DNA from: an uncultured Acidimicrobiales bacterium
GTDB lineage: Bacteria > Actinomycetota > Acidimicrobiia > Acidimicrobiales > SZUA-35
DNA: 64,000 nt
Direction: 5' to 3'
Assembly: GCA_938002965.1 (NCBI GenBank)
Contig: CALKZY010000016.1
Location: forward strand, 124,001-188,000
Position 1 is the stretch's first letter. Every line of letters begins with the position of its first letter. This document shows positions 1-64,000 of the stretch, piece after piece. Below the pieces are notes generated by a model. That model worked only from the letters and a program-made list of their open reading frames with translations. It was not told where the DNA came from and made no database searches. The translations under genes were made by a program, and so were the position numbers.

Positions 1-2
1 AC

Positions 3-620
3 GCCAAAGGTATGCTGGCCGAGACCAAGGACGTCGATCGGGCCATGGCTCGAATCGGTGACGAGAGTCAGAGGTTGACCGAGCTGGCCAACGAAATGCT
101 CCGGCTGGCGCGTAACGACGAGGAGCCTGGCGAGGCTGAGGCGGTTGATGTCAGTCGTCTCGTGGGGCGACTTGCCGAAGACATGCAGGCTGCGTACCCG
201 GCTCATAGCATTGAGGCTGTGCTGTCCGACGGCGATCACATGGTCCTTGGTATCCCCGGCAAGTTGTACCAGGCGCTGGTGAATCTCGGCTCGAATGCCT
301 GCAACCACAGCCCTGAGGACTTGCCGGTAAGTATCGCCGTCGCCTGGGAGTCGGAGAACGTTGTTGTCCGGGTCGTCGATCGTGGGCCGGGCGTCGATCC
401 TGAAGACCGAGCTGAGCTGTTCTCACCCTTCTACCGGTCGGATTCGGCCCGTCATCGCAGCGGCCAGCACGGAGCCGGTCTAGGTCTGGCACTCGTTCGA
501 CAACTTGTCGAGGAACACAGCGGCATCGTCCAGATCGAAGACACAGCCGGGGGAGGGGCGACCTTCGCTGTGCGTCTCCCGGCGATGGCCAGTGAACCTT
601 TGGCAGATACGGGAGCCTAA
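3..620 (+). CDS. Sensor histidine kinase, C-terminal part (5' end outside window)
   Basis: The open frame runs in from the left edge, so the gene is truncated and its sensor and most of its dimerization region are missing. What remains is the end of a HisKA-like helix (start DVDRAMARIGDESQRL) and a complete HATPase_c domain. The N box (LVNLGSNACNHSP), G1 box (DRGPGVD), F box (FSPFYRSD) and G2 box (GAGLGLALV) are all visible and intact. These bind ATP for autophosphorylation in two-component systems. The pattern GAGLGLALVRQLVEEHSG is typical of membrane-bound OmpR-associated kinases, so a response regulator gene probably lies upstream, outside the window. The signal sensed cannot be inferred. 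No partner gene follows; a 209-bp non-coding stretch with a hairpin comes next. Confidence 0.93.
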   Translation, partial: AKGMLAETKDVDRAMARIGDESQRLTELANEMLRLARNDEEPGEAEAVDVSRLVGRLAEDMQAAYPAHSIEAVLSDGDHMVLGIPGKLYQALVNLGSNACNHSPEDLPVSIAVAWESENVVVRVVDRGPGVDPEDRAELFSPFYRSDSARHRSGQHGAGLGLALVRQLVEEHSGIVQIEDTAGGGATFAVRLPAMASEPLADTGA

Positions 621-627
621 AAAGCCA

Positions 628-666
628 GGAGCAGGACCCACGTATTGCCGCACTGAGTCCCGCTCC
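628..666. terminator. Stem-loop downstream of the histidine kinase gene
   Basis: GGAGC-A-GGAC at 628-637 can pair with GTCC-C-GCTCC at 657-666, giving a 9-bp stem with one internal mismatch and a 19-nt loop. It begins 7 bases after the kinase stop codon, so it may act as a transcript end, but there is no T-run after it. It directly precedes the first copy of the 23-bp direct repeat. Confidence 0.4.
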
Positions 667-670
667 CTAC

Positions 671-693
671 CCGGATGGCTGAGGGCCCCATCC
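671..693 (+). repeat. 23-bp direct repeat, copy 1 (left of the monooxygenase gene)
   Basis: These 23 bases are identical to 2570-2592. The core has dyad symmetry (CCGGATGG on the left, CCATCC on the right, around CTGAGGGCC), so each copy can fold into a small hairpin. In both copies a longer hairpin lies immediately to the left. The two copies have the same orientation and bracket the minus-strand monooxygenase gene. I found no third copy in the window by reading. Confidence 0.7.
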
Positions 694-829
694 CGGCACG
701 CTGATCGAAAAGTCGGCACGAGTTCTCTTGGCGTTGAGCCTAATGGGCTGTACTGGGCAGGTGGCACTGTGACATCTGCCTAACGAGCGAATGCCGCTAG
801 GCCCGATGGCCTAACAGTTGCCTGCCCGG

Positions 830-2452
830 CTACCGAAACGAGAGTTCGTTGTAGCCGCCAGCTGCGATCTCATCGAGCCGCTTTTGGTACTTGGGTGCAC
901 CACCGTTGTAGACGACGTGACGCATGGTTCCTTCACCGTGACCCTCGACGTTGGAGTTGTATCCGGTGAACCACCCCTTTGACTTTCGCAGCAGCATGAT
1001 CTCGTACATCTGCTTGATGTGGGTCACCCACTCCAGTTCGCCTTCAAGGCTGGCTTCCACCCGAGCGTGTCCGGCATCGCTCATGTGAACGAGCAGATTG
1101 GTTATCCAATCGACCCCAGTTTCGATCCCACGGGGAAAGTTGGTGGAAGCGTTGCCGCTCTGAGGCCCGGCGATCATCAAGAAGTTCGGGAAGCCGTGAG
1201 ACAAGACTCCGACAAACGTCGAGGGGTCATGCCGCCATTTTTCGCCAAGAGACAGTCCACCGGATCCATTGATATTGATCTTGTCGAAGGCTCCGGTTAT
1301 GGCGTCGAAGCCGGTGGCAAACACGATGACATCGACCTCAAATTGGGATTCCGTTGTTCGAATGCCACTGGTCGTTATCTCTTTGATCGGCGTATCGGCG
1401 ACATCAACGAGGGCGACGTTCGGCCGATTGTAGGCCTCAAGATAGTTGGTCTCGAGTGGAACCCGCTGATAGCCGAAGCCGTGGTCGGTGGGAATCAGCT
1501 TCTCAGCCAGTTCCGGATTATCGACGCGCTCCCTCATCCGCTGGGCCATATAGGCGGAAAACTCACGGTTGGCATCCTCGTCAATGAAGATCTCAACGAA
1601 GTTCTGAAGCCAAATACCGAATCCGCGTTCGTCGTACAGGCGATCCCACAGCTCCAGCCGTTCTTGAGGCGTAACCGTCCAGAATCCACGGCGGTCGGGT
1701 TGGTGGATGAACGCCCCAGGGGTCGACCGGCAGGTGGCGAAGATGTCGTCGTAGCTCTGTCGGATCTCGGACATCTCGGCTGCCGAGATCTCGGCATTGT
1801 TGAGCGGCGCCACCCAGTTGGGTCGGCGTTGGAAGACCGTGAGCTGGCCGACCTTGTCCTGGATCTCCCCAATCACCTGGATACCTGTTGCCCCAGTGCC
1901 GATCACGGCTACTCGTTTGTCCCGGAGGTCTAGGCCTTCCGATGGCCAGTGGTGGGTATGGAAGGCCTGGCCGGCAAAGGAATCCAAACCCTCGATAGCC
2001 GGAAGCGTCGGCGTTGACAGCAGGCCAACCCCGGTGATGACGAATCGACTTTTGGTAGTTGATCCGTCAGCCAGGGTTATGGTCCAGGCGAGGTTGACCT
2101 CGTCCCAGGACAGAGCCTCGACTCGCGAGTCGAACCGCATGTGGCGACGTAGGTCGTAGGTATCGACAACTGTTTGTAGGTAGCGGAGATTCTCCGGCTG
2201 CCCTGAGAAGTGTTCGCGCCAATGCCAGCTCTCCAGAACCTCGGTCGCCCACGAATAGCCGTAGGTGTAGGACTCGGAGTCGAATCGGGCGCCCGGGTAA
2301 CGATTCCAGAACCAGGTTCCGCCCAGGTCTGCACCGGACTCCAACACAACTGCGTTCCAGCCGAGATCGGTGAGTCGTTTGATCTGGTAAATACCAGCTA
2401 CTCCGGCGCCGATGACGACGGCGTCGTACGACTGGTCAAGGTCCGAATTCAT
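830..2452 (-). CDS. Flavin-containing Baeyer-Villiger-type monooxygenase
   Basis: A 540-residue cytoplasmic FAD/NADPH monooxygenase. The FAD-binding Rossmann motif GAGVAG is at residues 15-20 and the NADPH-binding motif GTGATG at 185-190. Between them lies FAGQAFHTHHWP (159-170), which fits the Baeyer-Villiger fingerprint FxGxxxHxxxWP. The GTWFWNRYPGARFD segment (45-58) is characteristic of the cyclohexanone/phenylacetone monooxygenase group. Such enzymes insert oxygen next to a ketone, making esters or lactones from O2 and NADPH. The length matches the family. The natural substrate (cyclic ketone, steroid or linear ketone) cannot be read from sequence. The gene stands alone, is divergent from the copper ATPase gene, and sits between two copies of a 23-bp direct repeat. 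Confidence 0.9.
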   Translation of the reverse strand: MNSDLDQSYDAVVIGAGVAGIYQIKRLTDLGWNAVVLESGADLGGTWFWNRYPGARFDSESYTYGYSWATEVLESWHWREHFSGQPENLRYLQTVVDTYDLRRHMRFDSRVEALSWDEVNLAWTITLADGSTTKSRFVITGVGLLSTPTLPAIEGLDSFAGQAFHTHHWPSEGLDLRDKRVAVIGTGATGIQVIGEIQDKVGQLTVFQRRPNWVAPLNNAEISAAEMSEIRQSYDDIFATCRSTPGAFIHQPDRRGFWTVTPQERLELWDRLYDERGFGIWLQNFVEIFIDEDANREFSAYMAQRMRERVDNPELAEKLIPTDHGFGYQRVPLETNYLEAYNRPNVALVDVADTPIKEITTSGIRTTESQFEVDVIVFATGFDAITGAFDKININGSGGLSLGEKWRHDPSTFVGVLSHGFPNFLMIAGPQSGNASTNFPRGIETGVDWITNLLVHMSDAGHARVEASLEGELEWVTHIKQMYEIMLLRKSKGWFTGYNSNVEGHGEGTMRHVVYNGGAPKYQKRLDEIAAGGYNELSFR

Positions 2453-2523
2453 GTTCCAACACTACTGCTGCAGCTGACCGCGGTCCCAAGCAAGACGGGT
2501 TCGGACTGGACAGCGGAGGGGAG

Positions 2524-2567
2524 GTGGGGTGGAGGTCGAGTCGCCCAACTGTCGATCTCCACCCCAC
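2524..2567. repeat. Long inverted repeat (16-bp stem) upstream of the monooxygenase gene
   Basis: The arm at 2524-2539 pairs with 2552-2567 over 16 positions, with only one G-U type pair, around a 12-nt loop. It lies in the 230-bp region between the divergent monooxygenase and copper ATPase genes. It has no T-run. The second copy of the 23-bp direct repeat begins two bases later. It could insulate the two promoters, protect an mRNA end, or be part of a compound repeat element. Confidence 0.6.
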
Positions 2568-2569
2568 AT

Positions 2570-2592
2570 CCGGATGGCTGAGGGCCCCATCC
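2570..2592 (+). repeat. 23-bp direct repeat, copy 2
   Basis: Identical to 671-693 and in the same orientation. Here the dyad is better: CCGGATGG at the left pairs with CCATCCGG at the right (to 2594). It lies next to the 16-bp-stem inverted repeat at 2524-2567. Confidence 0.7.
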
Positions 2593-2686
2593 GGAGTTCT
2601 CCCGGTACTTCTCAATCGGCCTTAGATTGTTCAGTTGTGAACATAGTTGCTTGATTTTCGAAGTGTTTTGTAGCGCCTCTCGGTGC

Positions 2687-2718
2687 TTGACCTTCTAGCC
2701 AACTGGAAGGTCTACAAT
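2687..2718 (+). promoter_or_regulatory. MerR/CueR-type promoter and operator of the copper ATPase gene
   Basis: The -35 element TTGACC (2687-2692) and the -10 element TACAAT (2713-2718) are separated by 20 bp, longer than the usual 17. This is the hallmark of promoters activated by MerR-family metal sensors, which twist the over-long spacer. The spacer is filled by a dyad at 2690-2711: left half ACCTTCTAG, centre CCAA, right half CTGGAAGGT, with one mismatch between halves. ACCTTC...GGAAGGT is the classic CueR-type half-site pair. Transcription would begin about 7 bases after the -10, at the ATG of the ATPase gene (2725). The regulator gene is not in the window. Confidence 0.85.
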
Positions 2719-2724
2719 GGAGCC

Positions 2725-4917
2725 ATGACAACCAACGCGCCAAGCACTGAACAGGTGACCCTCACCGAACTGGCGATCGATGGTATGAGTTGTGCCGCCT
2801 GCGCCAACCGCATCGAAAAGCGCCTCAGCAGCGTCCCTTCGGTCTCCGACGCGCGGGTCAACTTCGCCTTGGCCCGCGCCGTGGTCGCCCACGACGGCTC
2901 GATCGAGGCATCAAGCCTCGCGGCCGAAGTTGAAGCTCTCGGCTACTCGATTGTGGAACAAGAAGATCATGCGGACCTAGAGGATGAACGGGAGCGGAAT
3001 CTGGCTTTGCGCACCAAGGTTGCCGTCCTGCTTGCACTGCCGGCGATGGCTCTATCGATGATTCCCAGTCTGCAGTTCGACGGCTGGGAGTGGGTCGTGG
3101 CAGCGCTTTCGCTACCCGTGATCCTCTGGGCCGGATGGATCTTCCCCCGGGCGGCGTGGATGAACCTTCGCCAAGGCGCCACGACAATGGACACGCTGGT
3201 CTCGCTTGGCTCTCTTTCTGCCCTGACCTGGTCGTTGGTCGTGTTGATCGGTGGAGTCGGTGACGGCCATGTCTACTTCGAAACCGGAGCGGTGATCGTC
3301 GCCCTCATCTTGTTGGGCAAGTGGTTTGAGATTCGAGCCAAGCGGCGATCTGGTGACGCTATACGAGCGTTGGCTGACCTAGGGGCTCCGACCGCAGAAC
3401 TCGTCGACGGGACCGAGATACCGGTTGAAGAGCTGACGAGCGGGACGTTGTTTGTCGTGCGACCGGGCCAACGGATTGCGACCGACGGTGTCGTAGTCGA
3501 AGGCCATTCCTCCGTCGACTCGTCGATGGTCACCGGCGAACCGGTTCCAGTCGAAGTGGGTCCGGACGACGAAGTGGTCGGTGCGACGGTGAACGCCAAT
3601 GGCTTCCTTACTGTCCGGGCAACAAAGGTCGGGTCCGAGACTGTGCTTGCTCAGATCGTCCGGCTCGTCGATCAAGCACAGTCGGGTCGGGCCGAAGTGC
3701 AGCGACTGGCTGACAGGGTGGCGGGCGTTTTCGTTCCGTTAGCCATCTTGACCTCAGCTGTCACCTTGCTTGCCTGGCTGGTGCTCGGGTTCGAAGCCGA
3801 CGACGCGTTCACTGCGGCGGTGGCGGTCTTGATCATCGCCTGCCCGTGCGCCCTCGGGTTGGCCACGCCCCTCGCCATCATGGTCGGGACCGGGCGGGGT
3901 GCGCAGATGGGTGTCATTATCAAAGGAGCCGACATCTTGGAGGACACAAGGCGCATCGACGCCGTCGTGGTTGACAAGACCGGCACAGTTACAGAGGGCA
4001 GAATGACCGTTGTTGGCGTATCGGCTCCGCTGCTCGACAACGATGAGAAAATGGCAGTACATCTGATGGCTGCCGCGGCAGAAGCCCGCTCTGAGCATCC
4101 GATAGCGGCGGCAATCGCCGCATCGGCTTCGGACGTTGGCGAACTGCCGACCGTTGAACAGTTTCGCAATGTGCCCGGCTCTGGTGTTACGGCGACGATC
4201 GAAAGCCGCACAGCGGGAAGGTGCGAAGTCGATGTGGGCAGACGGTCCCTGTTCGGCAGTATCAGCGAATCGGTCGAACAGGAGGCCGCCGAAGCCGAGA
4301 TGTCCGGTTCAACGGTCGTGTTCGCCGGACGCGATGGAGTCGCCGAAATCGTCTTCGAAGTAGCCGATCGCATCAAGGAGACATCGCGCTCAGCGGTCGA
4401 AGCTTTCACCGAGTTGGGGCTGACCACTACGCTGCTCACCGGTGACAACGAGCGCACAGCTCGCACCGTCGCTCAAGCGGTGGGAATCGAGCATGTGATC
4501 GCCGAAGTGTTTCCAGACGATAAGGCTGCTGTCGTACGAGATCTTCAAGAAGCAGGTAAGCGGGTGGCCATGGTGGGAGATGGTATCAACGACGCTCCGG
4601 CACTGGCCCAGGCAGATCTTGGCATTGCCGTTGGCACAGGAACTGATGTCGCCATCGAGGCGTCGGACTTGACGATTGTCAGTGGAGATCTTCGCGCCGT
4701 GGCCGATGCGATCGCCCTGTCCCGCCGGACGCTGGCGACGATCAAGGGAAACCTCTTTTGGGCTTTTGCGTACAACGCTGCCGCTATACCTCTTGCTGCC
4801 ATGGGCGTGCTGAACCCTATGATCGCCGCAGGGGCCATGGGACTCTCTTCGCTGTTCGTTGTTTCCAACAGCCTGCGCCTGCGAGGCTTCGAAGGCTATC
4901 GAGCCCGACCGGCGTAG
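2725..4917 (+). CDS. copA: Copper-type heavy-metal P1B ATPase
   Basis: A 730-residue membrane pump that exports monovalent copper (or silver) using ATP. The N-terminal HMA metal-binding domain has GMSCAACA at residues 20-27. The membrane ion-binding CPC triad is in ACPCALG (C373, C375), the phosphorylated aspartate is D417 in DKTGT, and the actuator TGEP, SEHPIA and GDGINDAP motifs are all present. I chose the ATG at 2725 rather than an in-frame start at 2683: the promoter's -10 box ends at 2718, so the transcript should start at about 2725, giving a leaderless mRNA. The CPC plus HMA pattern and a CueR-type operator point to copper rather than zinc or cadmium. No chaperone or regulator gene is adjacent. 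Confidence 0.95.
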
Positions 4918-4929
4918 GCCGGGTTGCCC

Positions 4930-5811
4930 CTAGCGAACGGGCGGAAGCCAGTCAGCGATGGCTTTGCCGATCTGGTCGGGAGAGTCTTCTTGAATGAAAT
5001 GGCTGCCGGGCACAGTCACTTCGGTCAGGTTCGGCCAACTTCGACAGAACTCCCGCTGAGGGCCGATAAGGATGGCGCCGGGATCGGCGTTGACGAATAA
5101 CTTCGGCACCTCCGAGGTGGCTAGCCAGTCGGCGTAGTCGGCGACTATCGCAGTCACGTCGGCCGGTTCGCCTTCGATTGGTATCTCTCGCGGCCAGGTC
5201 AGGGTTGGGCGTCGGTGCTCTGCCTTAGTAAAGGGACGCCGGTACTCATCATGTTCCGGCTGCGTGAGGTCACGAAGAATCGAGCCGGGCAGGACTGCTT
5301 CGACAAACAGGTTCTTTTCAATGACCATTGATTCTCCATTGTCGGAGCGGAAACCTTGGAAAACGCCCCGAGCTGCGTCGGGCCACTCGTCCCAGGTGAC
5401 GGGCCGCACGATGGCCTCCATAAAGGCGATGCCTGCCACGCGATCGGGGTTGCGTCGGGCCCAGTCGAATCCAAGAGCTGACCCCCAGTCGTGGATGACG
5501 AACACGACGTCGTCCCCGAGTTCGAGTTGGTCGAAGAGCCCGTCCAAGTAGTGGCGGTGATCAACGAATCGATATGACCCTGGACCGGTGTCGTCCAGCT
5601 TGTCCGAATCACCATGCCCAATCAGGTCAGGAGCGATGCAGCGTGCGTGGCTTGAGATGGCAGGAATGATGTTGCGCCAAAGATATGACGACGTCGGATT
5701 TCCATGGAGGAAGATGACGCTACGTCCCTCGCCCGACTCGTGGTACGCCATCTGCCTTCCCTCGACAGTGAGGTGGGATTTCGGCAGGGGTTGAGGGTCA
5801 AACGAGTTCAT
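4930..5811 (-). CDS. dhaA: Haloalkane dehalogenase (HLD-II type)
   Basis: A 293-residue alpha/beta hydrolase matching haloalkane dehalogenases in length and motifs. The nucleophile is D108 in HDWGSALG, directly followed by the halide-stabilizing W109. The second halide-binding residue is N38 in HGNPTSSYLW. The acid is E132 in FMEAIVRP, the position used by subfamily II (DhaA/LinB), and the base is H271 in GSHFIQEDSPD. These enzymes hydrolyse carbon-halogen bonds in alkyl halides to alcohol plus halide without cofactors. A luciferase-like homologue can share this fold, but the full pentad of HLD-II residues favours a dehalogenase. The gene converges with the copper ATPase gene 12 bases away; no transporter or alcohol dehydrogenase is next to it, so the physiological substrate is open. 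Confidence 0.93.
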   Translation of the reverse strand: MNSFDPQPLPKSHLTVEGRQMAYHESGEGRSVIFLHGNPTSSYLWRNIIPAISSHARCIAPDLIGHGDSDKLDDTGPGSYRFVDHRHYLDGLFDQLELGDDVVFVIHDWGSALGFDWARRNPDRVAGIAFMEAIVRPVTWDEWPDAARGVFQGFRSDNGESMVIEKNLFVEAVLPGSILRDLTQPEHDEYRRPFTKAEHRRPTLTWPREIPIEGEPADVTAIVADYADWLATSEVPKLFVNADPGAILIGPQREFCRSWPNLTEVTVPGSHFIQEDSPDQIGKAIADWLPPVR

Positions 5812-5895
5812 ATCGATGCGCTCCTTGAGACGTTCTTTACGACCAGCACATTAGTGGCCAGAGCTAGATAGAGCGGGGCCGAACGTCGGATTTCG

Positions 5896-7347
5896 GTGAA
5901 CGTCAAGACTCCCGTTAGCGTGGCCGAGGTGACGCCTGAGGAGTTTCGAACCGCCGGACACGACCTGATCGACTGGATCGCCGATCGTCGACTTAGCGTC
6001 GAACAACGCCCGGTTCGCCCCGACGTTGAACCGGGCGACATAGCGGCGGGTCTGCCCAGTCATCCTCCTGACGCCAAGGTGCAGGCCGATGCGGTATTAC
6101 GAGACCTCGAACAACTGGTGGCGCCGGGGATCACCGAGGTCCAGCATCCGATGCACTTCGGGTGGTTCCCGTCGAACGCCAGCCTCTCGTCGATTCTGGG
6201 GGACATGGCGTCGAGTGGACTGTCGTCTCTAGGTATTTCGTGGGAGTCGTCTCCGGCACTCACCGAAGTTGAAGAGGTGGTGGTCGAGTGGTTGCGTTCG
6301 CTGACCGGGCTCAGCGCGGATTGGTCTGGAGTCATCCAAGACACGGCATCGACGGCGTGCCTGGTGGCGTTGATCGCAGCCCGTGAACGTGCAACCGAAC
6401 ATTCCCAGGCTGGGGACGGATTGCGTGGGTTTGGACTGCCCCTGCACGTGTACACCACCGACGAAGCCCATTCGTCGGTTCGGAAAGCGGCGTTGCTGGC
6501 TGGCTTCGCTGCGAACGATATTCGCGTAGTCGGCGTTGACCCCAGTTCAAGGGAGATGTTGCCGGATCGACTAGCCGCCCAGATCGCCGACGATCTCGAT
6601 GCCGGGGGAGTACCGACGGCTCTTGTCGCCTCGCTGGGCTCGACCGGGGTTACCGCCTTTGATCCGCTACCCGCCATAGCGGAGATCGTGAAGCCTCATG
6701 GAGTTTGGATTCATGTCGACGCGGCCATGGCAGGCTCCGCCATGCTGTTGCCCGAGTTCCGTCATCTGTTCGATGGAGTGGAGAGCGCCGACTCGCTCTC
6801 GTGGAACCCGCACAAGTGGATGGGCACCATCTTGGATACGTCGCTGCTATATCTGAAGGATCCGGAGCATCTCATCCGTGTGATGTCCACCAACCCGAGC
6901 TATCTACGCTCAACCTCGGGGGGAGAGGCCACTCAATACCGTGATTGGGGCATTCCCTTGGGTCGACGGTTCAGGGCACTCAAGCTGTGGTACCAGCTTC
7001 GTATCGACGGCCCGGAGCAAATCCGAACGCGGCTCCGTCGAGACCTGGCTAATGCCGCCTGGTTTGCCCAACAGATCGAACAACGACCCGGATGGGATGT
7101 GGTGGCCCCTGTTCGACTGCAGACAGTTTGTACCCGTCACACCCCACCAGGAATCGACGGCGACGACGAAGCCATTAGTCAACACAACCTGGACTGGGTA
7201 CGTCGCCTGAATCGATCGGGTGAGGCCTTTTTGTCCCCCTCCATGCTCGACGGCAAGTGGATCGCCAGGGTTTCAGTCGGGGTCGAGGCAACTGAACGGG
7301 TCCATTTGGAACGACTGCTCGTATTGATGGACCGGTACGCCGGCTAG
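5896..7347 (+). CDS. PLP-dependent group II amino acid decarboxylase
   Basis: A 483-residue protein of the aromatic-L-amino-acid/glutamate decarboxylase family. The PLP lysine is K307 in SWNPHKWMG, and the upstream HVDAAMAGSA segment supplies the aspartate that holds the pyridine nitrogen. The stretch HPMHFGWFPSNASLSSILGDM near the N-terminus (split over residues about 82-102) is typical of tyrosine/tryptophan/DOPA decarboxylases. It would remove CO2 from an amino acid to give an amine; aromatic substrates are likeliest by family, but specificity is not proven. The start is a GTG; no strong ribosome site precedes it. The neighbours do not form an obvious pathway. The next gene begins 36 bases downstream in the same direction. 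Confidence 0.88.
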   Translation: MNVKTPVSVAEVTPEEFRTAGHDLIDWIADRRLSVEQRPVRPDVEPGDIAAGLPSHPPDAKVQADAVLRDLEQLVAPGITEVQHPMHFGWFPSNASLSSILGDMASSGLSSLGISWESSPALTEVEEVVVEWLRSLTGLSADWSGVIQDTASTACLVALIAARERATEHSQAGDGLRGFGLPLHVYTTDEAHSSVRKAALLAGFAANDIRVVGVDPSSREMLPDRLAAQIADDLDAGGVPTALVASLGSTGVTAFDPLPAIAEIVKPHGVWIHVDAAMAGSAMLLPEFRHLFDGVESADSLSWNPHKWMGTILDTSLLYLKDPEHLIRVMSTNPSYLRSTSGGEATQYRDWGIPLGRRFRALKLWYQLRIDGPEQIRTRLRRDLANAAWFAQQIEQRPGWDVVAPVRLQTVCTRHTPPGIDGDDEAISQHNLDWVRRLNRSGEAFLSPSMLDGKWIARVSVGVEATERVHLERLLVLMDRYAG

Positions 7348-7383
7348 AAGATGTTCGGCTAGATCAATTGAGGTGCCCGCCCG

Positions 7384-8985
7384 ATGACGGCGGTACCTTG
7401 GTCGCCTATGAGAGCCCCAAACGTGCTGATGATCATGGCCGATCAACTGGCACCGCATTTCACCGGAACGTACGGACACTCCCTAGTCAAGACGCCGAAC
7501 ATCGACTCACTAGCCGAACGCGGCGTTCGTTTCGACGCCACCTATGCCCACTCACCACTGTGTGCGCCGGCCAGATTCACGATGCTGAGCGGACGCACCG
7601 TGAGCGACATCGGCGCCTGGGACAACGCCGCAGAGTTCCCGGCGACCAACCCCACGCTGGCCCACTATCTGCGCCTGCTCGGCTACCGCACCACGCTCAG
7701 CGGAAAGATGCACTTTGTTGGACCGGACCAGCTTCATGGTTTTGATGAACGTCTAACCACCGACATTTATCCTGCGGACTTTGCTTGGACCCCAAACTGG
7801 GACCGCGCCGACGAGCGAATCGGCAAGTGGTATCACGGCATGGACACGTTGCACGAAGCTGGCCAGGCCAAAGCTACGTACCAGATCGACTACGACGAGG
7901 AGGTCGGCTTTGCCGCCAAGCGCAAGCTGTACGACCTGGCCAGAGAAGACAGCGAGAGCCCGTTCTTCTTGTGCGCCTCCTTCATCCATCCGCACGACCC
8001 CTACGTCGCCCGTCCGCAATGGTGGGACTTGTATGACCATGACGCCATCGATATGCCCGACGTCCCGGACCTTGAAGGATTAGATCCCCACACTCGCCGG
8101 ATTCGAGCGGGCATACAAGCGGACACGGTCGGCTACGACGAAGACCATGTCCGCAACTCGCGGCACGGGTACTACGCCAACACTAGCTACTTTGATGACT
8201 GGGTGGGCCAGCTGGTGGAGGTACTGACCGAGACCGACCAGATCGACTCGACGGTGGTGATAGTCACCAGCGATCACGGCGACATGTTGGGAGATCGCGG
8301 GGCCTGGTTCAAGATGAGCTTCCACGAGCGCTCGGCCCGGGTTCCGTTGGTAGTCTCCGGCCCGGGTGTTGCTCCTGGAACGACGGTGACCAACGCCAGC
8401 AGCCACCTCGACTACCTGCCGACAATCCTGGACATCGCTTGCGATGGTGGCGAGTGGCCCGAGCTTGGTGTTGAACTTGCCGGACGCTCGCTCTGGGAAT
8501 CGGCCTGCGGTGGGACCGATTTGGTTGATGAAGCCATTGGGGAGTACACGGCCGAGATGACATCTCGGCCGATGTTCATGATCCGTCGAGGTCAGTACAA
8601 GTTCATCTCGTGCGACACTGACCCGGACCAGCTGTATGACCTGTCGGCCGATCCTCTTGAGCGCAACAATCTTGCCGGAAGTGATCCAGGCACAGAGTCA
8701 CACCGTCTAGCCCAGGACTTCGCTGCCGAAGTCACCAAGCGATGGGACGCCGATGCCATAACCACCAGGGTGCTTGCCTCACAGCGAGCGCGTCGGGTGC
8801 TCCACCGCTCCATGACTTACAGCGCTGTGACTGACAGCGCCGTGGCTGACAGTGCCGTGACCTCGGGCAAAGTCTTCTCGTGGGATCATGCCCCTCGTCA
8901 AGACGTCGCCAACGCGTATGTGCGAAACCATATGGACTGGGACGAGGCCGGGCCTCGAAGTCGCTACCCACGGCTTGACACCTAA
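7384..8985 (+). CDS. betC: Choline-sulfatase-like type I sulfatase
   Basis: A 533-residue sulfatase. The formylglycine signature is SPLCAPARFTMLSG with the modified cysteine at C60 (CxPxR). Metal-binding Asp residues occur near the N-terminus (MIMADQ) and in SDHGDMLGDRG. The C-terminal segment with WDHAPR...YVRNHMDWD is the extension seen in choline-sulfatases (BetC), which split choline-O-sulfate into choline and sulfate in the cytoplasm; no signal peptide is present, which agrees. The ATG at 7384 follows GAGGTG by 8 bases. Just before the C-terminal extension there is a 3 x 5-residue repeat, SAVTD-SAVAD-SAVTS. No bet genes flank it, and a sulfatase-maturase is not in the window. Related phosphonate or sulfate hydrolases remain possible. 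Confidence 0.83.
   Translation: MTAVPWSPMRAPNVLMIMADQLAPHFTGTYGHSLVKTPNIDSLAERGVRFDATYAHSPLCAPARFTMLSGRTVSDIGAWDNAAEFPATNPTLAHYLRLLGYRTTLSGKMHFVGPDQLHGFDERLTTDIYPADFAWTPNWDRADERIGKWYHGMDTLHEAGQAKATYQIDYDEEVGFAAKRKLYDLAREDSESPFFLCASFIHPHDPYVARPQWWDLYDHDAIDMPDVPDLEGLDPHTRRIRAGIQADTVGYDEDHVRNSRHGYYANTSYFDDWVGQLVEVLTETDQIDSTVVIVTSDHGDMLGDRGAWFKMSFHERSARVPLVVSGPGVAPGTTVTNASSHLDYLPTILDIACDGGEWPELGVELAGRSLWESACGGTDLVDEAIGEYTAEMTSRPMFMIRRGQYKFISCDTDPDQLYDLSADPLERNNLAGSDPGTESHRLAQDFAAEVTKRWDADAITTRVLASQRARRVLHRSMTYSAVTDSAVADSAVTSGKVFSWDHAPRQDVANAYVRNHMDWDEAGPRSRYPRLDT
8821..8865 (+). repeat. 15-bp tandem repeat, three units, inside the sulfatase gene
   Basis: Units 8821-8835, 8836-8850 and 8851-8865 encode SAVTD, SAVAD and SAVTS. 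Each unit begins AG(C/T)GC(T/C)GTG. The period is a multiple of three, so copy-number change would keep the frame. It sits between the catalytic domain and the C-terminal extension. Confidence 0.85.
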
Positions 8986-9006
8986 GAATCACCAGCGCAC
9001 TCGAGG

Positions 9007-9435
9007 TCAGCTTGGAGAGTTGCGGGCTCGTAGCTCGGCCAGGCACTCAAGTGCTCGGTCAGCCTTGTCGACCGGTACCAGCAAGTGATCGTGATGGAAG
9101 CCGGCCAGAACATTGCAGGGAATGTCGTCGTCAGCCAGGGCCTCGGCCACAGCAGCAGTCAAGCCAACTGCCTCAAGCGAACTATGGACATCGAGAGTCA
9201 GCCAGCAGGCTTCGAAGTCGCCACTAGCTCCGAGTCGCTCTGCTGCATGTTGGGTCATCACAGCCGTTGTGCCCTCTGCCTCGGAAATGAGTGCTTCAAC
9301 ACCGTCACCAATGGCGATGCCGGCGTCGGCTAGCGAGACCATGGTGTAAATCTCCGGACGGCGTGACACCGTCAAGGTCGACAGCATTAGTCTCACATCC
9401 ATCTCACCGGTCATGGCGATGACCTTAGCGGTCAA
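9007..9435 (-). CDS. Small ACT-domain protein
   Basis: A 142-residue protein with the pattern of stand-alone ACT-like proteins of the ACT_3 (DUF2241) and CASTOR-type group: two beta-alpha-beta-beta units without an enzyme domain. Recognizable parts are EGTTAVMTQHAAE, CWLTLDVHSSLEAVGLTAAVAEAL and the C-terminal GFHHDHLLVPVDKADRALECL. ACT domains bind amino acids or other small ligands. No membrane segment or DNA-binding region is present. It is divergent from the lactonase gene that follows and convergent with the sulfatase gene, so the context gives no clear role. The family call is firm; the ligand is unknown. Confidence 0.8.
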   Translation of the reverse strand: MTAKVIAMTGEMDVRLMLSTLTVSRRPEIYTMVSLADAGIAIGDGVEALISEAEGTTAVMTQHAAERLGASGDFEACWLTLDVHSSLEAVGLTAAVAEALADDDIPCNVLAGFHHDHLLVPVDKADRALECLAELRARNSPS

Positions 9436-9489
9436 GTGCTTTCGCCAAACCTGTGCCTATTCTGGCCGTGTCTCCAGAACCTATCAACG

Positions 9490-10428
9490 ATGCCAAAGCG
9501 AAAGGCCCCGTTCTTGAAATCTCTCGGACCTCACTGTCTACTCGGCGAGTGCCCCCTGTGGGACCCACGGCTGAATCGGTTGTATCTCATCGACATCGAT
9601 GGTCGGAACGTCCACCGGATCGATCCCGATTCCAACGTGGTTGAGACCAAAAGCGTGCCCGGTCGTCCAGGGTCCATGGTGTTGACCCCAGATGTGGATC
9701 GCCTAGTTGTCGCCCTCGAACACCAGCTGGTTGAGCTGCGGTGGGACTCCGGCACCACTATGGCTCTGGTTGATCTGGAGTCCGGGGGCCCCGGCAAGAG
9801 ACTGAATGATGGCAGGTGCGATCCCGCTGGCAGATACTGGGTTGGCTCGATGGACGACCCCCACGATGCTATGACCGGGAGCGGAACGCTTTACTCTGTG
9901 TCGATTGCGTCCGGTGCAGAGGCTGCTGACAGCGAGAGTCGGTTTGCCGTCTCAGAACATCGGTCCGGGATTTGCGTCTCGAACGGGATGGCATTTTCCC
10001 CGGATGGCACCGTGATGTATTGGGCCGACTCGCCTCGCGGAACTGTCTGGCGTTACGACGTCGACCTCGATTCCGGCGAGCGCCACGGCGAGCGTGTGTT
10101 CCTTGACTTCAGCCAAGGGTTGCCAGGAGCCCCAGACGGGGCCTGTGTGGACGAGTCCGGTTGCTACTGGGTGGCGTGCGTGACCGGGGCGGCCATGCTC
10201 CGAGCCACCCCTGACGGGCGAGTCGACAGGATCGTTGATCTACCCGTCAACCTTCCAACGATGCCCGCCTTTGGTGGCCCTGATCTGGACACCATGTTCA
10301 TCACATCGATTTCTGATGGGGTCGAGGGAGCGGCTTCCAACGACGGCCACAAGCTGACCAGGGGCGGTGTTACTCTGGCGCTGGATGTCGGTGTCCGCGG
10401 CGTGGTCGAGCCTCTGTTCGGGCTATAG
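9490..10428 (+). CDS. SMP-30/gluconolactonase/LRE-type lactonase
   Basis: A 312-residue six-bladed beta-propeller protein of the SMP-30 family. The metal-binding residues appear in order: the first-blade glutamate in LLGECPLWD, the asparagine and aspartate of LNDGRCDPAGRYWVG, and the asparagine of SNGMAFSPDG followed by PDGACVDE. The family hydrolyses sugar lactones (gluconolactone, arabinolactone) with a divalent metal. I prefer the ATG at 9490; an upstream in-frame start at 9436 adds 18 residues lacking family features and would abut the divergent ACT gene. It probably feeds an oxidative sugar pathway, but no sugar dehydrogenase or dehydratase lies next to it. Confidence 0.87.
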   Translation: MPKRKAPFLKSLGPHCLLGECPLWDPRLNRLYLIDIDGRNVHRIDPDSNVVETKSVPGRPGSMVLTPDVDRLVVALEHQLVELRWDSGTTMALVDLESGGPGKRLNDGRCDPAGRYWVGSMDDPHDAMTGSGTLYSVSIASGAEAADSESRFAVSEHRSGICVSNGMAFSPDGTVMYWADSPRGTVWRYDVDLDSGERHGERVFLDFSQGLPGAPDGACVDESGCYWVACVTGAAMLRATPDGRVDRIVDLPVNLPTMPAFGGPDLDTMFITSISDGVEGAASNDGHKLTRGGVTLALDVGVRGVVEPLFGL

Positions 10429-10450
10429 GCCACTGGCCGGAACGAAGCCG

Positions 10451-10837
10451 TCAGCGACTCTCGATGGCGGTCCGAACCCGGTTGTGATTGATTCTCAACT
10501 CGGTGTTCATCTCGGTTATCTCGATAGCCCAGGCCACAACCAGGGTGTCATCCTCGTCATCGAGGCGCCGCTCAGCGGCCGCCAACACCTGCTCGAGGAA
10601 TGCTGTCTTGACATCCTGAGGACGTCCGGGAGCAATTCGACAGTGAATCACCACAAAGGCGAATGTCGGGTCGCCGTCAGCTATTCGGTAGCTGTCACGA
10701 GCCACTGCCCGAGTCCGTAAACCCGGCAGGGCAGGCAATCCGTGGTCCAGGGCGGCCTCGTGCACTGTTTCGACTAGGCCGTCGATGTCATGGTGCTCGG
10801 CAACGTTGGCCGAGTACTCGATGGTTATGTGGGGCAT
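10451..10837 (-). CDS. hpaF: 5-carboxymethyl-2-hydroxymuconate isomerase-like tautomerase
   Basis: A 128-residue protein of the tautomerase superfamily. It begins MPHITIEYSANV, with proline directly after the initiator Met, the catalytic N-terminal proline of this superfamily. The length and later motifs (HCRIAPGRPQDVK, EITEMNTELRINHN) match 5-carboxymethyl-2-hydroxymuconate isomerase, the HpaF step in homoprotocatechuate (4-hydroxyphenylacetate) degradation. A hydratase of the related 2-oxohept-3-ene-dioate family lies 20 kb away at 30951, but the rest of the hpa pathway is not in the window. It is downstream of, and probably not coupled to, the acyl-CoA dehydrogenase gene, which ends 46 bases after this gene's start. 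Confidence 0.85.
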   Translation of the reverse strand: MPHITIEYSANVAEHHDIDGLVETVHEAALDHGLPALPGLRTRAVARDSYRIADGDPTFAFVVIHCRIAPGRPQDVKTAFLEQVLAAAERRLDDEDDTLVVAWAIEITEMNTELRINHNRVRTAIESR

Positions 10838-10883
10838 TCGATTTCGTTTCCTGGGGAGCGGGTTTGGGAGGACGACTTCTGGA

Positions 10884-12233
10884 TTAAAGCCGGTTGAACG
10901 GTGTTTCCTTGGGTGGACCCGGTTCTTTGGGCAAGCCGAGGCCGCGTTCGCCGATTACGTTCCGTTGGATCTCATCGGTTCCGCCGTAGATGGGGGGAGC
11001 GGGGGAGAACAAGATCAGCTCTTGCAGCATTCCTCCACTTGCCGAGTCATCGCCCACCAGGGCAGCGTCGGGACCCAGGATTAGACCGGCAACGCGGCGG
11101 GCCTGCATGAGAACGCGGCTGTTATGGATTTTCGCCACGCTTCCTTCAACACCCACGCCGAGTCCAGCGCGTGCAATGCCCGATTGACGAGCAGCCTTGC
11201 GCTCGGCTGAGAATCTTCGCCCGGACAAAGCGGCCAAGCGATGCAGGACATGGAGTTGGGCAAGGGCGTCGCGGACGACAGGGTCGGTCAACTTTCCTCG
11301 GTTTTCGGCCTCCTCCTGAAGCACTCGAAGGATTCGTCGCCCAACCGCCCCGACGGCGATCGGAGGTCGATACCCGAGAAAGTCCCCGACAGGCCGATCG
11401 AGATGCCCGGCGATCGCTCCTGGAGTTGCGGTGCCAAATCCTCCACCGTGGCCACCGCTGATCCCCATCCGCTCGAAGGCAAGCGTCGAGTTGGCCACCC
11501 GCCAACCGTTTCCCCGGCCACCGATTATGTCCGCGTCGGCCACCCGGGCCTCTTCGATGAAGACCTCGTTGAATAGTGCCCGCCCGGTCATTTCAGTCAG
11601 CGGGCGAACTTCTACACCGGGCTGATTCATCGGAAAGCCGAAGAAGGTGATGCCCTGGTGCTTGGGCAGGTCTGGATCGGTGCGAGCAATGAGCATTCCC
11701 CACTCGCACTCGTGACCGTTTGATGTCCAGACCTTCTGGCCAGTAATGATCCACTCATCACCGTCTTTGACGGCCTTCGCCTGGAGCCCGGCCAGGTCTG
11801 AACCGGCACCGGGTTCCGAGAACAACTGGCACCAACCCTCGGCGCCGTTCAAGATCGACGGCATCCAGCGCCTAATTTGCTCTGGGTCGGCGTGCTTGGC
11901 GATGGTGGGGGCTGCCAACAGCATGCCAAGACCCGATGGAGGGCCGACCACGCGACGGTCGGCCAGGACACGACTGGCCCTTGTGGCTTGCCCGGCAGTC
12001 CAGCCTCGGCCTCCGGCGTCGACCGGGAGTGTGGGACTGGCCAAGCAGGCATCGGCAAGATGTGACCACCATTGACGAACGGTGATTTCTGGGTCCCACG
12101 TATCGTCGACGAACTGTCCAACGATCTCCTCGACGTCAGTGTCCGATATACCAGTGCCTGAAGTAGCAGTGCCTGATGTGGGGGTGACGCCGGCAGCCCC
12201 TGGACCCGTCCTTGGCTGATCGGAAACGGTCAT
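10884..12233 (-). CDS. Acyl-CoA dehydrogenase
   Basis: A 449-residue flavoprotein of the acyl-CoA dehydrogenase family, oxidizing an acyl-CoA to the enoyl-CoA with electrons going to ETF. Visible motifs: CQLFSEPGAGSDLA and WTSNGHECEWGM (flavin and substrate loop), EMTGRALFNEVF, and the C-terminal IYGGTDEIQRNVIGERGLGLP. The start is the ATG at 12233 (MTVSDQPRT). A longer in-frame extension upstream to 12575 is rejected because it is Arg/Pro-rich and overlaps the divergent ligase gene. The first 25 residues are a Gly/Thr-rich tail rather than a domain. It is divergent from the acyl-CoA ligase, and the two probably act in one fatty or aromatic acid degradation route. Chain length is unknown. Confidence 0.88.
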   Translation of the reverse strand: MTVSDQPRTGPGAAGVTPTSGTATSGTGISDTDVEEIVGQFVDDTWDPEITVRQWWSHLADACLASPTLPVDAGGRGWTAGQATRASRVLADRRVVGPPSGLGMLLAAPTIAKHADPEQIRRWMPSILNGAEGWCQLFSEPGAGSDLAGLQAKAVKDGDEWIITGQKVWTSNGHECEWGMLIARTDPDLPKHQGITFFGFPMNQPGVEVRPLTEMTGRALFNEVFIEEARVADADIIGGRGNGWRVANSTLAFERMGISGGHGGGFGTATPGAIAGHLDRPVGDFLGYRPPIAVGAVGRRILRVLQEEAENRGKLTDPVVRDALAQLHVLHRLAALSGRRFSAERKAARQSGIARAGLGVGVEGSVAKIHNSRVLMQARRVAGLILGPDAALVGDDSASGGMLQELILFSPAPPIYGGTDEIQRNVIGERGLGLPKEPGPPKETPFNRL

Positions 12234-12390
12234 GGGTTGTAAGTCATCTCTAGGAGCTCTCCGTCGCGGATCTTGGCATCGGTCTCGCCTGGCTGGCATT
12301 CTAGCTCTACGCCCATGTGAGGCGAGAACGCGGCTGCCCAGGCGCCCGTTCAACCGACCAAATTTCAACCGAACTAATGACTTCCAATGT

Positions 12391-12395
12391 GGAGG
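12391..12395 (+). promoter_or_regulatory. Ribosome binding site that decides the acyl-CoA ligase start
   Basis: GGAGG at 12391-12395 is followed after 8 bases by GTG at 12404. Other in-frame starts (12317, 12377) have no such site. Confidence 0.6.
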
Positions 12396-12403
12396 AACCC
12401 ACT

Positions 12404-14047
12404 GTGACCGCATCGAGCATGTCGATAGGTAGCGATACCCCTTCGTTGATACGTCAAACGATTGGCGACAATCTGGCTGCCACCGTTGCCGCCTACGGTG
12501 ACAACGAGGCGTTGGTTGTTCGTCATCAGGACATCCGGTGGACCTACCGCCAGCTAGCTGACCGGGTCGATGCATTGGCTCGCGCGCTGATGGCTCGCGG
12601 GTTCACTAAAGGCGACCGCATCGGCATATGGTCTCCGAATTGCGCGGAGTGGGTGCTGGTCCAGTACGCCACCGCGCGCCTCGGTATCGTTCTGGTCAAC
12701 ATCAATCCGGCCTACCGGACCCACGAGGTGAGCTATGCCCTCGAACAGTCGGGTTGTCGCGGATTGATCTCGGCGGCGAGATTCAAGACCAGTGACTACA
12801 TGGCCATGGTGGAAGAGGTTCGTCCGGAGCTGCCCGACCTCGCACAGGTGGTGTTCATCGGCACTGACGACTGGGATGAGTTGCTAGCCGCCGCCGAAGA
12901 CGTTTCCGCCGCCGACGTCGACCGAGTCTCCCAGACTTTGTCTCCTGACGATCCCATCAACATTCAATACACCTCGGGGACGACCGGCTACCCGAAGGGC
13001 GCTACTCTCAGCCACTTCAACATCTTGAACAACGCCTTCTTTGTTGGCGAAGGATGCGACTACACCCCGGAGGATCGGGTTTGCGTGCCTGTGCCGTTCT
13101 ACCACTGCTTCGGCATGGTGATGGGCAACCTTGGGTGCACTACGCACGGCTCGACAATCGTTGTTCCCTCCGATGGGTTTGAGCCAGCAGCGACGCTGGC
13201 CGCCGTCTCCGAGGAGCGATGCACCAGCCTTTACGGTGTTCCGACGATGTTCATCGCTATGTTGGCCGATCCCGACTTCGAGAACTATGACCTCGGCGCT
13301 CTTCGAACCGGGATAATGGCCGGCTCTCCGTGCCCGGTAGAAGTCATGAAGCAGTGCATCGAGCGGATGAACATGGACGAGGTCACGATTTGCTACGGCA
13401 TGACCGAAACGTCTCCTGTCTCAACACAAACCGCTACTGACGATCCGATCGATAAGAGAGTCGCCACGGTGGGTCGGGTGCACCCCCACGTCGAGATCAA
13501 GATCGTCGATCCGGACAACGGCGAAGTGGTCGAACGAGGTGCAACCGGCGAGTTCTGTACACGCGGCTACTCGGTGATGATCGGCTACTGGAACGACCCG
13601 GAACGAACCGCCGAAGCCATCGATGCCGATGGCTGGATGCACACCGGTGACTTGGCCGAGATGGACTCTGAGGGCTACGTGAACATCGTTGGGCGGAGTA
13701 AGGACATGATCATTCGCGGTGGCGAAAACGTTTACCCCCGTGAGATCGAAGAGTTCCTGTATGCTCATCCAAGAATCCGCGACGTACAGGTGGTTGGTGT
13801 TCCGGACGTCAAGTATGGCGAGGAAGTCATGGCCTGGATCCAAACCGAGGACGGCGACTCTCTATCGGTCGGCGATGTGCAACAGTACTGTCAGGGAAAG
13901 ATCGCTCACTACAAGATTCCCCGCTACGTCTCGATCACCGATGAGTTTCCAATGACGGTTACCGGAAAGATCCAGAAGTTCAAGTTGCGAGATCAAGCGA
14001 TCGCAGATCTTGCCCTTCACGACGCAGCGGCAGTCGATACGGCCTAG
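12404..14047 (+). CDS. fadD: Fatty-acyl-CoA ligase (AMP-forming)
   Basis: A 547-residue member of the ANL superfamily that activates a carboxylic acid to acyl-AMP and then acyl-CoA. The P-loop is [14 protein letters not shown], the adenine-binding motif is [10 protein letters not shown], the ribose-binding Asp is in [11 protein letters not shown], and the hinge and C-terminal lysine region are [20 protein letters not shown] and [13 protein letters not shown]. The form resembles medium-chain FadD enzymes. The start is chosen at GTG 12404 because a GGAGG lies 8 bases upstream; starts at 12317 or 12377 would add up to 29 residues. It is divergent from the acyl-CoA dehydrogenase, consistent with a shared beta-oxidation role. 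Confidence 0.92.
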
Positions 14048-14056
14048 GCCCGATCG

Positions 14057-15382
14057 TTACTGCTGAAACGGATAGAGCGACCCAAGTTGGAGAATCTGCG
14101 TCAGCTCGTCAAGGGCGGCGCCCGACTCCTCCGCTAGTGATGGATCGCCGAGATCGTCGGCGGTCAAGACGTCGCGGTAGTGGTGGTCAACCCAACGTTC
14201 CAGCTCATCTAGCAGGCTCACGGTTGCTAGGACTCGTCCTGTCAACGCGTCTCGCTGCGGCCCGGCCATTGCTACTCGGAGTCGAAGACATGCGGGCCCA
14301 CCGCCGTTGCGCATGCTCTGGCGCAAGTTCATCGTGTGAACCTCCGCTATCGGGTGATTCGGATCCGCTGCGATCTCCTCTAAGCAGCGTCGGGTTGAAT
14401 CTTCGTCATTGACGTTGTCGGGAGTGATGAGCACCATCTTGCCCTGAGGCAGGCTGACGAGTTGTGAGTTGAACAGATAGGTCCTGATAGCGGCGTCCAA
14501 TGGGACACGTTCACGGCCAACCTGCACTGCGTGTATGCCGGGGGCGTCGGGCGGCATCTCGCTCAGTAGCGAATCCAGTGGCCGCTCGAAAGCATCCTCG
14601 TGGTAGAAGACGACGGTCTTGTTGACTACGGCAACAACGTCGTTGTGGAAGGCTCCGGCATCGATGGCCTTGGCCGACTGTCGGGCGAAGACGACACGGC
14701 TCGGGTCGAGCCCGTGGCTATCAGCGATGAGTTTGCCCGCCAGCTTGGTCTGACGACGGGGGAACGGCCCACCTAAGTCTTCTCCGTCTTCTCGCCCGTA
14801 GACGAACAGATGGATGGCCGGTTGCCCGTGGTCACCGACCACTCGATTGTGGTTGGCAGCCCCTTCGTCGGAGAACCGGCTGTGGCGTGGAAGAGGTTCG
14901 TGCACCATGAAGTGATGGCGGTCGCTGAAGATGGTGCGCAAGATCGCAGTGGTCTGTGGCGGTTCGACACAGCGGTGGGCGATGGTCAACAGGTTGGCCG
15001 GTGTGATGTGGAGGCGTCCGTCACCGGTGTCCGCTGACGGCGAGACGGTGGCGGCGTTAGCCGTCCACATGGCTGAGGCCGACATAGCAATAGAGCGGAG
15101 GTCGCCCGGCACCTGGTCGATAGTGGCCGAGGCAGGTAGGCCTAGCTCAGCCAGCAATTGCGGGTCTGGGCGTTGGTGAGGCGGCAGGATCCCCTGGGGT
15201 ACACCTAGGCTCAACATCAGCCGCATCTTGGCCAGCCCCTGCCGGGCCGCGGCCCTGGGGTTGGACGTGGCGTTGGCGTTGCTGAGCGAAGCCTTGTTGC
15301 CGACCGAAAGACCGGCGTAGTTATGTGTCGGGCCGACCAGACCGTCGAAATTGACCTCCTGCCAGTTCAAGTCCGCTGTCAT
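14057..15382 (-). CDS. astB: N-succinylarginine dihydrolase
   Basis: A 441-residue guanidino-modifying enzyme that hydrolyses N2-succinylarginine to succinylornithine, CO2 and two ammonia. The N-terminus WQEVNFDGLVGPTHNYAGLS is the AstB signature, with NKASLSNANATSNPRAAA after it. The nucleophilic cysteine is in NGGGPACLRLRVAM near the C-terminus and the catalytic histidine is in AFHNDVVAVVN. The length matches AstB. Its ATG overlaps the stop of astA by 4 bases (ATGA), so the two are translationally coupled. The genes for the following steps (AstC aminotransferase, AstD dehydrogenase, and the M14-type AstE) are not adjacent in the usual order; see the M20 gene upstream. Confidence 0.95.
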   Translation of the reverse strand: MTADLNWQEVNFDGLVGPTHNYAGLSVGNKASLSNANATSNPRAAARQGLAKMRLMLSLGVPQGILPPHQRPDPQLLAELGLPASATIDQVPGDLRSIAMSASAMWTANAATVSPSADTGDGRLHITPANLLTIAHRCVEPPQTTAILRTIFSDRHHFMVHEPLPRHSRFSDEGAANHNRVVGDHGQPAIHLFVYGREDGEDLGGPFPRRQTKLAGKLIADSHGLDPSRVVFARQSAKAIDAGAFHNDVVAVVNKTVVFYHEDAFERPLDSLLSEMPPDAPGIHAVQVGRERVPLDAAIRTYLFNSQLVSLPQGKMVLITPDNVNDEDSTRRCLEEIAADPNHPIAEVHTMNLRQSMRNGGGPACLRLRVAMAGPQRDALTGRVLATVSLLDELERWVDHHYRDVLTADDLGDPSLAEESGAALDELTQILQLGSLYPFQQ

Positions 15383-16440
15383 TGGTCTCGACCTGGGTCG
15401 TCTGTTAGACCGCTCAAGTCAGCGGCCCGTCGGAGTGGCGCGGCGGCGATGAGTCGAGATTCATCGACACCTAGCCGATAGGCAGTGGCCTCTGAGATCA
15501 CGACAGATCCATCATCTCCTGCGGCGGCAGACCCTCTCGTCAGACGGAACGAACCCACCGACACTGTGCCGATTAGCGACTCCGGTCCGTCGAGATCGGC
15601 CACGATTTGTGCCCTACCGTGTACGCGAAGTTTGTGGGTCACCGTCTCGTCTAGTTGGGCTCGAACAGTCGGACCCCCATCAACCGGGTCAAAAAGCTCG
15701 GTTGGTTCAAGTCCTTCGCTGACGAGCGCACGGAAGGCCGGGAGTGAGGCGCCATTGACCTTGCCCAGGCAGTCCAACACCTCTGGCAAAAGTCGCAGTG
15801 ACTGATCGGCTAGCCGACGCAACTGTCTGGGATCACGGCCCAGTGCCTGCTCGGCCATGGCAGAGGTTCCCCAGTCAGGAACGAACCGGTGACCGAAATG
15901 CATCCAGAACGGCGCACTACCTGCGTCGTCGAACGTTCCCCGCAAATGGGAGACGACACTGGCTGGAATCTGCGATGCCACCAGATGGAGCAGCATGAGT
16001 CTGCCGCGTGAGAGTACTGCGCCATGCCCGGCGCCGCGAGCATCAGGGCGAAGGTAGCTGGAGTCGAGTTCGCTGCGCGTCCACGGTTGTGACGCGCTGT
16101 GCATTGCCAAGCCGAGTCCGTCCAGGCTTGTTTGCACCCGAACGCCGAGATTGGGAATGTCGTGCTTGAACGAACAACCGGTGAGACCAACAATCCCGTC
16201 GCCCGGATGGTCGGCCACGAGCACTAGACGGTCTGCTGTGCCTGGGTCGGGACGGTACGACCCTGCGGCCAACTCCGCCAGTACTGCGGCGCTGCTGTCG
16301 CATAGCTGTTTAGTGGCGTCCATGCTGGACGGCAACGAACCCATACCGTCAGTGTCGGTGGCGTCATCCAGGACTTTCCAGATATCGGCTGCATCCTCGA
16401 CTACGACCGGGCGGAGAACAATTGGACTTGCTTTGATCAT
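15379..16440 (-). CDS. astA: Arginine N-succinyltransferase
   Basis: A 353-residue acyltransferase that transfers succinyl from succinyl-CoA to arginine, the committed step of the AST pathway. Family landmarks visible include VLVADHPGDGIVGLTGCSF, SSYLRPDARGAGHGAVLSRGRL and FWMHFGHRFV (residues about 170-180). It ends with a 4-base overlap into astB. The start ATG (MIKASPIVLRP) is 30 bases downstream of the M20 peptidase gene on the same strand, so they are probably co-transcribed. The AST pathway is best known from gammaproteobacteria, so a linked astA-astB pair in an actinobacterial setting is noteworthy. Confidence 0.93.
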   Translation of the reverse strand: MIKASPIVLRPVVVEDAADIWKVLDDATDTDGMGSLPSSMDATKQLCDSSAAVLAELAAGSYRPDPGTADRLVLVADHPGDGIVGLTGCSFKHDIPNLGVRVQTSLDGLGLAMHSASQPWTRSELDSSYLRPDARGAGHGAVLSRGRLMLLHLVASQIPASVVSHLRGTFDDAGSAPFWMHFGHRFVPDWGTSAMAEQALGRDPRQLRRLADQSLRLLPEVLDCLGKVNGASLPAFRALVSEGLEPTELFDPVDGGPTVRAQLDETVTHKLRVHGRAQIVADLDGPESLIGTVSVGSFRLTRGSAAAGDDGSVVISEATAYRLGVDESRLIAAAPLRRAADLSGLTDDPGRDQ

Positions 16441-16470
16441 GTCACCGACTCACCGTTGAGTATGTGTTTG

Positions 16471-17688
16471 CTAGCCTGCGTCCTGACGCTGGTAAGCCTG
16501 CTGTATCAGATAGCTCATTATGGCTGACCTGGAGGGAATGGAAGCCACATCGGCGAATTCGTTCTCGCTGTGAATTCCACCGCCGCGAATACCCATGCTG
16601 TCGAGGTTGATCAAGCCTGCAGCTGCGAGATCATTACCATCGCAACTGCCGCCGGTATCTTCTCCCACGATGGGGTCTCCCACCATGTCACCGGCAGCCT
16701 CGGCGTCGCCCAGCATCACTTCAAGGGTGTCGGAGCGTTCTTTGGGCGGCCGTGCGGCGATCCAGTCGATGTCGATCGAAACCTCCGTCCGGTCCCTGAC
16801 CTGAGCGGCCAGCGTGGCCACGCGATCCTGGATCCACTGATGATCGTCGTTGGTGAGCACGCGAACGTTGAAGCTGGCGACGGCAAAGTCTGGGACGACA
16901 TTAAGCGGCCCGCCGCCACGAATCGCTCCACAGTTAACGGTAAGGCCGGGCCTTGAGTTGCAGTCCTCAAGCTGATCCAAGAATTGGGCGGCGGCACGGA
17001 TCGCCGATCGTCCTTCGTTGTGGGCCCGGCCGACGTGGGCCGGTAGACCCCGACATATGGCATGAACGGTCAGTGACCCCTTTCGTGCCGCGGCGATGCC
17101 GCCTCCTGGAAGAGCGGGCTCGATTCCAAGCCCGAGCTGGCACCGAGAACCGATGGTTGCCAACAGGGCCTTCGAGCCATGTGATCCAACTTCTTCGTCG
17201 GGGACAGCGATGAACTCCCACCCGACGCGACTACCCCAGTCGGTCCGCTCGAGATGGCGGAGTGCCTCGAGAGCGATGATTAATCCACCCTTGCAGTCGG
17301 CAACGCCTGGACCTCTGAGCACGTCGCCTTGCCGGCTGACCTGCTGAAACGGGTGATCGGAAGGAAAGACAGTGTCGAGATGACCGAAGACGCAAATCCT
17401 GAATGCCGCATCGCCACGTTTTGCCACCCGCAAAGCACGGCCCATCGAGGTCTCTTTGCGGTGGCCGTTCTCATCCAGCGTGATTGTTGGCCCCACGGCA
17501 AGCGTTTCCACCACGTCGGGATCGAGGGATTGAGCGAGGTCAGCGAGACGTTCTCCGCAGCGGTCGACGCCGTCGACATTGAACGAACCCGAGTTGATCT
17601 CGGCTAAGGCAATGACGTTTTCAGCCATCTGGTCGATCTGCCGAATTAGACGATCGTTCAGGGTTGCTAGCTCATTGACAGCACTCAT
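16471..17688 (-). CDS. M20-family zinc aminoacyl/desuccinylase-type peptidase
   Basis: A 405-residue M20 metallohydrolase resembling glutamate carboxypeptidase (CPG2), ArgE and DapE. Metal ligands and catalytic residues are visible: FGHLDTVFP (His ligand and nearby Asp), GPGVADCKGG (bridging Asp), PDEEVGSHG (catalytic Glu and ligand), and GIHSENEF (C-terminal His ligand); a lid-domain substrate His is in GLPAHVGRAHNEGRSA. M20 enzymes remove acyl groups from amino acids. Placed just ahead of astA-astB, it may remove succinate from succinylglutamate, the job done elsewhere by the unrelated M14 enzyme AstE. The ATG at 17688 overlaps the preceding gene's TGA by one base; upstream in-frame starts are inside that gene. 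Confidence 0.88.
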   Translation of the reverse strand: MSAVNELATLNDRLIRQIDQMAENVIALAEINSGSFNVDGVDRCGERLADLAQSLDPDVVETLAVGPTITLDENGHRKETSMGRALRVAKRGDAAFRICVFGHLDTVFPSDHPFQQVSRQGDVLRGPGVADCKGGLIIALEALRHLERTDWGSRVGWEFIAVPDEEVGSHGSKALLATIGSRCQLGLGIEPALPGGGIAAARKGSLTVHAICRGLPAHVGRAHNEGRSAIRAAAQFLDQLEDCNSRPGLTVNCGAIRGGGPLNVVPDFAVASFNVRVLTNDDHQWIQDRVATLAAQVRDRTEVSIDIDWIAARPPKERSDTLEVMLGDAEAAGDMVGDPIVGEDTGGSCDGNDLAAAGLINLDSMGIRGGGIHSENEFADVASIPSRSAIMSYLIQQAYQRQDAG

Positions 17689-18437
17689 CAGCGACTGTCC
17701 GCTTGCTGATCGGAGCGATCTGAGAATCGAGACTGCCACTGGTTGGCGTCCATGCCCAGCTCGTCGAGCCGCTTAGTAATCCACAGCGGAGGTTCCATCT
17801 CTTCTCCGTTCTTCAACGATTCGATGACAGCCCCGTTTTCGTCCCAAACGTGGCAGGTATTGAGGTTGAAGGCGAACCGCTCCCTGATTTGCTCGTTGGT
17901 AGGTTTCGTCGGAAGTGGAGGGGGCACGGGGGTCAACCCTTCGTCGCTGGCCGCCGCCATCATCGACCACACCGTTTGTATGGCCACGGGAGCCATAGCT
18001 TGAAGCAGGGCGGTGGTGTGGGTGCATCCTCGGGGTCCACCGAACAGTTCCCTAATCTTGTGGGTAAAGCCTCGGGCGATAGATAGGCCGATCAGGCTCC
18101 CGTAGTGATCGGTGATGGTCGGGCAACCGGTGTGCGGGTGGACTTCCATCACTACTTCGGCCGAGGTGATCTCCATCGACGGAACGACGACCACGATGTC
18201 GACAATCATGTGGTGGACTGTCATCGGGTTCGGATCAACGGGGACGTACAGGCCAGCGGGCTTTTGGTCCAGAACCTGTCCTCGGATCATCATCTCAGTG
18301 GCGCTGAGCCGGTAGGCGCGCACCGAATACGTCCGGTCGTGCAAGAGAGGTAGATCCGGCTCGGGCGCCGGGCTTGCGATGACGGGAGCAATACTGGTCG
18401 ACGGAACATGTCCATCGGTCATGGCAGGTTCAGACAT
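17688..18437 (-). CDS. DUF2889-like protein
   Basis: A 249-residue protein resembling DUF2889: a segment on basic biochemical context (YSVRAYRLSATEMMIRGQVLDQKP), a middle with HHMIVDIVVVVPSMEITSAEVVMEVHPHTGCP (split here for length, residues about 74-105), and the GPRGCTHTTALLQAMAPVAIQ motif with conserved Cys and His. Function is unknown; the conserved Cys/His residues suggest metal or cofactor binding. It has no signal peptide or membrane helix. It is the first gene of a likely operon with the M20 peptidase (1-base stop/start overlap), astA and astB, so it could be an accessory of arginine degradation. Confidence 0.75.
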   Translation of the reverse strand: MSEPAMTDGHVPSTSIAPVIASPAPEPDLPLLHDRTYSVRAYRLSATEMMIRGQVLDQKPAGLYVPVDPNPMTVHHMIVDIVVVVPSMEITSAEVVMEVHPHTGCPTITDHYGSLIGLSIARGFTHKIRELFGGPRGCTHTTALLQAMAPVAIQTVWSMMAAASDEGLTPVPPPLPTKPTNEQIRERFAFNLNTCHVWDENGAVIESLKNGEEMEPPLWITKRLDELGMDANQWQSRFSDRSDQQADSR

Positions 18438-18493
18438 GAACCCATTCCACCTGTCGTGGGGGGCAATCCAAACCCCGACCTGCGAAGATCAGA

Positions 18494-20452
18494 TCAACTG
18501 GGCGGCGGCGAGACGTCAGTAGCCGACCAAGCCACCCAGCCTCCGTTCGGACCGAGCCTGAGTGGAAACTGAGCTAGCATGTCTGCTGACACCTGTTCAT
18601 GCACATACTGTTTCTCGGGTAGTTCGGCGTCAGCCAGAACATCAAATCGAAGGCTGGGGTCGATGCCCAGGCTTCGGAGGTCTAAATTCTCTTCCACTGG
18701 TGCCGCTTGGCCGTTGATGGCGGCGATGAACCACGCCGATCTGCACCGCCGAGCCATGACGACGTGACTTCCAGGTAGTCCAGCCAGAAGATGCGACTCG
18801 TCCCACACCGCCGGCACGTTCTTGAGGTACTGGCGTACTGGGTCTGGCTGGGCTAGATAGTGATGTGGTGTATCGCAGAAATGGAGGAGTCCGCTCTCGA
18901 ACACGACCGCCAGCGCCAGCTCGTGAGTATTGGTGGTAATTCGTCGCTTAGCCAGGTCGGATAACACCACCGGGGTGTAATCCATCGAGCCGATAACGTT
19001 CCTGGTCAAGGCCAAGATGGTGTTGTTGAGCGGGGCCTGCGGGCCGTAGTCCTCAGATAGCCGGTACCACTCCGCACCGCGGACGGCCTCGGTGGTCATG
19101 AGGTTGGGGTATGTTCGCGACCAGCCGCGTGGTGCGGTACAGCCATGGAAGTTCACCATGAGGCCGACGTCGGCAGCATCTTGGAGAATGCCGTGAAACT
19201 GCGCTATCCCATCGGGCTTGTCAGTGTGGAAGAAGTCCACCTTGATACCTTTGACGCCCCACCTGGCGATCCGAGTCAACTCGGCGCGCCGAATGTCGGG
19301 ATCGGTCATCCGATCTCGGGGCTCTTCGGTCATCTGATTGTTTGACCCACCCGAGTTGTACCACAGCATGACGCCGACGTCACGCTTGGCTCCGTAGCGC
19401 ACCAACTGTTCAACGGAGCCCTCAGGGAGGAGATTCCAGTTGGCGTCGACGAGAATGAACTCCCATCCAAGTTCAGAGGACACATCGATCGCAGACCGCA
19501 GGGCGGCCGGGTCTCGGGGGCTGTCATGATCACCCCACCACGTCCAAGCCACCCTTCCCGGCCTCACCCACGAATAGTCGCTCTCAGGGTCAGCCGCCGG
19601 TGACAGATGTCGGACGAGGTTTGACTCGGCAACGGCAGCCAAATCGCCGACAATCTGGATCCGCCACGGCATGGACATCGGCAGTGACGCTTTGACGGTG
19701 GCGGCGTGGGCCGGATCGCCCTCATCGGAGTGCGGTCGCCGGAGTTCAAATGTGCGACCGTCTTGCGCCACGTTGATGTGACTGCCGCCGTTGGACGAGT
19801 CGACACCGGCCTCAGCCAGCAAGAGCCACTGGTCCTGCGTCTTGAACAACGCAGGCATTGTCCAGCCTGCATCCGAGGCGACCAATTCATGAACAGCAGT
19901 TCCATCGGTGTGCCAGCCTTCGTAGCCCGGAGTTACAAGGCCGACACGATCGTGGGCTTGAAGCCAGCCGAGCGAGCCGTGTGGCAGGCAAATTCGCGAG
20001 AGCTCGTCCAACACCTCGACGGCAGGCGTTGGATGATTGGCATCGATTGCCTCCAGTCTGAGTCGGTGGGCCACCCCACCATCGGCCACGACAATCTCCA
20101 AGAGGAGGCGAGTGGCGGCATTGTGGTTGATCGCGTAAACAACATGATTAGCTCGCAACCTGGACGTGCGGGCTTTACCCACTGGCAACGTGAACGAATC
20201 ATCGAGTTCGACACGGCTTTGCTCGACTACTGGTCGATCGGGCTCGATGGTGAGCGCCCCCGAGTCCGTTCGCAGCCCGATGCCGACGGTGCGGGCAAGT
20301 TCGGCGCCCTGAGACAACGTGCAGATGGCGAGGCCCTGAACGGCATCGCTCACCAGCTTCGCCGTCGTCACCAGACCAGGCGAAGAGATAGCGGCAATGA
20401 CACCGTCGGTGGCGGTGAAATCGCCGGCAGAGAAAATGCCGTCCACTGTCAT
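18494..20452 (-). CDS. Glycoside hydrolase family 97 (alpha-galactosidase-like)
   Basis: A 652-residue protein with the GH97 architecture: an N-terminal beta-sandwich, a central (beta/alpha)8 barrel and a C-terminal beta domain. Barrel landmarks are RVAWTWWGDHDSPRD, GWEFILVDANW, VMLWYNSGGSNN and VKGIKVDFFHTD, followed by MVNFHGCTAPRGWSRTYPN and TTEAVRGAEWYR. The aspartate in KVDFF lies where retaining GH97 enzymes have their nucleophile, which favours alpha-galactosidase-type over the inverting glucosidase (SusB) type; this is an inference. No signal peptide is visible, unlike many family members, so it may act on imported sugars. It is on the same strand as arsJ and the DUF2889 operon, with 73- and 56-base gaps. 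Confidence 0.85.
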   Translation of the reverse strand: MTVDGIFSAGDFTATDGVIAAISSPGLVTTAKLVSDAVQGLAICTLSQGAELARTVGIGLRTDSGALTIEPDRPVVEQSRVELDDSFTLPVGKARTSRLRANHVVYAINHNAATRLLLEIVVADGGVAHRLRLEAIDANHPTPAVEVLDELSRICLPHGSLGWLQAHDRVGLVTPGYEGWHTDGTAVHELVASDAGWTMPALFKTQDQWLLLAEAGVDSSNGGSHINVAQDGRTFELRRPHSDEGDPAHAATVKASLPMSMPWRIQIVGDLAAVAESNLVRHLSPAADPESDYSWVRPGRVAWTWWGDHDSPRDPAALRSAIDVSSELGWEFILVDANWNLLPEGSVEQLVRYGAKRDVGVMLWYNSGGSNNQMTEEPRDRMTDPDIRRAELTRIARWGVKGIKVDFFHTDKPDGIAQFHGILQDAADVGLMVNFHGCTAPRGWSRTYPNLMTTEAVRGAEWYRLSEDYGPQAPLNNTILALTRNVIGSMDYTPVVLSDLAKRRITTNTHELALAVVFESGLLHFCDTPHHYLAQPDPVRQYLKNVPAVWDESHLLAGLPGSHVVMARRCRSAWFIAAINGQAAPVEENLDLRSLGIDPSLRFDVLADAELPEKQYVHEQVSADMLAQFPLRLGPNGGWVAWSATDVSPPPS

Positions 20453-20525
20453 AGTCGCAGTTGATGGTAACGACTAGCGACATCGGCTCCGCCACCACCC
20501 ATCTTGAGGCTTACTGGGTGGGCGG

Positions 20526-21746
20526 TCACTGATGGATGCTCACTGGCAGATTGAGTGGCGGCAATCGGCGAGCGAGTAACCAGGAACACACGGTGAACGC
20601 TGCTGATCCGGCCAGCGCCAATGGCAAGCCCCCCAGGACAAAGAGAAGGCCCGACAGTCCGGTTCCCACCAGCCGACCAAGAGCATTGGCCGAATAGTAG
20701 TAGCCGACGTCGAGAGCAACGTCCGATCCTTGGCTGTAGGCCAGAATCAAATAGGAATGCAGCGAAGAGTTGAAGGCGAACACGATGCCGAATGCGAGAA
20801 GGCCAATGATGACGACGATGTTCAGAGCCAACCCGCCGGCCACAACCAGCGCCAAGCCCAGAGTCAGAACCGACAAAGTCAATGCCCAGGCCCGGGTAGC
20901 AGCGACATGTCCTTGGTCGCTCGCCTTGGAGCGGCCAAAGTTGAGCAGCCGGGGGGCAGCTGATTGGACTAATCCGTAGCCAATAACCCAGGCGGCAAGA
21001 AATCCTCCGATTTGGTTGAACGACCACCCAAGCCGCTGATCAAAGAACACTGGGAGGGCGACGACAAACCAGATGTCTCGCGCCCCGAAAAGGAACATAC
21101 GTGCCGCCGAAAGTCTGTTGATCGACTCAGACTTGGAAAGGACGGCCCTCAACGGGCTGGCCTCAGCCGCTCGCCCCAACGTGTCATCGAGCAGCAGAAG
21201 CAGCGCTACCAAAGCCGTGAAGACGACCAGGGACAGAACGTACAGAGCACCGCTATATCCAAGCCAACTCAACAAGGCGGCCCCGACGAAGAAACCGACT
21301 CCTTTGAGGGCGTTCTTCGATCCAGTCAGCAAGGCCACCAGACGAAACAGCGAACCTTCGCCCGCCACCAGTTTCACTGCGCTCTTCGAGCTCATTTTCG
21401 TCAGGTCCTTGGCCACTCCTGACAAGGCTTGAAGGGCCATGACGAACACCACTGAGGTGGCCGTAGTCCACGAGCTATCGCGAAACGACAGGGCCACTAG
21501 GGCGAAGGTCTGGAGTCCGAGGCCGGCTATGAGCGTTCGATTCAGCCCGTTCTTAGCACCGACCCATCCGCCCACCAGGTTGGTCACAACGCCAACAAGC
21601 TCGTAGGGCAGAAATAGCGCCGCCAACATGAGCGGGGAGAACCCAAGTTGGTGAAAGTGGAGTAACACCAGCATCCGCAATGCCCCGTCGGTGACGGTGA
21701 AGGCCCAATAGGCCGCGGTCACAAGCCCATAGGTCTTGGTCTTCAC
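20526..21746 (-). CDS. arsJ: Organoarsenical efflux MFS transporter
   Basis: A 406-residue major-facilitator protein whose N-terminal half matches ArsJ: DGALRMLVLLHFHQLGFSP, LPYELVGVVTNLVGGWVGA and NGLNRTLIAGLGLQTFAL. ArsJ exports 1-arseno-3-phosphoglycerate, which breaks down outside the cell to arsenate. The gene follows a GAPDH gene, the standard ArsJ partner. The start is GTG at 21746, overlapping the GAPDH stop in a GTGA arrangement, so translation is coupled; a start at 21782 would lie within the GAPDH gene. About 12 hydrophobic segments are visible. No arsR, arsC or acr3 gene is nearby. Confidence 0.92.
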   Translation of the reverse strand: MKTKTYGLVTAAYWAFTVTDGALRMLVLLHFHQLGFSPLMLAALFLPYELVGVVTNLVGGWVGAKNGLNRTLIAGLGLQTFALVALSFRDSSWTTATSVVFVMALQALSGVAKDLTKMSSKSAVKLVAGEGSLFRLVALLTGSKNALKGVGFFVGAALLSWLGYSGALYVLSLVVFTALVALLLLLDDTLGRAAEASPLRAVLSKSESINRLSAARMFLFGARDIWFVVALPVFFDQRLGWSFNQIGGFLAAWVIGYGLVQSAAPRLLNFGRSKASDQGHVAATRAWALTLSVLTLGLALVVAGGLALNIVVIIGLLAFGIVFAFNSSLHSYLILAYSQGSDVALDVGYYYSANALGRLVGTGLSGLLFVLGGLPLALAGSAAFTVCSWLLARRLPPLNLPVSIHQ

Positions 21747-22825
21747 AGTGACGAGCGATGAGAGGATTCGCCAGACGAACACTTGGGAGGGGATGATTCG
21801 ACGGCTAGCGATTCGGCCACGGTTACGGCAAGGTCAACCATGCGGTGGGCGTAGCCGACTTCGTTGTCGTACCAGGCCAGGACTTTGACCATGTGACCGT
21901 CGACTACCATGGTCGATGGCCCGTCGACGATGGCTGACCGCGTGTCATTAACGAAGTCGGCCGATACCAGCGGTCGCTCTTCATACCCCAAAATCCCAGC
22001 CAGCGAGCCAGCAGCCGCCGTTTTGAAGAGCTGATTTACCTCCTCTCGGTCGACAGGGCGATCCATCGTGAAGACCGCGTCGACTAGCGACGCATTCAAC
22101 AACGGGACCCGTACCGCCACACCGTTCAGCTTGCCAACTAGTTCGGGGAAGATCATCCCAATCGCAGTGGCCGAGCCGGTTGAGGTAGGTATTAATGAAT
22201 TGAGCGCCGATCGAGCACGGCGTAGATCAGCGTGAGCGGTGTCGACGACCACTTGGGTGTTGGTCACATCGTGAATGGTGGTTACCACGCCGCGTTCAAT
22301 ACCGATCGACTCCTGAAGAACCTTCACTACAGGCGCTAGGCAGTTGGTCGTGCACGAAGCGGCTGTCACGACGTTATGCACCTCGTCGCGATAGAGATGG
22401 TCGTTGCAGCCCATAACGACGTTCAGCGCACGGCGATCGTTGACGGGAGCGGAAACGACGACTTTTCGGGCGCCGCGGTCGAGATGCGGGGTCAGACTTT
22501 CGAGCGTGCGGAACCGTCCAGAGCATTCCAGAACGACATCAACCCCTGATGCGCCCCAGACGACATCACCGGGCATGTCGTGGGTGGTGTAGACAATCGG
22601 TTCGTGGCCCGCCAGTTCTTCGATGAAGAGCGCCGACTCGTCGGCGCTGATGGTGGCATCGAAGCGACCGTGAACCGAGTCGAACTCAAGGAGGTGCGCC
22701 GAAGTTGAACTGCTAGCCATCGGCTCGTTGACATGAGCCAGCTGTAGAGATGGGACGCCCAGCATTGCCCGGGCGGCCAGCCGACCGATTCGACCGAAAC
22801 CGTTAATGCCGACTTTGACCGTCAT
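21743..22825 (-). CDS. ArsJ-associated glyceraldehyde-3-phosphate dehydrogenase
   Basis: A 360-residue GAPDH. The NAD-binding motif GINGFGRIGRLAARA is at residues 6-20; the catalytic cysteine is C158 in ASCTTNCLAPV and the paired histidine follows in the TTIHDVTNTQVV segment. NEPMAS replaces the usual glycolytic NDL after the second beta strand, a feature in line with the arsenate-linked branch. It would use arsenate in place of phosphate to make 1-arseno-3-phosphoglycerate for ArsJ to export. The C-terminal extension (about 25 residues, Ser-rich) runs into the arsJ start. The ATG at 22825 has GGAGG about 11 bases upstream; 17 extra residues from an earlier start are rejected. Confidence 0.92.
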   Translation of the reverse strand: MTVKVGINGFGRIGRLAARAMLGVPSLQLAHVNEPMASSSTSAHLLEFDSVHGRFDATISADESALFIEELAGHEPIVYTTHDMPGDVVWGASGVDVVLECSGRFRTLESLTPHLDRGARKVVVSAPVNDRRALNVVMGCNDHLYRDEVHNVVTAASCTTNCLAPVVKVLQESIGIERGVVTTIHDVTNTQVVVDTAHADLRRARSALNSLIPTSTGSATAIGMIFPELVGKLNGVAVRVPLLNASLVDAVFTMDRPVDREEVNQLFKTAAAGSLAGILGYEERPLVSADFVNDTRSAIVDGPSTMVVDGHMVKVLAWYDNEVGYAHRMVDLAVTVAESLAVESSPPKCSSGESSHRSSL

Positions 22826-22949
22826 GGCGACTGCAACCTCCGTGGGTGACTTGTGGGCGCGTTCGCCTTGGAACAAAGGCTATTGGCCGGAGTAGGACCT
22901 GCCCAATACTTCAGGAGCCGGTCACCTCCCGAGGGGTCCGGCATGATGC

Positions 22950-22978
22950 TTGCCCCAGGTGACCAGCGCTGGCATACT
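22950..22978 (+). promoter_or_regulatory. Putative sigma-70-type promoter for creatinase
   Basis: TTGCCC (22950-22955) and CATACT (22973-22978) are separated by 17 bp. The transcript would start near 22985, about 28 bases before the creatinase ATG, leaving room for the ribosome site at 22993-23004. Sequence-pattern evidence only. Confidence 0.45.
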
Positions 22979-23012
22979 CTGTCAGCTTCACTAAGGAAAG
23001 GTGGTCGTTTGT

Positions 23013-24254
23013 ATGGGTAGCGAGCAGGGAATCCTCCAGGTCCAAGACGGTAATGGGCGAGATCGGTTGTTGACGTGGCACAACGGCGAGCGAGCATACA
23101 GTCCCTTTAGCCACAGCGAGATGGATCGGCGTCAAGACGGCCTACGCAACCTGATGGCAGACATGAGCCTCGACGCCTGCCTGCTGACCAGCTACCACAA
23201 CATCTGCTATTACACGGGCTTCTTGTATTGCTCGTTCGGGCGCAACTACGGCTGCGTGATTACTCCCGAGAGCACGACCACTATCAGCGCCGGAATCGAC
23301 GGAGGCCAACCGTGGCGAATGACCCACGGCGAGAATGTGGTCTACACCGATTGGCGTCGAGACAACTTCCTGTTCGCCGTTCAGCAACTAGCGCCGGGTG
23401 TCAAACGATTGGGTATCGAGTTCGATCACGTGACCCTTGATCTGCGTGAGCGACTCGGCGACGCCTTTCCAGGAGTTGAGTTCGTAGATGTCGGACAGCC
23501 GACGATGTGGATGCGGACCATCAAGTCAGATGAAGAGATTGCACACATCAAGACCCTGACGGCAATCGCCGACCTGGGTGGTGAAGCATGCGCCCAGGCG
23601 ATTGCCCCCGGGGTGCCTGAGCATGAGGTGGCGTTGGCGTCGACCGGAGCCATGATTCGACGGATCGCCGAGAGCTTTCCCTTCGTTGAGCTGATGGACA
23701 CATGGACCTGGTTCCAGTCCGGCATCAACACCGATGGAGCCCACAATCCGGTGACCAACAGGCAGATGGGGCCGGGCGATATTTTGAGCCTGAACTGTTT
23801 CCCCATGGTGTTCGGCTACTACGTCGCCTTGGAGCGAACGCTGTTTTGCCAGACCGCCTCGGACGACCATCTTCGGCTTTGGGACGTCAACGTCAAGGTC
23901 CATGAGCGTGGCCTGGAGTTGATCAAACCGGGTGCAAGGTGCGGAGACATCGCCACTGAGCTGAACGAAATGTATGCCGCCCACGATCTACTTCAGTACA
24001 GATCGTTCGGATACGGGCATTCGTTCGGCGTGCTATGCCATTACTACGGTCGGGAGGCTGGCGTCGAGCTCCGCGAAGACATCGATACCGAACTCAGACC
24101 TGGCATGGTGGTTTCGATGGAGCCGATGATCATGGTCCCCGAAGGAAGTCCGGGGGCCGGTGGCTATCGCGAGCACGACATCCTGGTTGTGACCGAAACC
24201 GGATCCGAGAACATCACCGGTTTTCCCTACGGCGCTGATCACAACATCATCTAG
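23013..24254 (+). CDS. Creatinase (creatine amidinohydrolase)
   Basis: A 413-residue protein of the creatinase branch of the M24 'pita-bread' fold, hydrolysing creatine to sarcosine and urea. It matches the pseudomonad enzymes closely by recollection: FVELMDTWTWFQSGINTDG with the following AHNPVT (catalytic His), IEFDHVTLDLRERL, SFGYGHSFGVLCHYYGREAG, ELRPGMVVSMEPM and GGYREHDILVV. The metal ligands of M24 aminopeptidases are partly replaced, as expected for creatinase. ATG 23013 follows an AAAGGTGG ribosome site. It is divergent from the arsenate genes, with a peptide-type ABC importer downstream. No sarcosine oxidase, urease or creatininase lies in the window. Confidence 0.93.
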   Translation: MGSEQGILQVQDGNGRDRLLTWHNGERAYSPFSHSEMDRRQDGLRNLMADMSLDACLLTSYHNICYYTGFLYCSFGRNYGCVITPESTTTISAGIDGGQPWRMTHGENVVYTDWRRDNFLFAVQQLAPGVKRLGIEFDHVTLDLRERLGDAFPGVEFVDVGQPTMWMRTIKSDEEIAHIKTLTAIADLGGEACAQAIAPGVPEHEVALASTGAMIRRIAESFPFVELMDTWTWFQSGINTDGAHNPVTNRQMGPGDILSLNCFPMVFGYYVALERTLFCQTASDDHLRLWDVNVKVHERGLELIKPGARCGDIATELNEMYAAHDLLQYRSFGYGHSFGVLCHYYGREAGVELREDIDTELRPGMVVSMEPMIMVPEGSPGAGGYREHDILVVTETGSENITGFPYGADHNII

Positions 24255-24390
24255 CCGTCTCCGTCACCCTGGCTCGTGTAACGGAATCACGTGCCCGCGA
24301 GACGTTATTCGAAGCGCTCCGTCGGCTTGCCAATTACCATCAGGCCTCGGGAACGTGTTGGCCCCTGGGCCCAAGTGGAAGGGAACGCCC

Positions 24391-24696
24391 ATGAGTTTTC
24401 TCAGTAGCTTTGCGCAAGCTTTGGTCATCATGGTCGTAGTGGCGTTGCCTCTGTTCTACGTAGCGAGGCGGCTGAGACGTCCGAAAGTTCTGATTCGCTA
24501 TGCCGGAATCGCTGCTGCGCTGGCTCTACTTGTGGCAGGGATGGAAGCGACATCTCGCCTGCTGGTTGAGCGCTGTATGGAGGCCGGAAACACAGGCTGT
24601 GTCGACTACGGAGCGGCAGGAGGCAAGGCGATGGCTATCGGCGGGTTCGCCGTTGCCTCGTGGATCCGAGCCCGGAATCTCTGGCGACCCTTCTAA
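24391..24696 (+). CDS. Small membrane protein of unknown function
   Basis: A 101-residue protein with two hydrophobic helices (residues about 6-24 and 36-54, then a weaker third near 80-92). I do not recognize a family. The ATG at 24391 is preceded by GGAAGGGA; an earlier in-frame start at 24355 lacks a site and adds hydrophilic residues. Two cysteines (RCMEAGNTGC) lie between the helices. It sits between creatinase and the ABC importer, same strand, with gaps of 136 bases on both sides, so it may be separately transcribed. Confidence 0.65.
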   Translation: MSFLSSFAQALVIMVVVALPLFYVARRLRRPKVLIRYAGIAAALALLVAGMEATSRLLVERCMEAGNTGCVDYGAAGGKAMAIGGFAVASWIRARNLWRPF

Positions 24697-24720
24697 CACC
24701 ATTCTCAATGGCTCCGCGGG

Positions 24721-24757
24721 CCGTTTCTGTGTAAACGGATTGTTACCAATTGGGAAC
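24721..24757. promoter_or_regulatory. Two adjacent dyads upstream of the ABC importer operon (putative operator)
   Basis: Dyad one is CCGTTT-6 nt-AAACGG at 24721-24738. Dyad two at 24742-24757 reads GTTACCAATTGGGAAC, symmetric at 14 of 16 positions. They begin 24 bases after the small membrane gene and end about 75 bases before the ATPase gene. The arrangement suggests a dimeric regulator site and/or a weak transcript end. Confidence 0.45.
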
Positions 24758-24831
24758 ATGGCTAGATCCAGAGGTTGACTGCCCGCTACGATGGCCGCAG
24801 CCCAGAAGACGAGTCGAATAGGGGAGAGCGG

Positions 24832-25833
24832 TTGAGCGGGACCGAAGCGGTGCTCGAGGTTTCCAACCTGGCCACGGAGTTCCATACACCCGATGGCGTC
24901 GTTCATGCCGTGAACGGTATTGATTTCGAGCTTCGCCAAGGAGAGTTCCTCGGCGTTGTGGGCGAAAGCGGCTCGGGCAAGAGCGTGACGATGATGTCAT
25001 TGCTGCGTCTGATTCCTATGCCTCCGGGAAAGATCGTCAGTGGCTCGGCCATGTTCGACGGCGACGATCTGCTTGAGATGGAGACGTCTGATCTTCGAAA
25101 GGTGCGAGGCGGCAAGATCGGTTTCATCTTCCAGGACCCGATGACGTCGCTCAACCCTGTGTTGACGGTCGGCAAACAGATCGGTGAATCGCTCAAACTG
25201 CACACCGATGCCACCACTCGGGACGCCAAGCGGCGATCACTTGAGTTGCTTGAACTTGTTGGTATTCCTGACGCCGAGCAGCGGCTGAAGTCGTACCCCC
25301 ACGAACTATCAGGCGGTATGCGCCAGAGAGTCATGATCGCCATTGCGTTGGCCTGCTCTCCGAAGGTCATCATTGCTGATGAGCCGACGACCGCTCTGGA
25401 TGTCACGATTCAGGCCCAAATCATCGAGATCGTTCGAGATCTGCGAACCAAGCTTGGAACGGCTGTCATCTGGATCACCCACGATCTCGGCGTCGTTGCA
25501 GGCCTGGCTGATCGGGTCATCGTGATGTACGGCGGTCGGATCGTCGAAGAGGCACGAGTTGCCGACCTCTACGCCCAGCCGCAGCATCCGTACACCCGCG
25601 GACTTCTGAGATCCATCCCTCGGCTCGATCAAAAAGGCAGCGATCTACAGACAATCGAGGGGCAGCCTCCAAGCTTAAGAAGCGCACCTGTCGGGTGCTC
25701 ATTTGCTCCCAGGTGTGAGTTCGCGTTTGATCGGTGCCTCACGGACACACCACAGTTGGAATCGGTTGGCTTCGAACACCGGACCGCCTGCTGGTGGGAC
25801 CTTGACAACGAAAGGCCCCGAGATGAGCTCTGA
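24832..25833 (+). CDS. Peptide/nickel-type ABC importer ATPase, DppD/OppD-like
   Basis: A 333-residue ATPase with Walker [10 protein letters not shown]-loop [12 protein letters not shown], signature LSGGM, Walker [13 protein letters not shown] and the H-loop in WITHDLGVV. The C-terminal oligopeptide_ABC extension with [14 protein letters not shown] has the cysteine pattern typical of DppD/OppD. The TTG at 24832 is preferred since GGGGAG is five bases upstream; a TTG at 24775 would have a ribosome site touching the codon. It overlaps the next ATPase gene by 11 bases. It energizes the importer together with the following gene. Confidence 0.93.
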
Positions 25834-26926
25834 AAAAGCAGCCGACCCGTCAGCCGATGCACTTGACACCAAATCAAAGGAGATTGCGGCCAACTCTGAT
25901 GACGTTGTCCAGGCCACCGTTGAGACGTTGGAGCAGGGCGACCGCGAAGTCCTGGTCTCGGTACGAAGCCTGAAGAAACACTTCCCGATCATGAAGGGCG
26001 TCTTTCGCCGGCAGGTCGGGGCGGTACGAGCCGTCGATGGGATCTCGTTTGATATCTACAGGGGTGAGACCCTGGGTTTGGTGGGCGAGAGCGGATCAGG
26101 TAAGTCCACCACAGGCAAGGTGATCCTTCAGCTGGAGCAAGCCACAGAAGGCACTGCAACCTTTGATGGAATCGAGCTAACCGAAACCAAAGGGGAGGAG
26201 CTCCGGAAACTCCGGCCCCGAATGCAGATGATCTTCCAAGATCCGCACTCGTCGTTGAACCCTCGCATGACGGTGGCGTCGATCATCGCCGAGCCCCTCA
26301 GAGAACATGGGCAAGGCAATGCTGAGAGCCAACGTAAGCGGATCGACGAGCTGCTGAGCCAAGTCGGCCTTTCGCCAATGCACGCCAACCGTTATCCGCA
26401 CGAGTTCTCCGGTGGCCAACGTCAACGCATTGGTATCGCCCGTGCCATCGCCCTGAACCCCGATTTTGTTGTCTGCGACGAGCCGATTGCAGCGCTTGAT
26501 GTCTCTATCCAGGCTCAGGTCGTAAACCTGCTTGAGGAACTGCAGAACGAACTCGGCTTGACGTACCTCTTCATCTCGCACGACCTTTCTATGGTCCGCC
26601 ACATCGCTGATCGCGTCGCCGTTATGTATTTGGGCCGCATTGTCGAACTGGCCAGTGTTGACGCTCTCTACGATGATCCGCAGCACCCGTATACGCAGGC
26701 GCTGAACTCTGCTGTTCCGGTACCGGATCCCGTTGTCGAAGCAAGCAGGCGTCGGCAAATCCTCGAGGGCGATATTCCCAGCCCTTCTAATCCGCCCCCG
26801 GGCTGCGTGTTCAACACCCGCTGCCCGCTGGCAGAAGATCGATGTCGCACAGAGGTGCCTGAATGGCGCGATATCGGCGGCGGCCACTATGTGGCCTGCC
26901 ATCTGGTTGATGACAAGTCGACCTGA
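25823..26926 (+). CDS. Peptide/nickel-type ABC importer ATPase, DppF/OppF-like
   Basis: A 367-residue second ATPase. Walker A is [12 protein letters not shown], the Q-loop [12 protein letters not shown], signature [14 protein letters not shown], Walker [13 protein letters not shown] and the H-loop FISHDLSMV. The C-terminal extension carries [14 protein letters not shown]. Its first 40 residues are an acidic, Ser/Ala-rich tail that most family members lack. The start ATG ([10 protein letters not shown]) lies within the end of the previous gene (11-base overlap). It forms a heterodimer with it. Confidence 0.93.
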
Positions 26927-27016
26927 TTGTCGCTCAGCCACCCAGAAGTCCCCGAGTAACCCGTAACATACCCGATACGCCGAAAGCCAATCCTTGGCAA
27001 GGGAGGAATGAACAAA

Positions 27017-28831
27017 ATGAAGAGACTGAGATTGCTAGCACTCTTGCTGGCCGTCTTCGCTTTAGTTGCCGCATCCTGTGGTGGTTCAAGTGACGACGAC
27101 GCAGCAAATGACGAAGCCACTGAAACCGAAGCGAGCGGTGAAGACGCCGACGCTGAGGAAGAAGAGGCAATGGAAGACGACGAGGAAGAAGAGGAAGCCC
27201 CGGCTGAAGAAGAAGCCGGAAGCGACGAACTTCTCCTCCTGCAGTGGCAGGCGCCTTCGCAGGCCAACGTGCTGCTCTCCGGTGGCACCAAGGACGCCTT
27301 GGCTGCGTCACTGGCAATTGAGCCGCTGGCGAAATTTGATCCCACTGGAACGCTGATTCCAGTACTCGCTGCTGAGATCCCGACAGTGGACAATGGTGGC
27401 GTGGCCGAGGACTTCTCGTCCATCACCTGGACTCTTCGTGACGACATTGTTTGGTCGGACGGCACACCGTTCACCTCCGACGATGTTCTCTTCACCCACG
27501 AGTACTGCTCGGACGAGGCCACTGGCTGCTCGGTCGATCTCACCACCATTGATAAGGTCGAGGCTGCTGACGCCACGTCCATCACCGTGACGTTCACCGA
27601 GCCGCAGCCGTTCCCCTACAGCTACTTCGTCGGCTACCTGCACCCAATCATCCAGCGGGCCCAGTTCGCTGATTGCGTTGGTGCAGCTGCTGCTGGTTGT
27701 TCGGACCAGAACTTCACTCCGGTAGGCACCGGTCCGTACGTTGTCACTGAGCTCAAGCCTGAGGACACTGCTACCTACGCCGCCAATGAGAACTACCGAC
27801 TGGCTGGCGAAGGCAAGCCCTTCTTCCAGGCCGTAACCATTAAGGGTGGCGGCGACGCTGAGGCTGCTGCTCGTTCAGTGCTGGAAATTGGCGAAGCCGA
27901 CTACGGCTGGAACCTGCAGGTAGCACCTGAGATTCTCGCTCCGATGGAAGCTGCAGGCAATGCCGCATTGGTGTCCGGTTTCGCCGGCAACGTTGAGCAC
28001 ATCAACTTGAACCAGACCGACCCCCGGGCAGCAACACCGTCCGAGGGCGTGGATCACCCGATTCTGTTCAACAACCCTGAACTAGCTCGGGCCCTGTCTC
28101 TGGCCATCGATCGTGATGCCCTAGTAGCCGTCGGTTACGGCGCTGCTGGTGCTGCGACCTGCACCATCTGGCCGGTACCCGGTCAGCAGTCAGCCAACAA
28201 CGACTGGTGCAAGACCCGCAACGTCGATGAGGCCAACACCATCCTCGATGACCTGGGTTACGAGGACACCGACGGTGACGGTGTACGTGAGGCCGACGGG
28301 GAGCCGCTGAGCTTCACCTATGCCACCTCCACCAACGCCGTGCGTCAGTCGAACCAGGACATTGTCAAGGCCAACTGGGCCGAGATCGGTGTTGAGGTCG
28401 AGATGCTCAACGAGGACGCTTCGCTGTTCTTCGACGGCACCTGCGCTTCCGATGCTTGCATCTGGAAGTTCTTCAATGACATGGAGATGTTCACCAACGG
28501 CTCCACTGTGCCCGACGCGGTTTCCTACCTAAACGGTTGGACCCAGGAGCAGATCCCGACTTCCGCCACCAGCTGGGGCGGATCGAACATGCCTCGCATG
28601 CAGTCCGATGAGTACGACGCCCTCTGGCTCGAGACATCTGGCCTAGCTTCTACCGACCCGGCCTACGCCGGCAACGTTGAGAAGCTCCAGGACCTTATGA
28701 TCGAGTCCGGCGCTGTCATTCCGCTGATCCACCGGGCCAGCGTTTCGGCTATTGCCAGCGACATTCAAGGCTTCGGCGAGCTCAATGGCTGGGACTCGGA
28801 GTACTGGAACATTCAGGACTGGACCCGCTAA
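27017..28831 (+). CDS. Peptide-type substrate-binding lipoprotein (SBP family 5)
   Basis: A 604-residue extracytoplasmic binding protein. The N-terminus is a lipoprotein signal, MKRLRLLALLLAVFALVAASC, read as residues 1-20 plus the lipidated C21. A very acidic, Glu/Asp/Ala-rich linker of about 50 residues follows, then an SBP_bac_5 domain with SITWTLRDDIVWSDGTPFT and GTGPYVVTELKPEDTATY. A GGGDAEAAARSVLEIGEADY segment and the C-terminal region agree. The ATG at 27017 sits 10 bases after GGGAGG; the ATG at 27008 is too close to it. The ligand is unknown; peptides, opines or other small nitrogenous compounds fit the family. Confidence 0.92.
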   Translation: MKRLRLLALLLAVFALVAASCGGSSDDDAANDEATETEASGEDADAEEEEAMEDDEEEEEAPAEEEAGSDELLLLQWQAPSQANVLLSGGTKDALAASLAIEPLAKFDPTGTLIPVLAAEIPTVDNGGVAEDFSSITWTLRDDIVWSDGTPFTSDDVLFTHEYCSDEATGCSVDLTTIDKVEAADATSITVTFTEPQPFPYSYFVGYLHPIIQRAQFADCVGAAAAGCSDQNFTPVGTGPYVVTELKPEDTATYAANENYRLAGEGKPFFQAVTIKGGGDAEAAARSVLEIGEADYGWNLQVAPEILAPMEAAGNAALVSGFAGNVEHINLNQTDPRAATPSEGVDHPILFNNPELARALSLAIDRDALVAVGYGAAGAATCTIWPVPGQQSANNDWCKTRNVDEANTILDDLGYEDTDGDGVREADGEPLSFTYATSTNAVRQSNQDIVKANWAEIGVEVEMLNEDASLFFDGTCASDACIWKFFNDMEMFTNGSTVPDAVSYLNGWTQEQIPTSATSWGGSNMPRMQSDEYDALWLETSGLASTDPAYAGNVEKLQDLMIESGAVIPLIHRASVSAIASDIQGFGELNGWDSEYWNIQDWTR

Positions 28832-28866
28832 AGCGGATCGTCTCGTCAGTAGTTAGCAAGTAGCTG

Positions 28867-28898
28867 GTGGGGCCTCCCTTTGAACGGGGAGGCCCCAC
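28867..28898 (+). terminator. Strong hairpin between binding protein and permease genes
   Basis: Arm 28867-28878 (GTGGGGCCTCCC) pairs perfectly over 12 bp with 28887-28898, around an 8-nt loop. It starts 36 bases after the binding-protein stop, and is followed by a short T-containing tail (GCTATAGCTTT). It probably reduces read-through into the permease genes, leaving more mRNA for the binding protein, as in many ABC operons. Confidence 0.7.
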
Positions 28899-28936
28899 TG
28901 CTATAGCTTTGGTGGAAGGGATCTTCGAGAACCGAC

Positions 28937-29956
28937 ATGCTCCAGTACGTCATTAGGCGGACACTGTTCGCCATACCAACCTTGCTGCTCATCAGCCTTG
29001 TCATCTTCGGAATTCTGGAGATGGCACCGGGCGATCCGACCAGCAACGTGCCGCTGACTGTTCCAGCCGAAGTGCGGGAACGGATGCGTGAAGCTCTCGG
29101 GCTGAACGACCCCTTCTTTATTAAGTGGCTGAAGTGGTGCCGGGTGATGCTCATCAACGAGCCACTACACCTGATCGATTCGGCCTTCAATCTCTGCGAT
29201 GGCGGCGATTGTGATCGGGACCGCATTATCTCGTGGTCCTCTCGTTCGCCCGCGGTGGACATTATCTATCAGCGCCTGCCACAGACCATGTGGATCCTCG
29301 GCGTAGCCTTCGTCCTCGGGACCTTGCTAGCCATCCCGGTTGGCATCTACTCCGCCTACCGTCAGTACTCAGCCTTCGACAACATCGGTACCTTCGTCAC
29401 CATGATCGGCTTCTCACTGCCGGTCTTCTTCACGGGTTTGGTGGCCATCTTGATATTCAGTGTCTGGCTCGGGTGGTTCCCGTCTTTCTACGACACAACC
29501 CACGAAGTGAGCTTGAGCGACTGGGACAGCATCGTTACTCAGGCCAAACAGATGGCCATGCCTGTGGCCGTGCTGACCTTGTTTAACGCCTCGGCGCTGA
29601 GCCGTTTTACGAGATCGTCGGTCCTGGACAGCTTGAACGCCGACTATGTCCGCACTGCCCGGTCCAAAGGCCTGGGCGAGGCGGCGGTCGTCAATCGACA
29701 CGTTGTTCGCAACAGTCTTATACCCGTTGTGACGCTCATCGCCCTTTCGGTGCCCGGCATCTTCACTGGGGCAATCATCACCGAGACCGTCTTCAGGATC
29801 AACGGAATCGGCCAACTCTTGATTACAGCGATAGGCCAGGGCGACGTACCCATGGTGCAATCGATCTCGTTCATATTTGCGCTGCTGACGGTGGTGTTCA
29901 ACCTGATCGCAGATGTCTTATACGGCCTACTGGATCCCCGGATCCGGTACGACTGA
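28937..29956 (+). CDS. Peptide-type ABC importer permease, DppB/OppB-like
   Basis: A 339-residue integral membrane protein. The N-terminus MLQYVIRRTLFAIPTLLLIS and the BPD_transp_1 EAA-loop region (YVRTARSKGLGEAAVVNRHV) are those of DppB. Six hydrophobic segments are visible. A 60-residue insertion between TM1 and TM2 (about 55-105) holds the cysteines CRVM and LCDGGDCDRD, unusual in the family. It pairs with the following permease gene, which starts 16 bases after this gene's stop. Confidence 0.92.
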   Translation: MLQYVIRRTLFAIPTLLLISLVIFGILEMAPGDPTSNVPLTVPAEVRERMREALGLNDPFFIKWLKWCRVMLINEPLHLIDSAFNLCDGGDCDRDRIISWSSRSPAVDIIYQRLPQTMWILGVAFVLGTLLAIPVGIYSAYRQYSAFDNIGTFVTMIGFSLPVFFTGLVAILIFSVWLGWFPSFYDTTHEVSLSDWDSIVTQAKQMAMPVAVLTLFNASALSRFTRSSVLDSLNADYVRTARSKGLGEAAVVNRHVVRNSLIPVVTLIALSVPGIFTGAIITETVFRINGIGQLLITAIGQGDVPMVQSISFIFALLTVVFNLIADVLYGLLDPRIRYD

Positions 29957-29972
29957 GGGAGGTTTACAGGAG

Positions 29973-30917
29973 ATGACTGCAACAGACCTACCCGCTGAGT
30001 CGACCGGCGCTCTGGCCGCTGAGGAAGAGTTCGGCGAATACCGATCGCTCTGGTCAGACGTTTGGCGTCAGTTCCGCAAGCACAAGGGTGCAATGGCCGG
30101 CCTCTTCATTTTGGCCTTCATCATGCTGGCGGTCTACATCGGGCCGTTCTTCTACCCGTACGACCCGTTCGAACTCGATCTCGAAAACTTGAATCAAGGA
30201 CCCAGTGGCGCTCATCTGTTGGGCACCGACAACGTCGGTCGTGACGTCCTGGCCCGCGTCCTTGTCGGAGGCCGCATCTCCATGTCGGTCGGTATCGCCG
30301 CCATGCTGGTCGGAATCGTAATCGGCACCGCAGTCGGCGTTCTCTCGGGCTACTTCAAGCCGCTTGACGGGCCGTTGATGCGCCTCACCGATTTGTTCAT
30401 AGCTATCCCGCAGCTTCCGGCCCTCTTGGTTATCGTCGTACTATTCCGCGAGCCACTGAAAGAGTCCTTTGGGGCCAGGTTCGGTGTCTTCCTACTTGTG
30501 GTAACGGTGATTGGCATCTTTAGCTGGATGCAGACGGCGCGTATTGTGCGTGGTGATGTGCTTGCGGCCAAACAAGAAGACTACGTAACGGCGGCACTCA
30601 GCTTGGGCACACGGCGGCGAAGCATTCTGGCCCGCCACATCTTGCCCAACGTCCTAAGTGCGGTGATGGTTGCCAGCTCACTGGGTGTGGCGACCGCCAT
30701 CATCACCGAGTCCGCTCTGTCGTTCCTTGGGCTGGGCTTCCCTCAAGATCTGCCCACATGGGGCGTGTTGCTGTCGTTGGCCAAGGACTACATGCAGATC
30801 AACCCGTGGCGGACGATCGCCCCTGGCGTCCTAATCTCGCTCACCGTGTTGTGCGTCAACTTCATCGGTGACGGTCTTCGAGACGCTCTTGACCCGAAAC
30901 TCCGGTCAAAGGGCTGA
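29973..30917 (+). CDS. Peptide-type ABC importer permease, DppC/OppC-like
   Basis: A 314-residue membrane protein with the OppC_N segment (VWRQFRKHKGAMAGLFIL), the LLGTDNVGRDVLARVLVGGR motif and an EAA loop (DYVTAALSLGTRRRSILARH). The ATG at 29973 follows GGAGG/AGGAG sequences; an upstream in-frame start at 29913 falls within the previous gene. Its C-terminus GDGLRDALDPKLRSKG is typical of DppC. It completes the importer begun at 24832. Confidence 0.92.
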   Translation: MTATDLPAESTGALAAEEEFGEYRSLWSDVWRQFRKHKGAMAGLFILAFIMLAVYIGPFFYPYDPFELDLENLNQGPSGAHLLGTDNVGRDVLARVLVGGRISMSVGIAAMLVGIVIGTAVGVLSGYFKPLDGPLMRLTDLFIAIPQLPALLVIVVLFREPLKESFGARFGVFLLVVTVIGIFSWMQTARIVRGDVLAAKQEDYVTAALSLGTRRRSILARHILPNVLSAVMVASSLGVATAIITESALSFLGLGFPQDLPTWGVLLSLAKDYMQINPWRTIAPGVLISLTVLCVNFIGDGLRDALDPKLRSKG

Positions 30918-30950
30918 GAGTTCAGATCTACCTAACTTCCGAGGTCCGTC

Positions 30951-31724
30951 GTGTCTGATGTCCTAAGACTGGCTGAACTTCTCATTGAGGCGCGACTCGC
31001 AGGTACGCCTGTTGGGCCGGTGCCTGATGAGTTGGTCCCCACCACCATCGAGGACGCCCAAGCTGTCGATGACACCGTCGCCAGCCTGACTCAATGGCCG
31101 GTTCTGGGATGGAAGATTGGTTGCACATCGACCTACGCCCAGGAACTACTTGGAGCTGATGGTCCCTTCGCTGGCCGGGTCTACAGGGTCTTGGAGTCCG
31201 GTGCCATTCTGGACGGTGCCGAGGTGCCCGCTGAGCCCCTTTTGGAAGGGGAGTTGGCCTTCACTATGGGCGAGTCGATCCCAGCAGAAGCTGGTTCTGT
31301 GGATCGAGAGCGGTTGATTGAGGCCATTGCCGACGTGCGCCCGGCTATCGAGGTGGTCGGCGGACGCTACGCCAACTTTGTCGGGCTCGATGTTCGCCTG
31401 ATTATTGCCGATGCCGGTGCAAACAGTCTGGTTTTGTTGGGTCCACGGGCCACTGGTGTCGATCTAGCCATGCTGAAGTCGACGGAAGCAGCCATGGTGG
31501 TAGACGGACAACAAACCGGTTCGGGAACCGGTGCTGATGTCCTAGGCGACCCGCTGAACGCACTGCACTGGCTGGTTGACCACCTGCTGAGCAGAGGCAT
31601 CGGTCTGGATGCCGGCCAACTCGTTTCCACTGGAACGGCGACTCAGGTCGCGCCGCTGCATGCAGGTTCCATGGCCACAGCGACGTTTGACGGGGTTGGT
31701 TCGGTATCGCTGACTCGCCGATAG
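30951..31724 (+). CDS. 2-keto-4-pentenoate hydratase/2-oxohept-3-ene-dioate hydratase-like protein
   Basis: A 257-residue protein of the FAA-hydrolase superfamily branch containing MhpD and HpaH. Characteristic stretches are WPVLGWKIGCTSTYAQELLG, EPLLEGELAFTMGESIP (the ExE metal pair), VRPAIEVVGGRYANFVGLD and DVLGDPLNALHWLVDHL. The family hydrates 2-hydroxy-dienoates formed in meta-cleavage of aromatic compounds, using Mg2+ or Mn2+. GTG start with GAGG about 6 bases upstream. It follows the ABC permease by 33 bases and may be in the same transcript, so the substrate could be a compound brought in by the importer. The meta-cleavage dioxygenase itself is not in the window. Confidence 0.87.
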   Translation: MSDVLRLAELLIEARLAGTPVGPVPDELVPTTIEDAQAVDDTVASLTQWPVLGWKIGCTSTYAQELLGADGPFAGRVYRVLESGAILDGAEVPAEPLLEGELAFTMGESIPAEAGSVDRERLIEAIADVRPAIEVVGGRYANFVGLDVRLIIADAGANSLVLLGPRATGVDLAMLKSTEAAMVVDGQQTGSGTGADVLGDPLNALHWLVDHLLSRGIGLDAGQLVSTGTATQVAPLHAGSMATATFDGVGSVSLTRR

Positions 31725-31777
31725 GTTCAGCAGCTCGTAACGCCAATCCGTGGGACCGTAAGCGACTAGCGGTTCGG

Positions 31778-32947
31778 GTGAAGCCGGCTGCCCTACGAGA
31801 GATTCGACGCGGCCACCCTTGGCTGTTCGACGGTTCGATCAAGTCGATCTCGCAGGAAGGTCGCCCCGGCGACTTAGCTGTTGTATTCGACGACGAGCGA
31901 AAGTTCGCCGCCATCGGACTGTATGACCCGATGTCGCCCATTCGGGTTCGGATTCTCCACCGTGGTGATCCAGTCACCATCGACGGCACGTGGTTGGCCT
32001 CGACGGTCCAGAGCGCTGTGGATCGACGCCAGCCGCTACGCGATCGATCGGACACGACCGCTTACCGAATCATCCACGGCGAGAACGACGGTCTAGGCGG
32101 GTTGGTGGCGGACCTGTACGACCGACATGTCGTTTTGAAGATCTACAGCGATGCCTGGGTGTCTTGGCTTCCAGCGCTCACCGAGGCGCTGCAGGCAGCA
32201 CTTGGTGAGCAGATCTGGTCCGTCAGCGTCCGTTCAGGACGCAACGTTGATTTGACTGATGACGAGTCGACCGTCCTGTTCGGCACGCTGCCATTGGAAC
32301 CCATCGTCATCGTTGAGAACGGGATCAATATCGAAGTTGATCTCAGACGAGGTCACAAGACCGGCTATTTCCTGGATCAGCGCCACAATCGTGCGCTGGT
32401 GGAGGCTCACAGCGGAGGTCGATCGGTCTTGGACGTGTTTGCCAGCAGCGGAGGATTCTCGGTCCACGCAGCCCGCGGGGGTGCTGTTGACATTACCGCC
32501 ATCGACATCGCCGAACCGGCACTCACTCAGGCTGCCCGCACGATGACACTCAACGGATTCGACGCACAAAGGCCGTTTTTCACGACCCTACGGGGTGACG
32601 CGTTCGATTTGCTCGACAAACTGGTCGCCGGTGGAAGCAACTTTGACCTGGTGATCGTGGATCCGCCGTCAATGGCGGCCCGGCAAGATCATGTCGAGCG
32701 AGCCCTTGATGCCTATCGGCGACTGTCATCATTGGCCGGTCGGCTGGTCAGACCGGGGGGAATGCTGTACCTAGCCTCGTGTACGGCGCGGGTCAGCTCA
32801 GCCGACTTTCGGGACACGTCATTCGACGGCCTCCGACAAGCTGGTGTTCGGGCCACCGTGGTGGAAGAGACCGGGCCCGACATCGATCATCCGGTCGGGT
32901 TTGCCGAAGGACGCTACCTAAAGGGCCTGTTGCTCACGGTGGACTAG
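31778..32947 (+). CDS. RlmI-like class I SAM-dependent 23S rRNA methyltransferase
   Basis: A 389-residue protein with an N-terminal PUA-like RNA-binding region, an EEHD-like middle (YRIIHGENDGLGGLVADLYD), the GHKTGYFLDQRHNR motif and the SAM-binding VLDVFASSGGFSVHAARGG. Motif IV is VIVDPPSM, where the YTH/RlmI type places its cytosine-recognition residues. RlmI methylates C1962 of 23S rRNA. The final third has the TARVSSADFRD pattern in place of the usual catalytic CSC(S), though LASCTARVS retains one Cys. GTG start. The gene is 53 bases after the hydratase. It appears to be a housekeeping gene at the end of the cluster. Confidence 0.9.
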   Translation: MKPAALREIRRGHPWLFDGSIKSISQEGRPGDLAVVFDDERKFAAIGLYDPMSPIRVRILHRGDPVTIDGTWLASTVQSAVDRRQPLRDRSDTTAYRIIHGENDGLGGLVADLYDRHVVLKIYSDAWVSWLPALTEALQAALGEQIWSVSVRSGRNVDLTDDESTVLFGTLPLEPIVIVENGINIEVDLRRGHKTGYFLDQRHNRALVEAHSGGRSVLDVFASSGGFSVHAARGGAVDITAIDIAEPALTQAARTMTLNGFDAQRPFFTTLRGDAFDLLDKLVAGGSNFDLVIVDPPSMAARQDHVERALDAYRRLSSLAGRLVRPGGMLYLASCTARVSSADFRDTSFDGLRQAGVRATVVEETGPDIDHPVGFAEGRYLKGLLLTVD

Positions 32948-32970
32948 AACGACCGTGTGAGTTGGTGGCA

Positions 32971-33059
32971 CCTGGTCACAGGCGACACAATAGGTCTGGT
33001 CGCAGACGACCACCAGGAGTCTGGTCCCAGGCGAAACAAGGAATCCGTCAGGGCGAAAC
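32971..33059 (+). repeat. Four degenerate direct repeats upstream of mftD (about 22-25 bp apart)
   Basis: Copies of a motif like CTGGTC-N-CAG-GCGA-AAC begin near 32971 (CCTGGTCACAGGCGACAC), 32995 (TCTGGTCGCAGACGAC), 33020 (TCTGGTCCCAGGCGAAAC) and, in shortened form, 33045 (CCGTCAGGGCGAAAC). Spacing of 24, 25 and 22-25 bp is about two helical turns, so they lie on one DNA face. The 143-base gap between rlmI and mftD is largely made of them. They look like a multi-site operator. Confidence 0.65.
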
Positions 33060-33091
33060 GTCAGGACATAGTGAGGAGAGTGCGGTAGAAG

Positions 33092-34276
33092 ATGGCCAAT
33101 GATTGGTTCGAGTCCGTGGCTGTTGCCCAGCAAAGGGCCAAGAAGGTTCTGCCTACGTCGGTCTACGGGGCTCTTATTGCCGGATCCGAACGTGGAGCCA
33201 CGGTCAAGGACAACACTGCTGCCTTCGGCCAGATCGGTTTTTCGCCGATTACGATTGGTCAACCGCCCGAACGGGAACTGGCAACCGAAGTCATGGGCCA
33301 GCCGATATCAATGCCGGTCTTGATCTCGCCGACGGGAGTACAGGCTGTCCACCCGGAGGCCGAAGTTGCCGTGGGAAGGGCGGCTGCAGCCAGAGGTGTG
33401 GCCATGGGATTGAGCTCCTTCGCCAGCAAACCGATTGAAGACGTCGTCGCAGCCAATCCTCAAACGTTCTTCCAGGTCTACTGGGCGGGTGATCGGGACT
33501 CCATCCTTGAGCGCTTGTCGAGAGCCAAGGCTGCCGGGGCCGTCGGACTGATCCTTACCGCTGACTGGTCGTTCTCCCACTCCCGAGACTGGGGGAGCCC
33601 GGAGATTCCGCAGGCAATGGACCTTCGGACGATGATCAAACACCTCCCCGAAGTTCTTGTTCGACCCCAGTGGTGTCGGACCTGGATGAAAGCCGGTTGG
33701 AAACCGCCTACGCTTGCCGTCCCGAACTTTGCCACGGCCGAACAGTCAGCGCCCAACTTCTTCGAGGCATACGGAACCTGGATGCAGACGCCGCCACCGA
33801 CCTGGGAGGACGCGGCGTGGCTTTGCCAACAGTGGGATGGGCCGGTCATGCTCAAAGGCGTGATGCGGGTAGACGAGGCCCGACGGGCCGTGGACGCTGG
33901 CTTCAACGCCATCTCAGTTTCAAACCACGGCGGCAACAATCTTGATGGCACGCCTGCTTCGATTCGAGCGCTTCCCGCCATCGCCTCAGCGGTCGGAGAA
34001 TCAATCGATGTCGTGTTGGACGGCGGCGTCCGACGAGGAAGCGATGTCGTGAAGGCTGTGGCCCTCGGGGCCAGAGCGGTCATGATCGGTCGAGCATATC
34101 TGTGGGGCTTGGCCGTCAACGGACAAGCCGGCGTCGAGAACGTCCTTGATGTTCTCCGGATGGGCATCGATTCTACGATGATGGGTATCGGCTGCTCTTC
34201 GGTCTCGGCCTTGGATCGGACTCATCTTCAGATCCCCGACGGTTTCGAAACGCCCGACAGGTCAGGCGAATCATGA
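33092..34276 (+). CDS. mftD: Pre-mycofactocin synthase MftD
   Basis: A 394-residue FMN-dependent alpha-hydroxyacid-oxidase-like protein. Match to MftD over its whole length: VLPTSVYGALIAGSERGATV, MPVLISPTGVQAVHPEAEVAV, GLSSFASKPIEDVVAANPQT, GLILTADWSFSHSRDWGSPE and the active-site SNHGGNNLDG. MftD oxidizes the aminopyrrolidinone intermediate to pre-mycofactocin, a peptide-derived redox cofactor. No mftA, mftB, mftC, mftE or mftF lies within this window, so it is either a solo copy or the rest of the cluster is elsewhere. ATG 33092 has GAGGAG 13 bases upstream. The gene overlaps the next by 4 bases (ATGA). A related non-mycofactocin oxidase is possible. Confidence 0.85.
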   Translation: MANDWFESVAVAQQRAKKVLPTSVYGALIAGSERGATVKDNTAAFGQIGFSPITIGQPPERELATEVMGQPISMPVLISPTGVQAVHPEAEVAVGRAAAARGVAMGLSSFASKPIEDVVAANPQTFFQVYWAGDRDSILERLSRAKAAGAVGLILTADWSFSHSRDWGSPEIPQAMDLRTMIKHLPEVLVRPQWCRTWMKAGWKPPTLAVPNFATAEQSAPNFFEAYGTWMQTPPPTWEDAAWLCQQWDGPVMLKGVMRVDEARRAVDAGFNAISVSNHGGNNLDGTPASIRALPAIASAVGESIDVVLDGGVRRGSDVVKAVALGARAVMIGRAYLWGLAVNGQAGVENVLDVLRMGIDSTMMGIGCSSVSALDRTHLQIPDGFETPDRSGES

Positions 34277-34596
34277 TCGTCACCATCTTTCGATCCCGCC
34301 TGGCCGATGAATCTGTCGATGAGTACGGCTCCACTTCAGCCCGCATGATCGAGTTGGCCACCGCGATGCCAGGGTTCGTTTCGGTCAAGGGCTTTGTGGC
34401 CGAGGACGGCGAGCGTTGCACCATCGTCGAGTTCGACAGCTGGCAGCATCACGATGCCTGGGCTGAACACCCCGAGCACCGGCACGCTCAAAGCCGTGGG
34501 CGAGAGGCCTTCTACCGAGCGTATGACCTCAAAGTGGCAGAGGTTCAGCGCCACCATTGGTTTGATGCCGATGCCGACGGAGCGAACATCGCATGA
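34273..34596 (+). CDS. Antibiotic biosynthesis monooxygenase (ABM)-domain protein
   Basis: A 107-residue ferredoxin-like ABM-fold protein, with the start MIVTIFRSRLAD, a middle MPGFVSVKGFVAEDGERCTI and the HPEHRHAQSRGREAFYRAYD segment. ABM proteins include small cofactor-free monooxygenases and heme-degrading enzymes; many are of unknown function. It overlaps mftD and the next gene by 4 bases each, so its product is coupled to theirs. A heme- or quinone-linked role is possible but not shown by sequence. Confidence 0.8.
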   Translation: MIVTIFRSRLADESVDEYGSTSARMIELATAMPGFVSVKGFVAEDGERCTIVEFDSWQHHDAWAEHPEHRHAQSRGREAFYRAYDLKVAEVQRHHWFDADADGANIA

Positions 34597-35015
34597 ACGA
34601 GCAGCCGCCTTCGGGAGTACTGCTCCAGGCGGCCAGTGAGCATCTTGCTCGGTTGTCTCGCATGCCGTCGGACGAGCCTTTGGATAGCGCGACCCGCTAC
34701 GAGCTTCGCATTCTGGCTAATCTGACAGGAATTGTGGCCAGGGAACTGGGCGAAGGCTATCCGGCGGCCACCGCGCTCGAAGACGAACTGGAGGCTGCGG
34801 TGGACGCAATGGGGCTGGATCACTTGGGGGCGGGGGTCAGCCCAGCGGCAGTTATCGATCGAATGCTACGCGCGGCAGTTAGCAGCCAAGACCGACAGTC
34901 GGCGGACGGCTCGGAGGAGCCAATGGCGGAGCGCCAACGCTTTCACGATCATCTTCTTGATTCAGTCGAGCGGCGCTTAGACATTCAACGTCCCGGCTAC
35001 CGGCAATCGGGCTAG
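34593..35015 (+). CDS. DUF6285-like small protein
   Basis: A 140-residue helical protein. The region from about 10 to 60 (RYELRILANLTGIVARELGEG) resembles DUF6285, a family often encoded beside phosphotransferase and acyl-CoA dehydrogenase genes, as it is here. No catalytic motif or membrane segment is visible. It starts in a 4-base overlap with the ABM gene and ends 15 bases before the kinase-like gene. Function unknown. Confidence 0.65.
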   Translation: MNEQPPSGVLLQAASEHLARLSRMPSDEPLDSATRYELRILANLTGIVARELGEGYPAATALEDELEAAVDAMGLDHLGAGVSPAAVIDRMLRAAVSSQDRQSADGSEEPMAERQRFHDHLLDSVERRLDIQRPGYRQSG

Positions 35016-35030
35016 CTTCAGCGTGCAACC

Positions 35031-36116
35031 ATGATCGATGTGGGAGGGAAACCGGCAATCCTGGTCGCCGAGTGTCGGCGCCTCTTGGCGGAGTGGGGCT
35101 GGGAGGGTGAGCTTCAGTCTGATCTGTCGACGCTGTCCGCCGGAGCCGTACGATCTTCGTTTCTTCTGCCAGCGACGCAGCACAGCCCGGGGACCAGTGG
35201 GCGACTAGCTTCGGCCCAAAACAAGGCAGTGATCCAGGTCTCCCAGCACGATGAGAAGAGTGCCACAGCGAGATCTGGGCCGCTTAGTCGGATTCCTGCC
35301 AGCGTTGAGTGGCGAGCGCTTCTGGCCGCCGACCGGGCCAATGTGCCGGTGGCACCCGTTCTGGCGGCAGGCTACAGCGAGGCGCTCGACGCCGATGTCC
35401 TAATTACGGGATGGAAGCCAGGGGAGTCGATTCCACGTCGGATTCTTCGTAGTCTCGCCAGTCGACCCGACCGGGGACAAGCTCTTGCGATCGAATGCGG
35501 TCGCGCCATGGCTGCGCTGCATGAGGTCGAGCCCAAGGCGATCAGTGGCCTTCCTCAGTTTGATCTAGAGCGACCGTATCTGTCTCATATCGACGACCTG
35601 AATGCTGCTCTCGACGATCTCTCGACGGCCTACCCAGCGCTTCGGTACGGCATTTGGTGGCTGTCGGTAAACACGCCAGAGGATTTCCCTGAACCAAAGC
35701 TGGTTCACGGTGACTTCCGCCTGGGGAACCTGCTAGTCGACGATGGCCGTCTTGGTGCAGTTGTCGATTGGGAACTTGCCCACGCTGGTGACCCGATGTG
35801 TGATCTGGCCTGGATGTGTCTGCGAACATGGCGCTTCGGGCACGACGACCTCGAAGTCGGGGGCTTCGGCCTACTGGATGATCTTCGATCGGCCTATAGC
35901 GATGCCGGCGGCTCCTGGGATGCCAGACGGTTCGCCTGGTGGACTGTGGCCAGGACCGTCTGGTGGGGTACCGGCCTGGCGACCCAGGCCAAGACCTTTG
36001 ATGACCATCGACAGCGTGGCCTGCCTGCCTCGCTGGTGCACGCTGCCAGTGGCCGCCGGGTTGTTGAGCTTGAGTATGACCTTCTGAAGCTGATTGGAGA
36101 CCTAGATGAACTTTGA
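35031..36116 (+). CDS. APH-fold phosphotransferase
   Basis: A 361-residue protein with the aminoglycoside phosphotransferase/ChoK fold: catalytic loop LVHGDFRLGNLLVDDGR (H-x-D-x-x-x-x-N) and metal-binding VVDWELAHAGDPMCDLAWM. The group that sits next to acyl-CoA dehydrogenases is homologous to the kinase half of mammalian ACAD10/11, which phosphorylates 4-hydroxyacyl-CoAs. Its 3' end overlaps the acyl-CoA dehydrogenase gene by 11 bases. An aminoglycoside resistance role is unlikely. Confidence 0.85.
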   Translation: MIDVGGKPAILVAECRRLLAEWGWEGELQSDLSTLSAGAVRSSFLLPATQHSPGTSGRLASAQNKAVIQVSQHDEKSATARSGPLSRIPASVEWRALLAADRANVPVAPVLAAGYSEALDADVLITGWKPGESIPRRILRSLASRPDRGQALAIECGRAMAALHEVEPKAISGLPQFDLERPYLSHIDDLNAALDDLSTAYPALRYGIWWLSVNTPEDFPEPKLVHGDFRLGNLLVDDGRLGAVVDWELAHAGDPMCDLAWMCLRTWRFGHDDLEVGGFGLLDDLRSAYSDAGGSWDARRFAWWTVARTVWWGTGLATQAKTFDDHRQRGLPASLVHAASGRRVVELEYDLLKLIGDLDEL

Positions 36117-37347
36117 TTTGCCGGTTGACATCACCGACTACCTGCTGGAGTTAGATGACTTCATCGATCGTGAGATCAAGCCGCTCGAGTCTGAGAACGT
36201 GCACTATTTCGACCATCGGCGTGAGCATGCACGAACCGACTGGGACAACGACGGACAGCCGCACCCTGAGTGGGAGGCGCTGCTGAGCGAAATGCGTCGC
36301 AAAGCCGACGCTGCCGGTCACCTCCGCTATGCGTTGCCCCGTGAGCTCGGAGGCCAAGCCGGGTCCAACCTGGCCATGGCGGTGATTCGCGAGCACCTAG
36401 CGACGAAAGGGCTTGGGCTTCACAATGATCTGCAGAACGAGTCGTCCATCGTTGGCAACTTTCCCACCGTGCTCATGGTCCTGGACCAAGGGACTGAGGC
36501 TCAGCGGGCAGACTTCTGCGAGAGCCTCATCGTCGGTGACAAACGGATGTCATTCGGACTCACCGAACCTGAGCACGGAAGTGACGCCACCCACATGGAG
36601 ACCATCGCTGAGCGTGATGGCGACTCATGGGTTATCAACGGAAAGAAGCGCTGGATAACAGGCATGCACCACGCCACTCACATGGCGGTGTTCGCTCGTA
36701 CCTCCGGCCAGGCGGGCGACGGACGAGGAATCACTTGTTTCCTCGTGCCGACAGCGACGCCAGGAATCGAAGTCGGCCCATTCTGGTGGACGTTTAACAT
36801 GCCGACCGACCATCCCGACGTCGGTCTCACCGGCGTTCGGGTTCCGGCCTCAACCGTTTTAGGCCGCGAGGGTGAAGGTCTGTCCCTAGCCCAGATCTTC
36901 GTCCATGAGAATCGCATTAGGCAGGCGGCCAGCTCGCTTGGAGCGGCGCAGTACTGCATCAACGAGGCCGTCGCCTACGCCCGGGACAGAGCGCCATTCG
37001 GTAAGCCGTTGTGGCTGAATCAAGCCATCCAGTTTCCCCTTGCCGAGTTGCACACTGAGGCTGCGATGCTGCGGGCGCTGATCCGCGAGACGGCGTGGAA
37101 GATGGACCGCGTGCATCACATGGAAGTCAGTGACGCCGTCAGCATGTGCAACTACCGGGCCAATCGCCTTGTTTGCCAAGCAGCCGACCAGGCCATGCAG
37201 ACGTGCGGAGGCCTGGGCTATTCCCGACACAAGCCGTTTGAACACATTTACCGTCACCATCGCCGGTATCGGATTACCGAAGGCTCAGAGGAGATTCAGA
37301 TTCGGCGGGTAGCCGGAGTGCTCTTCGGCCTAAGCGTCAAACGATGA
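36106..37347 (+). CDS. Acyl-CoA dehydrogenase (ACAD10/11-like)
   Basis: A 413-residue acyl-CoA dehydrogenase. Flavin and substrate loops: MSFGLTEPEHGSDATHMET and WVINGKKRWITGMHHATHM; the C-terminal catalytic glutamate region is RITEGSEEIQIRRVAG. The length and long N-terminal region fit the ACAD10/11 branch that dehydrates 4-phospho-acyl-CoAs. With the kinase-like gene overlapping it by 11 bases, the pair could turn a hydroxyacyl-CoA into an enoyl-CoA. ATG 36106 has GGAG upstream. It is the last gene of the five-gene mftD operon. Confidence 0.88.
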   Translation: MNFDLPVDITDYLLELDDFIDREIKPLESENVHYFDHRREHARTDWDNDGQPHPEWEALLSEMRRKADAAGHLRYALPRELGGQAGSNLAMAVIREHLATKGLGLHNDLQNESSIVGNFPTVLMVLDQGTEAQRADFCESLIVGDKRMSFGLTEPEHGSDATHMETIAERDGDSWVINGKKRWITGMHHATHMAVFARTSGQAGDGRGITCFLVPTATPGIEVGPFWWTFNMPTDHPDVGLTGVRVPASTVLGREGEGLSLAQIFVHENRIRQAASSLGAAQYCINEAVAYARDRAPFGKPLWLNQAIQFPLAELHTEAAMLRALIRETAWKMDRVHHMEVSDAVSMCNYRANRLVCQAADQAMQTCGGLGYSRHKPFEHIYRHHRRYRITEGSEEIQIRRVAGVLFGLSVKR

Positions 37348-37442
37348 CCATTAGCCCGTTGACCAAAGATTTGAAGCAAATACTCGTAACACGTTCGCAA
37401 CACGGGTAAAGTGTTTGTGGGAGCTAGGGCAGACGGAGTTTC

Positions 37443-38633
37443 ATGCTAGGCAGAGTCGACGGGCGGTCGAGGCCATACTCGGCGGACGACCACCTGAACA
37501 CATCAAACCGTGGAGCAGCCGACGGGTACGGCAGAGCCGAGGTTGGTTACCGGAGCCAGTCCGGTGATCCCTACGACTACGGCGATCCGACGTGGTATGA
37601 GACGTCGGAACTCGAGCTCATCGAGCGTTGGAATAGCCCTGCAGTCGATGACTACGCTGCCCCCGTCCAAGGTGAGCGGTATTGGCTGGATGATCACGAC
37701 GACGAGATCCGACTTTCGGGCCGTGACTGGATCGAGGGAATTCGGCCAACTCACCCGACTTCGCTGGCGGCCCGGCTGGCACGCATGGGATCAATGTTGG
37801 GAATCACCGCCCTTGTTGGTCTCGGCGTAGTGTTGCTGTCGGTTACTCAGGCCGGTCGTGCCTTTGAGATCGCCTCGTCGCCCTCTATCGATGACGGTGA
37901 GTCGGTCGAGATCAATACCGGGACTCAGGCCGAAAGCAGCTCGTGGTTCGATGAGCTTCCGCTCCTCAATCGCATGCGTGGGAGCAATGGGTCCGTCGCT
38001 GATGATGAGGAAGTGGTCGAAACCACCACGACGACCGTTTGGGTGGAGCCGGACGTCGAACCTCAGGCACAGTGGGTCGATGCCGGGCATGGAGTGGTTG
38101 TCCCCGACCTTCTCTTGCGCATTCGCTTCTGCGAATCAACCAACAACTATGTTGCCTCTCATGTCGTGTCCAGTGCCCGAGGGGCCTATCAGTTCCTGGC
38201 TGGCAGTTGGGATTGGTACGGTCACGCAGCCCGTTACGGTGTCCCATCAGCAGACCTAGCGACTCCGGCCCAACAGGACGAGGCTGCCGTAGTCACTCTG
38301 GAGAAATCCGGCGCACGGCCTTGGGCCGCCAGCCGGGCCTGCTGGGACTCACCCACGATTGACTCCCGCTATGCATCGGCGAAACCGCCAGCCAGCGCGA
38401 CAAGCACCACCACCACGAGTTCCTCGGTCCCGGAGTCCACTACGACGACCTCCAGCGGGTCCGAGACGACGGCGGCGAACGAGACGACGGTTGCCAGCGA
38501 GACAACGACGTCGACAACTGCTCAGACCACCACGAGCTCGACCGAGGCCACCACCACGGAGCAGACGTCGGAGTCGCAGCCAGACGAGTCGACGACCACG
38601 TCTACCGAGTCGACCACGCCCGACGGTACGTAG
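37443..38633 (+). CDS. Membrane-anchored transglycosylase-like (Rpf-type) protein with Thr/Ser-rich tail
   Basis: A 396-residue protein. After a charged cytoplasmic region of about 115 residues comes one transmembrane helix (SMLGITALVGLGVVLLSVTQ), then a linker and a transglycosylase-like/Rpf-type domain (residues about 223-300) with the active-site pattern IRFCESTNNY, E231 being the likely catalytic acid. RGAYQFLAGSWDWYG is typical of the domain. The last 90 residues are almost only Thr, Ser, Glu and Ala. Such enzymes cut peptidoglycan and can wake dormant cells. GGAG lies five bases before the ATG. It is followed by another surface protein with a similar tail. Confidence 0.83.
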   Translation: MLGRVDGRSRPYSADDHLNTSNRGAADGYGRAEVGYRSQSGDPYDYGDPTWYETSELELIERWNSPAVDDYAAPVQGERYWLDDHDDEIRLSGRDWIEGIRPTHPTSLAARLARMGSMLGITALVGLGVVLLSVTQAGRAFEIASSPSIDDGESVEINTGTQAESSSWFDELPLLNRMRGSNGSVADDEEVVETTTTTVWVEPDVEPQAQWVDAGHGVVVPDLLLRIRFCESTNNYVASHVVSSARGAYQFLAGSWDWYGHAARYGVPSADLATPAQQDEAAVVTLEKSGARPWAASRACWDSPTIDSRYASAKPPASATSTTTTSSSVPESTTTTSSGSETTAANETTVASETTTSTTAQTTTSSTEATTTEQTSESQPDESTTTSTESTTPDGT

Positions 38634-38646
38634 TCCTCCCGGTATC

Positions 38647-38672
38647 CTTACACCCGCCCACGCCAGTGTAAG
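38647..38672 (+). terminator. Small hairpin after the Rpf-like gene
   Basis: CTTACAC at 38647-38653 pairs with GTGTAAG at 38666-38672 around 12 nt, followed by TTTCGTC. It begins 13 bases after the stop codon. A weak terminator is possible. Confidence 0.4.
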
Positions 38673-38774
38673 TTTCGTCGGATTCCGACCACTGTCGTCG
38701 ATGGGTCGTGAGGCGCATTGGACTCTATCCGTAAGACCTGCACAATAATCCGTCCGACGTGGTGCAGAAGCATT

Positions 38775-38810
38775 GTTTAGCGCGCTTCAGGTCACAATCC
38801 GCCGCTAAAC
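38775..38810 (+). promoter_or_regulatory. 8-bp perfect inverted repeat in the leader of the beta-helix gene
   Basis: GTTTAGCG at 38775-38782 and CGCTAAAC at 38803-38810 are perfect complements 20 nt apart. This lies in the 263-base gap between the two surface-protein genes, 86 bases ahead of the beta-helix gene start. It may be an operator or an mRNA leader hairpin. Apart from this and the small hairpin at 38647-38672, I see nothing else in the gap. Confidence 0.4.
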
Positions 38811-38896
38811 CTTTAAGGATCCCTTGTAGCAACACGACGTTGCCGGACGCATCAACACCCGCCAACCGGCGTTGAGCCCCGCAAGGAGATCCAAGA

Positions 38897-41002
38897 GTGA
38901 CCCCCATACCCCCGGCCCCCAAGGCCGAGGCGTACCATCCGGGCACCCCTAACGAAAAGACCCCTTCGGGCGGCCTTTTCACCAGCCACCCGACCCGTGC
39001 GTCTCAGACCCCGTCCAGCCATCGCGTTGCCGCCGCCGTTTCTCTTGCGATTCTCTTCGTTGCTCTTGTCATTGCCATTCCACGAAGCTCTAACCAGTCG
39101 AGTCCGGCGGCGGGCCCGAGCGGGTGCACCAACTATGCTCCTCTGGCTCCCACCGGGTCCGGTGTGGTGCGACAGGTATCGAACCAGACGGAACTGGCTA
39201 CAGCGCTTGGCGCTGCGAAGGCTGGAGACACCATCAATCTGGCATCAGGCCGATACGAACAGCTTCACTACCGTCAGGGATACGGGCATCAATCTGGGCT
39301 TGCAGACCGGCCGGTCGTCATCCAAGCAGCTGCCGGTGCAGAGCCGATTATCGGCGGTGCATCGATCGATCCGGCGAACTCTAAGCCGGCAGTCGATGTC
39401 GTCCGAGTCGAACATGTCACGATCAGGGGACTGCGCATCGGCAATGCGATGTTCGGTGCCCGCTCGTCAGCCTCCCACCATGTGACGTTCGAATACAACG
39501 AGCTCTCCGACGTGGGACACTCGGCAATTATCACCCAAGCGTTTTGGAGCGACCAGTCCATGGTTTCGTCGAATACGACCATTCGCTGCAACACGATCTC
39601 GCGAACCGGAAAGATTGACCCTGAGTACGGAGAGGGGATCTACATCGGAACCGGAACGTTCAGCGTAACCGACAAGTCCCATGACATATTGGTCGAATAC
39701 AACGAGCTTCACGACCTCTCCAATGAGGCAATCGACGTCAAGCACAACACCACAAACGTGACGATTCGTCGCAACCGAATCCATGACGTCACCCCGAACT
39801 ATGGAGGGGCGATCTCGCTCGGACTTAATCGAAGCAACTGGGGGCCGGCAAACTATCTGGTCGAAGGCAATCAGATTTGGAACGTATCGAACGGAATGCA
39901 CTACGCCCAGGCCATCGCCGTCGCTCACGGACCGACCGAGATTAGAAACAACACAATCTGGAATGTCGATGTGGATCGGCAGTCAACTTGGCCGGGAAAG
40001 CATGTGATCCAGGTGCACGGCGATGACAATCCGGCCGACTGGGCCTCGGCGTTCGGGTCGCCGGCCAACAATCAGGTCTCTATTGTCGACAACACCATCC
40101 ATGGGTGCTCAGAGAGTTGCATCAGCAGCTACGCCGACCCATCGGCCATTGCTCCAGAAGTGAATGTGGAAGGCAACGTCGTCACAGCGGCATCGGCCGG
40201 ATTGTTGAGAGTGACAGCTGAGGCGGTTGTAGGGGAGAGCGACTTCGTAGGACCCACGGTGGGGCCCGCCGACAGCGGCTCCGGTCCCGGCTCAGGCTTA
40301 GCCCTTAGAACCTCGGTCGAAACGACCACGTCCACCAGCACAACAACGACAACGATCCAACCTGTCGCCGCAGACACGTCCACCTCGTTGACTACGACCT
40401 CTCCGCCGACAACAACGACGACGACATCGACCAGGCCTAGCGGCGATGAACAGACCGAGACGACCAACGTTGCCGGGTCCTCCGATGAACCCGATGCAGA
40501 CGGTGGAGCGGGCGACGGACCACCCATCAGCACGGAGCGTGATCGGACAACGACCGTCATGAACCCAGCCCAGCCGCTGGGCTCCAGCGACGACACCTCG
40601 GCGAGACCGACAACCTCTGTGGTTAGGAGCACCGACGGACCATCGACCACGGTTCCCGGATCTCCTGTCGACAGCGACGAAACCGATACCTCAACTACAG
40701 CCGATGCCGGATCGGACAGCCAACGACCGCCGACGACGTCACTTTCGGGAGACAGCGTCGGCCCGATTCCGGCGACTGACGACCTTGATTCCGAAAGCCA
40801 GAGCACATCGAGCCCAGAGGATGTCACCATAGACGATTCGCGCGATCGCAACGGGGACAAACCTGGCCGACGGCGAGGACAGAACCGATCAATTGAACGC
40901 AGACGAGGTACACCCCCTAGGACCACTACAACACAGCCAGGTCGAAACTACAGATTCAGCCACGATGGGTGGCACGCGGCAGCGTCTACTCGAAGCACCT
41001 AG
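38897..41002 (+). CDS. Membrane-anchored right-handed beta-helix protein with Thr-rich tail
   Basis: A 701-residue protein. A transmembrane/signal helix (VAAAVSLAILFVALVIAIP) is at residues about 44-62. A right-handed parallel beta-helix of about 330 residues follows, with repeats such as YNELSDVGHSAII, CNTISRTGKI, YNELHDLSNEAIDVKHN and RNRIHDVTP, as in NosD, pectate-lyase-like and periplasmic copper-binding proteins. The opening segment GDTINLASGRYEQLHY fits polysaccharide lyase 6/chondroitinase-B-like folds. The C-terminal 230 residues are low-complexity Thr/Ser/Asp/Pro. The GTG at 38897 has AAGGAG nine bases upstream. Substrate or ligand unknown. Confidence 0.8.
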   Translation: MTPIPPAPKAEAYHPGTPNEKTPSGGLFTSHPTRASQTPSSHRVAAAVSLAILFVALVIAIPRSSNQSSPAAGPSGCTNYAPLAPTGSGVVRQVSNQTELATALGAAKAGDTINLASGRYEQLHYRQGYGHQSGLADRPVVIQAAAGAEPIIGGASIDPANSKPAVDVVRVEHVTIRGLRIGNAMFGARSSASHHVTFEYNELSDVGHSAIITQAFWSDQSMVSSNTTIRCNTISRTGKIDPEYGEGIYIGTGTFSVTDKSHDILVEYNELHDLSNEAIDVKHNTTNVTIRRNRIHDVTPNYGGAISLGLNRSNWGPANYLVEGNQIWNVSNGMHYAQAIAVAHGPTEIRNNTIWNVDVDRQSTWPGKHVIQVHGDDNPADWASAFGSPANNQVSIVDNTIHGCSESCISSYADPSAIAPEVNVEGNVVTAASAGLLRVTAEAVVGESDFVGPTVGPADSGSGPGSGLALRTSVETTTSTSTTTTTIQPVAADTSTSLTTTSPPTTTTTTSTRPSGDEQTETTNVAGSSDEPDADGGAGDGPPISTERDRTTTVMNPAQPLGSSDDTSARPTTSVVRSTDGPSTTVPGSPVDSDETDTSTTADAGSDSQRPPTTSLSGDSVGPIPATDDLDSESQSTSSPEDVTIDDSRDRNGDKPGRRRGQNRSIERRRGTPPRTTTTQPGRNYRFSHDGWHAAASTRST

Positions 41003-41017
41003 CACTATCATTGTGGT

Positions 41018-41701
41018 ATGGCCACTGACGCACTAATGGGTGAGCAGGTTCCGGTTCGCATCGCCCCGTCCATCCTGTCAGCCGACTTCGCTTCTCTTGG
41101 AGACGAGGTTCGGGCGATGGAGCACGCAGGGGCAGATTGGATACATCTCGACGTCATGGACGGCCACTTCGTGCCCAACATGACCTTTGGCCCGCCAGTG
41201 ATCGAGTCGATTCGCAAGGTCACCGATCTCTACTTCGACGCCCACTTGATGATCGCCCCGGTCGATCCCTACCTGGAAACCTTTGCCGCCGCCGGATGCG
41301 ACGGCATCACTATCCACGCCGAAGCGGGAGCCCATTTGGACCGTTCCCTACAACGGATCCGTGACCTTGGGAAGCGTGCTGGTGTCTCACTCAATCCGGC
41401 GACGCCGCCGGAAGCCGTTAAGTGGGTTCTCGACCGGGTCGACTTGATCCTTGTGATGTCGGTCAATCCCGGCTTCGGCGGCCAGACGTTCATTCCGTCA
41501 ACGCTTGAGAAGATTCACAGGCTCGCACAAATGATCGAGGATCGGCCGATCGACATCGAAGTCGACGGGGGAGTGAACTCGGAAAACTCACCTGCACTGG
41601 TTGCGGCGGGCGCCACCGTACTTGTCGCCGGCTCGGCCGCCTTCCAAAATGGCCCGGCCGCCTATCGGAGTAACGTTACCGCCCTCCGTTCGGTCGACTA
41701 G
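41018..41701 (+). CDS. rpe: Ribulose-phosphate 3-epimerase
   Basis: A 227-residue TIM-barrel enzyme interconverting ribulose-5-phosphate and xylulose-5-phosphate in the pentose phosphate pathway. Signature stretches: [35 protein letters not shown] (metal-binding His/Asp), [15 protein letters not shown] and [18 protein letters not shown]. The ATG at 41018 lies 7 bases after a possible -10 box TATCAT (41006-41011) without a ribosome site, so the mRNA may be leaderless; an in-frame ATG at 41036 is the alternative. Confidence 0.95.
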
Positions 41702-41714
41702 CTTCAAAAAATTG

Positions 41715-42587
41715 ACGGACGCAACGTCGGCAGCGGAGAGGTCGGGCGTCTGGCCCGGTGGGCCGATCGGACGCCTGTATGGCGACGCTCGAAAGCGGGC
41801 TGCTCGGTTCAAGTTGGAAGGGGCGGAGGTCGAGCAGCGATCTGACCTGGCCTCGGTAAGTCCAGAGGTCGAGGGCTTCGCTGTCCTCGTCGTTGCCGCT
41901 ATCAGCCTTACGCTGTTGAGCTTTGGGGCGACGACCCAGCCCCACTGGTTCGTCTCTGTGGTCGAAGCCGTGGGCCTCGACGGACTCTCGACCCGGCTTG
42001 ATGGTGCCTTCTTCGAGTCGGACAACCGGAAGTTCAACGGCTTGGCTTTCTGGGCTGTGATCCAGATTGGGAGCTACGTGGTGGCGCCGGCGCTGCTGAT
42101 CCGCATCTTGTTGCGGCGATCGTTGGCCGACTACGGATTAGGGCTGCGACCATCGCTCCCGGATGCGGCCCCCTACCTGTTGCTCCTAGCCGTCGCAGCG
42201 CCATTTGTGGCTGTTGCCTCGACCACTAACGTTTTCCAAGACAAGTACCCGTTCCTTGATCTTGCCGTCGGGCAATCCCTGTGGCCATACATGTACTTAT
42301 GGTGGCTGCTCTACGCTGTCCAATTCGCAGCGCTGGAGTTCTTCTTTCGTGGCTTTCTTATCCACGGCCTGGTTAGATCAACCGGGATGTTGGCCGTACC
42401 GATCATGGTGGTGCCCTACACGATGCTCCACTTCGACAAACCGCTGGTGGAGGCGGTGGCAGCCATTGTCGGAGGCTTGGTTCTCGGAACCCTGGCGCTG
42501 AAGACGAAGACCGTCTGGTGGGGAGCGCTGCTGCACACCTCGGTAGCACTGATCATGGATGCGCTGGCCATCGGATGGTCTCAGTGA
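41715..42587 (+). CDS. CPBP-family intramembrane protease-like membrane protein
   Basis: About 290 residues with seven to eight hydrophobic helices. Three CPBP motifs are visible: ALEFFFRGFL (motif 1), PYTMLHFDKP (motif 2) and LLHTSVALIMD (motif 3). Motif 1 normally reads EExxxR; here the first Glu is Leu, leaving a single Glu before FFFR, so catalysis may be altered. CPBP proteins include CAAX prenyl proteases and bacteriocin-immunity or regulatory proteins. The start is unsure: TTG codons at 41601 (within rpe) and 41715 are in frame, neither with a clear ribosome site. It overlaps the next gene by 13 bases. Confidence 0.72.
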   Translation, partial: TDATSAAERSGVWPGGPIGRLYGDARKRAARFKLEGAEVEQRSDLASVSPEVEGFAVLVVAAISLTLLSFGATTQPHWFVSVVEAVGLDGLSTRLDGAFFESDNRKFNGLAFWAVIQIGSYVVAPALLIRILLRRSLADYGLGLRPSLPDAAPYLLLLAVAAPFVAVASTTNVFQDKYPFLDLAVGQSLWPYMYLWWLLYAVQFAALEFFFRGFLIHGLVRSTGMLAVPIMVVPYTMLHFDKPLVEAVAAIVGGLVLGTLALKTKTVWWGALLHTSVALIMDALAIGWSQ

Positions 42588-43339
42588 CGGGCTTAGCAGT
42601 GGCTGAACTACCCGACAGACGGACCACGCCGCTGAGGTTGGCTGAGGCTGCTTTGGCATCCGGGCTAGGAGGCCTGAGCGGTTGGCTGATTGGACTCGTC
42701 TTCGGCTTCGAAATGTGGTCGGCCTCGATCGCCGGAGTGAACGGCCTGTTGTCGGGCTTGTTCGGGATCTACGAGTGGCGAACGCGGCGCGGGTGGTTGG
42801 CAATACTGCTCGACTCCACATGGGGTCTTGTGGGAACAACCCAGGCTCTGGCGCTCCACGTAGCCAATGTCTTCGTTCCTCGGTCGGACTATCTGGAGGC
42901 GCAGAGCTATCGCAGGAATAGGCACGTCTATGACCGAGGTGTCCGGCTGAGGGGAGCGTTTGCTCTGGCCGGTGGGAACGTAATCAGCAACGGTGGCGGT
43001 CATGTCGGCTTGGTAGGCCATTCACCGGCTTCTGATCGCCGACGAAGGTTTGTCACCGCTCACGAAGAGTTGCACATTTGGCAGAGTCGAATCTTTGGGC
43101 CCCTGTTCCAGGCCACCTACCTGATTTGGATGGTGGCCGGCGCCGTCGCTGGCATCATCATTTCTCCCTTTGCCAAAGGATCGATACTTTCGGTGGTGGA
43201 AACCGTGGCCTACTACAACAATCCCTTCGAGTACTGGGCATACCGCAGGGACGAGCACTGGCCACCCAATGGAGCCGACGACCAAATCGCTTGGGGAGCC
43301 AGGCGCCGAAGTTCGACCCAAAACCACCGACCCCACTAG
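42575..43339 (+). CDS. Membrane protein with HEXXH metalloprotease-like motif
   Basis: A 254-residue protein with two Gly-rich helices near the N-terminus (residues about 25-65), one at about 75-100, then a soluble stretch and two C-terminal helices. HEELH at residues 163-167 matches the zinc-protease motif HEXXH, in TAHEELHIWQSRIFGPLFQ; NPFEYWA (E219) could provide the third ligand. Similar HExxHxxQ...NPxExxA patterns occur in uncharacterized membrane families. The ATG at 42575 lies in the end of the CPBP gene, so the two proteins are coupled. I do not recognize a named family. Confidence 0.65.
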   Translation: MVSVTGLAVAELPDRRTTPLRLAEAALASGLGGLSGWLIGLVFGFEMWSASIAGVNGLLSGLFGIYEWRTRRGWLAILLDSTWGLVGTTQALALHVANVFVPRSDYLEAQSYRRNRHVYDRGVRLRGAFALAGGNVISNGGGHVGLVGHSPASDRRRRFVTAHEELHIWQSRIFGPLFQATYLIWMVAGAVAGIIISPFAKGSILSVVETVAYYNNPFEYWAYRRDEHWPPNGADDQIAWGARRRSSTQNHRPH

Positions 43340-43355
43340 CTCTAGGGTTAGAGCT
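43338..43355. terminator. Hairpin spanning two convergent stop codons
   Basis: AGCTCTA (43338-43344) and TAGAGCT (43349-43355) pair perfectly around GGGT. It overlaps the stop codons of both convergent genes (43339 and 43348), so may end transcription from both sides, although there is no T-run. Confidence 0.45.
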
Positions 43356-44580
43356 CGTCGACAGTCTTCACGTTGTCGGACGGCAGAGCGACGTTGGTCA
43401 TGTTGAGATGTAGAGGGCGGTCGGCGCGGTAGGGGTTGGCGGCGATGGTGGCGTGATTCAAATCGACTCCAATACCCGGGCGGCTTGTCGAGGGTGTGTA
43501 GCCGTCTTCCCACGGCAACGGGTCAACGACGAGATCACGATGAAACGGCGTCTGGATTGTTTCGAGAATAAGAAAGTTTGGGCAGGTGAAGGCCACCTGA
43601 GCCGCGGCGGCGTGGGCCACAGGGCCACAGTAGATGTGTGGAGCCACTAGGGCGTTGTAGAGTTCGGCCAGGGCCGCCACCTTGCGCATTTCCCAGATAC
43701 CGCCGACCCGACCGACATCGGGTTGGACAATGGCAGCGCCGGCTTCCAAGGCGGCTCGAAACTCAACCCGAGTGGCTAGCCTCTCCCCGGTCGCCACAGG
43801 AATAGTCGTTGATCCGGCGATGCGCGCTAGCGACGAAAGCTGATCAGGCGGGCAAGGCTCCTCAAACCACAGAGGATCGTAGGCCTCAAGTCGTCGGGCG
43901 AGCCGGACGGCGGAACCGGTACTCATCTGGCCATGGGTACCAAACAGTAGGTCGGCCCGGTCGCCGACTGCCTCGCGGATTGCAGCCGCGTTGGCCACCG
44001 ATCGATTCAGTTCCGGCAGTGAGAGCTCTCGCCCTCCTTGAAAGCTGTACGGACCGGTCGGGTCCTGCTTCACGGCGGTGAAGCCCTGATCAACGTAGTA
44101 AAGCGCCTGTGCAGCTGCGGCGTCTGGGTCGTGATACACGTCGCGATCGTCGGACGGGCTCAACGACTTGTCATGAACGCTTGGCGGATAAAGGTAGGTA
44201 TAGGTTCTGAGCCTCGGGTGGAACGCCCCGCCCAACAGGCCCCAAACCGGCTGCCCCAAGGCCTTGCCCAAAATGTCCCAGCACGCTATCTCGATGCCGC
44301 TGAAGACACCCATGAGGCTCACGTCGGGTCGTTGAGTGAATCCGGCGGAGTACACCCGCCGGAACATCGCCTCGATATTTCGAGGATCCTCTCCGGCAAT
44401 GAACCGATCGAATACGTCCTCAGTCATTCGGGCGGCCACATCACCACCGAACGGGATGCCATAGCACTCACCGACGCCCACGATACCGCTATCGGTTTCG
44501 ACCTCGAGGAGTAGCAAATAGCCGCCTCCAATCCCGTCAGGCGGCGACGTTACGTGGCAGGTCAAGGATTCAAGTTTCAT
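43348..44580 (-). CDS. Enolase-superfamily (mandelate racemase/sugar-acid dehydratase-type) protein
   Basis: A 410-residue protein with an N-terminal capping domain and a (beta/alpha)7-beta barrel. The barrel shows FTAVKQDPTGPY (catalytic Lys strand), GTHGQMSTGSAVRLARRLE, WFEEPCPP (second Glu ligand), ATGERLATR (third Glu ligand), QPDVGRVGG and APHIYCGPVAHAA with the catalytic His. The first metal position reads F-G-T-H-G, not the usual Asp/Glu, so the ligand set is atypical. The family removes alpha protons from carboxylates; a sugar-acid dehydratase is likely. ATG 44580 is chosen because upstream extension residues are not family-like. The gene is single, divergent from thyX. Confidence 0.82.
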   Translation of the reverse strand: MKLESLTCHVTSPPDGIGGGYLLLLEVETDSGIVGVGECYGIPFGGDVAARMTEDVFDRFIAGEDPRNIEAMFRRVYSAGFTQRPDVSLMGVFSGIEIACWDILGKALGQPVWGLLGGAFHPRLRTYTYLYPPSVHDKSLSPSDDRDVYHDPDAAAAQALYYVDQGFTAVKQDPTGPYSFQGGRELSLPELNRSVANAAAIREAVGDRADLLFGTHGQMSTGSAVRLARRLEAYDPLWFEEPCPPDQLSSLARIAGSTTIPVATGERLATRVEFRAALEAGAAIVQPDVGRVGGIWEMRKVAALAELYNALVAPHIYCGPVAHAAAAQVAFTCPNFLILETIQTPFHRDLVVDPLPWEDGYTPSTSRPGIGVDLNHATIAANPYRADRPLHLNMTNVALPSDNVKTVDEL

Positions 44581-44738
44581 CAGCACGCACTTTAGGCTGT
44601 TCGGGAACCACTTTGGGGCCCGGCGGTTACTGGGCCAAGAGGCCACTGGCCAGGCTCACTCCTTGATGTCGATTGTTGTCGTCAGAAGTTCGAAGCGATC
44701 CGCCAGTCGGCTCCGTCCAGCGCCTACTCTCGGCGTGA

Positions 44739-46361
44739 GTGACCACGTACTACGTCGAGGAGTTCAGCGCTGAGGAGCAGGATGTTCTTCGGCGATACTT
44801 CACCAACCTGGATCGCCCGGTTTTTTGCCTGGTCAATCTGCCGGAGGTTGTGAAGGGGGCACTCTTTGCCCGCTACTCGCGTTCACCAAAATCTCTACGC
44901 CGCTTGTTCCTCGACGAGTTTGTCGGTGACCTCGACATCAACGGCGACGAGTCGGTTGACGCCACCGTTGGCCTGGCCAAGGCTGAGCAGCTGTACGACA
45001 GGGTCTTCCTTGAGTACGGTGACGACTCGGTAGCTCAGCTAGGTGGTGTGCATCTTGCCTGTGAGCAGGCGTCTAATCTGCTTACCAAGATCCTGGAGTG
45101 GGGCCGACTAGCGGCCTACCTGGAGCAGTCGACTCGCTACATCGCATACGATCTGCGGCGAAATGGTCGCTACCTCTACTACCGCGACCCGAGCGTCCTG
45201 TCATCAGCGCTCGGTGCGCGATTTATCGGCGAGATGGACCGGCAGTTCGACACCTATTCCGAACTGTTCCCAGTAGCACTGGATTTCGTCCGCAATGCCA
45301 ATCCGAAGCACCCTTCGGACAGCGACTTCGTATACCGCTCGGCGACCAAGGCAAAGGCGCTGGACGCCGTGCGTGGGATCCTGCCGGCGGCCGCCCAATC
45401 CAATGTCGGCATCTACGGCACCGGCCAGAGCTACGAGCAAATGCTGCTTCGGATGCGGGCTGATCCGTTGCCAGAGGCCCGGACTTACGCCGACATGATG
45501 CTCGAAGAACTCAGGAAGGTAATTCCATCGTTCGTGAGGAGGGTTGACCTCCCAGACAGGGGCGTGGCCGCCACCGCGTACCTGGAGAGAAACCGAGAAG
45601 CGATGGAAACAGCGGCAGACGAGCTGCTCGACGTTCCTGACGTGCTCGACGACGAAGCGCGTGTCGAGCTGATCGACTTTGATCCTGACGCAGAGATCAA
45701 GCTTGTAGCCGCCATGCTCTACCCGCACACCAATCTCTCCGAATCCGAGTTGCTTCGTCAGGTTGAGACCATGTCGGTCGAAGATCGACTTCGGATCATG
45801 AAGGCCTACGTGGGGGAGCGGGACAATCGACGTCATCGCCCGGGTCGGGCGCTGGAAAGACCGTTCTATCGGTTCGACGTGCTGGCCGACTACGGCGCCT
45901 TCAGGGACCTCCAACGGCACCGAATGTTGACGGTTGAATGGCAGCCACTCAATCCGTGGCACGGCTACACGCGACCCGAACTAGTCGATGAAGCCGGGAT
46001 GACCGGTGCCTTCGATGAGGCAATGGACCGCTCGGCCGATCTGTATGACACCTTGCATGAAGAGGGCTTCGTCAACCAAGCCCCGTATGCCGTTTCGTTG
46101 GCCTATCGCGTTCGGTTCTCGATGACGATGAATGCACGCTCGGCCATGCACACCTTGGAGCTGAGAACGACCCCACAGGGGCACCCCGCATATCGAGTTG
46201 TGGCACAGCGGATGCACGAACTTATCGCCAAGAATGCAGGTCATCGAGCGATTGCAGCTATGATGTCGTTCGTCAACCACTCAACAGAGGCGGATCTGGA
46301 GCGGTTGGAAGCTGAAAGACGGGCAGAAGCAAAGCGGACAGGTAGCGCTGTTCAAAGGTAG
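44739..46361 (+). CDS. thyX: Double-length FAD-dependent thymidylate synthase-like protein
   Basis: A 540-residue protein made of two ThyX-like halves; ordinary ThyX has about 220-250 residues. ThyX methylates dUMP to dTMP with FAD, NADPH and methylenetetrahydrofolate. The signature RHRx7S is split: the second half keeps R393-H394-R395 (LQRHRMLTVEWQPLNP) but has no Ser at the eighth position, whereas the first half keeps YLEQSTRYIAYD but has WGR in place of RHR. Nucleotide-binding residues may thus be contributed by different halves. Each half is flanked by YGDDSVAQLGGVHLACEQAS and ELRTTPQGHPAYRVVAQRM. GTG start. A diverged paralogue with a different task is possible. Confidence 0.82.
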   Translation: MTTYYVEEFSAEEQDVLRRYFTNLDRPVFCLVNLPEVVKGALFARYSRSPKSLRRLFLDEFVGDLDINGDESVDATVGLAKAEQLYDRVFLEYGDDSVAQLGGVHLACEQASNLLTKILEWGRLAAYLEQSTRYIAYDLRRNGRYLYYRDPSVLSSALGARFIGEMDRQFDTYSELFPVALDFVRNANPKHPSDSDFVYRSATKAKALDAVRGILPAAAQSNVGIYGTGQSYEQMLLRMRADPLPEARTYADMMLEELRKVIPSFVRRVDLPDRGVAATAYLERNREAMETAADELLDVPDVLDDEARVELIDFDPDAEIKLVAAMLYPHTNLSESELLRQVETMSVEDRLRIMKAYVGERDNRRHRPGRALERPFYRFDVLADYGAFRDLQRHRMLTVEWQPLNPWHGYTRPELVDEAGMTGAFDEAMDRSADLYDTLHEEGFVNQAPYAVSLAYRVRFSMTMNARSAMHTLELRTTPQGHPAYRVVAQRMHELIAKNAGHRAIAAMMSFVNHSTEADLERLEAERRAEAKRTGSAVQR

Positions 46362-46367
46362 GGAACC

Positions 46368-46384
46368 TGGGTTCTTTGGACCCA
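46368..46384 (+). terminator. Small hairpin between thyX-like gene and LysM gene
   Basis: TGGGTTC (46368-46374) and GGACCCA (46378-46384) pair over 7 bp with one G-U pair and a TTT loop, 7 bases after the thyX stop. The tail is CCGTCTTTGC. Weak evidence. Confidence 0.3.
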
Positions 46385-46405
46385 CCGTCTTTGCAGGAGG
46401 CCGAA

Positions 46406-47371
46406 ATGGCCAAAACGTCCATTGCCGATCCGTCATACGCGGAATCAGACATTCGCAAACAATCGAGGAACTTGCGCTCTGCTCAACGGAGCTCTCGTGC
46501 CGATTCACGTCTTCGCGCCGGCCCCGCAGTCGTGTTGGCCATGGTTGCCCTGGTATCTCTGGTTGCGGCGACGCCGGCTTCGGCCCACGCAGGGACTGCG
46601 GCCCACTCGTCATATGAGGTCCGGCCCGGTGACTCACTGTCGATCATCGCCCGCGACCACGGAGTCGCACTGCCGGAACTGGCCGCGGCCAACGGTATTT
46701 CGGATGTGCACCTCATCCGGATCGGCCAGGTTATTCAGATTCCCAAGTCGCAGCCTGTGTCTCACACAGTCTCGCCCGGGGAGAGCTTGAGTCTCATCGC
46801 CAAGTCGATCGGGGTCAGTACAGCCGAGCTGGTGGAGATGAACGGCTTGGAGAATGCCGACGTAATCAAGGTCGGCCAGACCCTTCAGTTGCCAGCAGGA
46901 TCGTCAGTTTCAGCCCTGGCACCCACAGCGTCCTACCCTGGGTTGCCATCCAAGTTGACCTCGGCCCCTGAGCGGTTGCTTCTTCTACCGTCCTTCGAGC
47001 GCTGGGCTGCCCACTACGGGGTGGATCCGGCGCTACTGATGGCTGTGGCTTACAGAGAGTCCGGGTGGCAGACCGATGTCGTCAGTTCATCAGGGGCGGT
47101 CGGTGTGGGCCAGATCATGCCGAAGACCGGTGAATGGATAGCCACCGATCTGATCGGTGAGCCCGGCCTCGATCGTTGGAATCCAGACGACAACATTCGG
47201 ATGTCCGCCAAGTACCTAAGCTGGCTCTCGGGGTATATGGGCGATATGGATCTGGCGTTGGCCGCGTACTACCAGGGACCCGGAGCGGTCAGGGCTGTAG
47301 GTCTCTATGACGACACGGTTGAGTACGTCACCAATGTCAATGCGCTGAGGCCGTACTTCCAGCGCGCCTAG
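46406..47371 (+). CDS. Secreted LysM-repeat lytic transglycosylase
   Basis: A 321-residue cell-wall enzyme. The N-terminal part has a basic region then a signal/TM helix (AGPAVVLAMVALVSLVAATP). Two LysM modules follow: YEVRPGDSLSIIARDHGV... and HTVSPGESLSLIAKSIGV..., each about 45 residues, for peptidoglycan binding. The C-terminal SLT domain has YRESGWQTDVVSSSGAVGVG (catalytic Glu in RES) and IMPKTGEWIA, with ALAAYYQGPGAVRA near the end. It cuts glycan strands to 1,6-anhydro sugars. The ATG at 46406 follows GGAGG. The length and module order are usual. Confidence 0.92.
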   Translation: MAKTSIADPSYAESDIRKQSRNLRSAQRSSRADSRLRAGPAVVLAMVALVSLVAATPASAHAGTAAHSSYEVRPGDSLSIIARDHGVALPELAAANGISDVHLIRIGQVIQIPKSQPVSHTVSPGESLSLIAKSIGVSTAELVEMNGLENADVIKVGQTLQLPAGSSVSALAPTASYPGLPSKLTSAPERLLLLPSFERWAAHYGVDPALLMAVAYRESGWQTDVVSSSGAVGVGQIMPKTGEWIATDLIGEPGLDRWNPDDNIRMSAKYLSWLSGYMGDMDLALAAYYQGPGAVRAVGLYDDTVEYVTNVNALRPYFQRA

Positions 47372-47509
47372 GCACTGTCGAAGGTATTGGGAGTCCGAGA
47401 CGGCTAGACGAACAAAAAATTCCAGCTAAGCAACGGATTTGGGCTACCAGAGGCTAGAGTCCGGCCGTTGGTCGCTACATTGTTGTCGACCGCTCCGCTT
47501 CGCAAGCCA

Positions 47510-47526
47510 AGCCGCCGCAGGCGGCT
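47510..47526. repeat. GC-rich hairpin upstream of the acidic zinc-ribbon gene
   Basis: AGCCGCC (47510-47516) and GGCGGCT (47520-47526) pair perfectly around GCA. It lies in the 192-base gap between the transglycosylase and the acidic protein, 38 bases before the next start. A short A/T-rich stretch (47536-47548) follows. It could be a terminator or leader element; nothing else is seen in the gap. Confidence 0.4.
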
Positions 47527-47563
47527 GGTGTACACCCAAAATTTTTGAGCCAAGGCCCAGTCA

Positions 47564-48034
47564 ATGATCGATGAAAACGAAGATGAAGAATTCACTGAGG
47601 ATCAGGACCCCGATGAAGAGGTCGATCTTGAGGACATCGATGAAGAGGATGTAGACGAGGAGACTCTCGACATCGAGGAAGACGCTGATCTGGATCTCGA
47701 AGAAGAGATCGAAGATGAGGAAGACGAGGACGACGGCTCTAGCCAGCCCAAGGCCCGCAAGGTCGCCGATAGCGACGATGACGACGACGAAGATGTCGAC
47801 CCCGATGATGTTGAGGCAGATCTTGACGCCATCTTGCGGGATCGCCTTGCCACCTCAGACGATGACGATGACGACGACGAAGAGGGCGACAGTCCGAAAG
47901 AGGAGTCGGCAGCACGTCGGGGTGAGGAGTTTCCTTGCGAAAACTGCTTCCTGCTGGTCAATCGAACGCAAATAGCCAGCCAGGCGGAGCCACTCTGCCC
48001 CCACTGTGGCGAGTACATTGATCTAAGTCGGTAG
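47564..48034 (+). CDS. DUF4193-like acidic zinc-ribbon protein
   Basis: A 156-residue protein in which the first 100 residues are mostly Asp and Glu, making it strongly acidic. The C-terminal part has VEADLDAILRDRLA and EFPCENCFLLVNRTQIA, with PCPHCGE-like spacing (CENC...LCPHCG) suggesting a zinc ribbon. The two conserved segments match DUF4193, a small actinobacterial family of unknown function. No RBS is visible before ATG 47564, and the initiator may be chosen only by position. Confidence 0.8.
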   Translation: MIDENEDEEFTEDQDPDEEVDLEDIDEEDVDEETLDIEEDADLDLEEEIEDEEDEDDGSSQPKARKVADSDDDDDEDVDPDDVEADLDAILRDRLATSDDDDDDDEEGDSPKEESAARRGEEFPCENCFLLVNRTQIASQAEPLCPHCGEYIDLSR

Positions 48035-48103
48035 CGGCGCCATCCTGTCGCTCTCCATAGTGGCCCATGCCACACACGTACTGCGGCCGTTCAGCCGATA
48101 GAG

Positions 48104-48718
48104 ATGGAACTGCCCGGGCGAACTGGTCGGAACAGGAAGGCAGATGCAGTGGATGAGCAGGCGAACGAAAACGAACTCCCGGACCTTGAGCAGTTGGCTG
48201 ATCTGCTTGTCTATGCGCCCATAGGTCTTCTGTATGAGTACCAGAATGTTCTACCGCAGCTGATCAAGCGTGGTAAGTCCCAGGTCAAGCTGGCTCGAAT
48301 CGTAGGCCAGTTCGCAGTCAAACAGGGCTCCAAGCAGGTCAATCGCCAGTCAACGCAGGTAGCAGAGTCCGCATTGGGGCTATTGGCCAATGCGCTGACC
48401 GAATTGGGATCTACGGTTGGTTTGGCGCCGCCAGCTACGGCAACCGAAGACGACTCCACCAGCGAAACCGACTCTGCAGCTGAGACAACACCCGAGGTTC
48501 GTAGATCACCGCCCGAAAGCGCATCAACCGAAAGCGGCCAAACCACAAGGGAGCCGGTCCCACTCCCGATCGCAGGTTACGACGACCTCACAGCACGGTC
48601 GATCGTCGGTCTACTCGATGATTTGACCGATGCACAGCTTGGGCGGGTCCGCTCCTACGAGGCAGCGAACCGCAACAGGAAGACCGTGTTGTCCAAGATC
48701 GAACGCCTGACGGCATGA
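48104..48718 (+). CDS. Actinobacterial protein with SAP/lipid-droplet-associated-type C-terminal helix pair
   Basis: A 204-residue protein. The N-terminal helical region (QLADLLVYAPIGLLYEYQNV) is mildly hydrophobic; the middle is Ser/Thr/Glu-rich. The C-terminal segment YDDLTARSIVGLLDDLTDAQ followed by LGRVRSYEAANRNRKTVLSKIERL is a well-recurring actinobacterial module that I recognize from lipid-droplet-associated and similar proteins. Function unknown. Stop overlaps the GNAT start (ATGA, 4 bases). An alternative GTG at 48149 is possible. Confidence 0.65.
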   Translation: MELPGRTGRNRKADAVDEQANENELPDLEQLADLLVYAPIGLLYEYQNVLPQLIKRGKSQVKLARIVGQFAVKQGSKQVNRQSTQVAESALGLLANALTELGSTVGLAPPATATEDDSTSETDSAAETTPEVRRSPPESASTESGQTTREPVPLPIAGYDDLTARSIVGLLDDLTDAQLGRVRSYEAANRNRKTVLSKIERLTA

Positions 48719-49203
48719 TTGAGGATCTTGAGGTGCTGGCCCGCGCCGCGACACCACCTGATGTGGCCGTTCTGGCCGGAATTCGACAAGGGCAGCTTTT
48801 GGCTATTGCCGAAAGTCGGGGAGGCGGCCTGCTGGGTGAGCAGGACCAATCGGACAACGGAGCGGATCACCTCGACTACCTTCAACAGCTACTGGCCAGT
48901 GCTGAACATGAGCTGGTGGTCGGCACGCTTGACGGCTATCCATTCGGGTACGGCCTTATGTCGATTTCGCACCTGGACGCCGATCGCATTTTGGCGGTTG
49001 TCGAGGACCTTGTCGTAGAAGCCGATGCCCGCCACGTTGGGCTCGGCGAGACCATCATGAACCAGTTGGTTGAGCTTGCCCGAGCGCGCGGCTGCTTCGG
49101 TATTGATAGCCGGGCTCTCCCCGGGGACCGGGAAACCAAGAACTTTTTCGAGTCTTTCGGCTTGAAGGCCCGCCTTCTGGTGGTTCATCGAGTCCTTGAC
49201 TGA
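48715..49203 (+). CDS. GNAT-family N-acetyltransferase
   Basis: A 162-residue acyltransferase. The core has YPFGYGLMSISHLDADRILAVVEDLVVEADARHVGLGETIMNQL (split into residues about 77-119), with the acetyl-CoA pyrophosphate loop replaced by RHVGLGE; the RxxGxG/A pattern is therefore R-H-V-G-L-G. The C-terminal NFFESFGLKARLLVVHRVL is typical of GNAT folds. Substrate unknown. It overlaps both neighbours, so it is translated with the preceding protein and the Nudix gene. Confidence 0.8.
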   Translation: MIEDLEVLARAATPPDVAVLAGIRQGQLLAIAESRGGGLLGEQDQSDNGADHLDYLQQLLASAEHELVVGTLDGYPFGYGLMSISHLDADRILAVVEDLVVEADARHVGLGETIMNQLVELARARGCFGIDSRALPGDRETKNFFESFGLKARLLVVHRVLD

Positions 49204-49615
49204 TCCCGCCGCTGGTGTCAGCGTCGAGGTTGCTGTAGGTGCCATCGTCGAGAGTAATGGTCATTTGCTCTTGATCGTCCGGGGCCGAGCCCCTGGGCAA
49301 GGGCAATGGTCTCTGCCCGGCGGGCGGCTTCAACCAGGCGAATCAATGGCCTCGGCCGTCGAGCGCGAGGTTATGGAGGAAACCGGCGTGGCGGTCACCT
49401 GTGGCGCCTTTGTTGGTTGGGTCGAGCGCATTTCGGACGCCTACCACTTTGTAATCATGGACTTTTGGGCATCGGTAGAGCCCTCAACGGCGAAGCCGAA
49501 GCCCACGGCCGCTGATGACGCCGATGAGGCGCGTTGGATCGACAAAAGGGACGTCTTGGACCTAGATCTTGTCGATGGTCTCGGAAGCTTCCTAGTGGGT
49601 CACGGCGTACTCTGA
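49196..49615 (+). CDS. Nudix hydrolase
   Basis: A 139-residue Mg2+-dependent pyrophosphohydrolase. The complete Nudix box is GGRLQPGESMASAVEREVMEE followed by TGV (residues about 42-65; consensus Gx5Ex7REUxEExGU). It hydrolyses nucleoside diphosphates linked to another moiety; the precise substrate is unknown. TTG start at 49196 overlaps the GNAT gene by 8 bases. The sequence ends at DLVDGLGSFLVGHGVL. The neighbours suggest housekeeping. Confidence 0.9.
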   Translation: MTDPAAGVSVEVAVGAIVESNGHLLLIVRGRAPGQGQWSLPGGRLQPGESMASAVEREVMEETGVAVTCGAFVGWVERISDAYHFVIMDFWASVEPSTAKPKPTAADDADEARWIDKRDVLDLDLVDGLGSFLVGHGVL

Positions 49616-49659
49616 GACATCGCCACTTGGCCGTCAGCGCCTGCCAAATTGTGGAAGCG

Positions 49660-51336
49660 CTATTCGGCTTCGTCCGACGACGCAGCAGGCTCTGATGACC
49701 AACCGGACTCATCGCCATCTTCCGCCGGGGCCGGCTTGTCGGTTGTTGCGGAGGCAGGCGCATCGTGTGACTCAGAGGCGGGCTCTGTCTGCTCTTCGAT
49801 AGCTGGTGCCTGCGCCGTTGCCGTGGACTCCTCAACAACTGTTGGCTCTTCAACCGGAGCGGACTCTTCGACAACCGTTGGCTCTTCAGCCGGAGCCGAC
49901 TCTTCGACAACCGTAGGCTCTTCCGTGGTTATAGAAGCGTCGACAGCTGTCTCCTGCTCCGCTGGTAGGGATTCAACACCGGATGCTTGAGATGGGGCCG
50001 GGTCGGCTGTACCAGCGGGCTTTGGATCAGCTGCGGCTGATGTGTCTTTGCCCTTCTCGCCCTTCTCAGAACGAGGCTTCGACTTTGATTCTGAACGTGA
50101 CTTGTCCGATTGAGGACGAGAATCACCTCGTGGCGACTTCGGCTTATCTTTGCCGTCTCGTCGCCTTCGCCCACGTCGCTCGGACTTAGGTACCGAAGCC
50201 GGATCAACTCCGAAGGATTCGGCAATGGCCGGAATGCGATCTGACAGTCGCCGAACCTCGGCGATCAACTCTTCGCCTGGGCTCTCAGGGAGACCGGCCG
50301 GGGTTACGGCACCTCGAACCGGTGAGTAAGCAACCGCGTCCAGGACTGTTGCCCACCGTCGCTGTTCAGTTTCGGGAGTGAGTGAATCAGACGTCTGTTG
50401 CGCCAGTTCGTTCGCGAGCTCCACCGGAAGGGGCGCTCCGGCCTTGACTGGGCGAGAGCTCAGCCTCAAAGCTCTGACCACTCGCCGATCTTGAATGGCG
50501 CTCCGGAGGTCAGAGAGCCACTTGGCGTGATCTGATTCCATCCGAGAGTCCAGCAGAGTTTTCAGCTGTTCGGCCAGTGCTTTGCTCTCATCGTCGCGAG
50601 CGACGTCCGCTCCGGCGACCACTACCGATCGAAGGTCTCGAAGATCGAGTTCGTCGCCAATGGCCAATGCTGCATCAGCCCTGTCACGCCATTCGGCCAA
50701 GCGTGCGGCTGAGAGGTTCTTCTCAGCTATGTCGAGTAGGGGAGTCGCCTCAATTTCCGGTCGTCCGGCGGCCACGTTGTCTTCGTTCTGCTTCTTGATC
50801 GCTGCCCTGACTCCGGGCATACCATCACGAAGCAGTTGTTCTACGATTGGTTTATGTTCCTCCGTCGTGGCTGCTAGCAACGCTGTGCGATGCTCTCGCC
50901 TAGGCTTCAACCGCTTGGCTTTGGGTCGGTCCGGCTCGGAACGTCGCTGACCACGTGAGTCGTCGCGTCGGGGTCGGCGGTCGCCGCCGTCTCGACGGGT
51001 GCCACGCTGGCCTCGATCTCCTCGTTCACCTCGGCGTCCGCGACCAGATCGCGGTGCCCGCTGTTCGGTGACCAGCTCATCGTCTCGGAACGGCCGAGAC
51101 TTCAGCTCGAGGAGGTTGGACCGCTCCTTCTTCGACGCGGGAGGGAATACTTCGACCACCTCGATGCCGTCGAGGTGGAAGTCAGCGTCCACACGAACAA
51201 CATCACCAACTTTGGCGCCTTCGTAAAGCAATGAGGCCGCCATATCGCCCTTGGGCTGTTTGGCACCGGCGGCACGCCATGTCCACGTGCCGTCCTCTTT
51301 GCTACTGGTCAGCTCAACATCAATCCTGCGGCCCAT
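49660..51336 (-). CDS. Long basic/acidic protein with N-terminal beta-domain and Glu-rich repeats
   Basis: A 558-residue protein. The first 60 residues form a compact small domain (MGRRIDVELTSSKEDGTWTW...) with KVGDVVRVDADFHLDGIEVVEV resembling a TRAM/OB-like fold. A long Arg/Gly/Asp-rich stretch (about 90-145; RRGERGDRGQRG) follows, typical of RNA-binding disorder. Residues about 150-345 are helical. The tail from about 365 is Lys/Ser-rich, then acidic with repeats of EEPTVVEESAP. The overall type suggests an RNA- or ribosome-associated factor, but I do not recognize a named family. ATG 51336. Confidence 0.55.
   Translation of the reverse strand: MGRRIDVELTSSKEDGTWTWRAAGAKQPKGDMAASLLYEGAKVGDVVRVDADFHLDGIEVVEVFPPASKKERSNLLELKSRPFRDDELVTEQRAPRSGRGRRGERGDRGQRGTRRDGGDRRPRRDDSRGQRRSEPDRPKAKRLKPRREHRTALLAATTEEHKPIVEQLLRDGMPGVRAAIKKQNEDNVAAGRPEIEATPLLDIAEKNLSAARLAEWRDRADAALAIGDELDLRDLRSVVVAGADVARDDESKALAEQLKTLLDSRMESDHAKWLSDLRSAIQDRRVVRALRLSSRPVKAGAPLPVELANELAQQTSDSLTPETEQRRWATVLDAVAYSPVRGAVTPAGLPESPGEELIAEVRRLSDRIPAIAESFGVDPASVPKSERRGRRRRDGKDKPKSPRGDSRPQSDKSRSESKSKPRSEKGEKGKDTSAAADPKPAGTADPAPSQASGVESLPAEQETAVDASITTEEPTVVEESAPAEEPTVVEESAPVEEPTVVEESTATAQAPAIEEQTEPASESHDAPASATTDKPAPAEDGDESGWSSEPAASSDEAE
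49841..49912 (+). repeat. 36-bp tandem repeat inside the Glu-rich gene
   Basis: Units 49841-49876 and 49877-49912 differ at three or fewer positions; partial copies flank them on both sides. On the coding (minus) strand each unit encodes EEPTVVEESAP(A/V). The period is a multiple of three, so copy number may vary without breaking the frame. Confidence 0.85.
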
Positions 51337-51540
51337 TTAGTCGACGCACCTCTGCGCTAGTAACGGGCGAACGGCAGCCCTAGCCGACGCCAACAATCGA
51401 ACCTCAAAATCCTATTGGTAGCTGGACGCAGATGGCGTCTTCACAAGTACTGAAATACAGGTGACACAGTCCAACGTTTGGTGGGGACTGGTTTTGCGAG
51501 CGTGGCTGGCCCAAAGCAAGCGATCTTCGTCGGCGTCGGG

Positions 51541-52566
51541 TCACCGATCCTGATCCATAGTGTTCAGGATCTGATAGGCCTCGTTGCTCCGCGCCGCAGC
51601 CCTCACCTCTCGCGCCGTGGCGTCCACATAGCGTTGCGTCGTGGCCAGAGACTCGTGTCCGAGTAGCCGTTGCAGCTCGGTTCCGGATGCTCCGTTCCTA
51701 GCCAAGCTGGTGGCGAACGTATGCCGCAGAGCATGCACGAGTGCGCCGGCCGGAACCTTCGAACGAATCCCGGCTTGCCGGTAGAGCTGCTCGACCATGT
51801 ACTGGAGGCCGCCTCGTTTCATCGCCTCACCGCTGTTGGCCACGAACAATGCATCTCCGGCCTTAATCCGTCCGGGGAACCGTCGCAGCCGGCTCTCCAT
51901 ATAGGTAGTGATGATCTGTTCGACCTCAGGTTCGAGGGGCACTGTTCGTTCTTTGTTCCCCTTGCCGCGGACGCCGATGACTCGGTCGCCTTTGACCCCG
52001 TCGATGGATTGGATCTTCAGATCGAGTAGCTCCGACAGTCGCAGCCCACAGGTCACCAGCGTGACGATGACGGCGAAGTCGCGCTCTGGCCAAGGATCTC
52101 GGGCCCCCTGCCGACCCTGGGATGCCGCTTCCAGCAGACGTTGAACGGAATCATCGCCTGTGATGGCTTTGGGTCTGCTCTTAGGAACCCGGGGCTTGTC
52201 GATTGCTGCCATCGGGTTGCCTGAGACCACCTGCTCTGCCACGAGGAAGGTGAAGAACTGATTCCACGTCGACCAGGTACGCGAGACCGTTGAGGCTGAA
52301 AGACCTGAGACGGCGGCAAATGCTCTGCGTAGCGTAGGAATGTCAAGGCAGGAGATTCTGAGCTCGGGTTCGGCGGCACCCACGAGCTGCTGCAGCTCGA
52401 CGATAATCGAACTGAAGTCCCGTCGATAGGCGCTCAACGTGTGCTGGGAATGCTTCCGAGGCATGCGGGCTAAGAAGAACTCTTCGATGGCCGCTACGAG
52501 GAGCGGATCGCCTGACGTGGCCTCAAGGTGTGCTTCGTGGACGTTGGACGGTTGTTCGGAAGACAT
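51541..52566 (-). CDS. Tyrosine recombinase (XerC/XerD-type)
   Basis: A 341-residue site-specific recombinase. The N-terminal SAM-like core-binding domain (residues 20-125) is followed by the catalytic domain with R176 (TCGLRLSEL), K205 (GKGNKERTVP), H278 and R281 (HALRHTFAT), H304 (LLGHESLATT) and nucleophile Y313 (QRYVDA). All six residues are present, so it is probably active. Xer proteins resolve chromosome dimers at dif. Its N-terminus is about 20 residues longer than usual, and it is followed by no other recombinase, so it could also serve an integrated element. I saw no dif or attachment site nearby. GAGGAG lies ahead of the ATG. Confidence 0.9.
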   Translation of the reverse strand: MSSEQPSNVHEAHLEATSGDPLLVAAIEEFFLARMPRKHSQHTLSAYRRDFSSIIVELQQLVGAAEPELRISCLDIPTLRRAFAAVSGLSASTVSRTWSTWNQFFTFLVAEQVVSGNPMAAIDKPRVPKSRPKAITGDDSVQRLLEAASQGRQGARDPWPERDFAVIVTLVTCGLRLSELLDLKIQSIDGVKGDRVIGVRGKGNKERTVPLEPEVEQIITTYMESRLRRFPGRIKAGDALFVANSGEAMKRGGLQYMVEQLYRQAGIRSKVPAGALVHALRHTFATSLARNGASGTELQRLLGHESLATTQRYVDATAREVRAAARSNEAYQILNTMDQDR

Positions 52567-52787
52567 CTACGGTCGCTCCTCGGGACACCGAGTACACTAA
52601 GGCTAGTACTTGAACAATGTGCATCGGTGGCTATCGGGTTACCCTGAGGCGTGTCGCTTGAGCAGCGCGACCGTAGTGAGAGAGAGCACAGAACGGGGTT
52701 TGAGGCTGGGTAGCCTTCTCACCTGTTTGGGTTCCCGGCCAGGTGGCGGGCTCGGCAACACAGCGGCGGTCACGCGTGTAGGAGAGC

Positions 52788-53162
52788 ATGGACGACACGG
52801 AGACAGCAACAGTACGATTGCCCTTGGCCGTAGTCGGCGCTTTCGGTGTGGCCACGGCCGCCGCTATTGCGGCCGCTCCCGCACTGGGCGGCATCCTGGC
52901 TGCGGTTCACCTCGTTGGATTGGTGGGCTGGCCTCTGAGCGCCTCATTCGGTGCTGTCGTTCGCTCCCGGCTGAACAGAGCAGCTCTGTCGGTGGTCTTC
53001 TCCTTGGCTGTTAGCGCACTCTCGTTTCAGTCGCTTTACTGGTTCGGCTTTGCCGCACCTGTCGCCGTAGTGGCCTTAGCGACCATCTACGGTCTAGCCC
53101 TTGGCTGGTTGGTGCCCTCCGGCAACCGAACCTATGGCTGGCGGGCTGGAGGGGCCATATGA
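52788..53162 (+). CDS. Small multi-spanning membrane protein
   Basis: A 124-residue protein with three to four Ala/Gly/Val-rich helices (residues about 12-34, 37-50, 65-84, 87-108). No family recognized. It begins with a charged DDTETATVR stretch, and GAG sequences occur near the ATG. It ends in a 4-base overlap with the next, much larger membrane protein, so they are expected to form a complex. The 221 bases upstream hold no other gene. Confidence 0.6.
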   Translation: MDDTETATVRLPLAVVGAFGVATAAAIAAAPALGGILAAVHLVGLVGWPLSASFGAVVRSRLNRAALSVVFSLAVSALSFQSLYWFGFAAPVAVVALATIYGLALGWLVPSGNRTYGWRAGGAI

Positions 53163-54640
53163 CCGACGTGGTTGACGGCTACGACTTAGGCCGTACAGGG
53201 CCAGCTCGTGCTATGGAGGCCGAGCCAGTCCGAGAGTCCCGTGGTCTTCGACTGATCGTGACGTTTCTCCTAGCCGGAGTCTCCGCGATAACAGCCACGG
53301 TGGCAGCGCTGTCGTCCGACCGATCCATTGAGGACGAACGACTCGGGATCTTGGCCTCGTTGCCAACCGTTTACTGGATTGCGGTCGGCTTGGCCATCGT
53401 GGTCACGGCGTCGGTTCTATGGACTCGATCTAGTGGTGGCCGCTACATCCTTCTTGTGCTCGTACCACTCTGGATCGTGGTGTTGCATCTAGCACCGGCC
53501 TTTGCCGCCAGCGGGCTTTTGCCCGCCGGTTCCGTGGCCAGCCTGGATCGAACTACGGCGATGACCGACGACGGTTTGATAGCCGAGCAGATCGCCGACC
53601 CTTCGGGGTTCCACGGCATGCTCTCAACCATCACCAGCGGTCTCCCGCTTAGTGTGTTGGAGTGGGGCAGCCGGTTGTGGCCTGCGGTGATTGCCGGAGT
53701 TTCAGCTCTGCTCGTGTCTGCGTTGGCCAGCCGTTCCTACCCAAGAGCAGGAGCGGTTGGACCGCTGGCGGCACTGGTGTATGTCCTAATCGCCTGGTTC
53801 GAGGTCGGGTATCTTGGATCAAGTGCAGTCGGCCTGGTCATGGTGCTCGGTGTGCTCGTATTGATGGAGAGCGGACCACTTCAGAGCGATCAGGGCTCTG
53901 CATCGACTATTGCGGCGCTGTCGAGACAGGCCGAGTCTCCGGGAGATCGGCCCGAGTCGTACTCGGTTCCGGTCTTCGTCGCTGTCTTGCTCGTCGGGTT
54001 CGGCACCGTTGTGAACGATCCGGTTTTGCCTGCAGCCCTCTGCGGCGTCTTCTTGGTCTTGAGTCTCTACGGGCGGACGGTAGCTCTGCGACTGTGGGTC
54101 GTCTTGACAGCGGTCTATACGGTTTGGTCACTGCTAGCTGAACAGCCGTGGTGGAGTCGGGGTCTAAGTGAGATCACTGGTCATCCAGGTCGCCTCAACG
54201 ACGCATTGCTGGCTAACTCCTCCGGCGCGTTGCTCGGTCAGCGGGTTGCGGGGTGGAGCAGCCTGTTCGTGCTTCTGTTCGTGGCCTTGGCCGGGTTCTT
54301 GATGACCCGGAGTCGATTCTCCGCCCTGAGACCGACCGTGCCGCTGGTTCCATTGGCCGTTGTGTCCTCGCTTGCAGTTGTGGTCACCTCACCGGCTGAC
54401 GAAGCGGCGGCACACGTAGTAGCCGTTACTGCGGTATTTGCTTCGATCTTGGGCGGCCGATTGCTTGCAGCAGCCAGGCGGGAAGCAGCCACCTTGCTTA
54501 TCCCCGTCCTCATCGCTATTTCGCTTCCTATCTTTTTGTTGATCCGGTTCGGACAGATGCCTGAGAGCTCCGATCTGACGCCGACCGCGGTCGGCGGAGA
54601 GCTAGCAATCTTGATGTCCGAGACTGGGAGTGGGGGATAG
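53159..54640 (+). CDS. Large polytopic membrane protein of unknown function
   Basis: A 493-residue protein with about 10-12 hydrophobic segments. A 30-residue N-terminal cytoplasmic region leads into a TM at about 33-52. The big extracytoplasmic loop (about 118-160) has ASLDRTTAMTDDGLIAEQIA. The general build resembles glycosyltransferase-family C or polysaccharide-type membrane proteins, but I see no catalytic DXD or similar motif. It is the second gene of a three-gene operon (4-base overlap upstream; 2-base gap to the next gene). Confidence 0.55.
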   Translation: MTDVVDGYDLGRTGPARAMEAEPVRESRGLRLIVTFLLAGVSAITATVAALSSDRSIEDERLGILASLPTVYWIAVGLAIVVTASVLWTRSSGGRYILLVLVPLWIVVLHLAPAFAASGLLPAGSVASLDRTTAMTDDGLIAEQIADPSGFHGMLSTITSGLPLSVLEWGSRLWPAVIAGVSALLVSALASRSYPRAGAVGPLAALVYVLIAWFEVGYLGSSAVGLVMVLGVLVLMESGPLQSDQGSASTIAALSRQAESPGDRPESYSVPVFVAVLLVGFGTVVNDPVLPAALCGVFLVLSLYGRTVALRLWVVLTAVYTVWSLLAEQPWWSRGLSEITGHPGRLNDALLANSSGALLGQRVAGWSSLFVLLFVALAGFLMTRSRFSALRPTVPLVPLAVVSSLAVVVTSPADEAAAHVVAVTAVFASILGGRLLAAARREAATLLIPVLIAISLPIFLLIRFGQMPESSDLTPTAVGGELAILMSETGSGG

Positions 54641-54642
54641 CA

Positions 54643-55086
54643 ATGCGAGGTGTCCTACTTCAAATTGTCGGGGTCGCCCTGATGCTGCTGCCCCTGGCCG
54701 CCATCCAGTGGAACTTGACGGGAGACCGAGCAACGCGACGCTCATCTGGGGCCGAGCAGTCCGGCCAACGTTGGCGCCTCGAGCTGTACTCCAACCATGC
54801 TGACATTGAGCAGGCGATGAACGGCGTCGCTGACATCCCGTTTGCATTCAAACGAGTTCGTTCAGCTCGCGGAGAGCTGGCGAGCCAGCATCCCGAGCGG
54901 GCTTGGTCGCTTCCTCGAATCGAGCTGGAAGTCGATGTCGAAGATCCGTTCTCAGCCGAAGCGTTGGTCGGGCTGTTCGGCCCGGAACACTCCGTCAGGT
55001 TCGTTTCCGGCAATGAGGCCGTGGTCGATCCGCGGCACGCTGGCAGGATTCGCATCAAGGCAATACAACATCGATCAGGGCGCTAG
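54643..55086 (+). CDS. Small membrane-anchored protein of unknown function
   Basis: A 147-residue protein with one N-terminal membrane helix (MRGVLLQIVGVALMLLPLAA) and a soluble domain of about 115 residues, with two beta-alpha pieces (WRLELYSNHADIEQAMNGV and LEVDVEDPFSAEALVGLFG). I recognize no family. It is the last gene of the membrane operon starting at 52788, and probably sits on the outer face with the polytopic protein. Confidence 0.55.
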   Translation: MRGVLLQIVGVALMLLPLAAIQWNLTGDRATRRSSGAEQSGQRWRLELYSNHADIEQAMNGVADIPFAFKRVRSARGELASQHPERAWSLPRIELEVDVEDPFSAEALVGLFGPEHSVRFVSGNEAVVDPRHAGRIRIKAIQHRSGR

Positions 55087-55166
55087 TTCAACGGCCATTG
55101 CCTGGCTGAGACTAGCGACGAGACGGTCGTCACCCCTAACAGCAGCCATGATCTGACTCGACCAGC

Positions 55167-55940
55167 TTGACCACCGATACTCTTGACTTGGTGACGAATA
55201 TCTCGACATCGCCGGTAGCGGCGACGCCCGGATTGGCCGCCGTTCAGCCCATGGTCGGCATCGATATTGATCTTGCTGTCTTCGCTACTGAGGGTTGCAT
55301 TCAGGCTGCTGAACGCTTCGATGACTGCGGCTACCTCCCACTTCCGGGTCTGCTGACTACTTCAGGACTGCAGCGTCTTCGAGCTGATGTGGCGGGGCTG
55401 GCTCCGCTGACGCAGCGGCGCGACTTCGTCATGGAATGCATGGGGGGCACGCCCCGCAACATGACAACGCTCGGTGGTGAAGTGATCACCCAACGGGCTC
55501 CCGGAGTCTCCAATCTGTACCAGAGTACGGAGTTGATGGGTGCACTGGGAACCTTGTTGGGCAAGCAGATTGTGGTGGCGGACGATCCTGTTGAACGTCA
55601 CGTTCTGAACATTCTCCACAAGGCAGGGGACACTCATGGCTACCACGTCGATGACTACCCGATTGCGCTAGTAATGTTCATCGATAGCCCGACATGCCCC
55701 GAAGGCTGTGGCCGGCTGGAATTCTGCCCTGCGACCGACGACGGTAGAGGCCCCGAGGGGCACCCTCCGTACACGCGATCTCACGAGGCTGGAGACGCTT
55801 ACGTTCTGCGGTCTGACCGCCTGAATCACCGAGTTCAACCAATCCATGACGGGTGCCTGCGAACGGTTCTCAACTTCGCTTACGGCTTCGCTGGAGAAGA
55901 GATCGACCGGACACCGTCGGCCTCTATCTTGTACAGCTGA
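55167..55940 (+). CDS. Fe(II)/2-oxoglutarate oxygenase-like protein (ArpA-type)
   Basis: A 257-residue protein. The HxD...H facial triad appears as HGYHVDDYPIALVMFIDSP and DRLNHRVQPIH, with the 2OG-binding Arg in GCLRTVLNFAY. This arrangement is like that of ArpA-type putative hydroxylases. Reaction: oxidative decarboxylation of 2-oxoglutarate coupled to hydroxylation of an unknown substrate. Start is uncertain: TTG 55167 or GTG 55191, neither with a clear ribosome site. The membrane operon lies upstream, with an 80-base gap. Confidence 0.72.
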   Translation: MTTDTLDLVTNISTSPVAATPGLAAVQPMVGIDIDLAVFATEGCIQAAERFDDCGYLPLPGLLTTSGLQRLRADVAGLAPLTQRRDFVMECMGGTPRNMTTLGGEVITQRAPGVSNLYQSTELMGALGTLLGKQIVVADDPVERHVLNILHKAGDTHGYHVDDYPIALVMFIDSPTCPEGCGRLEFCPATDDGRGPEGHPPYTRSHEAGDAYVLRSDRLNHRVQPIHDGCLRTVLNFAYGFAGEEIDRTPSASILYS

Positions 55941-56032
55941 CAGCTGCACGCAGCTGCTCGCGCTTTCTTGGATGAAGGCGAAGGTAGGCGTTTTACCTTG
56001 CTGACTGGCGCGCTCGTCCGATTGGCAATATT

Positions 56033-57337
56033 GTGCCACGTATCAAGACAAGAACGACCTACGTACTCGACACTTCGGTGCTGCTAAGCGCCCCGGCTGC
56101 GCTTGACGCCTTCGGCAACAATGACGTTGTCCTACCGATCATCGTTCTGACGGAGTTGGAGGCTAAACGCCACCATCCGGAACTTGGTTGGGCGGCTCGG
56201 TCAGTCCTTCGCCGTCTCGAAAGAGTCCGGGAATCGAGCGAGGGCCTGCTGTCCGAGCCACAGCCGCTCAACGACTCCGGCGGCACCGTTCGAGTCGAAC
56301 TAAATCATCGTTCGACCGACCTGGTGCCGGAGTCGATGCGTGATACTTCAGGCAACGACCACCGTATTCTGTTGGTGGCCCTCAACCTCCAAGCGGAAGG
56401 CCAAGCGGTCGTTCTCGTATCCCAGGATTTACCGCTTCGCCTTCGAGCTGCCGTCGTAGGTGTCGAGAGCGTCGAGTATCGCCATCAGAGCTCTGCTGAT
56501 CTCGAGTGGCGCGGCATGGTGACATTGAACGTGCCCGGGCAGGAAATCGACCTGCTGTACGAGACCGGAGTGCTCGATAGCGAACAGGTCGCTGACCTGC
56601 CCGTGAATACAACCTTGATTCTTGAAAGCCAACAGCAATCGGCGTTGGCCATCGTCGGCCCCGGCCACAAGATCGGACTGGTCGGCGACCGTCCTATGTT
56701 CGGCGTTCGGGGCAGAAACGCCGAGCAACGGCTTGCCTTGGGCTTGCTGAGCGATGAGAGCATTGGAATCATCAGCATCGGGGGCCCAGCCGGTACCGGA
56801 AAGTCGGTTCTAGCCCTGGCCGCCGGGCTCGAGTCCGTTCTGGAGCGCCGGACGCACCGTAAGATCATGATTTTCCGACCGCTCTACGCAGTCGGAGGCC
56901 AGGATCTTGGTTTTCTTCCCGGCACCGAGGACGAGAAAATGCGGCCGTGGACCGACGCCGTCGGCGACGCTCTCGAGGCGATCGCCAATCGTGAGGCCAT
57001 CGAGGAGATCGAACGTCAGGAACTGATCGAGGTTCTCCCGCTCACCTACATCCGTGGGCGTACGCTGACCGACGTATTCGTGATTATCGATGAGGCTCAG
57101 AACCTCGAACGCAGTGTCCTGCTGACAGCCCTAAGTCGGCTCGGGCCGGGCAGCCGAGTGATCCTGACCCACGACGTCGCCCAGAGAGACAACCTCCGCG
57201 TTGGACGCCATGATGGGATCGCCTCAGTAGTTGCTTCGTTGCGTGGGCACGAACTCTTCGCCCACATCACCCTGACTCGCAGCGAGCGCAGTGCTATCGC
57301 GGCCCTGGTGAGCGATGCACTGGATGAGGAAACCTGA
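56033..57337 (+). CDS. PIN-PhoH protein (PhoH2)
   Basis: A 434-residue protein with an N-terminal PIN ribonuclease domain (YVLDTSVLLSAP, LTELEAKRHHPELG, LLVALN) and a C-terminal PhoH ATPase (GPAGTGKS with K257; VIIDEAQN with D353/E354). PhoH2 proteins unwind and cut RNA. GTG 56033 starts the frame. Several have been described as toxin-antitoxin partners, with a short antitoxin gene upstream; I see no clear such gene in the 92 bases ahead. It is convergent with the AAA ATPase gene. In actinobacteria the domain order and length are as here. Confidence 0.93.
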   Translation: MPRIKTRTTYVLDTSVLLSAPAALDAFGNNDVVLPIIVLTELEAKRHHPELGWAARSVLRRLERVRESSEGLLSEPQPLNDSGGTVRVELNHRSTDLVPESMRDTSGNDHRILLVALNLQAEGQAVVLVSQDLPLRLRAAVVGVESVEYRHQSSADLEWRGMVTLNVPGQEIDLLYETGVLDSEQVADLPVNTTLILESQQQSALAIVGPGHKIGLVGDRPMFGVRGRNAEQRLALGLLSDESIGIISIGGPAGTGKSVLALAAGLESVLERRTHRKIMIFRPLYAVGGQDLGFLPGTEDEKMRPWTDAVGDALEAIANREAIEEIERQELIEVLPLTYIRGRTLTDVFVIIDEAQNLERSVLLTALSRLGPGSRVILTHDVAQRDNLRVGRHDGIASVVASLRGHELFAHITLTRSERSAIAALVSDALDEET

Positions 57338-57372
57338 GCCCTGGCGGGTTCGATGGTTCAGCTTGGGCAGGA

Positions 57373-58839
57373 TTACCTGATTGCGGTGCCAGGCTGAGTG
57401 GGCATCTCGGGTTGCGGATTAGCCGGCGCTGGGCTGTCGGAGTGGTCAGCGGCCGTGCCAACCCGGCGTCGGTCATCGGGGGCGGAACTCGATCGACTGA
57501 CGGCATTGGCGGGCGGACCCTGCTCTGAGTTAACGAAACACAGAGCACCGACTCGGCGGATAAGTGGCCGATCAAGAACCCGGGGCAGGCCGTCATAGTC
57601 GCAGATGCTTCCGGCCAGCTCGCAGAAGTCTATGGCGACATAGGGCCGTAGCTCCCCAAGATTGTGCTTGGTCAACTCGCTTAGGAATGACGCGCTTTCG
57701 GCGTCAACCTGAAGGTCGTGCTCCTCGGCGGCCCGAACCAAGATCCAGTTGAATGCTGTCTCAGAACAGGGCCCGACAAACACCTTGTTTCGGAGACGGC
57801 GTAGAAACGCATCGTCCCCAAGTGACCTGGGTTCGAGGTTGGTGGAGACCACCAGCTTGAGCTCGAATGGTACTGTCACCTTGATACCGGACTTGGGGCG
57901 CAGGAAGTCGTAGCCACGAGAGAGCGGCAGGATCCACCGGTTGAGAATCTCGTCCGGCTTCGGCGCCTGGCGGCCGAAGTCGTCGATGACGAGAATGCCG
58001 TTGTTGGCGAGCATCTGAATCGGCGCCGAGCTTAGCCCTGAGTGCTCGTTGTATTGAAGGTCCATCATCGGCAGCGTCAGCTCACCGCCTACGACGACGA
58101 GGGGGCGCTCACAGACAACCCATCGTGGATCGATGCCGTGGTCGCCTTTGGCCTGAGTATGAACAGCAGGGTCGTAAACGGCGATGAGGTCACCGTCTAC
58201 TGAGACGAATCGCGGAATGAGTACGTAGTCCTGGTGAAAGCGTCCCATCCGCTCGGCCAGGCTTGTCTTACCGGTTCCGGGTGGACCGTAGAAGAAAATT
58301 GGGCCGCCACTTACGAAGGCTGGCCCGATTTGATCGAGAACCGAGTCCTCGATGACGAGGTCGGAAAAGGCTTGCTTAACCATCGCCCTGTCAACGTCCA
58401 AGTCGGGTCGTTGCTCCTCAACGATTGTTCGGTAGACATCGAGTGGCACCGGCATCGCGGCAACGTGGCGTCCGACCTTCATGAGCTCGGATGTGACTGA
58501 GCGGCCTTGCTCGGTCAGCGTTATTCGGTAATCACGGCCGTCCATGCCTTGGAATTCGAGGAGAGCCTTCTCCCGAAGCGTGGTGGCGATCTGTTGCGAG
58601 ACGTTCGGCGAGATGCACAGTGCTCGGGCCACCTCGGCAATCGTGCTCGAGCGGTCCGTCAGGACACGGCGGGCGTAGAGTTCCTCGGCCAAAACGACGG
58701 ACACTCCCAATTGGGTGACGTCGGTGGGTGGACTGAGCTTGGCCAGAGTTTCGGGGCGTAGCGCCATGATCGTCCTATCGGCCGGTTCCAACCTTCGTTT
58801 GAACAGATAGGGACTCAGAGTGCTGGCAATTTTCGCCAC
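57373..58839 (-). CDS. Winged-helix AAA+ ATPase
   Basis: A 488-residue protein. The first 120 residues contain a winged-helix region (AEVARALCISPNVSQQIATT, DYRITLTEQGRSVT). The AAA+ core has Walker A GPPGTGKT (185-192), Walker B ILVIDDFG (282-289), sensor 1 LKLVVSTNLEP and an arginine finger region FLRRLRNKVFV. The tail after residue 435 is Ser/Pro/Ala-rich. AAA+ proteins of this type (some near MoxR and TniB) act as molecular switches; the partner is not in the window. It is convergent with PhoH2. Start GTG 58839; an ATG at 58767 is a good alternative. Confidence 0.75.
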   Translation of the reverse strand: MAKIASTLSPYLFKRRLEPADRTIMALRPETLAKLSPPTDVTQLGVSVVLAEELYARRVLTDRSSTIAEVARALCISPNVSQQIATTLREKALLEFQGMDGRDYRITLTEQGRSVTSELMKVGRHVAAMPVPLDVYRTIVEEQRPDLDVDRAMVKQAFSDLVIEDSVLDQIGPAFVSGGPIFFYGPPGTGKTSLAERMGRFHQDYVLIPRFVSVDGDLIAVYDPAVHTQAKGDHGIDPRWVVCERPLVVVGGELTLPMMDLQYNEHSGLSSAPIQMLANNGILVIDDFGRQAPKPDEILNRWILPLSRGYDFLRPKSGIKVTVPFELKLVVSTNLEPRSLGDDAFLRRLRNKVFVGPCSETAFNWILVRAAEEHDLQVDAESASFLSELTKHNLGELRPYVAIDFCELAGSICDYDGLPRVLDRPLIRRVGALCFVNSEQGPPANAVSRSSSAPDDRRRVGTAADHSDSPAPANPQPEMPTQPGTAIR

Positions 58840-58893
58840 AACCCGTCCTGGTCTGTTATGACAAGGCTTTCCACCGACCGAGGGTCGTGGCGG

Positions 58894-60075
58894 CTAGACC
58901 GTCGTTTCGCTCATCTTGGCTCGCGCTGCCCTGAGGCGATGCCGGAGAACTGCTTCCAGCACGGGGTCGATGGCATCTGCTCGTCGGTGCGACTCAGCCA
59001 GTTGGGCCAGCGAGGCGTGAATCGAGTCAAAGTCCTTGCGACGGTGACGGTTCAGATTCCGCCGCGTGGCCAGGACCCTAGGCCAGGTAGCGAAACTGCT
59101 GACCTCCTGGTCAGACATGCCGTAGCGCTGCGCCAGAACCGGAATCAGACGTACGAATGCGGACTCGTCTCGTCGTCTGAGTGCTACCACGGCCACCGCC
59201 GCGGCGACGAACAACCCGACGAACGCCAGCATTGCAACGGCCAGGACCGTGGTGCTGCCGCTGTCCTGCGTGTACGCCAGCGTGCTGTTCCATGCGGCAT
59301 GAGAAGCTACGGCTAATCCGTACCCCCAGGCGGCATTGATAGCCAGAGGTTGTCCCTTCGAAGTAGCGAGGCCCAAGGCCAGTCCGATCCAGGCGGTGAA
59401 CAGCGGATGGGCGAACGGGGTAAGAAGACCACGGACGACGAAGATCTCCAGCAGGAAACCGCCGTCGGCCGCCGATGAGAAGTACAAGACGTTCTCGGCA
59501 GCAGCGAATCCAACTGCGATCCACCCGGCGTACACGATTCCATCCATGACCCCGTCAAGCTCACGCCGCCTGATGGCCCAAAAAAGCCCAAGCCCCTTGA
59601 GCGCTTCTTCAACGATGGGAGCAGAAGCGATCGCCGCCCAGGCATCGCTCGTCAACAGCGCCACAACAGTATTAACCACGCCGGAGCCGAAGCCAGCGAC
59701 CACAGCGCCCCATAGCAGTGCGTGAACTCGGGAGCGGATCGGTTCAGGTTCGACACGATCGAGCCAGGCCAAGACTGGCAAGACTATAGCCATGGGGACT
59801 ATTCCAAGGAGCAGGCCGGATGCCGTAGCCACCGGCGACACAACCAGCAACGCCAGAATCGCCAGCGAGGTGGCGACCAAGCTGAGCGCTACCGGCCAAC
59901 TGAACACGGCCGGTAGTCGTGGCGGTGCGTCCCCGGCCCGACCAATGTGGCTACTCCATGCGGTGCCGTCGAACCAGCGCCACTGGCCTGCCTGCCAGGG
60001 GTCGGCAAACCAGCCGCGCTCCTCCGGGAACGCCTCTTCCGGGTTCAGATCACCGACTGATTCAGGAGCCTGCAC
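58894..60075 (-). CDS. DUF2510-PrsW family intramembrane protease
   Basis: A 393-residue membrane protein. The N-terminal DUF2510 module (GWFADPWQAGQWRWFDGTAW, about 20-40) is followed by nine or so membrane helices with the PrsW motifs PIVEEALKGLGL, GFAAAENVLYF, TPFAHPLFTAWIGL and VASHAAWNSTLA. PrsW proteases cleave anti-sigma factors in some bacteria. The GTG at 60075 is chosen since upstream in-frame codons lie within the acyl-CoA dehydrogenase gene; the two overlap by 14 bases. The C-terminal 90 residues are charged. Confidence 0.88.
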   Translation of the reverse strand: MQAPESVGDLNPEEAFPEERGWFADPWQAGQWRWFDGTAWSSHIGRAGDAPPRLPAVFSWPVALSLVATSLAILALLVVSPVATASGLLLGIVPMAIVLPVLAWLDRVEPEPIRSRVHALLWGAVVAGFGSGVVNTVVALLTSDAWAAIASAPIVEEALKGLGLFWAIRRRELDGVMDGIVYAGWIAVGFAAAENVLYFSSAADGGFLLEIFVVRGLLTPFAHPLFTAWIGLALGLATSKGQPLAINAAWGYGLAVASHAAWNSTLAYTQDSGSTTVLAVAMLAFVGLFVAAAVAVVALRRRDESAFVRLIPVLAQRYGMSDQEVSSFATWPRVLATRRNLNRHRRKDFDSIHASLAQLAESHRRADAIDPVLEAVLRHRLRAARAKMSETTV

Positions 60076-61540
60076 GTCGCAGGTCCGGAGGCGGCATCGG
60101 CGGGAGCGTACGGTTGTCGGGCTCAGGGTCCAGGCCAGCCGACGCAACCTCATCGTTGTGAGTGACAGCCGCCGCAACCGGGCTCAACTGGGTGTCAGGC
60201 GGCGGCATAGGCGGCACAGACGGGACCGACGCAGAGGCTGCTGCGGTTGTAGCAGCAGCTTTGGAATCTGACGTGGCCCACGAAGCCAGGGAATCGGCTC
60301 CTGGTTCCCGAAGATCGACGATTGCTTCTGTAGCCGCCTCGGGCCGTTCTGTATTCCTCAAAAGCGTGACTGTCGAGTCAGATGAAGCCGTTGACGCATA
60401 GTTGGCTTTCAAACGTCGCAGCGTTTCTTGTTGAAGCTCTGCTGTGCTCCCGGCCAAACCCGCAAGAATTCGACACTCGCTGATTAAACGGCCGGTGGCC
60501 TCGCTTTCCATCAGCCCGGCTCGGCCGAGATGGTTGAGGCACGTTGAGATGGAGCGCTCCGCGGCTCTGCACGAAAACTGCTTCGCCTGCAGCGCAAGAG
60601 AAGACGTCCGCTCACTGGCAGGATCAAGGCAGTAGTGATCTACGGCTGTCGCAGTTAGTGCCTCACAAGCCTCGAGCAGGGTCACGGCGTCGGCAAGAGC
60701 CGGGTCACCGTAGGCGTGCGTATCGTCAAACTCGTCGGCGACCGACGCAAGCGCTGATCTGACGGCCGTACAAGCCAATACGGCCACTTCGAGTCGTTGG
60801 CAGTTGATGTCCTCATCGGCCAACCGCCATCCGTCACCGGGCTCGACGAGCATGTCAGCGTCAAGGCACTGATAGTCCGCGACCTCAAAACCCGCCACGC
60901 CGACCGGAGCGCCAGCGACCAATCGGTAGGGTTGCGTCAGCTTGAATCCGACCTGGCCGGATCGCACGACGAAGCAGGCCAAATCCTCCTTGGCACCAGT
61001 AGTACCGGTGTCGGCGTAGCAAACGAAGACGTCGGATACCGCTGCGTTGACAATCCAGCTGCCTGATCCGTTGAGAATCCAGCCGCTGGGGTTTCTCGTA
61101 GCGGTTAGCGTTCGCTCGTTTGTGTCCGACGGACGTGGCGGAGGCGTCATTGCGCCAAAGCGAGTGCCGGCCAACAGCCCGGGCAGAAGATCGGTACGAT
61201 GTCGGGCCGATCCACTGGTTGCCAACCGAACGGCCACATTCTGGCTGGCCAGAAGCCCAAGAGCGAAGCTCAGAGAAGAACGACCGAGAATCTCAGCCAC
61301 CCTCAGCTTCTCCCGAGCCCCTAGTCCTAGGCCACCACGCTCGCGTTCGACTTCAATGCCGGTGAAGCCAAGCTTGGCCGCCTCCCGCATTGCTCCTTGA
61401 TTACTCGCCCGATCATGCAGCTCCCACCGCGCCGCGTTGGCGTGAACGGTAGTGCTGTGAAACTTCTCAGCTCTCGAAAACAATGCTTTCGCTTCGGGTG
61501 AGAATCCGCCTCGGGTTCGGTCGTCTGAATCTGCCACCAC
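60062..61540 (-). CDS. Atypical acyl-CoA dehydrogenase with Pro-rich tail
   Basis: A 492-residue protein. Residues 1-390 follow the acyl-CoA dehydrogenase fold (ELHDRASNQGAMREAAKLGF, GFTGIEVERERGGLGLGARE, GSWIVNAAVSDVFVC). The SxEPxxGS flavin loop appears as GAMTPPPRPSD, unlike normal enzymes. The C-terminal catalytic segment reads ILAGLAGSTAELQQE where YEGTSEIQ is expected, so the general base Glu is replaced. From about 400 the tail is Ser/Ala/Pro-rich with two PPMPPPD motifs. It may have lost dehydrogenase activity. The gene is followed in an overlap by PrsW. Start GTG or ATG near 61540. Confidence 0.78.
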   Translation of the reverse strand: MVADSDDRTRGGFSPEAKALFSRAEKFHSTTVHANAARWELHDRASNQGAMREAAKLGFTGIEVERERGGLGLGAREKLRVAEILGRSSLSFALGLLASQNVAVRLATSGSARHRTDLLPGLLAGTRFGAMTPPPRPSDTNERTLTATRNPSGWILNGSGSWIVNAAVSDVFVCYADTGTTGAKEDLACFVVRSGQVGFKLTQPYRLVAGAPVGVAGFEVADYQCLDADMLVEPGDGWRLADEDINCQRLEVAVLACTAVRSALASVADEFDDTHAYGDPALADAVTLLEACEALTATAVDHYCLDPASERTSSLALQAKQFSCRAAERSISTCLNHLGRAGLMESEATGRLISECRILAGLAGSTAELQQETLRRLKANYASTASSDSTVTLLRNTERPEAATEAIVDLREPGADSLASWATSDSKAAATTAAASASVPSVPPMPPPDTQLSPVAAAVTHNDEVASAGLDPEPDNRTLPPMPPPDLRRAGS

Positions 61541-61616
61541 ATCCTCCTAGAACGCTAAAGTTTAGCGACATCAACGGGGCCACCGAAAGGTCAGACGGCG
61601 CTTTATCGTTATTCCG

Positions 61617-62522
61617 GTGGGTTTCCTGGGTGTCTTCCTCAATGTGTTGGGTCCAGTGGCCGTCGTCATCGCCGGGGGATACTTCTCAGGTCCACGGCTT
61701 GGGGTCGAGGCTCGACCGCTTTCCCGCCTGGCTTTCTGGATCCTGGGGCCCGCATTCATGTTCGACATCCTCTGGGACACTGATCTCTCGGGTGGCGTCG
61801 CCATTCGTCTGACAGCAGCGGGCCTGGCCGGCATGGCGGCTGCAGCTGTGGTGGGGGCCGTCGGGGTTCGGATGATCGGTGGCGACCGCAAAGACTTGTC
61901 GGCTGCTGCCATGACTGCGAGTTACGGAAACGTCGGCAATACCGGGTTGGCGATTTCAGCGTTCGCCTTGGGACCCGAGATCCTCCCCGCTGCCGGTGTC
62001 TTTATGTTGGCAATCAACGTGCCGGGGATGATGTTGGGGATTGGCCTCGCCCAGGCTGGCCGATCGTCCCTTTTTCAGGCTGCCCGGCTTGCGCTTTTGT
62101 CTCCCATGCCAGTTGCCAGCTTCGTCGCTTTCGCCGTCAACGTTTCCGGATCGGTTCCACCTCTAATCGCTACGAGATCTATCTCGCTTGTAGCGGGTGC
62201 GTTGATTCCGGTGATGTTGTACACCCTGGGTGTTCAGCTAGCAGAGACCCGGCAGGTGTCGTTGGCGGGTTCGGTGACGATTCCAGCTGCAGCCAAACTG
62301 ATTGTGGCGCCGGCCGTAGCCGGTGTCGCAGCAGCCTTGATCGGCCTGGAGGACGACTTGCTGGCCGTAGCCGTCATCCAGTCCGCGATGCCTCCGGCCG
62401 TGTTTTGCATGGTGATAGCGCTCGAGCAGGACTTGGCACCCAAGACTGTTACCTCGACGGTCGTGTTGGCAACGCTTCTGGCCGCAGTTACCGTACCGGC
62501 GGTTGTCGCCGTCGTTTCGTAG
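61617..62522 (+). CDS. AEC-family (auxin efflux carrier-like) transporter
   Basis: A 301-residue membrane protein with about 10 TMs, split into two inverted five-helix halves. Family landmarks: YGNVGNTGLAISAFALGPE (crossover helix) and LPAVFCMVIALEQD-like QSAMPPAVFCMVIALEQD. AEC carriers export organic anions such as malate or malonate, driven by ion gradients. GTG start at 61617. It is divergent from the atypical acyl-CoA dehydrogenase with a 76-base gap. Confidence 0.85.
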   Translation: MGFLGVFLNVLGPVAVVIAGGYFSGPRLGVEARPLSRLAFWILGPAFMFDILWDTDLSGGVAIRLTAAGLAGMAAAAVVGAVGVRMIGGDRKDLSAAAMTASYGNVGNTGLAISAFALGPEILPAAGVFMLAINVPGMMLGIGLAQAGRSSLFQAARLALLSPMPVASFVAFAVNVSGSVPPLIATRSISLVAGALIPVMLYTLGVQLAETRQVSLAGSVTIPAAAKLIVAPAVAGVAAALIGLEDDLLAVAVIQSAMPPAVFCMVIALEQDLAPKTVTSTVVLATLLAAVTVPAVVAVVS

Positions 62523-62693
62523 TCAGCAACTCGATTGAATGTCACAACGACGCTGGGCGAGAGTTCCCAGGTGGCGGTGGGTAAAACGGTCCTATCGCTT
62601 CGGTGCAATTGCTTAGGGCCACCCGGTAATCCAATGGTGCGGCTGGACTATCATGACTAAAGCTTCAACACAGTTAGTGAAGGTGCGGGAACG

Positions 62694-63758
62694 TTGAGCG
62701 AAGCAGTGGATCGGGTTCCGACATGGGTCGGCAAAGTTGTGGATACGTCTGAATTGTCGACGTTGGACATAGCGGTCGACGGCGAGGCCGCACACGAACC
62801 GAAGCCTGATTCAGCCGGAGGCATTGTCCGGTCCGAGACTCCTAGAAGCGACGGACTTCGATCTGACAGCAAGTCCGTCCCCGAATCTGGCGCCTTGGCC
62901 CCCTACGAACCTAACCGAGGTGCTTCTGGACGCCGTGCCGCCGCACTATTTGGCGCAGGTGCGGTCGTTGTTCTCGCACTGGCTATAGTGGCCTTGAACA
63001 ATCGACCTGACGATGCGTCGTCGACCTCCGAAGTCGATGCCGCCTTGGTCGGCTCTGATAGCGAGACCGAGACGTTGGGCGAAGGTGACTCGTTGGACGT
63101 CTCCGGCCAGCTCGACGCCGACACAACTGACAACGATCTTGGCGTGGAGACAGAGGCCGGGTCGAACGACTCAGACTCAACGGCATCCATCGACGACGCA
63201 GCTCAGCTCTCCAGAGCTGACTCGATGGAGCTGTTCGCCAGCGAGGCTTCCGCCCGCTCGCGAGACGCCTATGGCGTCTTTGCCTCTGGCCGGCTGCATA
63301 TCTTGGGAACCTGGGCTGACCAGGAGTCGGCCGAAGCGTTGGGCGATAGAGCGTCAATACTTGTTGGACGTCAGAATATTGTTTATGACGTCGACTTCGT
63401 AGCTGGAACAGGGGAGTCCTCCGACGGCGCCAGCCCGGTGCTGTTCATCGATCAGCCACTGCTGTTCGCCGATACTGCCGATGCTCTGGACTCATCCTCA
63501 GCATTCCTTTTGGAGACGGCCGGCGCCCTGATGGCGATTTACCCCGACGCCAGGCTTACCGTGATTGTGCCCGGCCTGGAGAGTGGCGAAAGTCAGTCTG
63601 AGGCAGAACCTGGTGACGAACGCATTGACACCTTGTTGGCAACGCTCGAGAGTCTCGGTGTGCCTCGAGATCGAATCTCAGTGGAGGCCAGCGCGTCAAC
63701 ACAGGACGAGACGGTGCCCCCGTTCGCCATGCTCAGCGGCGGTCTATTCGTTCCCTAG
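62694..63758 (+). CDS. Membrane-anchored protein with OmpA-like periplasmic-type domain
   Basis: A 354-residue protein. The first 80 residues are Ser/Asp/Glu-rich and cytoplasmic; a TM helix lies at RAAALFGAGAVVVLALAIVA. A Ser/Thr/Asp-rich linker follows. The final 130 residues (SSSAFLLETAGALMAIYPDA, then RLTVIVPGLESGESQSEAEP and LATLESLGVPRDRISVEA) resemble a degenerate OmpA/MotB-type domain, with the usual GHTD replaced. TTG start at 62694 with GAAGGTG upstream. Possibly a peptidoglycan-linked protein; exact role unknown. Confidence 0.62.
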   Translation: MSEAVDRVPTWVGKVVDTSELSTLDIAVDGEAAHEPKPDSAGGIVRSETPRSDGLRSDSKSVPESGALAPYEPNRGASGRRAAALFGAGAVVVLALAIVALNNRPDDASSTSEVDAALVGSDSETETLGEGDSLDVSGQLDADTTDNDLGVETEAGSNDSDSTASIDDAAQLSRADSMELFASEASARSRDAYGVFASGRLHILGTWADQESAEALGDRASILVGRQNIVYDVDFVAGTGESSDGASPVLFIDQPLLFADTADALDSSSAFLLETAGALMAIYPDARLTVIVPGLESGESQSEAEPGDERIDTLLATLESLGVPRDRISVEASASTQDETVPPFAMLSGGLFVP

Positions 63759-63767
63759 TCGGCCAGG

Positions 63768-63929
63768 CTAAAAGGAGCTGCTTACCGACGGCCAGATAAG
63801 CAGCCCCAGTACGGCTAATCCGACGCCCAAAAACGCTATCTTCGCCAATTTCCGGATGACACCGGATAGAACGATGAACACGCCCAGAGCGATAAGCAAT
63901 ATCGGCCAGTTGTTTGCGAACCAGTCCAT
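63768..63929 (-). CDS. 53-residue two-helix membrane protein
   Basis: The minus-strand frame from ATG 63929 to TAG 63768 encodes 53 residues: a short polar start (MDWFANNWP), a helix (ILLIALGVFIVLSGVI), a charged turn (RKLAKIA) and a second helix (LGVGLAVLGLLIWP). The pattern is that of a small two-TM membrane protein with positive-inside loop. It ends 9 bases after the stop of the OmpA-like gene and no clear ribosome site precedes it. No family recognized. An alternative open frame in the same stretch on the same strand (63733-63954) has no membrane pattern and is rejected. Confidence 0.6.
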   Translation of the reverse strand: MDWFANNWPILLIALGVFIVLSGVIRKLAKIAFLGVGLAVLGLLIWPSVSSSF

Positions 63930-64000
63930 AGTTGTGGAAGGGTAGCGGCCGCACGGCCCGCTCGCTGCGCGTTGGCTCCAGCTTGCTGTCTCGTCTAACC

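Follow-up and report, generated by a model that had tools for sequence, protein, structure and literature searches.

The genes of the classical arginine succinyltransferase (AST) pathway of arginine catabolism are ordered astCADBE in E. coli and aruCFGDBE in Pseudomonas. The locus described here resembles that pathway in several respects. AstA and AstB are encoded within the window (the whole stretch of 64,000 nucleotides that was analysed), AstD is encoded elsewhere in the genome, and in relatives the genes for AstD and AstC-like enzymes lie within or next to the cluster. Unlike in the classical pathway, the M14 desuccinylase AstE was not found in the genome and an M20 enzyme is present in the cluster instead. 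Very probably the locus is part of the AST pathway, with the M20 enzyme replacing the unrelated M14 AstE and predicted to cleave N-succinylglutamate. This assignment, one of two functions that a sequence-only reading had proposed for the enzyme, is supported by the position of M20 genes among astC, astA, astD and astB, by the mutual exclusion with AstE and by the kinship to carboxypeptidase G2.

Proteins of the genome have their closest named relatives in Actinobacteria. The locus comprises four genes on the minus strand in the order DUF2889, M20 hydrolase, astA and astB. The genes for the DUF2889 protein (17688..18437, 249 residues, PF11136 with 89.9 bits) and the M20 hydrolase overlap by 1 base, M20 and astA are separated by a 30-base gap, and astA and astB overlap by 4 bases. 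The coordinates and junctions confirm the arrangement originally reported. The absence of AstC, AstD and AstE, also reported, holds for the four-gene operon. It does not hold for the genome, in which astD is present twice.

The gene product of astA (15379..16440, minus strand, 353 residues) is a divergent arginine N-succinyltransferase. It passes the gathering score of PF04958 with 100 bits, whereas with each of the four stricter NCBIfam models matched its score stays under the cut-off. The AlphaFold model has a mean pLDDT of 92.0 and its best structural match is 1yle (E 2.3e-24), the Pseudomonas arginine/ornithine succinyltransferase subunit. The product of astB (14057..15382, minus strand, 441 residues), is an N-succinylarginine dihydrolase (PF04996, 575.9 bits). 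It exceeds the cut-off of NF009789 (567.4 bits, cut-off 452), remains under that of TIGR03241 (513.2 bits, cut-off 538.3) and matches the solved AstB structure 1ynf over its full length (E 1.4e-122).

The M20 metallohydrolase (16471..17688, minus strand) has 405 residues from the ATG; an alternative start, a GTG at 17739, is also open. The GTG form scores 384.5 bits against NF005602/PRK07338 (cut-off 357) and is therefore a member of this family, which carries the name "hydrolase" only. The activity proposed here, N-succinylglutamate desuccinylase, is a prediction for a family without a stated function. The nearest solved structure, by sequence as well as by fold, is carboxypeptidase G2 (1cg2, 6xj5). 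Carboxypeptidase G2 is a glutamate carboxypeptidase of the M20 family and frees glutamate from N-acyl groups. The five metal positions, His103, Asp131, Glu166, Glu190 and His373, and the catalytic glutamate, Glu165, align with carboxypeptidase G2 and are invariant in 87 aligned M20 sequences. Arg202, Arg221, Asn263, Arg276, Arg313 and Lys316 are invariant in the same alignment. The likeness has its limits: the identity is 22% over the fold alignment and the glutamate carboxypeptidase model NF004788 is matched below its cut-off (159.1 bits, cut-off 349). With DapE and ArgE the enzyme shares the fold and the metal chemistry, and DapE also removes a succinyl group. These enzymes belong to a different pathway, however, and the M20 hydrolase scores far below the cut-offs of their models (92.8 bits against 217.6 for DapE-ArgE and 55.9 against 297.7 for the ArgE model TIGR01892). 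In the structure ranking, ArgE structures are found well below carboxypeptidase G2.

In the genome, astD was identified on two other contigs, with 611.6 and 609.5 bits (TIGR03240 cut-off 579.3). The copy on contig C8 is 98.6% identical to AstD of the congener G620, the copy on contig C55 79%. The AstA, AstB and M20 proteins of the window are 72–79% identical to their G620 counterparts. Judged by these identities, C8 may derive from a second species (the genome has a contamination of 6.12%) and the C55 copy fits the organism of the window. The conclusion does not depend on this choice, since both copies are AstD. No protein of the genome, which is 91.5% complete, exceeds the cut-off of the AstC model TIGR03246; the highest-scoring hit is argD of arginine biosynthesis (343.5 bits, cut-off 609.95). 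A search of the genome for M14 AstE found none: PF04952 is without a match, and TIGR03242 gave 43.2 bits at best (cut-off 305.65). A remote M14 protein of the AstE/AspA type is present (PF24827, 57.4 bits) and falls short of the AstE models (67.4 bits against 170 and 49.4 against 305.65). The sequence-only reading had held that a classical astCD with an M14 astE elsewhere in the genome would refute its proposal; of these genes astD was found, a dedicated astC and astE were not.

M20 genes share ast clusters with the genes for AstA, AstB, AstD and AstC-like enzymes. In two members of the same family as the organism of the window, G516 and G549, the order is M20-astA-astD-astB, with astD inside the operon. 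A class-III transaminase gene overlaps M20 in G549; its product exceeds the cut-off of NF003468 (554.4 bits, cut-off 522) and stays under that of TIGR03246 (544.7 bits, cut-off 609.95). The order M20-astA-astD-astB is also present in all four AstB-positive genomes of another family of the Acidimicrobiia, where an AstC-like gene lies beside M20 and is divergently transcribed. AstD is encoded in the congeners G463 and G620 as well. Another congener, G499, has no M20 protein at E 1e-40 and neither AstB nor AstD over the cut-off. In a class sample of 296 genomes, NF005602 is over the cut-off in six, including all five that encode AstB. AstE is over the cut-off in none of 12 Acidimicrobiia tested.

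A further comparison covered 80 named M20 loci. A Marinobacterium M20 has 378 confirmed relatives, and these loci are the best 80 among them, with a bias to Oceanospirillales. An AstC-like gene is present in 65, AstD in 63, AstA in 60 and AstB in 58 of these best 80 of 378. "AstC-like" denotes at least 250 bits in tblastn to the AstC of the Desulfobacterales genome L086 and may include ArgD-type enzymes. The commonest order among the 80 is astC-M20-astA-astA-astD-astB (31 exact cases and 6 with a further AstA), in a tally that ignores other genes lying between M20 and ast genes. Linkage of M20 to ast genes is seen repeatedly, in Acidimicrobiia, Gammaproteobacteria, sphingomonads and Desulfobacterales. 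Over 62 loci, M20 distances correlate with AstB distances (r 0.907, shared species history uncontrolled). Five of 21 genomes searched for AstB gave no match, the M20 carriers L042, L043, L099 and G294 among them.

The distribution of the two desuccinylase types was examined in 369 Gammaproteobacteria, 23 of which are AstB-positive. AstE is present in ten of the 23 (eight over the cut-off and two under it, with 290.7 and 279.0 bits against 305.65) and an NF005602 M20 over the cut-off in 12; none has both, and one (G666) has neither. The exclusion has a Fisher p of 9.6e-6, or of 3.4e-5 when G301 is omitted, both uncorrected for kinship; G301 was the centre of the draw and was itself reached through its M20. 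M20 proteins below the cut-off (307–314 bits) occur in four of the 23, three of which are AstE-positive. M14 AstE was likewise not found in 39 genomes picked by M20. Three of these (L053, L071 and L080) encode a PF04952 protein. These proteins were rejected as counter-examples, as they score far below the AstE models and correspond to aspartoacylase (NF002601, 290.6–310.6 bits, cut-off 180). The M20-bearing genomes tested gave no AstE.

Based on family membership, AstA is predicted to transfer a succinyl group to arginine, and AstB to turn the resulting succinylarginine into succinylornithine with release of two NH3 and CO2. An AstC-type enzyme would then transaminate succinylornithine, a step that we infer because only ArgD was found in the genome. 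AstD, whose gene is located on another contig, would oxidise succinylglutamate semialdehyde, and the M20 enzyme would end the route by hydrolysis of N-succinylglutamate to glutamate and succinate. In the genus of the window astD probably departed from the operon, and DUF2889 would have come to precede it in the window and in one congener.

The sequence-only reading had also considered a short-cut in which the M20 enzyme releases ornithine and succinate from N-succinylornithine, and only AstA, AstB and M20 are needed to convert arginine to ornithine. Only these three enzymes are clustered in the window, the M20 relatives ArgE and DapE act on N-acyl diamino acids, and of 23 genomes selected to be checked for AstD three combine M20 and AstB with AstD not over the cut-off: G482, a member of the same family (best score 242 bits), and the Desulfobacterales L081 and L086. 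In L083, an M20 carrier from the same check, AstD is not over the cut-off either, and AstB is present only as a fragment at a contig end. However, a route that ends at ornithine would need neither AstD nor an AstC-type transaminase. AstD is nevertheless encoded in the genome of the window and in two congeners, and lies inside the operon in two relatives of the family; AstC-type or AstC-like genes are found in or beside the clusters of relatives, and most of the 80 named loci (best 80 of 378) combine M20 with AstD or AstC-like genes. Even L086 has an AstC over the cut-off directly upstream. In L042 and in L043, the latter being Kistimonas asteriae, with the order M20-astA-astA-astD, AstB was not found; releasing ornithine from succinylornithine would be futile there, whereas cleaving succinylglutamate would not. 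Furthermore, the short-cut does not predict the absence of AstE where M20 is present, and carboxypeptidase G2 ranks well above the ArgE structures. The short-cut is therefore very unlikely and was rejected as the main reading, but was retained as an alternative for the few genomes that lack AstD. A mixed function is equally improbable, in which M20 replaces AstE in Acidimicrobiia, many Gammaproteobacteria, sphingomonads and Desulfobacterales and also accepts succinylornithine in L081, L086 and G482, resulting in a true three-enzyme route from arginine to ornithine.

There is a similarly small chance that the substrate of the M20 enzyme is a different N-acyl amino acid or a dipeptide and that the enzyme stands beside astAB by accident. 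M20 hydrolases are indeed many and broad in specificity, and the name of NF005602 does not restrict the substrate, but the recurrence of the linkage in four bacterial groups and the covariation with AstB distances (species history being uncontrolled) argue against an accident. Least likely of all is that the enzyme serves biosynthesis as an acetylornithine deacetylase (ArgE) and adjoins astAB by chance. In its favour, no argJ is seen in the argCBDFRGH cluster of the genome (argB, argF and argR identified by inspection of their translations), so that argJ or argE is expected elsewhere, and ArgE/DapE models are weakly matched. Against it, the TIGR01892 score is far below the cut-off, M20 tracks AstB, and 6 of 296 class genomes with this M20 over the cut-off are too few for housekeeping biosynthesis.

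If the replacement of AstE by M20 is correct, it would close a gap in the arginine catabolism of lineages with AstA, AstB and AstD but without AstE, and would assign a function to a curated family so far called just "hydrolase". A single step of a textbook pathway would then clearly have passed to a non-homologous enzyme, and many bacteria would have a second, independently evolved last AST enzyme. Among the best open-access (PMC) matches, judged by titles and the beginnings of abstracts, no report of an M20 enzyme replacing AstE was found. The terms desuccinylase, astE and M20 are absent from the main text of PMC9007349.

The DUF2889 protein, initially grouped with M20, astA and astB, lies outside the conserved module. 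It is present in the same place in the congener G620. In tblastn searches with the DUF2889 sequence of the window, which may miss divergent members, it was not found in the other fetched ast clusters of Acidimicrobiia or in the 80 named M20 loci (best 80 of 378). A role as a pathway enzyme was rejected, as of all ast clusters examined only those of the window and of G620 have it before M20; DUF2889 is probably a lineage-specific neighbour or passenger and not an AST enzyme. PMC4520260 links DUF2889 to a SCOP superfamily, which the passage concerned does not name. Two plasmid records were inspected out of 15 that contain a relative of DUF2889, and in both the gene is located among acyl-CoA genes.

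The four genes of the operon, DUF2889 (17688-18437), M20 (16471-17688), astA (15379-16440) and astB (14057-15382), lie on the minus strand of the window. This operon is real, and its junctions match the description in the sequence-only reading: DUF2889 and M20 overlap by 1 base, M20 and astA are separated by 30 bases and astA and astB overlap by 4 bases. AstB is clearly assigned: it scores 575.9 bits for PF04996 and matches its solved relative 1ynf with E 1.4e-122. AstA is divergent, with 100 bits for PF04958 and scores below the cut-offs of all four matching NCBIfam models. The structure model of AstA (mean pLDDT 92.0) has 1yle, a subunit of the Pseudomonas arginine/ornithine succinyltransferase, as its top match, at E 2.3e-24 and with TM 0.81 on the target against E 3e-4 for the runner-up, and therefore the name stands. 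The M20 protein belongs to NF005602, a curated family that carries only the name "hydrolase". The named proteins nearest to it are labeled Acidimicrobiales.

The assembly comprises 4.69 Mb in 57 contigs; with 91.5% completeness and 6.1% contamination it is probably a metagenome bin. The proposed absence of astC, astD and astE holds for the operon, which contains none of them, but fails for AstD at the level of the genome. AstD is found twice over its cut-off on contigs other than that of the window (G000:C8:344-1774 and G000:C55:3259-4686). The two copies are 79% identical to each other and both adjoin a sulfatase-like gene. With the AstD of the congener G620 the C8 copy shares 98.6% identity, and for this reason C8 may, judged by sequence, be a contaminant from another species. 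The copy on C55 is 79% identical to the AstD of G620, and AstA and AstB of the window are similarly close to their counterparts there. AstE was not found in this genome: PF04952 has no match, and the best TIGR03242 score (43.2 bits, cut-off 305.65) comes from a remote AstE/AspA-type M14 protein on contig C37. Such a protein, encoded at L168:4539-5720, matches PF24827 with 57.4 bits and is far below the AstE cut-offs. No AstC exceeds its cut-off in the genome, the best match being argD of the cluster argCBDFRGH (L211:3277-10680). No argJ is seen in this cluster. In E. coli, ArgD-type enzymes can also use succinylornithine. The AstC step is presumed to take place in this organism.

Within the order, the M20 (E 1e-40 or better) is present in 6 of 397 genomes, the window's and five more, and all five others encode AstB (truncated by a contig end in G620). 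In G463 and G620, from the window's genus, the order is M20-astA-astB, and a separate contig carries an AstD that exceeds the cut-off. G516 and G549, from another genus, have an uninterrupted run M20-astA-astD-astB; AstD of G549 scores 578.8 bits, half a bit short of the cut-off of 579.3. In G549 a class-III transaminase gene overlaps M20 (554.4 bits for NF003468, cut-off 522; 544.7 for the AstC model TIGR03246, below 609.95). In the fifth genome, G482, M20 and AstB adjoin; AstA was not found on its contig of 9.9 kb and no AstD exceeds the cut-off. In G499, also of the window's genus, an M20 at this threshold and AstB are both missing and no AstD exceeds the cut-off, so that these are absent together as a set. 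Among these relatives, DUF2889 at the ast cluster is common only to the window and G620. Probably the ancestral ast operon contained AstD, and astD was moved away in the window's genus.

In a sample of 296 genomes of the class, AstB is present in five and M20 over cut-off in the same five and in G294 (Fisher p 3.3e-10, uncorrected). All four AstB-positive genomes of another family (f42) have M20-astA-astD-astB with a divergent AstC-like gene adjoining M20. G294 has M20, AstA and an AstC-like gene together and AstD elsewhere (716.1 bits); AstB was not found in this genome, which is 84% complete.

Beyond the class, a search of named genomes with the M20 of Marinobacterium (P0099) gave at least 378 confirmed loci. 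The best 80, mostly from Oceanospirillales, were analyzed with genes called by score thresholds; the loci span up to about 21 kb and some are ended by a contig edge. Among these best 80, an AstC-like gene is present in 65, AstD in 63, AstA in 60 and AstB in 58. With intervening genes ignored, the commonest order is astC-M20-astA-astA-astD-astB (31 loci, and six more with an extra AstA). In some of these loci the AstC-like gene is located 2 to 5 kb ahead of M20. A Novosphingobium plasmid carries astA, astB, astA, astD and M20 together, and in Sphingomonas parapaucimobilis a hydrolase, arginine N-succinyltransferase and N-succinylarginine dihydrolase are encoded in a row.

The suggested three-enzyme short-cut, with M20 cutting succinylornithine to ornithine, is not supported, given the AstD of the window's genome and the AstC-like and AstD genes clustered with M20 in relatives. 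With low probability it could still operate in two Desulfobacterales (L081 and L086) and in G482, which have M20 and AstB and no AstD over cut-off. Among the loci that contain both M20 and AstB (58), two, L052 and L086, lack AstD, and in each a class-III transaminase gene immediately precedes M20. L052 has AstD elsewhere in the genome (752.1 bits); in L086 the best AstD score genome-wide is 196.5 bits, below the cut-off, and its transaminase exceeds the AstC cut-off (673.4 vs 609.95 bits). L083 has M20, an AstB fragment and no AstD over cut-off. In L081, AstB is encoded elsewhere on the chromosome. The AstA match there ends at about residue 254 (about 250 residues) and the same frame enters PAS/sensor-kinase sequence (L081:11293-13476, CP070769), and genes for a histidine kinase and a response regulator come next; this frame is either an assembly error or a real fusion. 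Against the short-cut stand L042 (2885-8750) and L043 (469-6335), with M20-astA-astA-astD and no AstB found anywhere in their genomes. Without AstB, cutting succinylornithine would merely undo the first step. Perhaps these organisms burn ornithine rather than arginine.

The other proposal, that M20 is a non-homologous AstE acting on succinylglutamate, is supported by the ast clusters, by the exclusion of AstE and by kinship to carboxypeptidase G2. This enzyme releases glutamate from N-acyl groups. It is the nearest solved structure by sequence (E 2.6e-20) and by the confident model of M20 (mean pLDDT 95.5; E 3.1e-31); in the structure ranking DapE entries begin at place 10 and those of E. coli ArgE at place 31. 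Since AstC-like and AstD genes are present in the M20 clusters and AstE was not found, this kinship points to the last step as the one lacking an enzyme. Out of 93 loci, 87 M20s were aligned; L020, L034, L050, L094, L097 and L202 were dropped, having no M20 frame over the score and length limits. Invariant throughout are the residues that bind the metals, the glutamate of catalysis and the basic residues R202, R221, R276, R313 and K316; these would presumably fit a substrate that bears three carboxylates. M20 as predicted AstE would make this a known pathway in a new variant and would give the nameless NF005602 family a testable predicted function.

For genomes not picked by M20, 369 Gammaproteobacteria, the class to which Neptunomonas marina belongs, were drawn; G301, on which the draw was centred, was itself reached through its M20. 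AstB is present in 23. Ten of these have AstE by TIGR03242 (eight over cut-off; two strong but under, 290.7 and 279.0 vs 305.65 bits), 12 have NF005602 over cut-off and none has both (Fisher p 9.6e-6, or 3.4e-5 without G301; kinship uncorrected). Counting against exclusion, four of the 23 have M20s of about 307-314 bits (cut-off 357), three of them AstE-positive; these are read as a sister group. One genome, G666, has AstB and AstD (748.8 bits) but lacks both AstE and an M20 that exceeds the cut-off, and may represent a third solution. Among 39 genomes picked by M20, PF04952 occurs in three. These proteins were rejected as AstE, being aspartoacylases by NF002601 with just 22.9-37.4 bits for the AstE model. 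In 14 control genomes, AstB is present in E. coli and Caulobacter and PF04952 in E. coli alone; the NF005602 result of the controls is not tied to a named genome, and Caulobacter is not counted as an M20 carrier.

A GH97 glycosidase gene (18494-20452) lies upstream of DUF2889 on the same strand of the window, and so do arsJ (20526-21782), for arsenic efflux, and the glyceraldehyde-3-phosphate dehydrogenase gene that partners it (21743-22876). In G620, DUF2889 likewise has a run of genes of similar sizes upstream. An M24 peptidase gene (23001-24254) precedes an oligopeptide-type ABC transporter on the plus strand (24775-30917) with two ATPases, a binding protein and two permeases.
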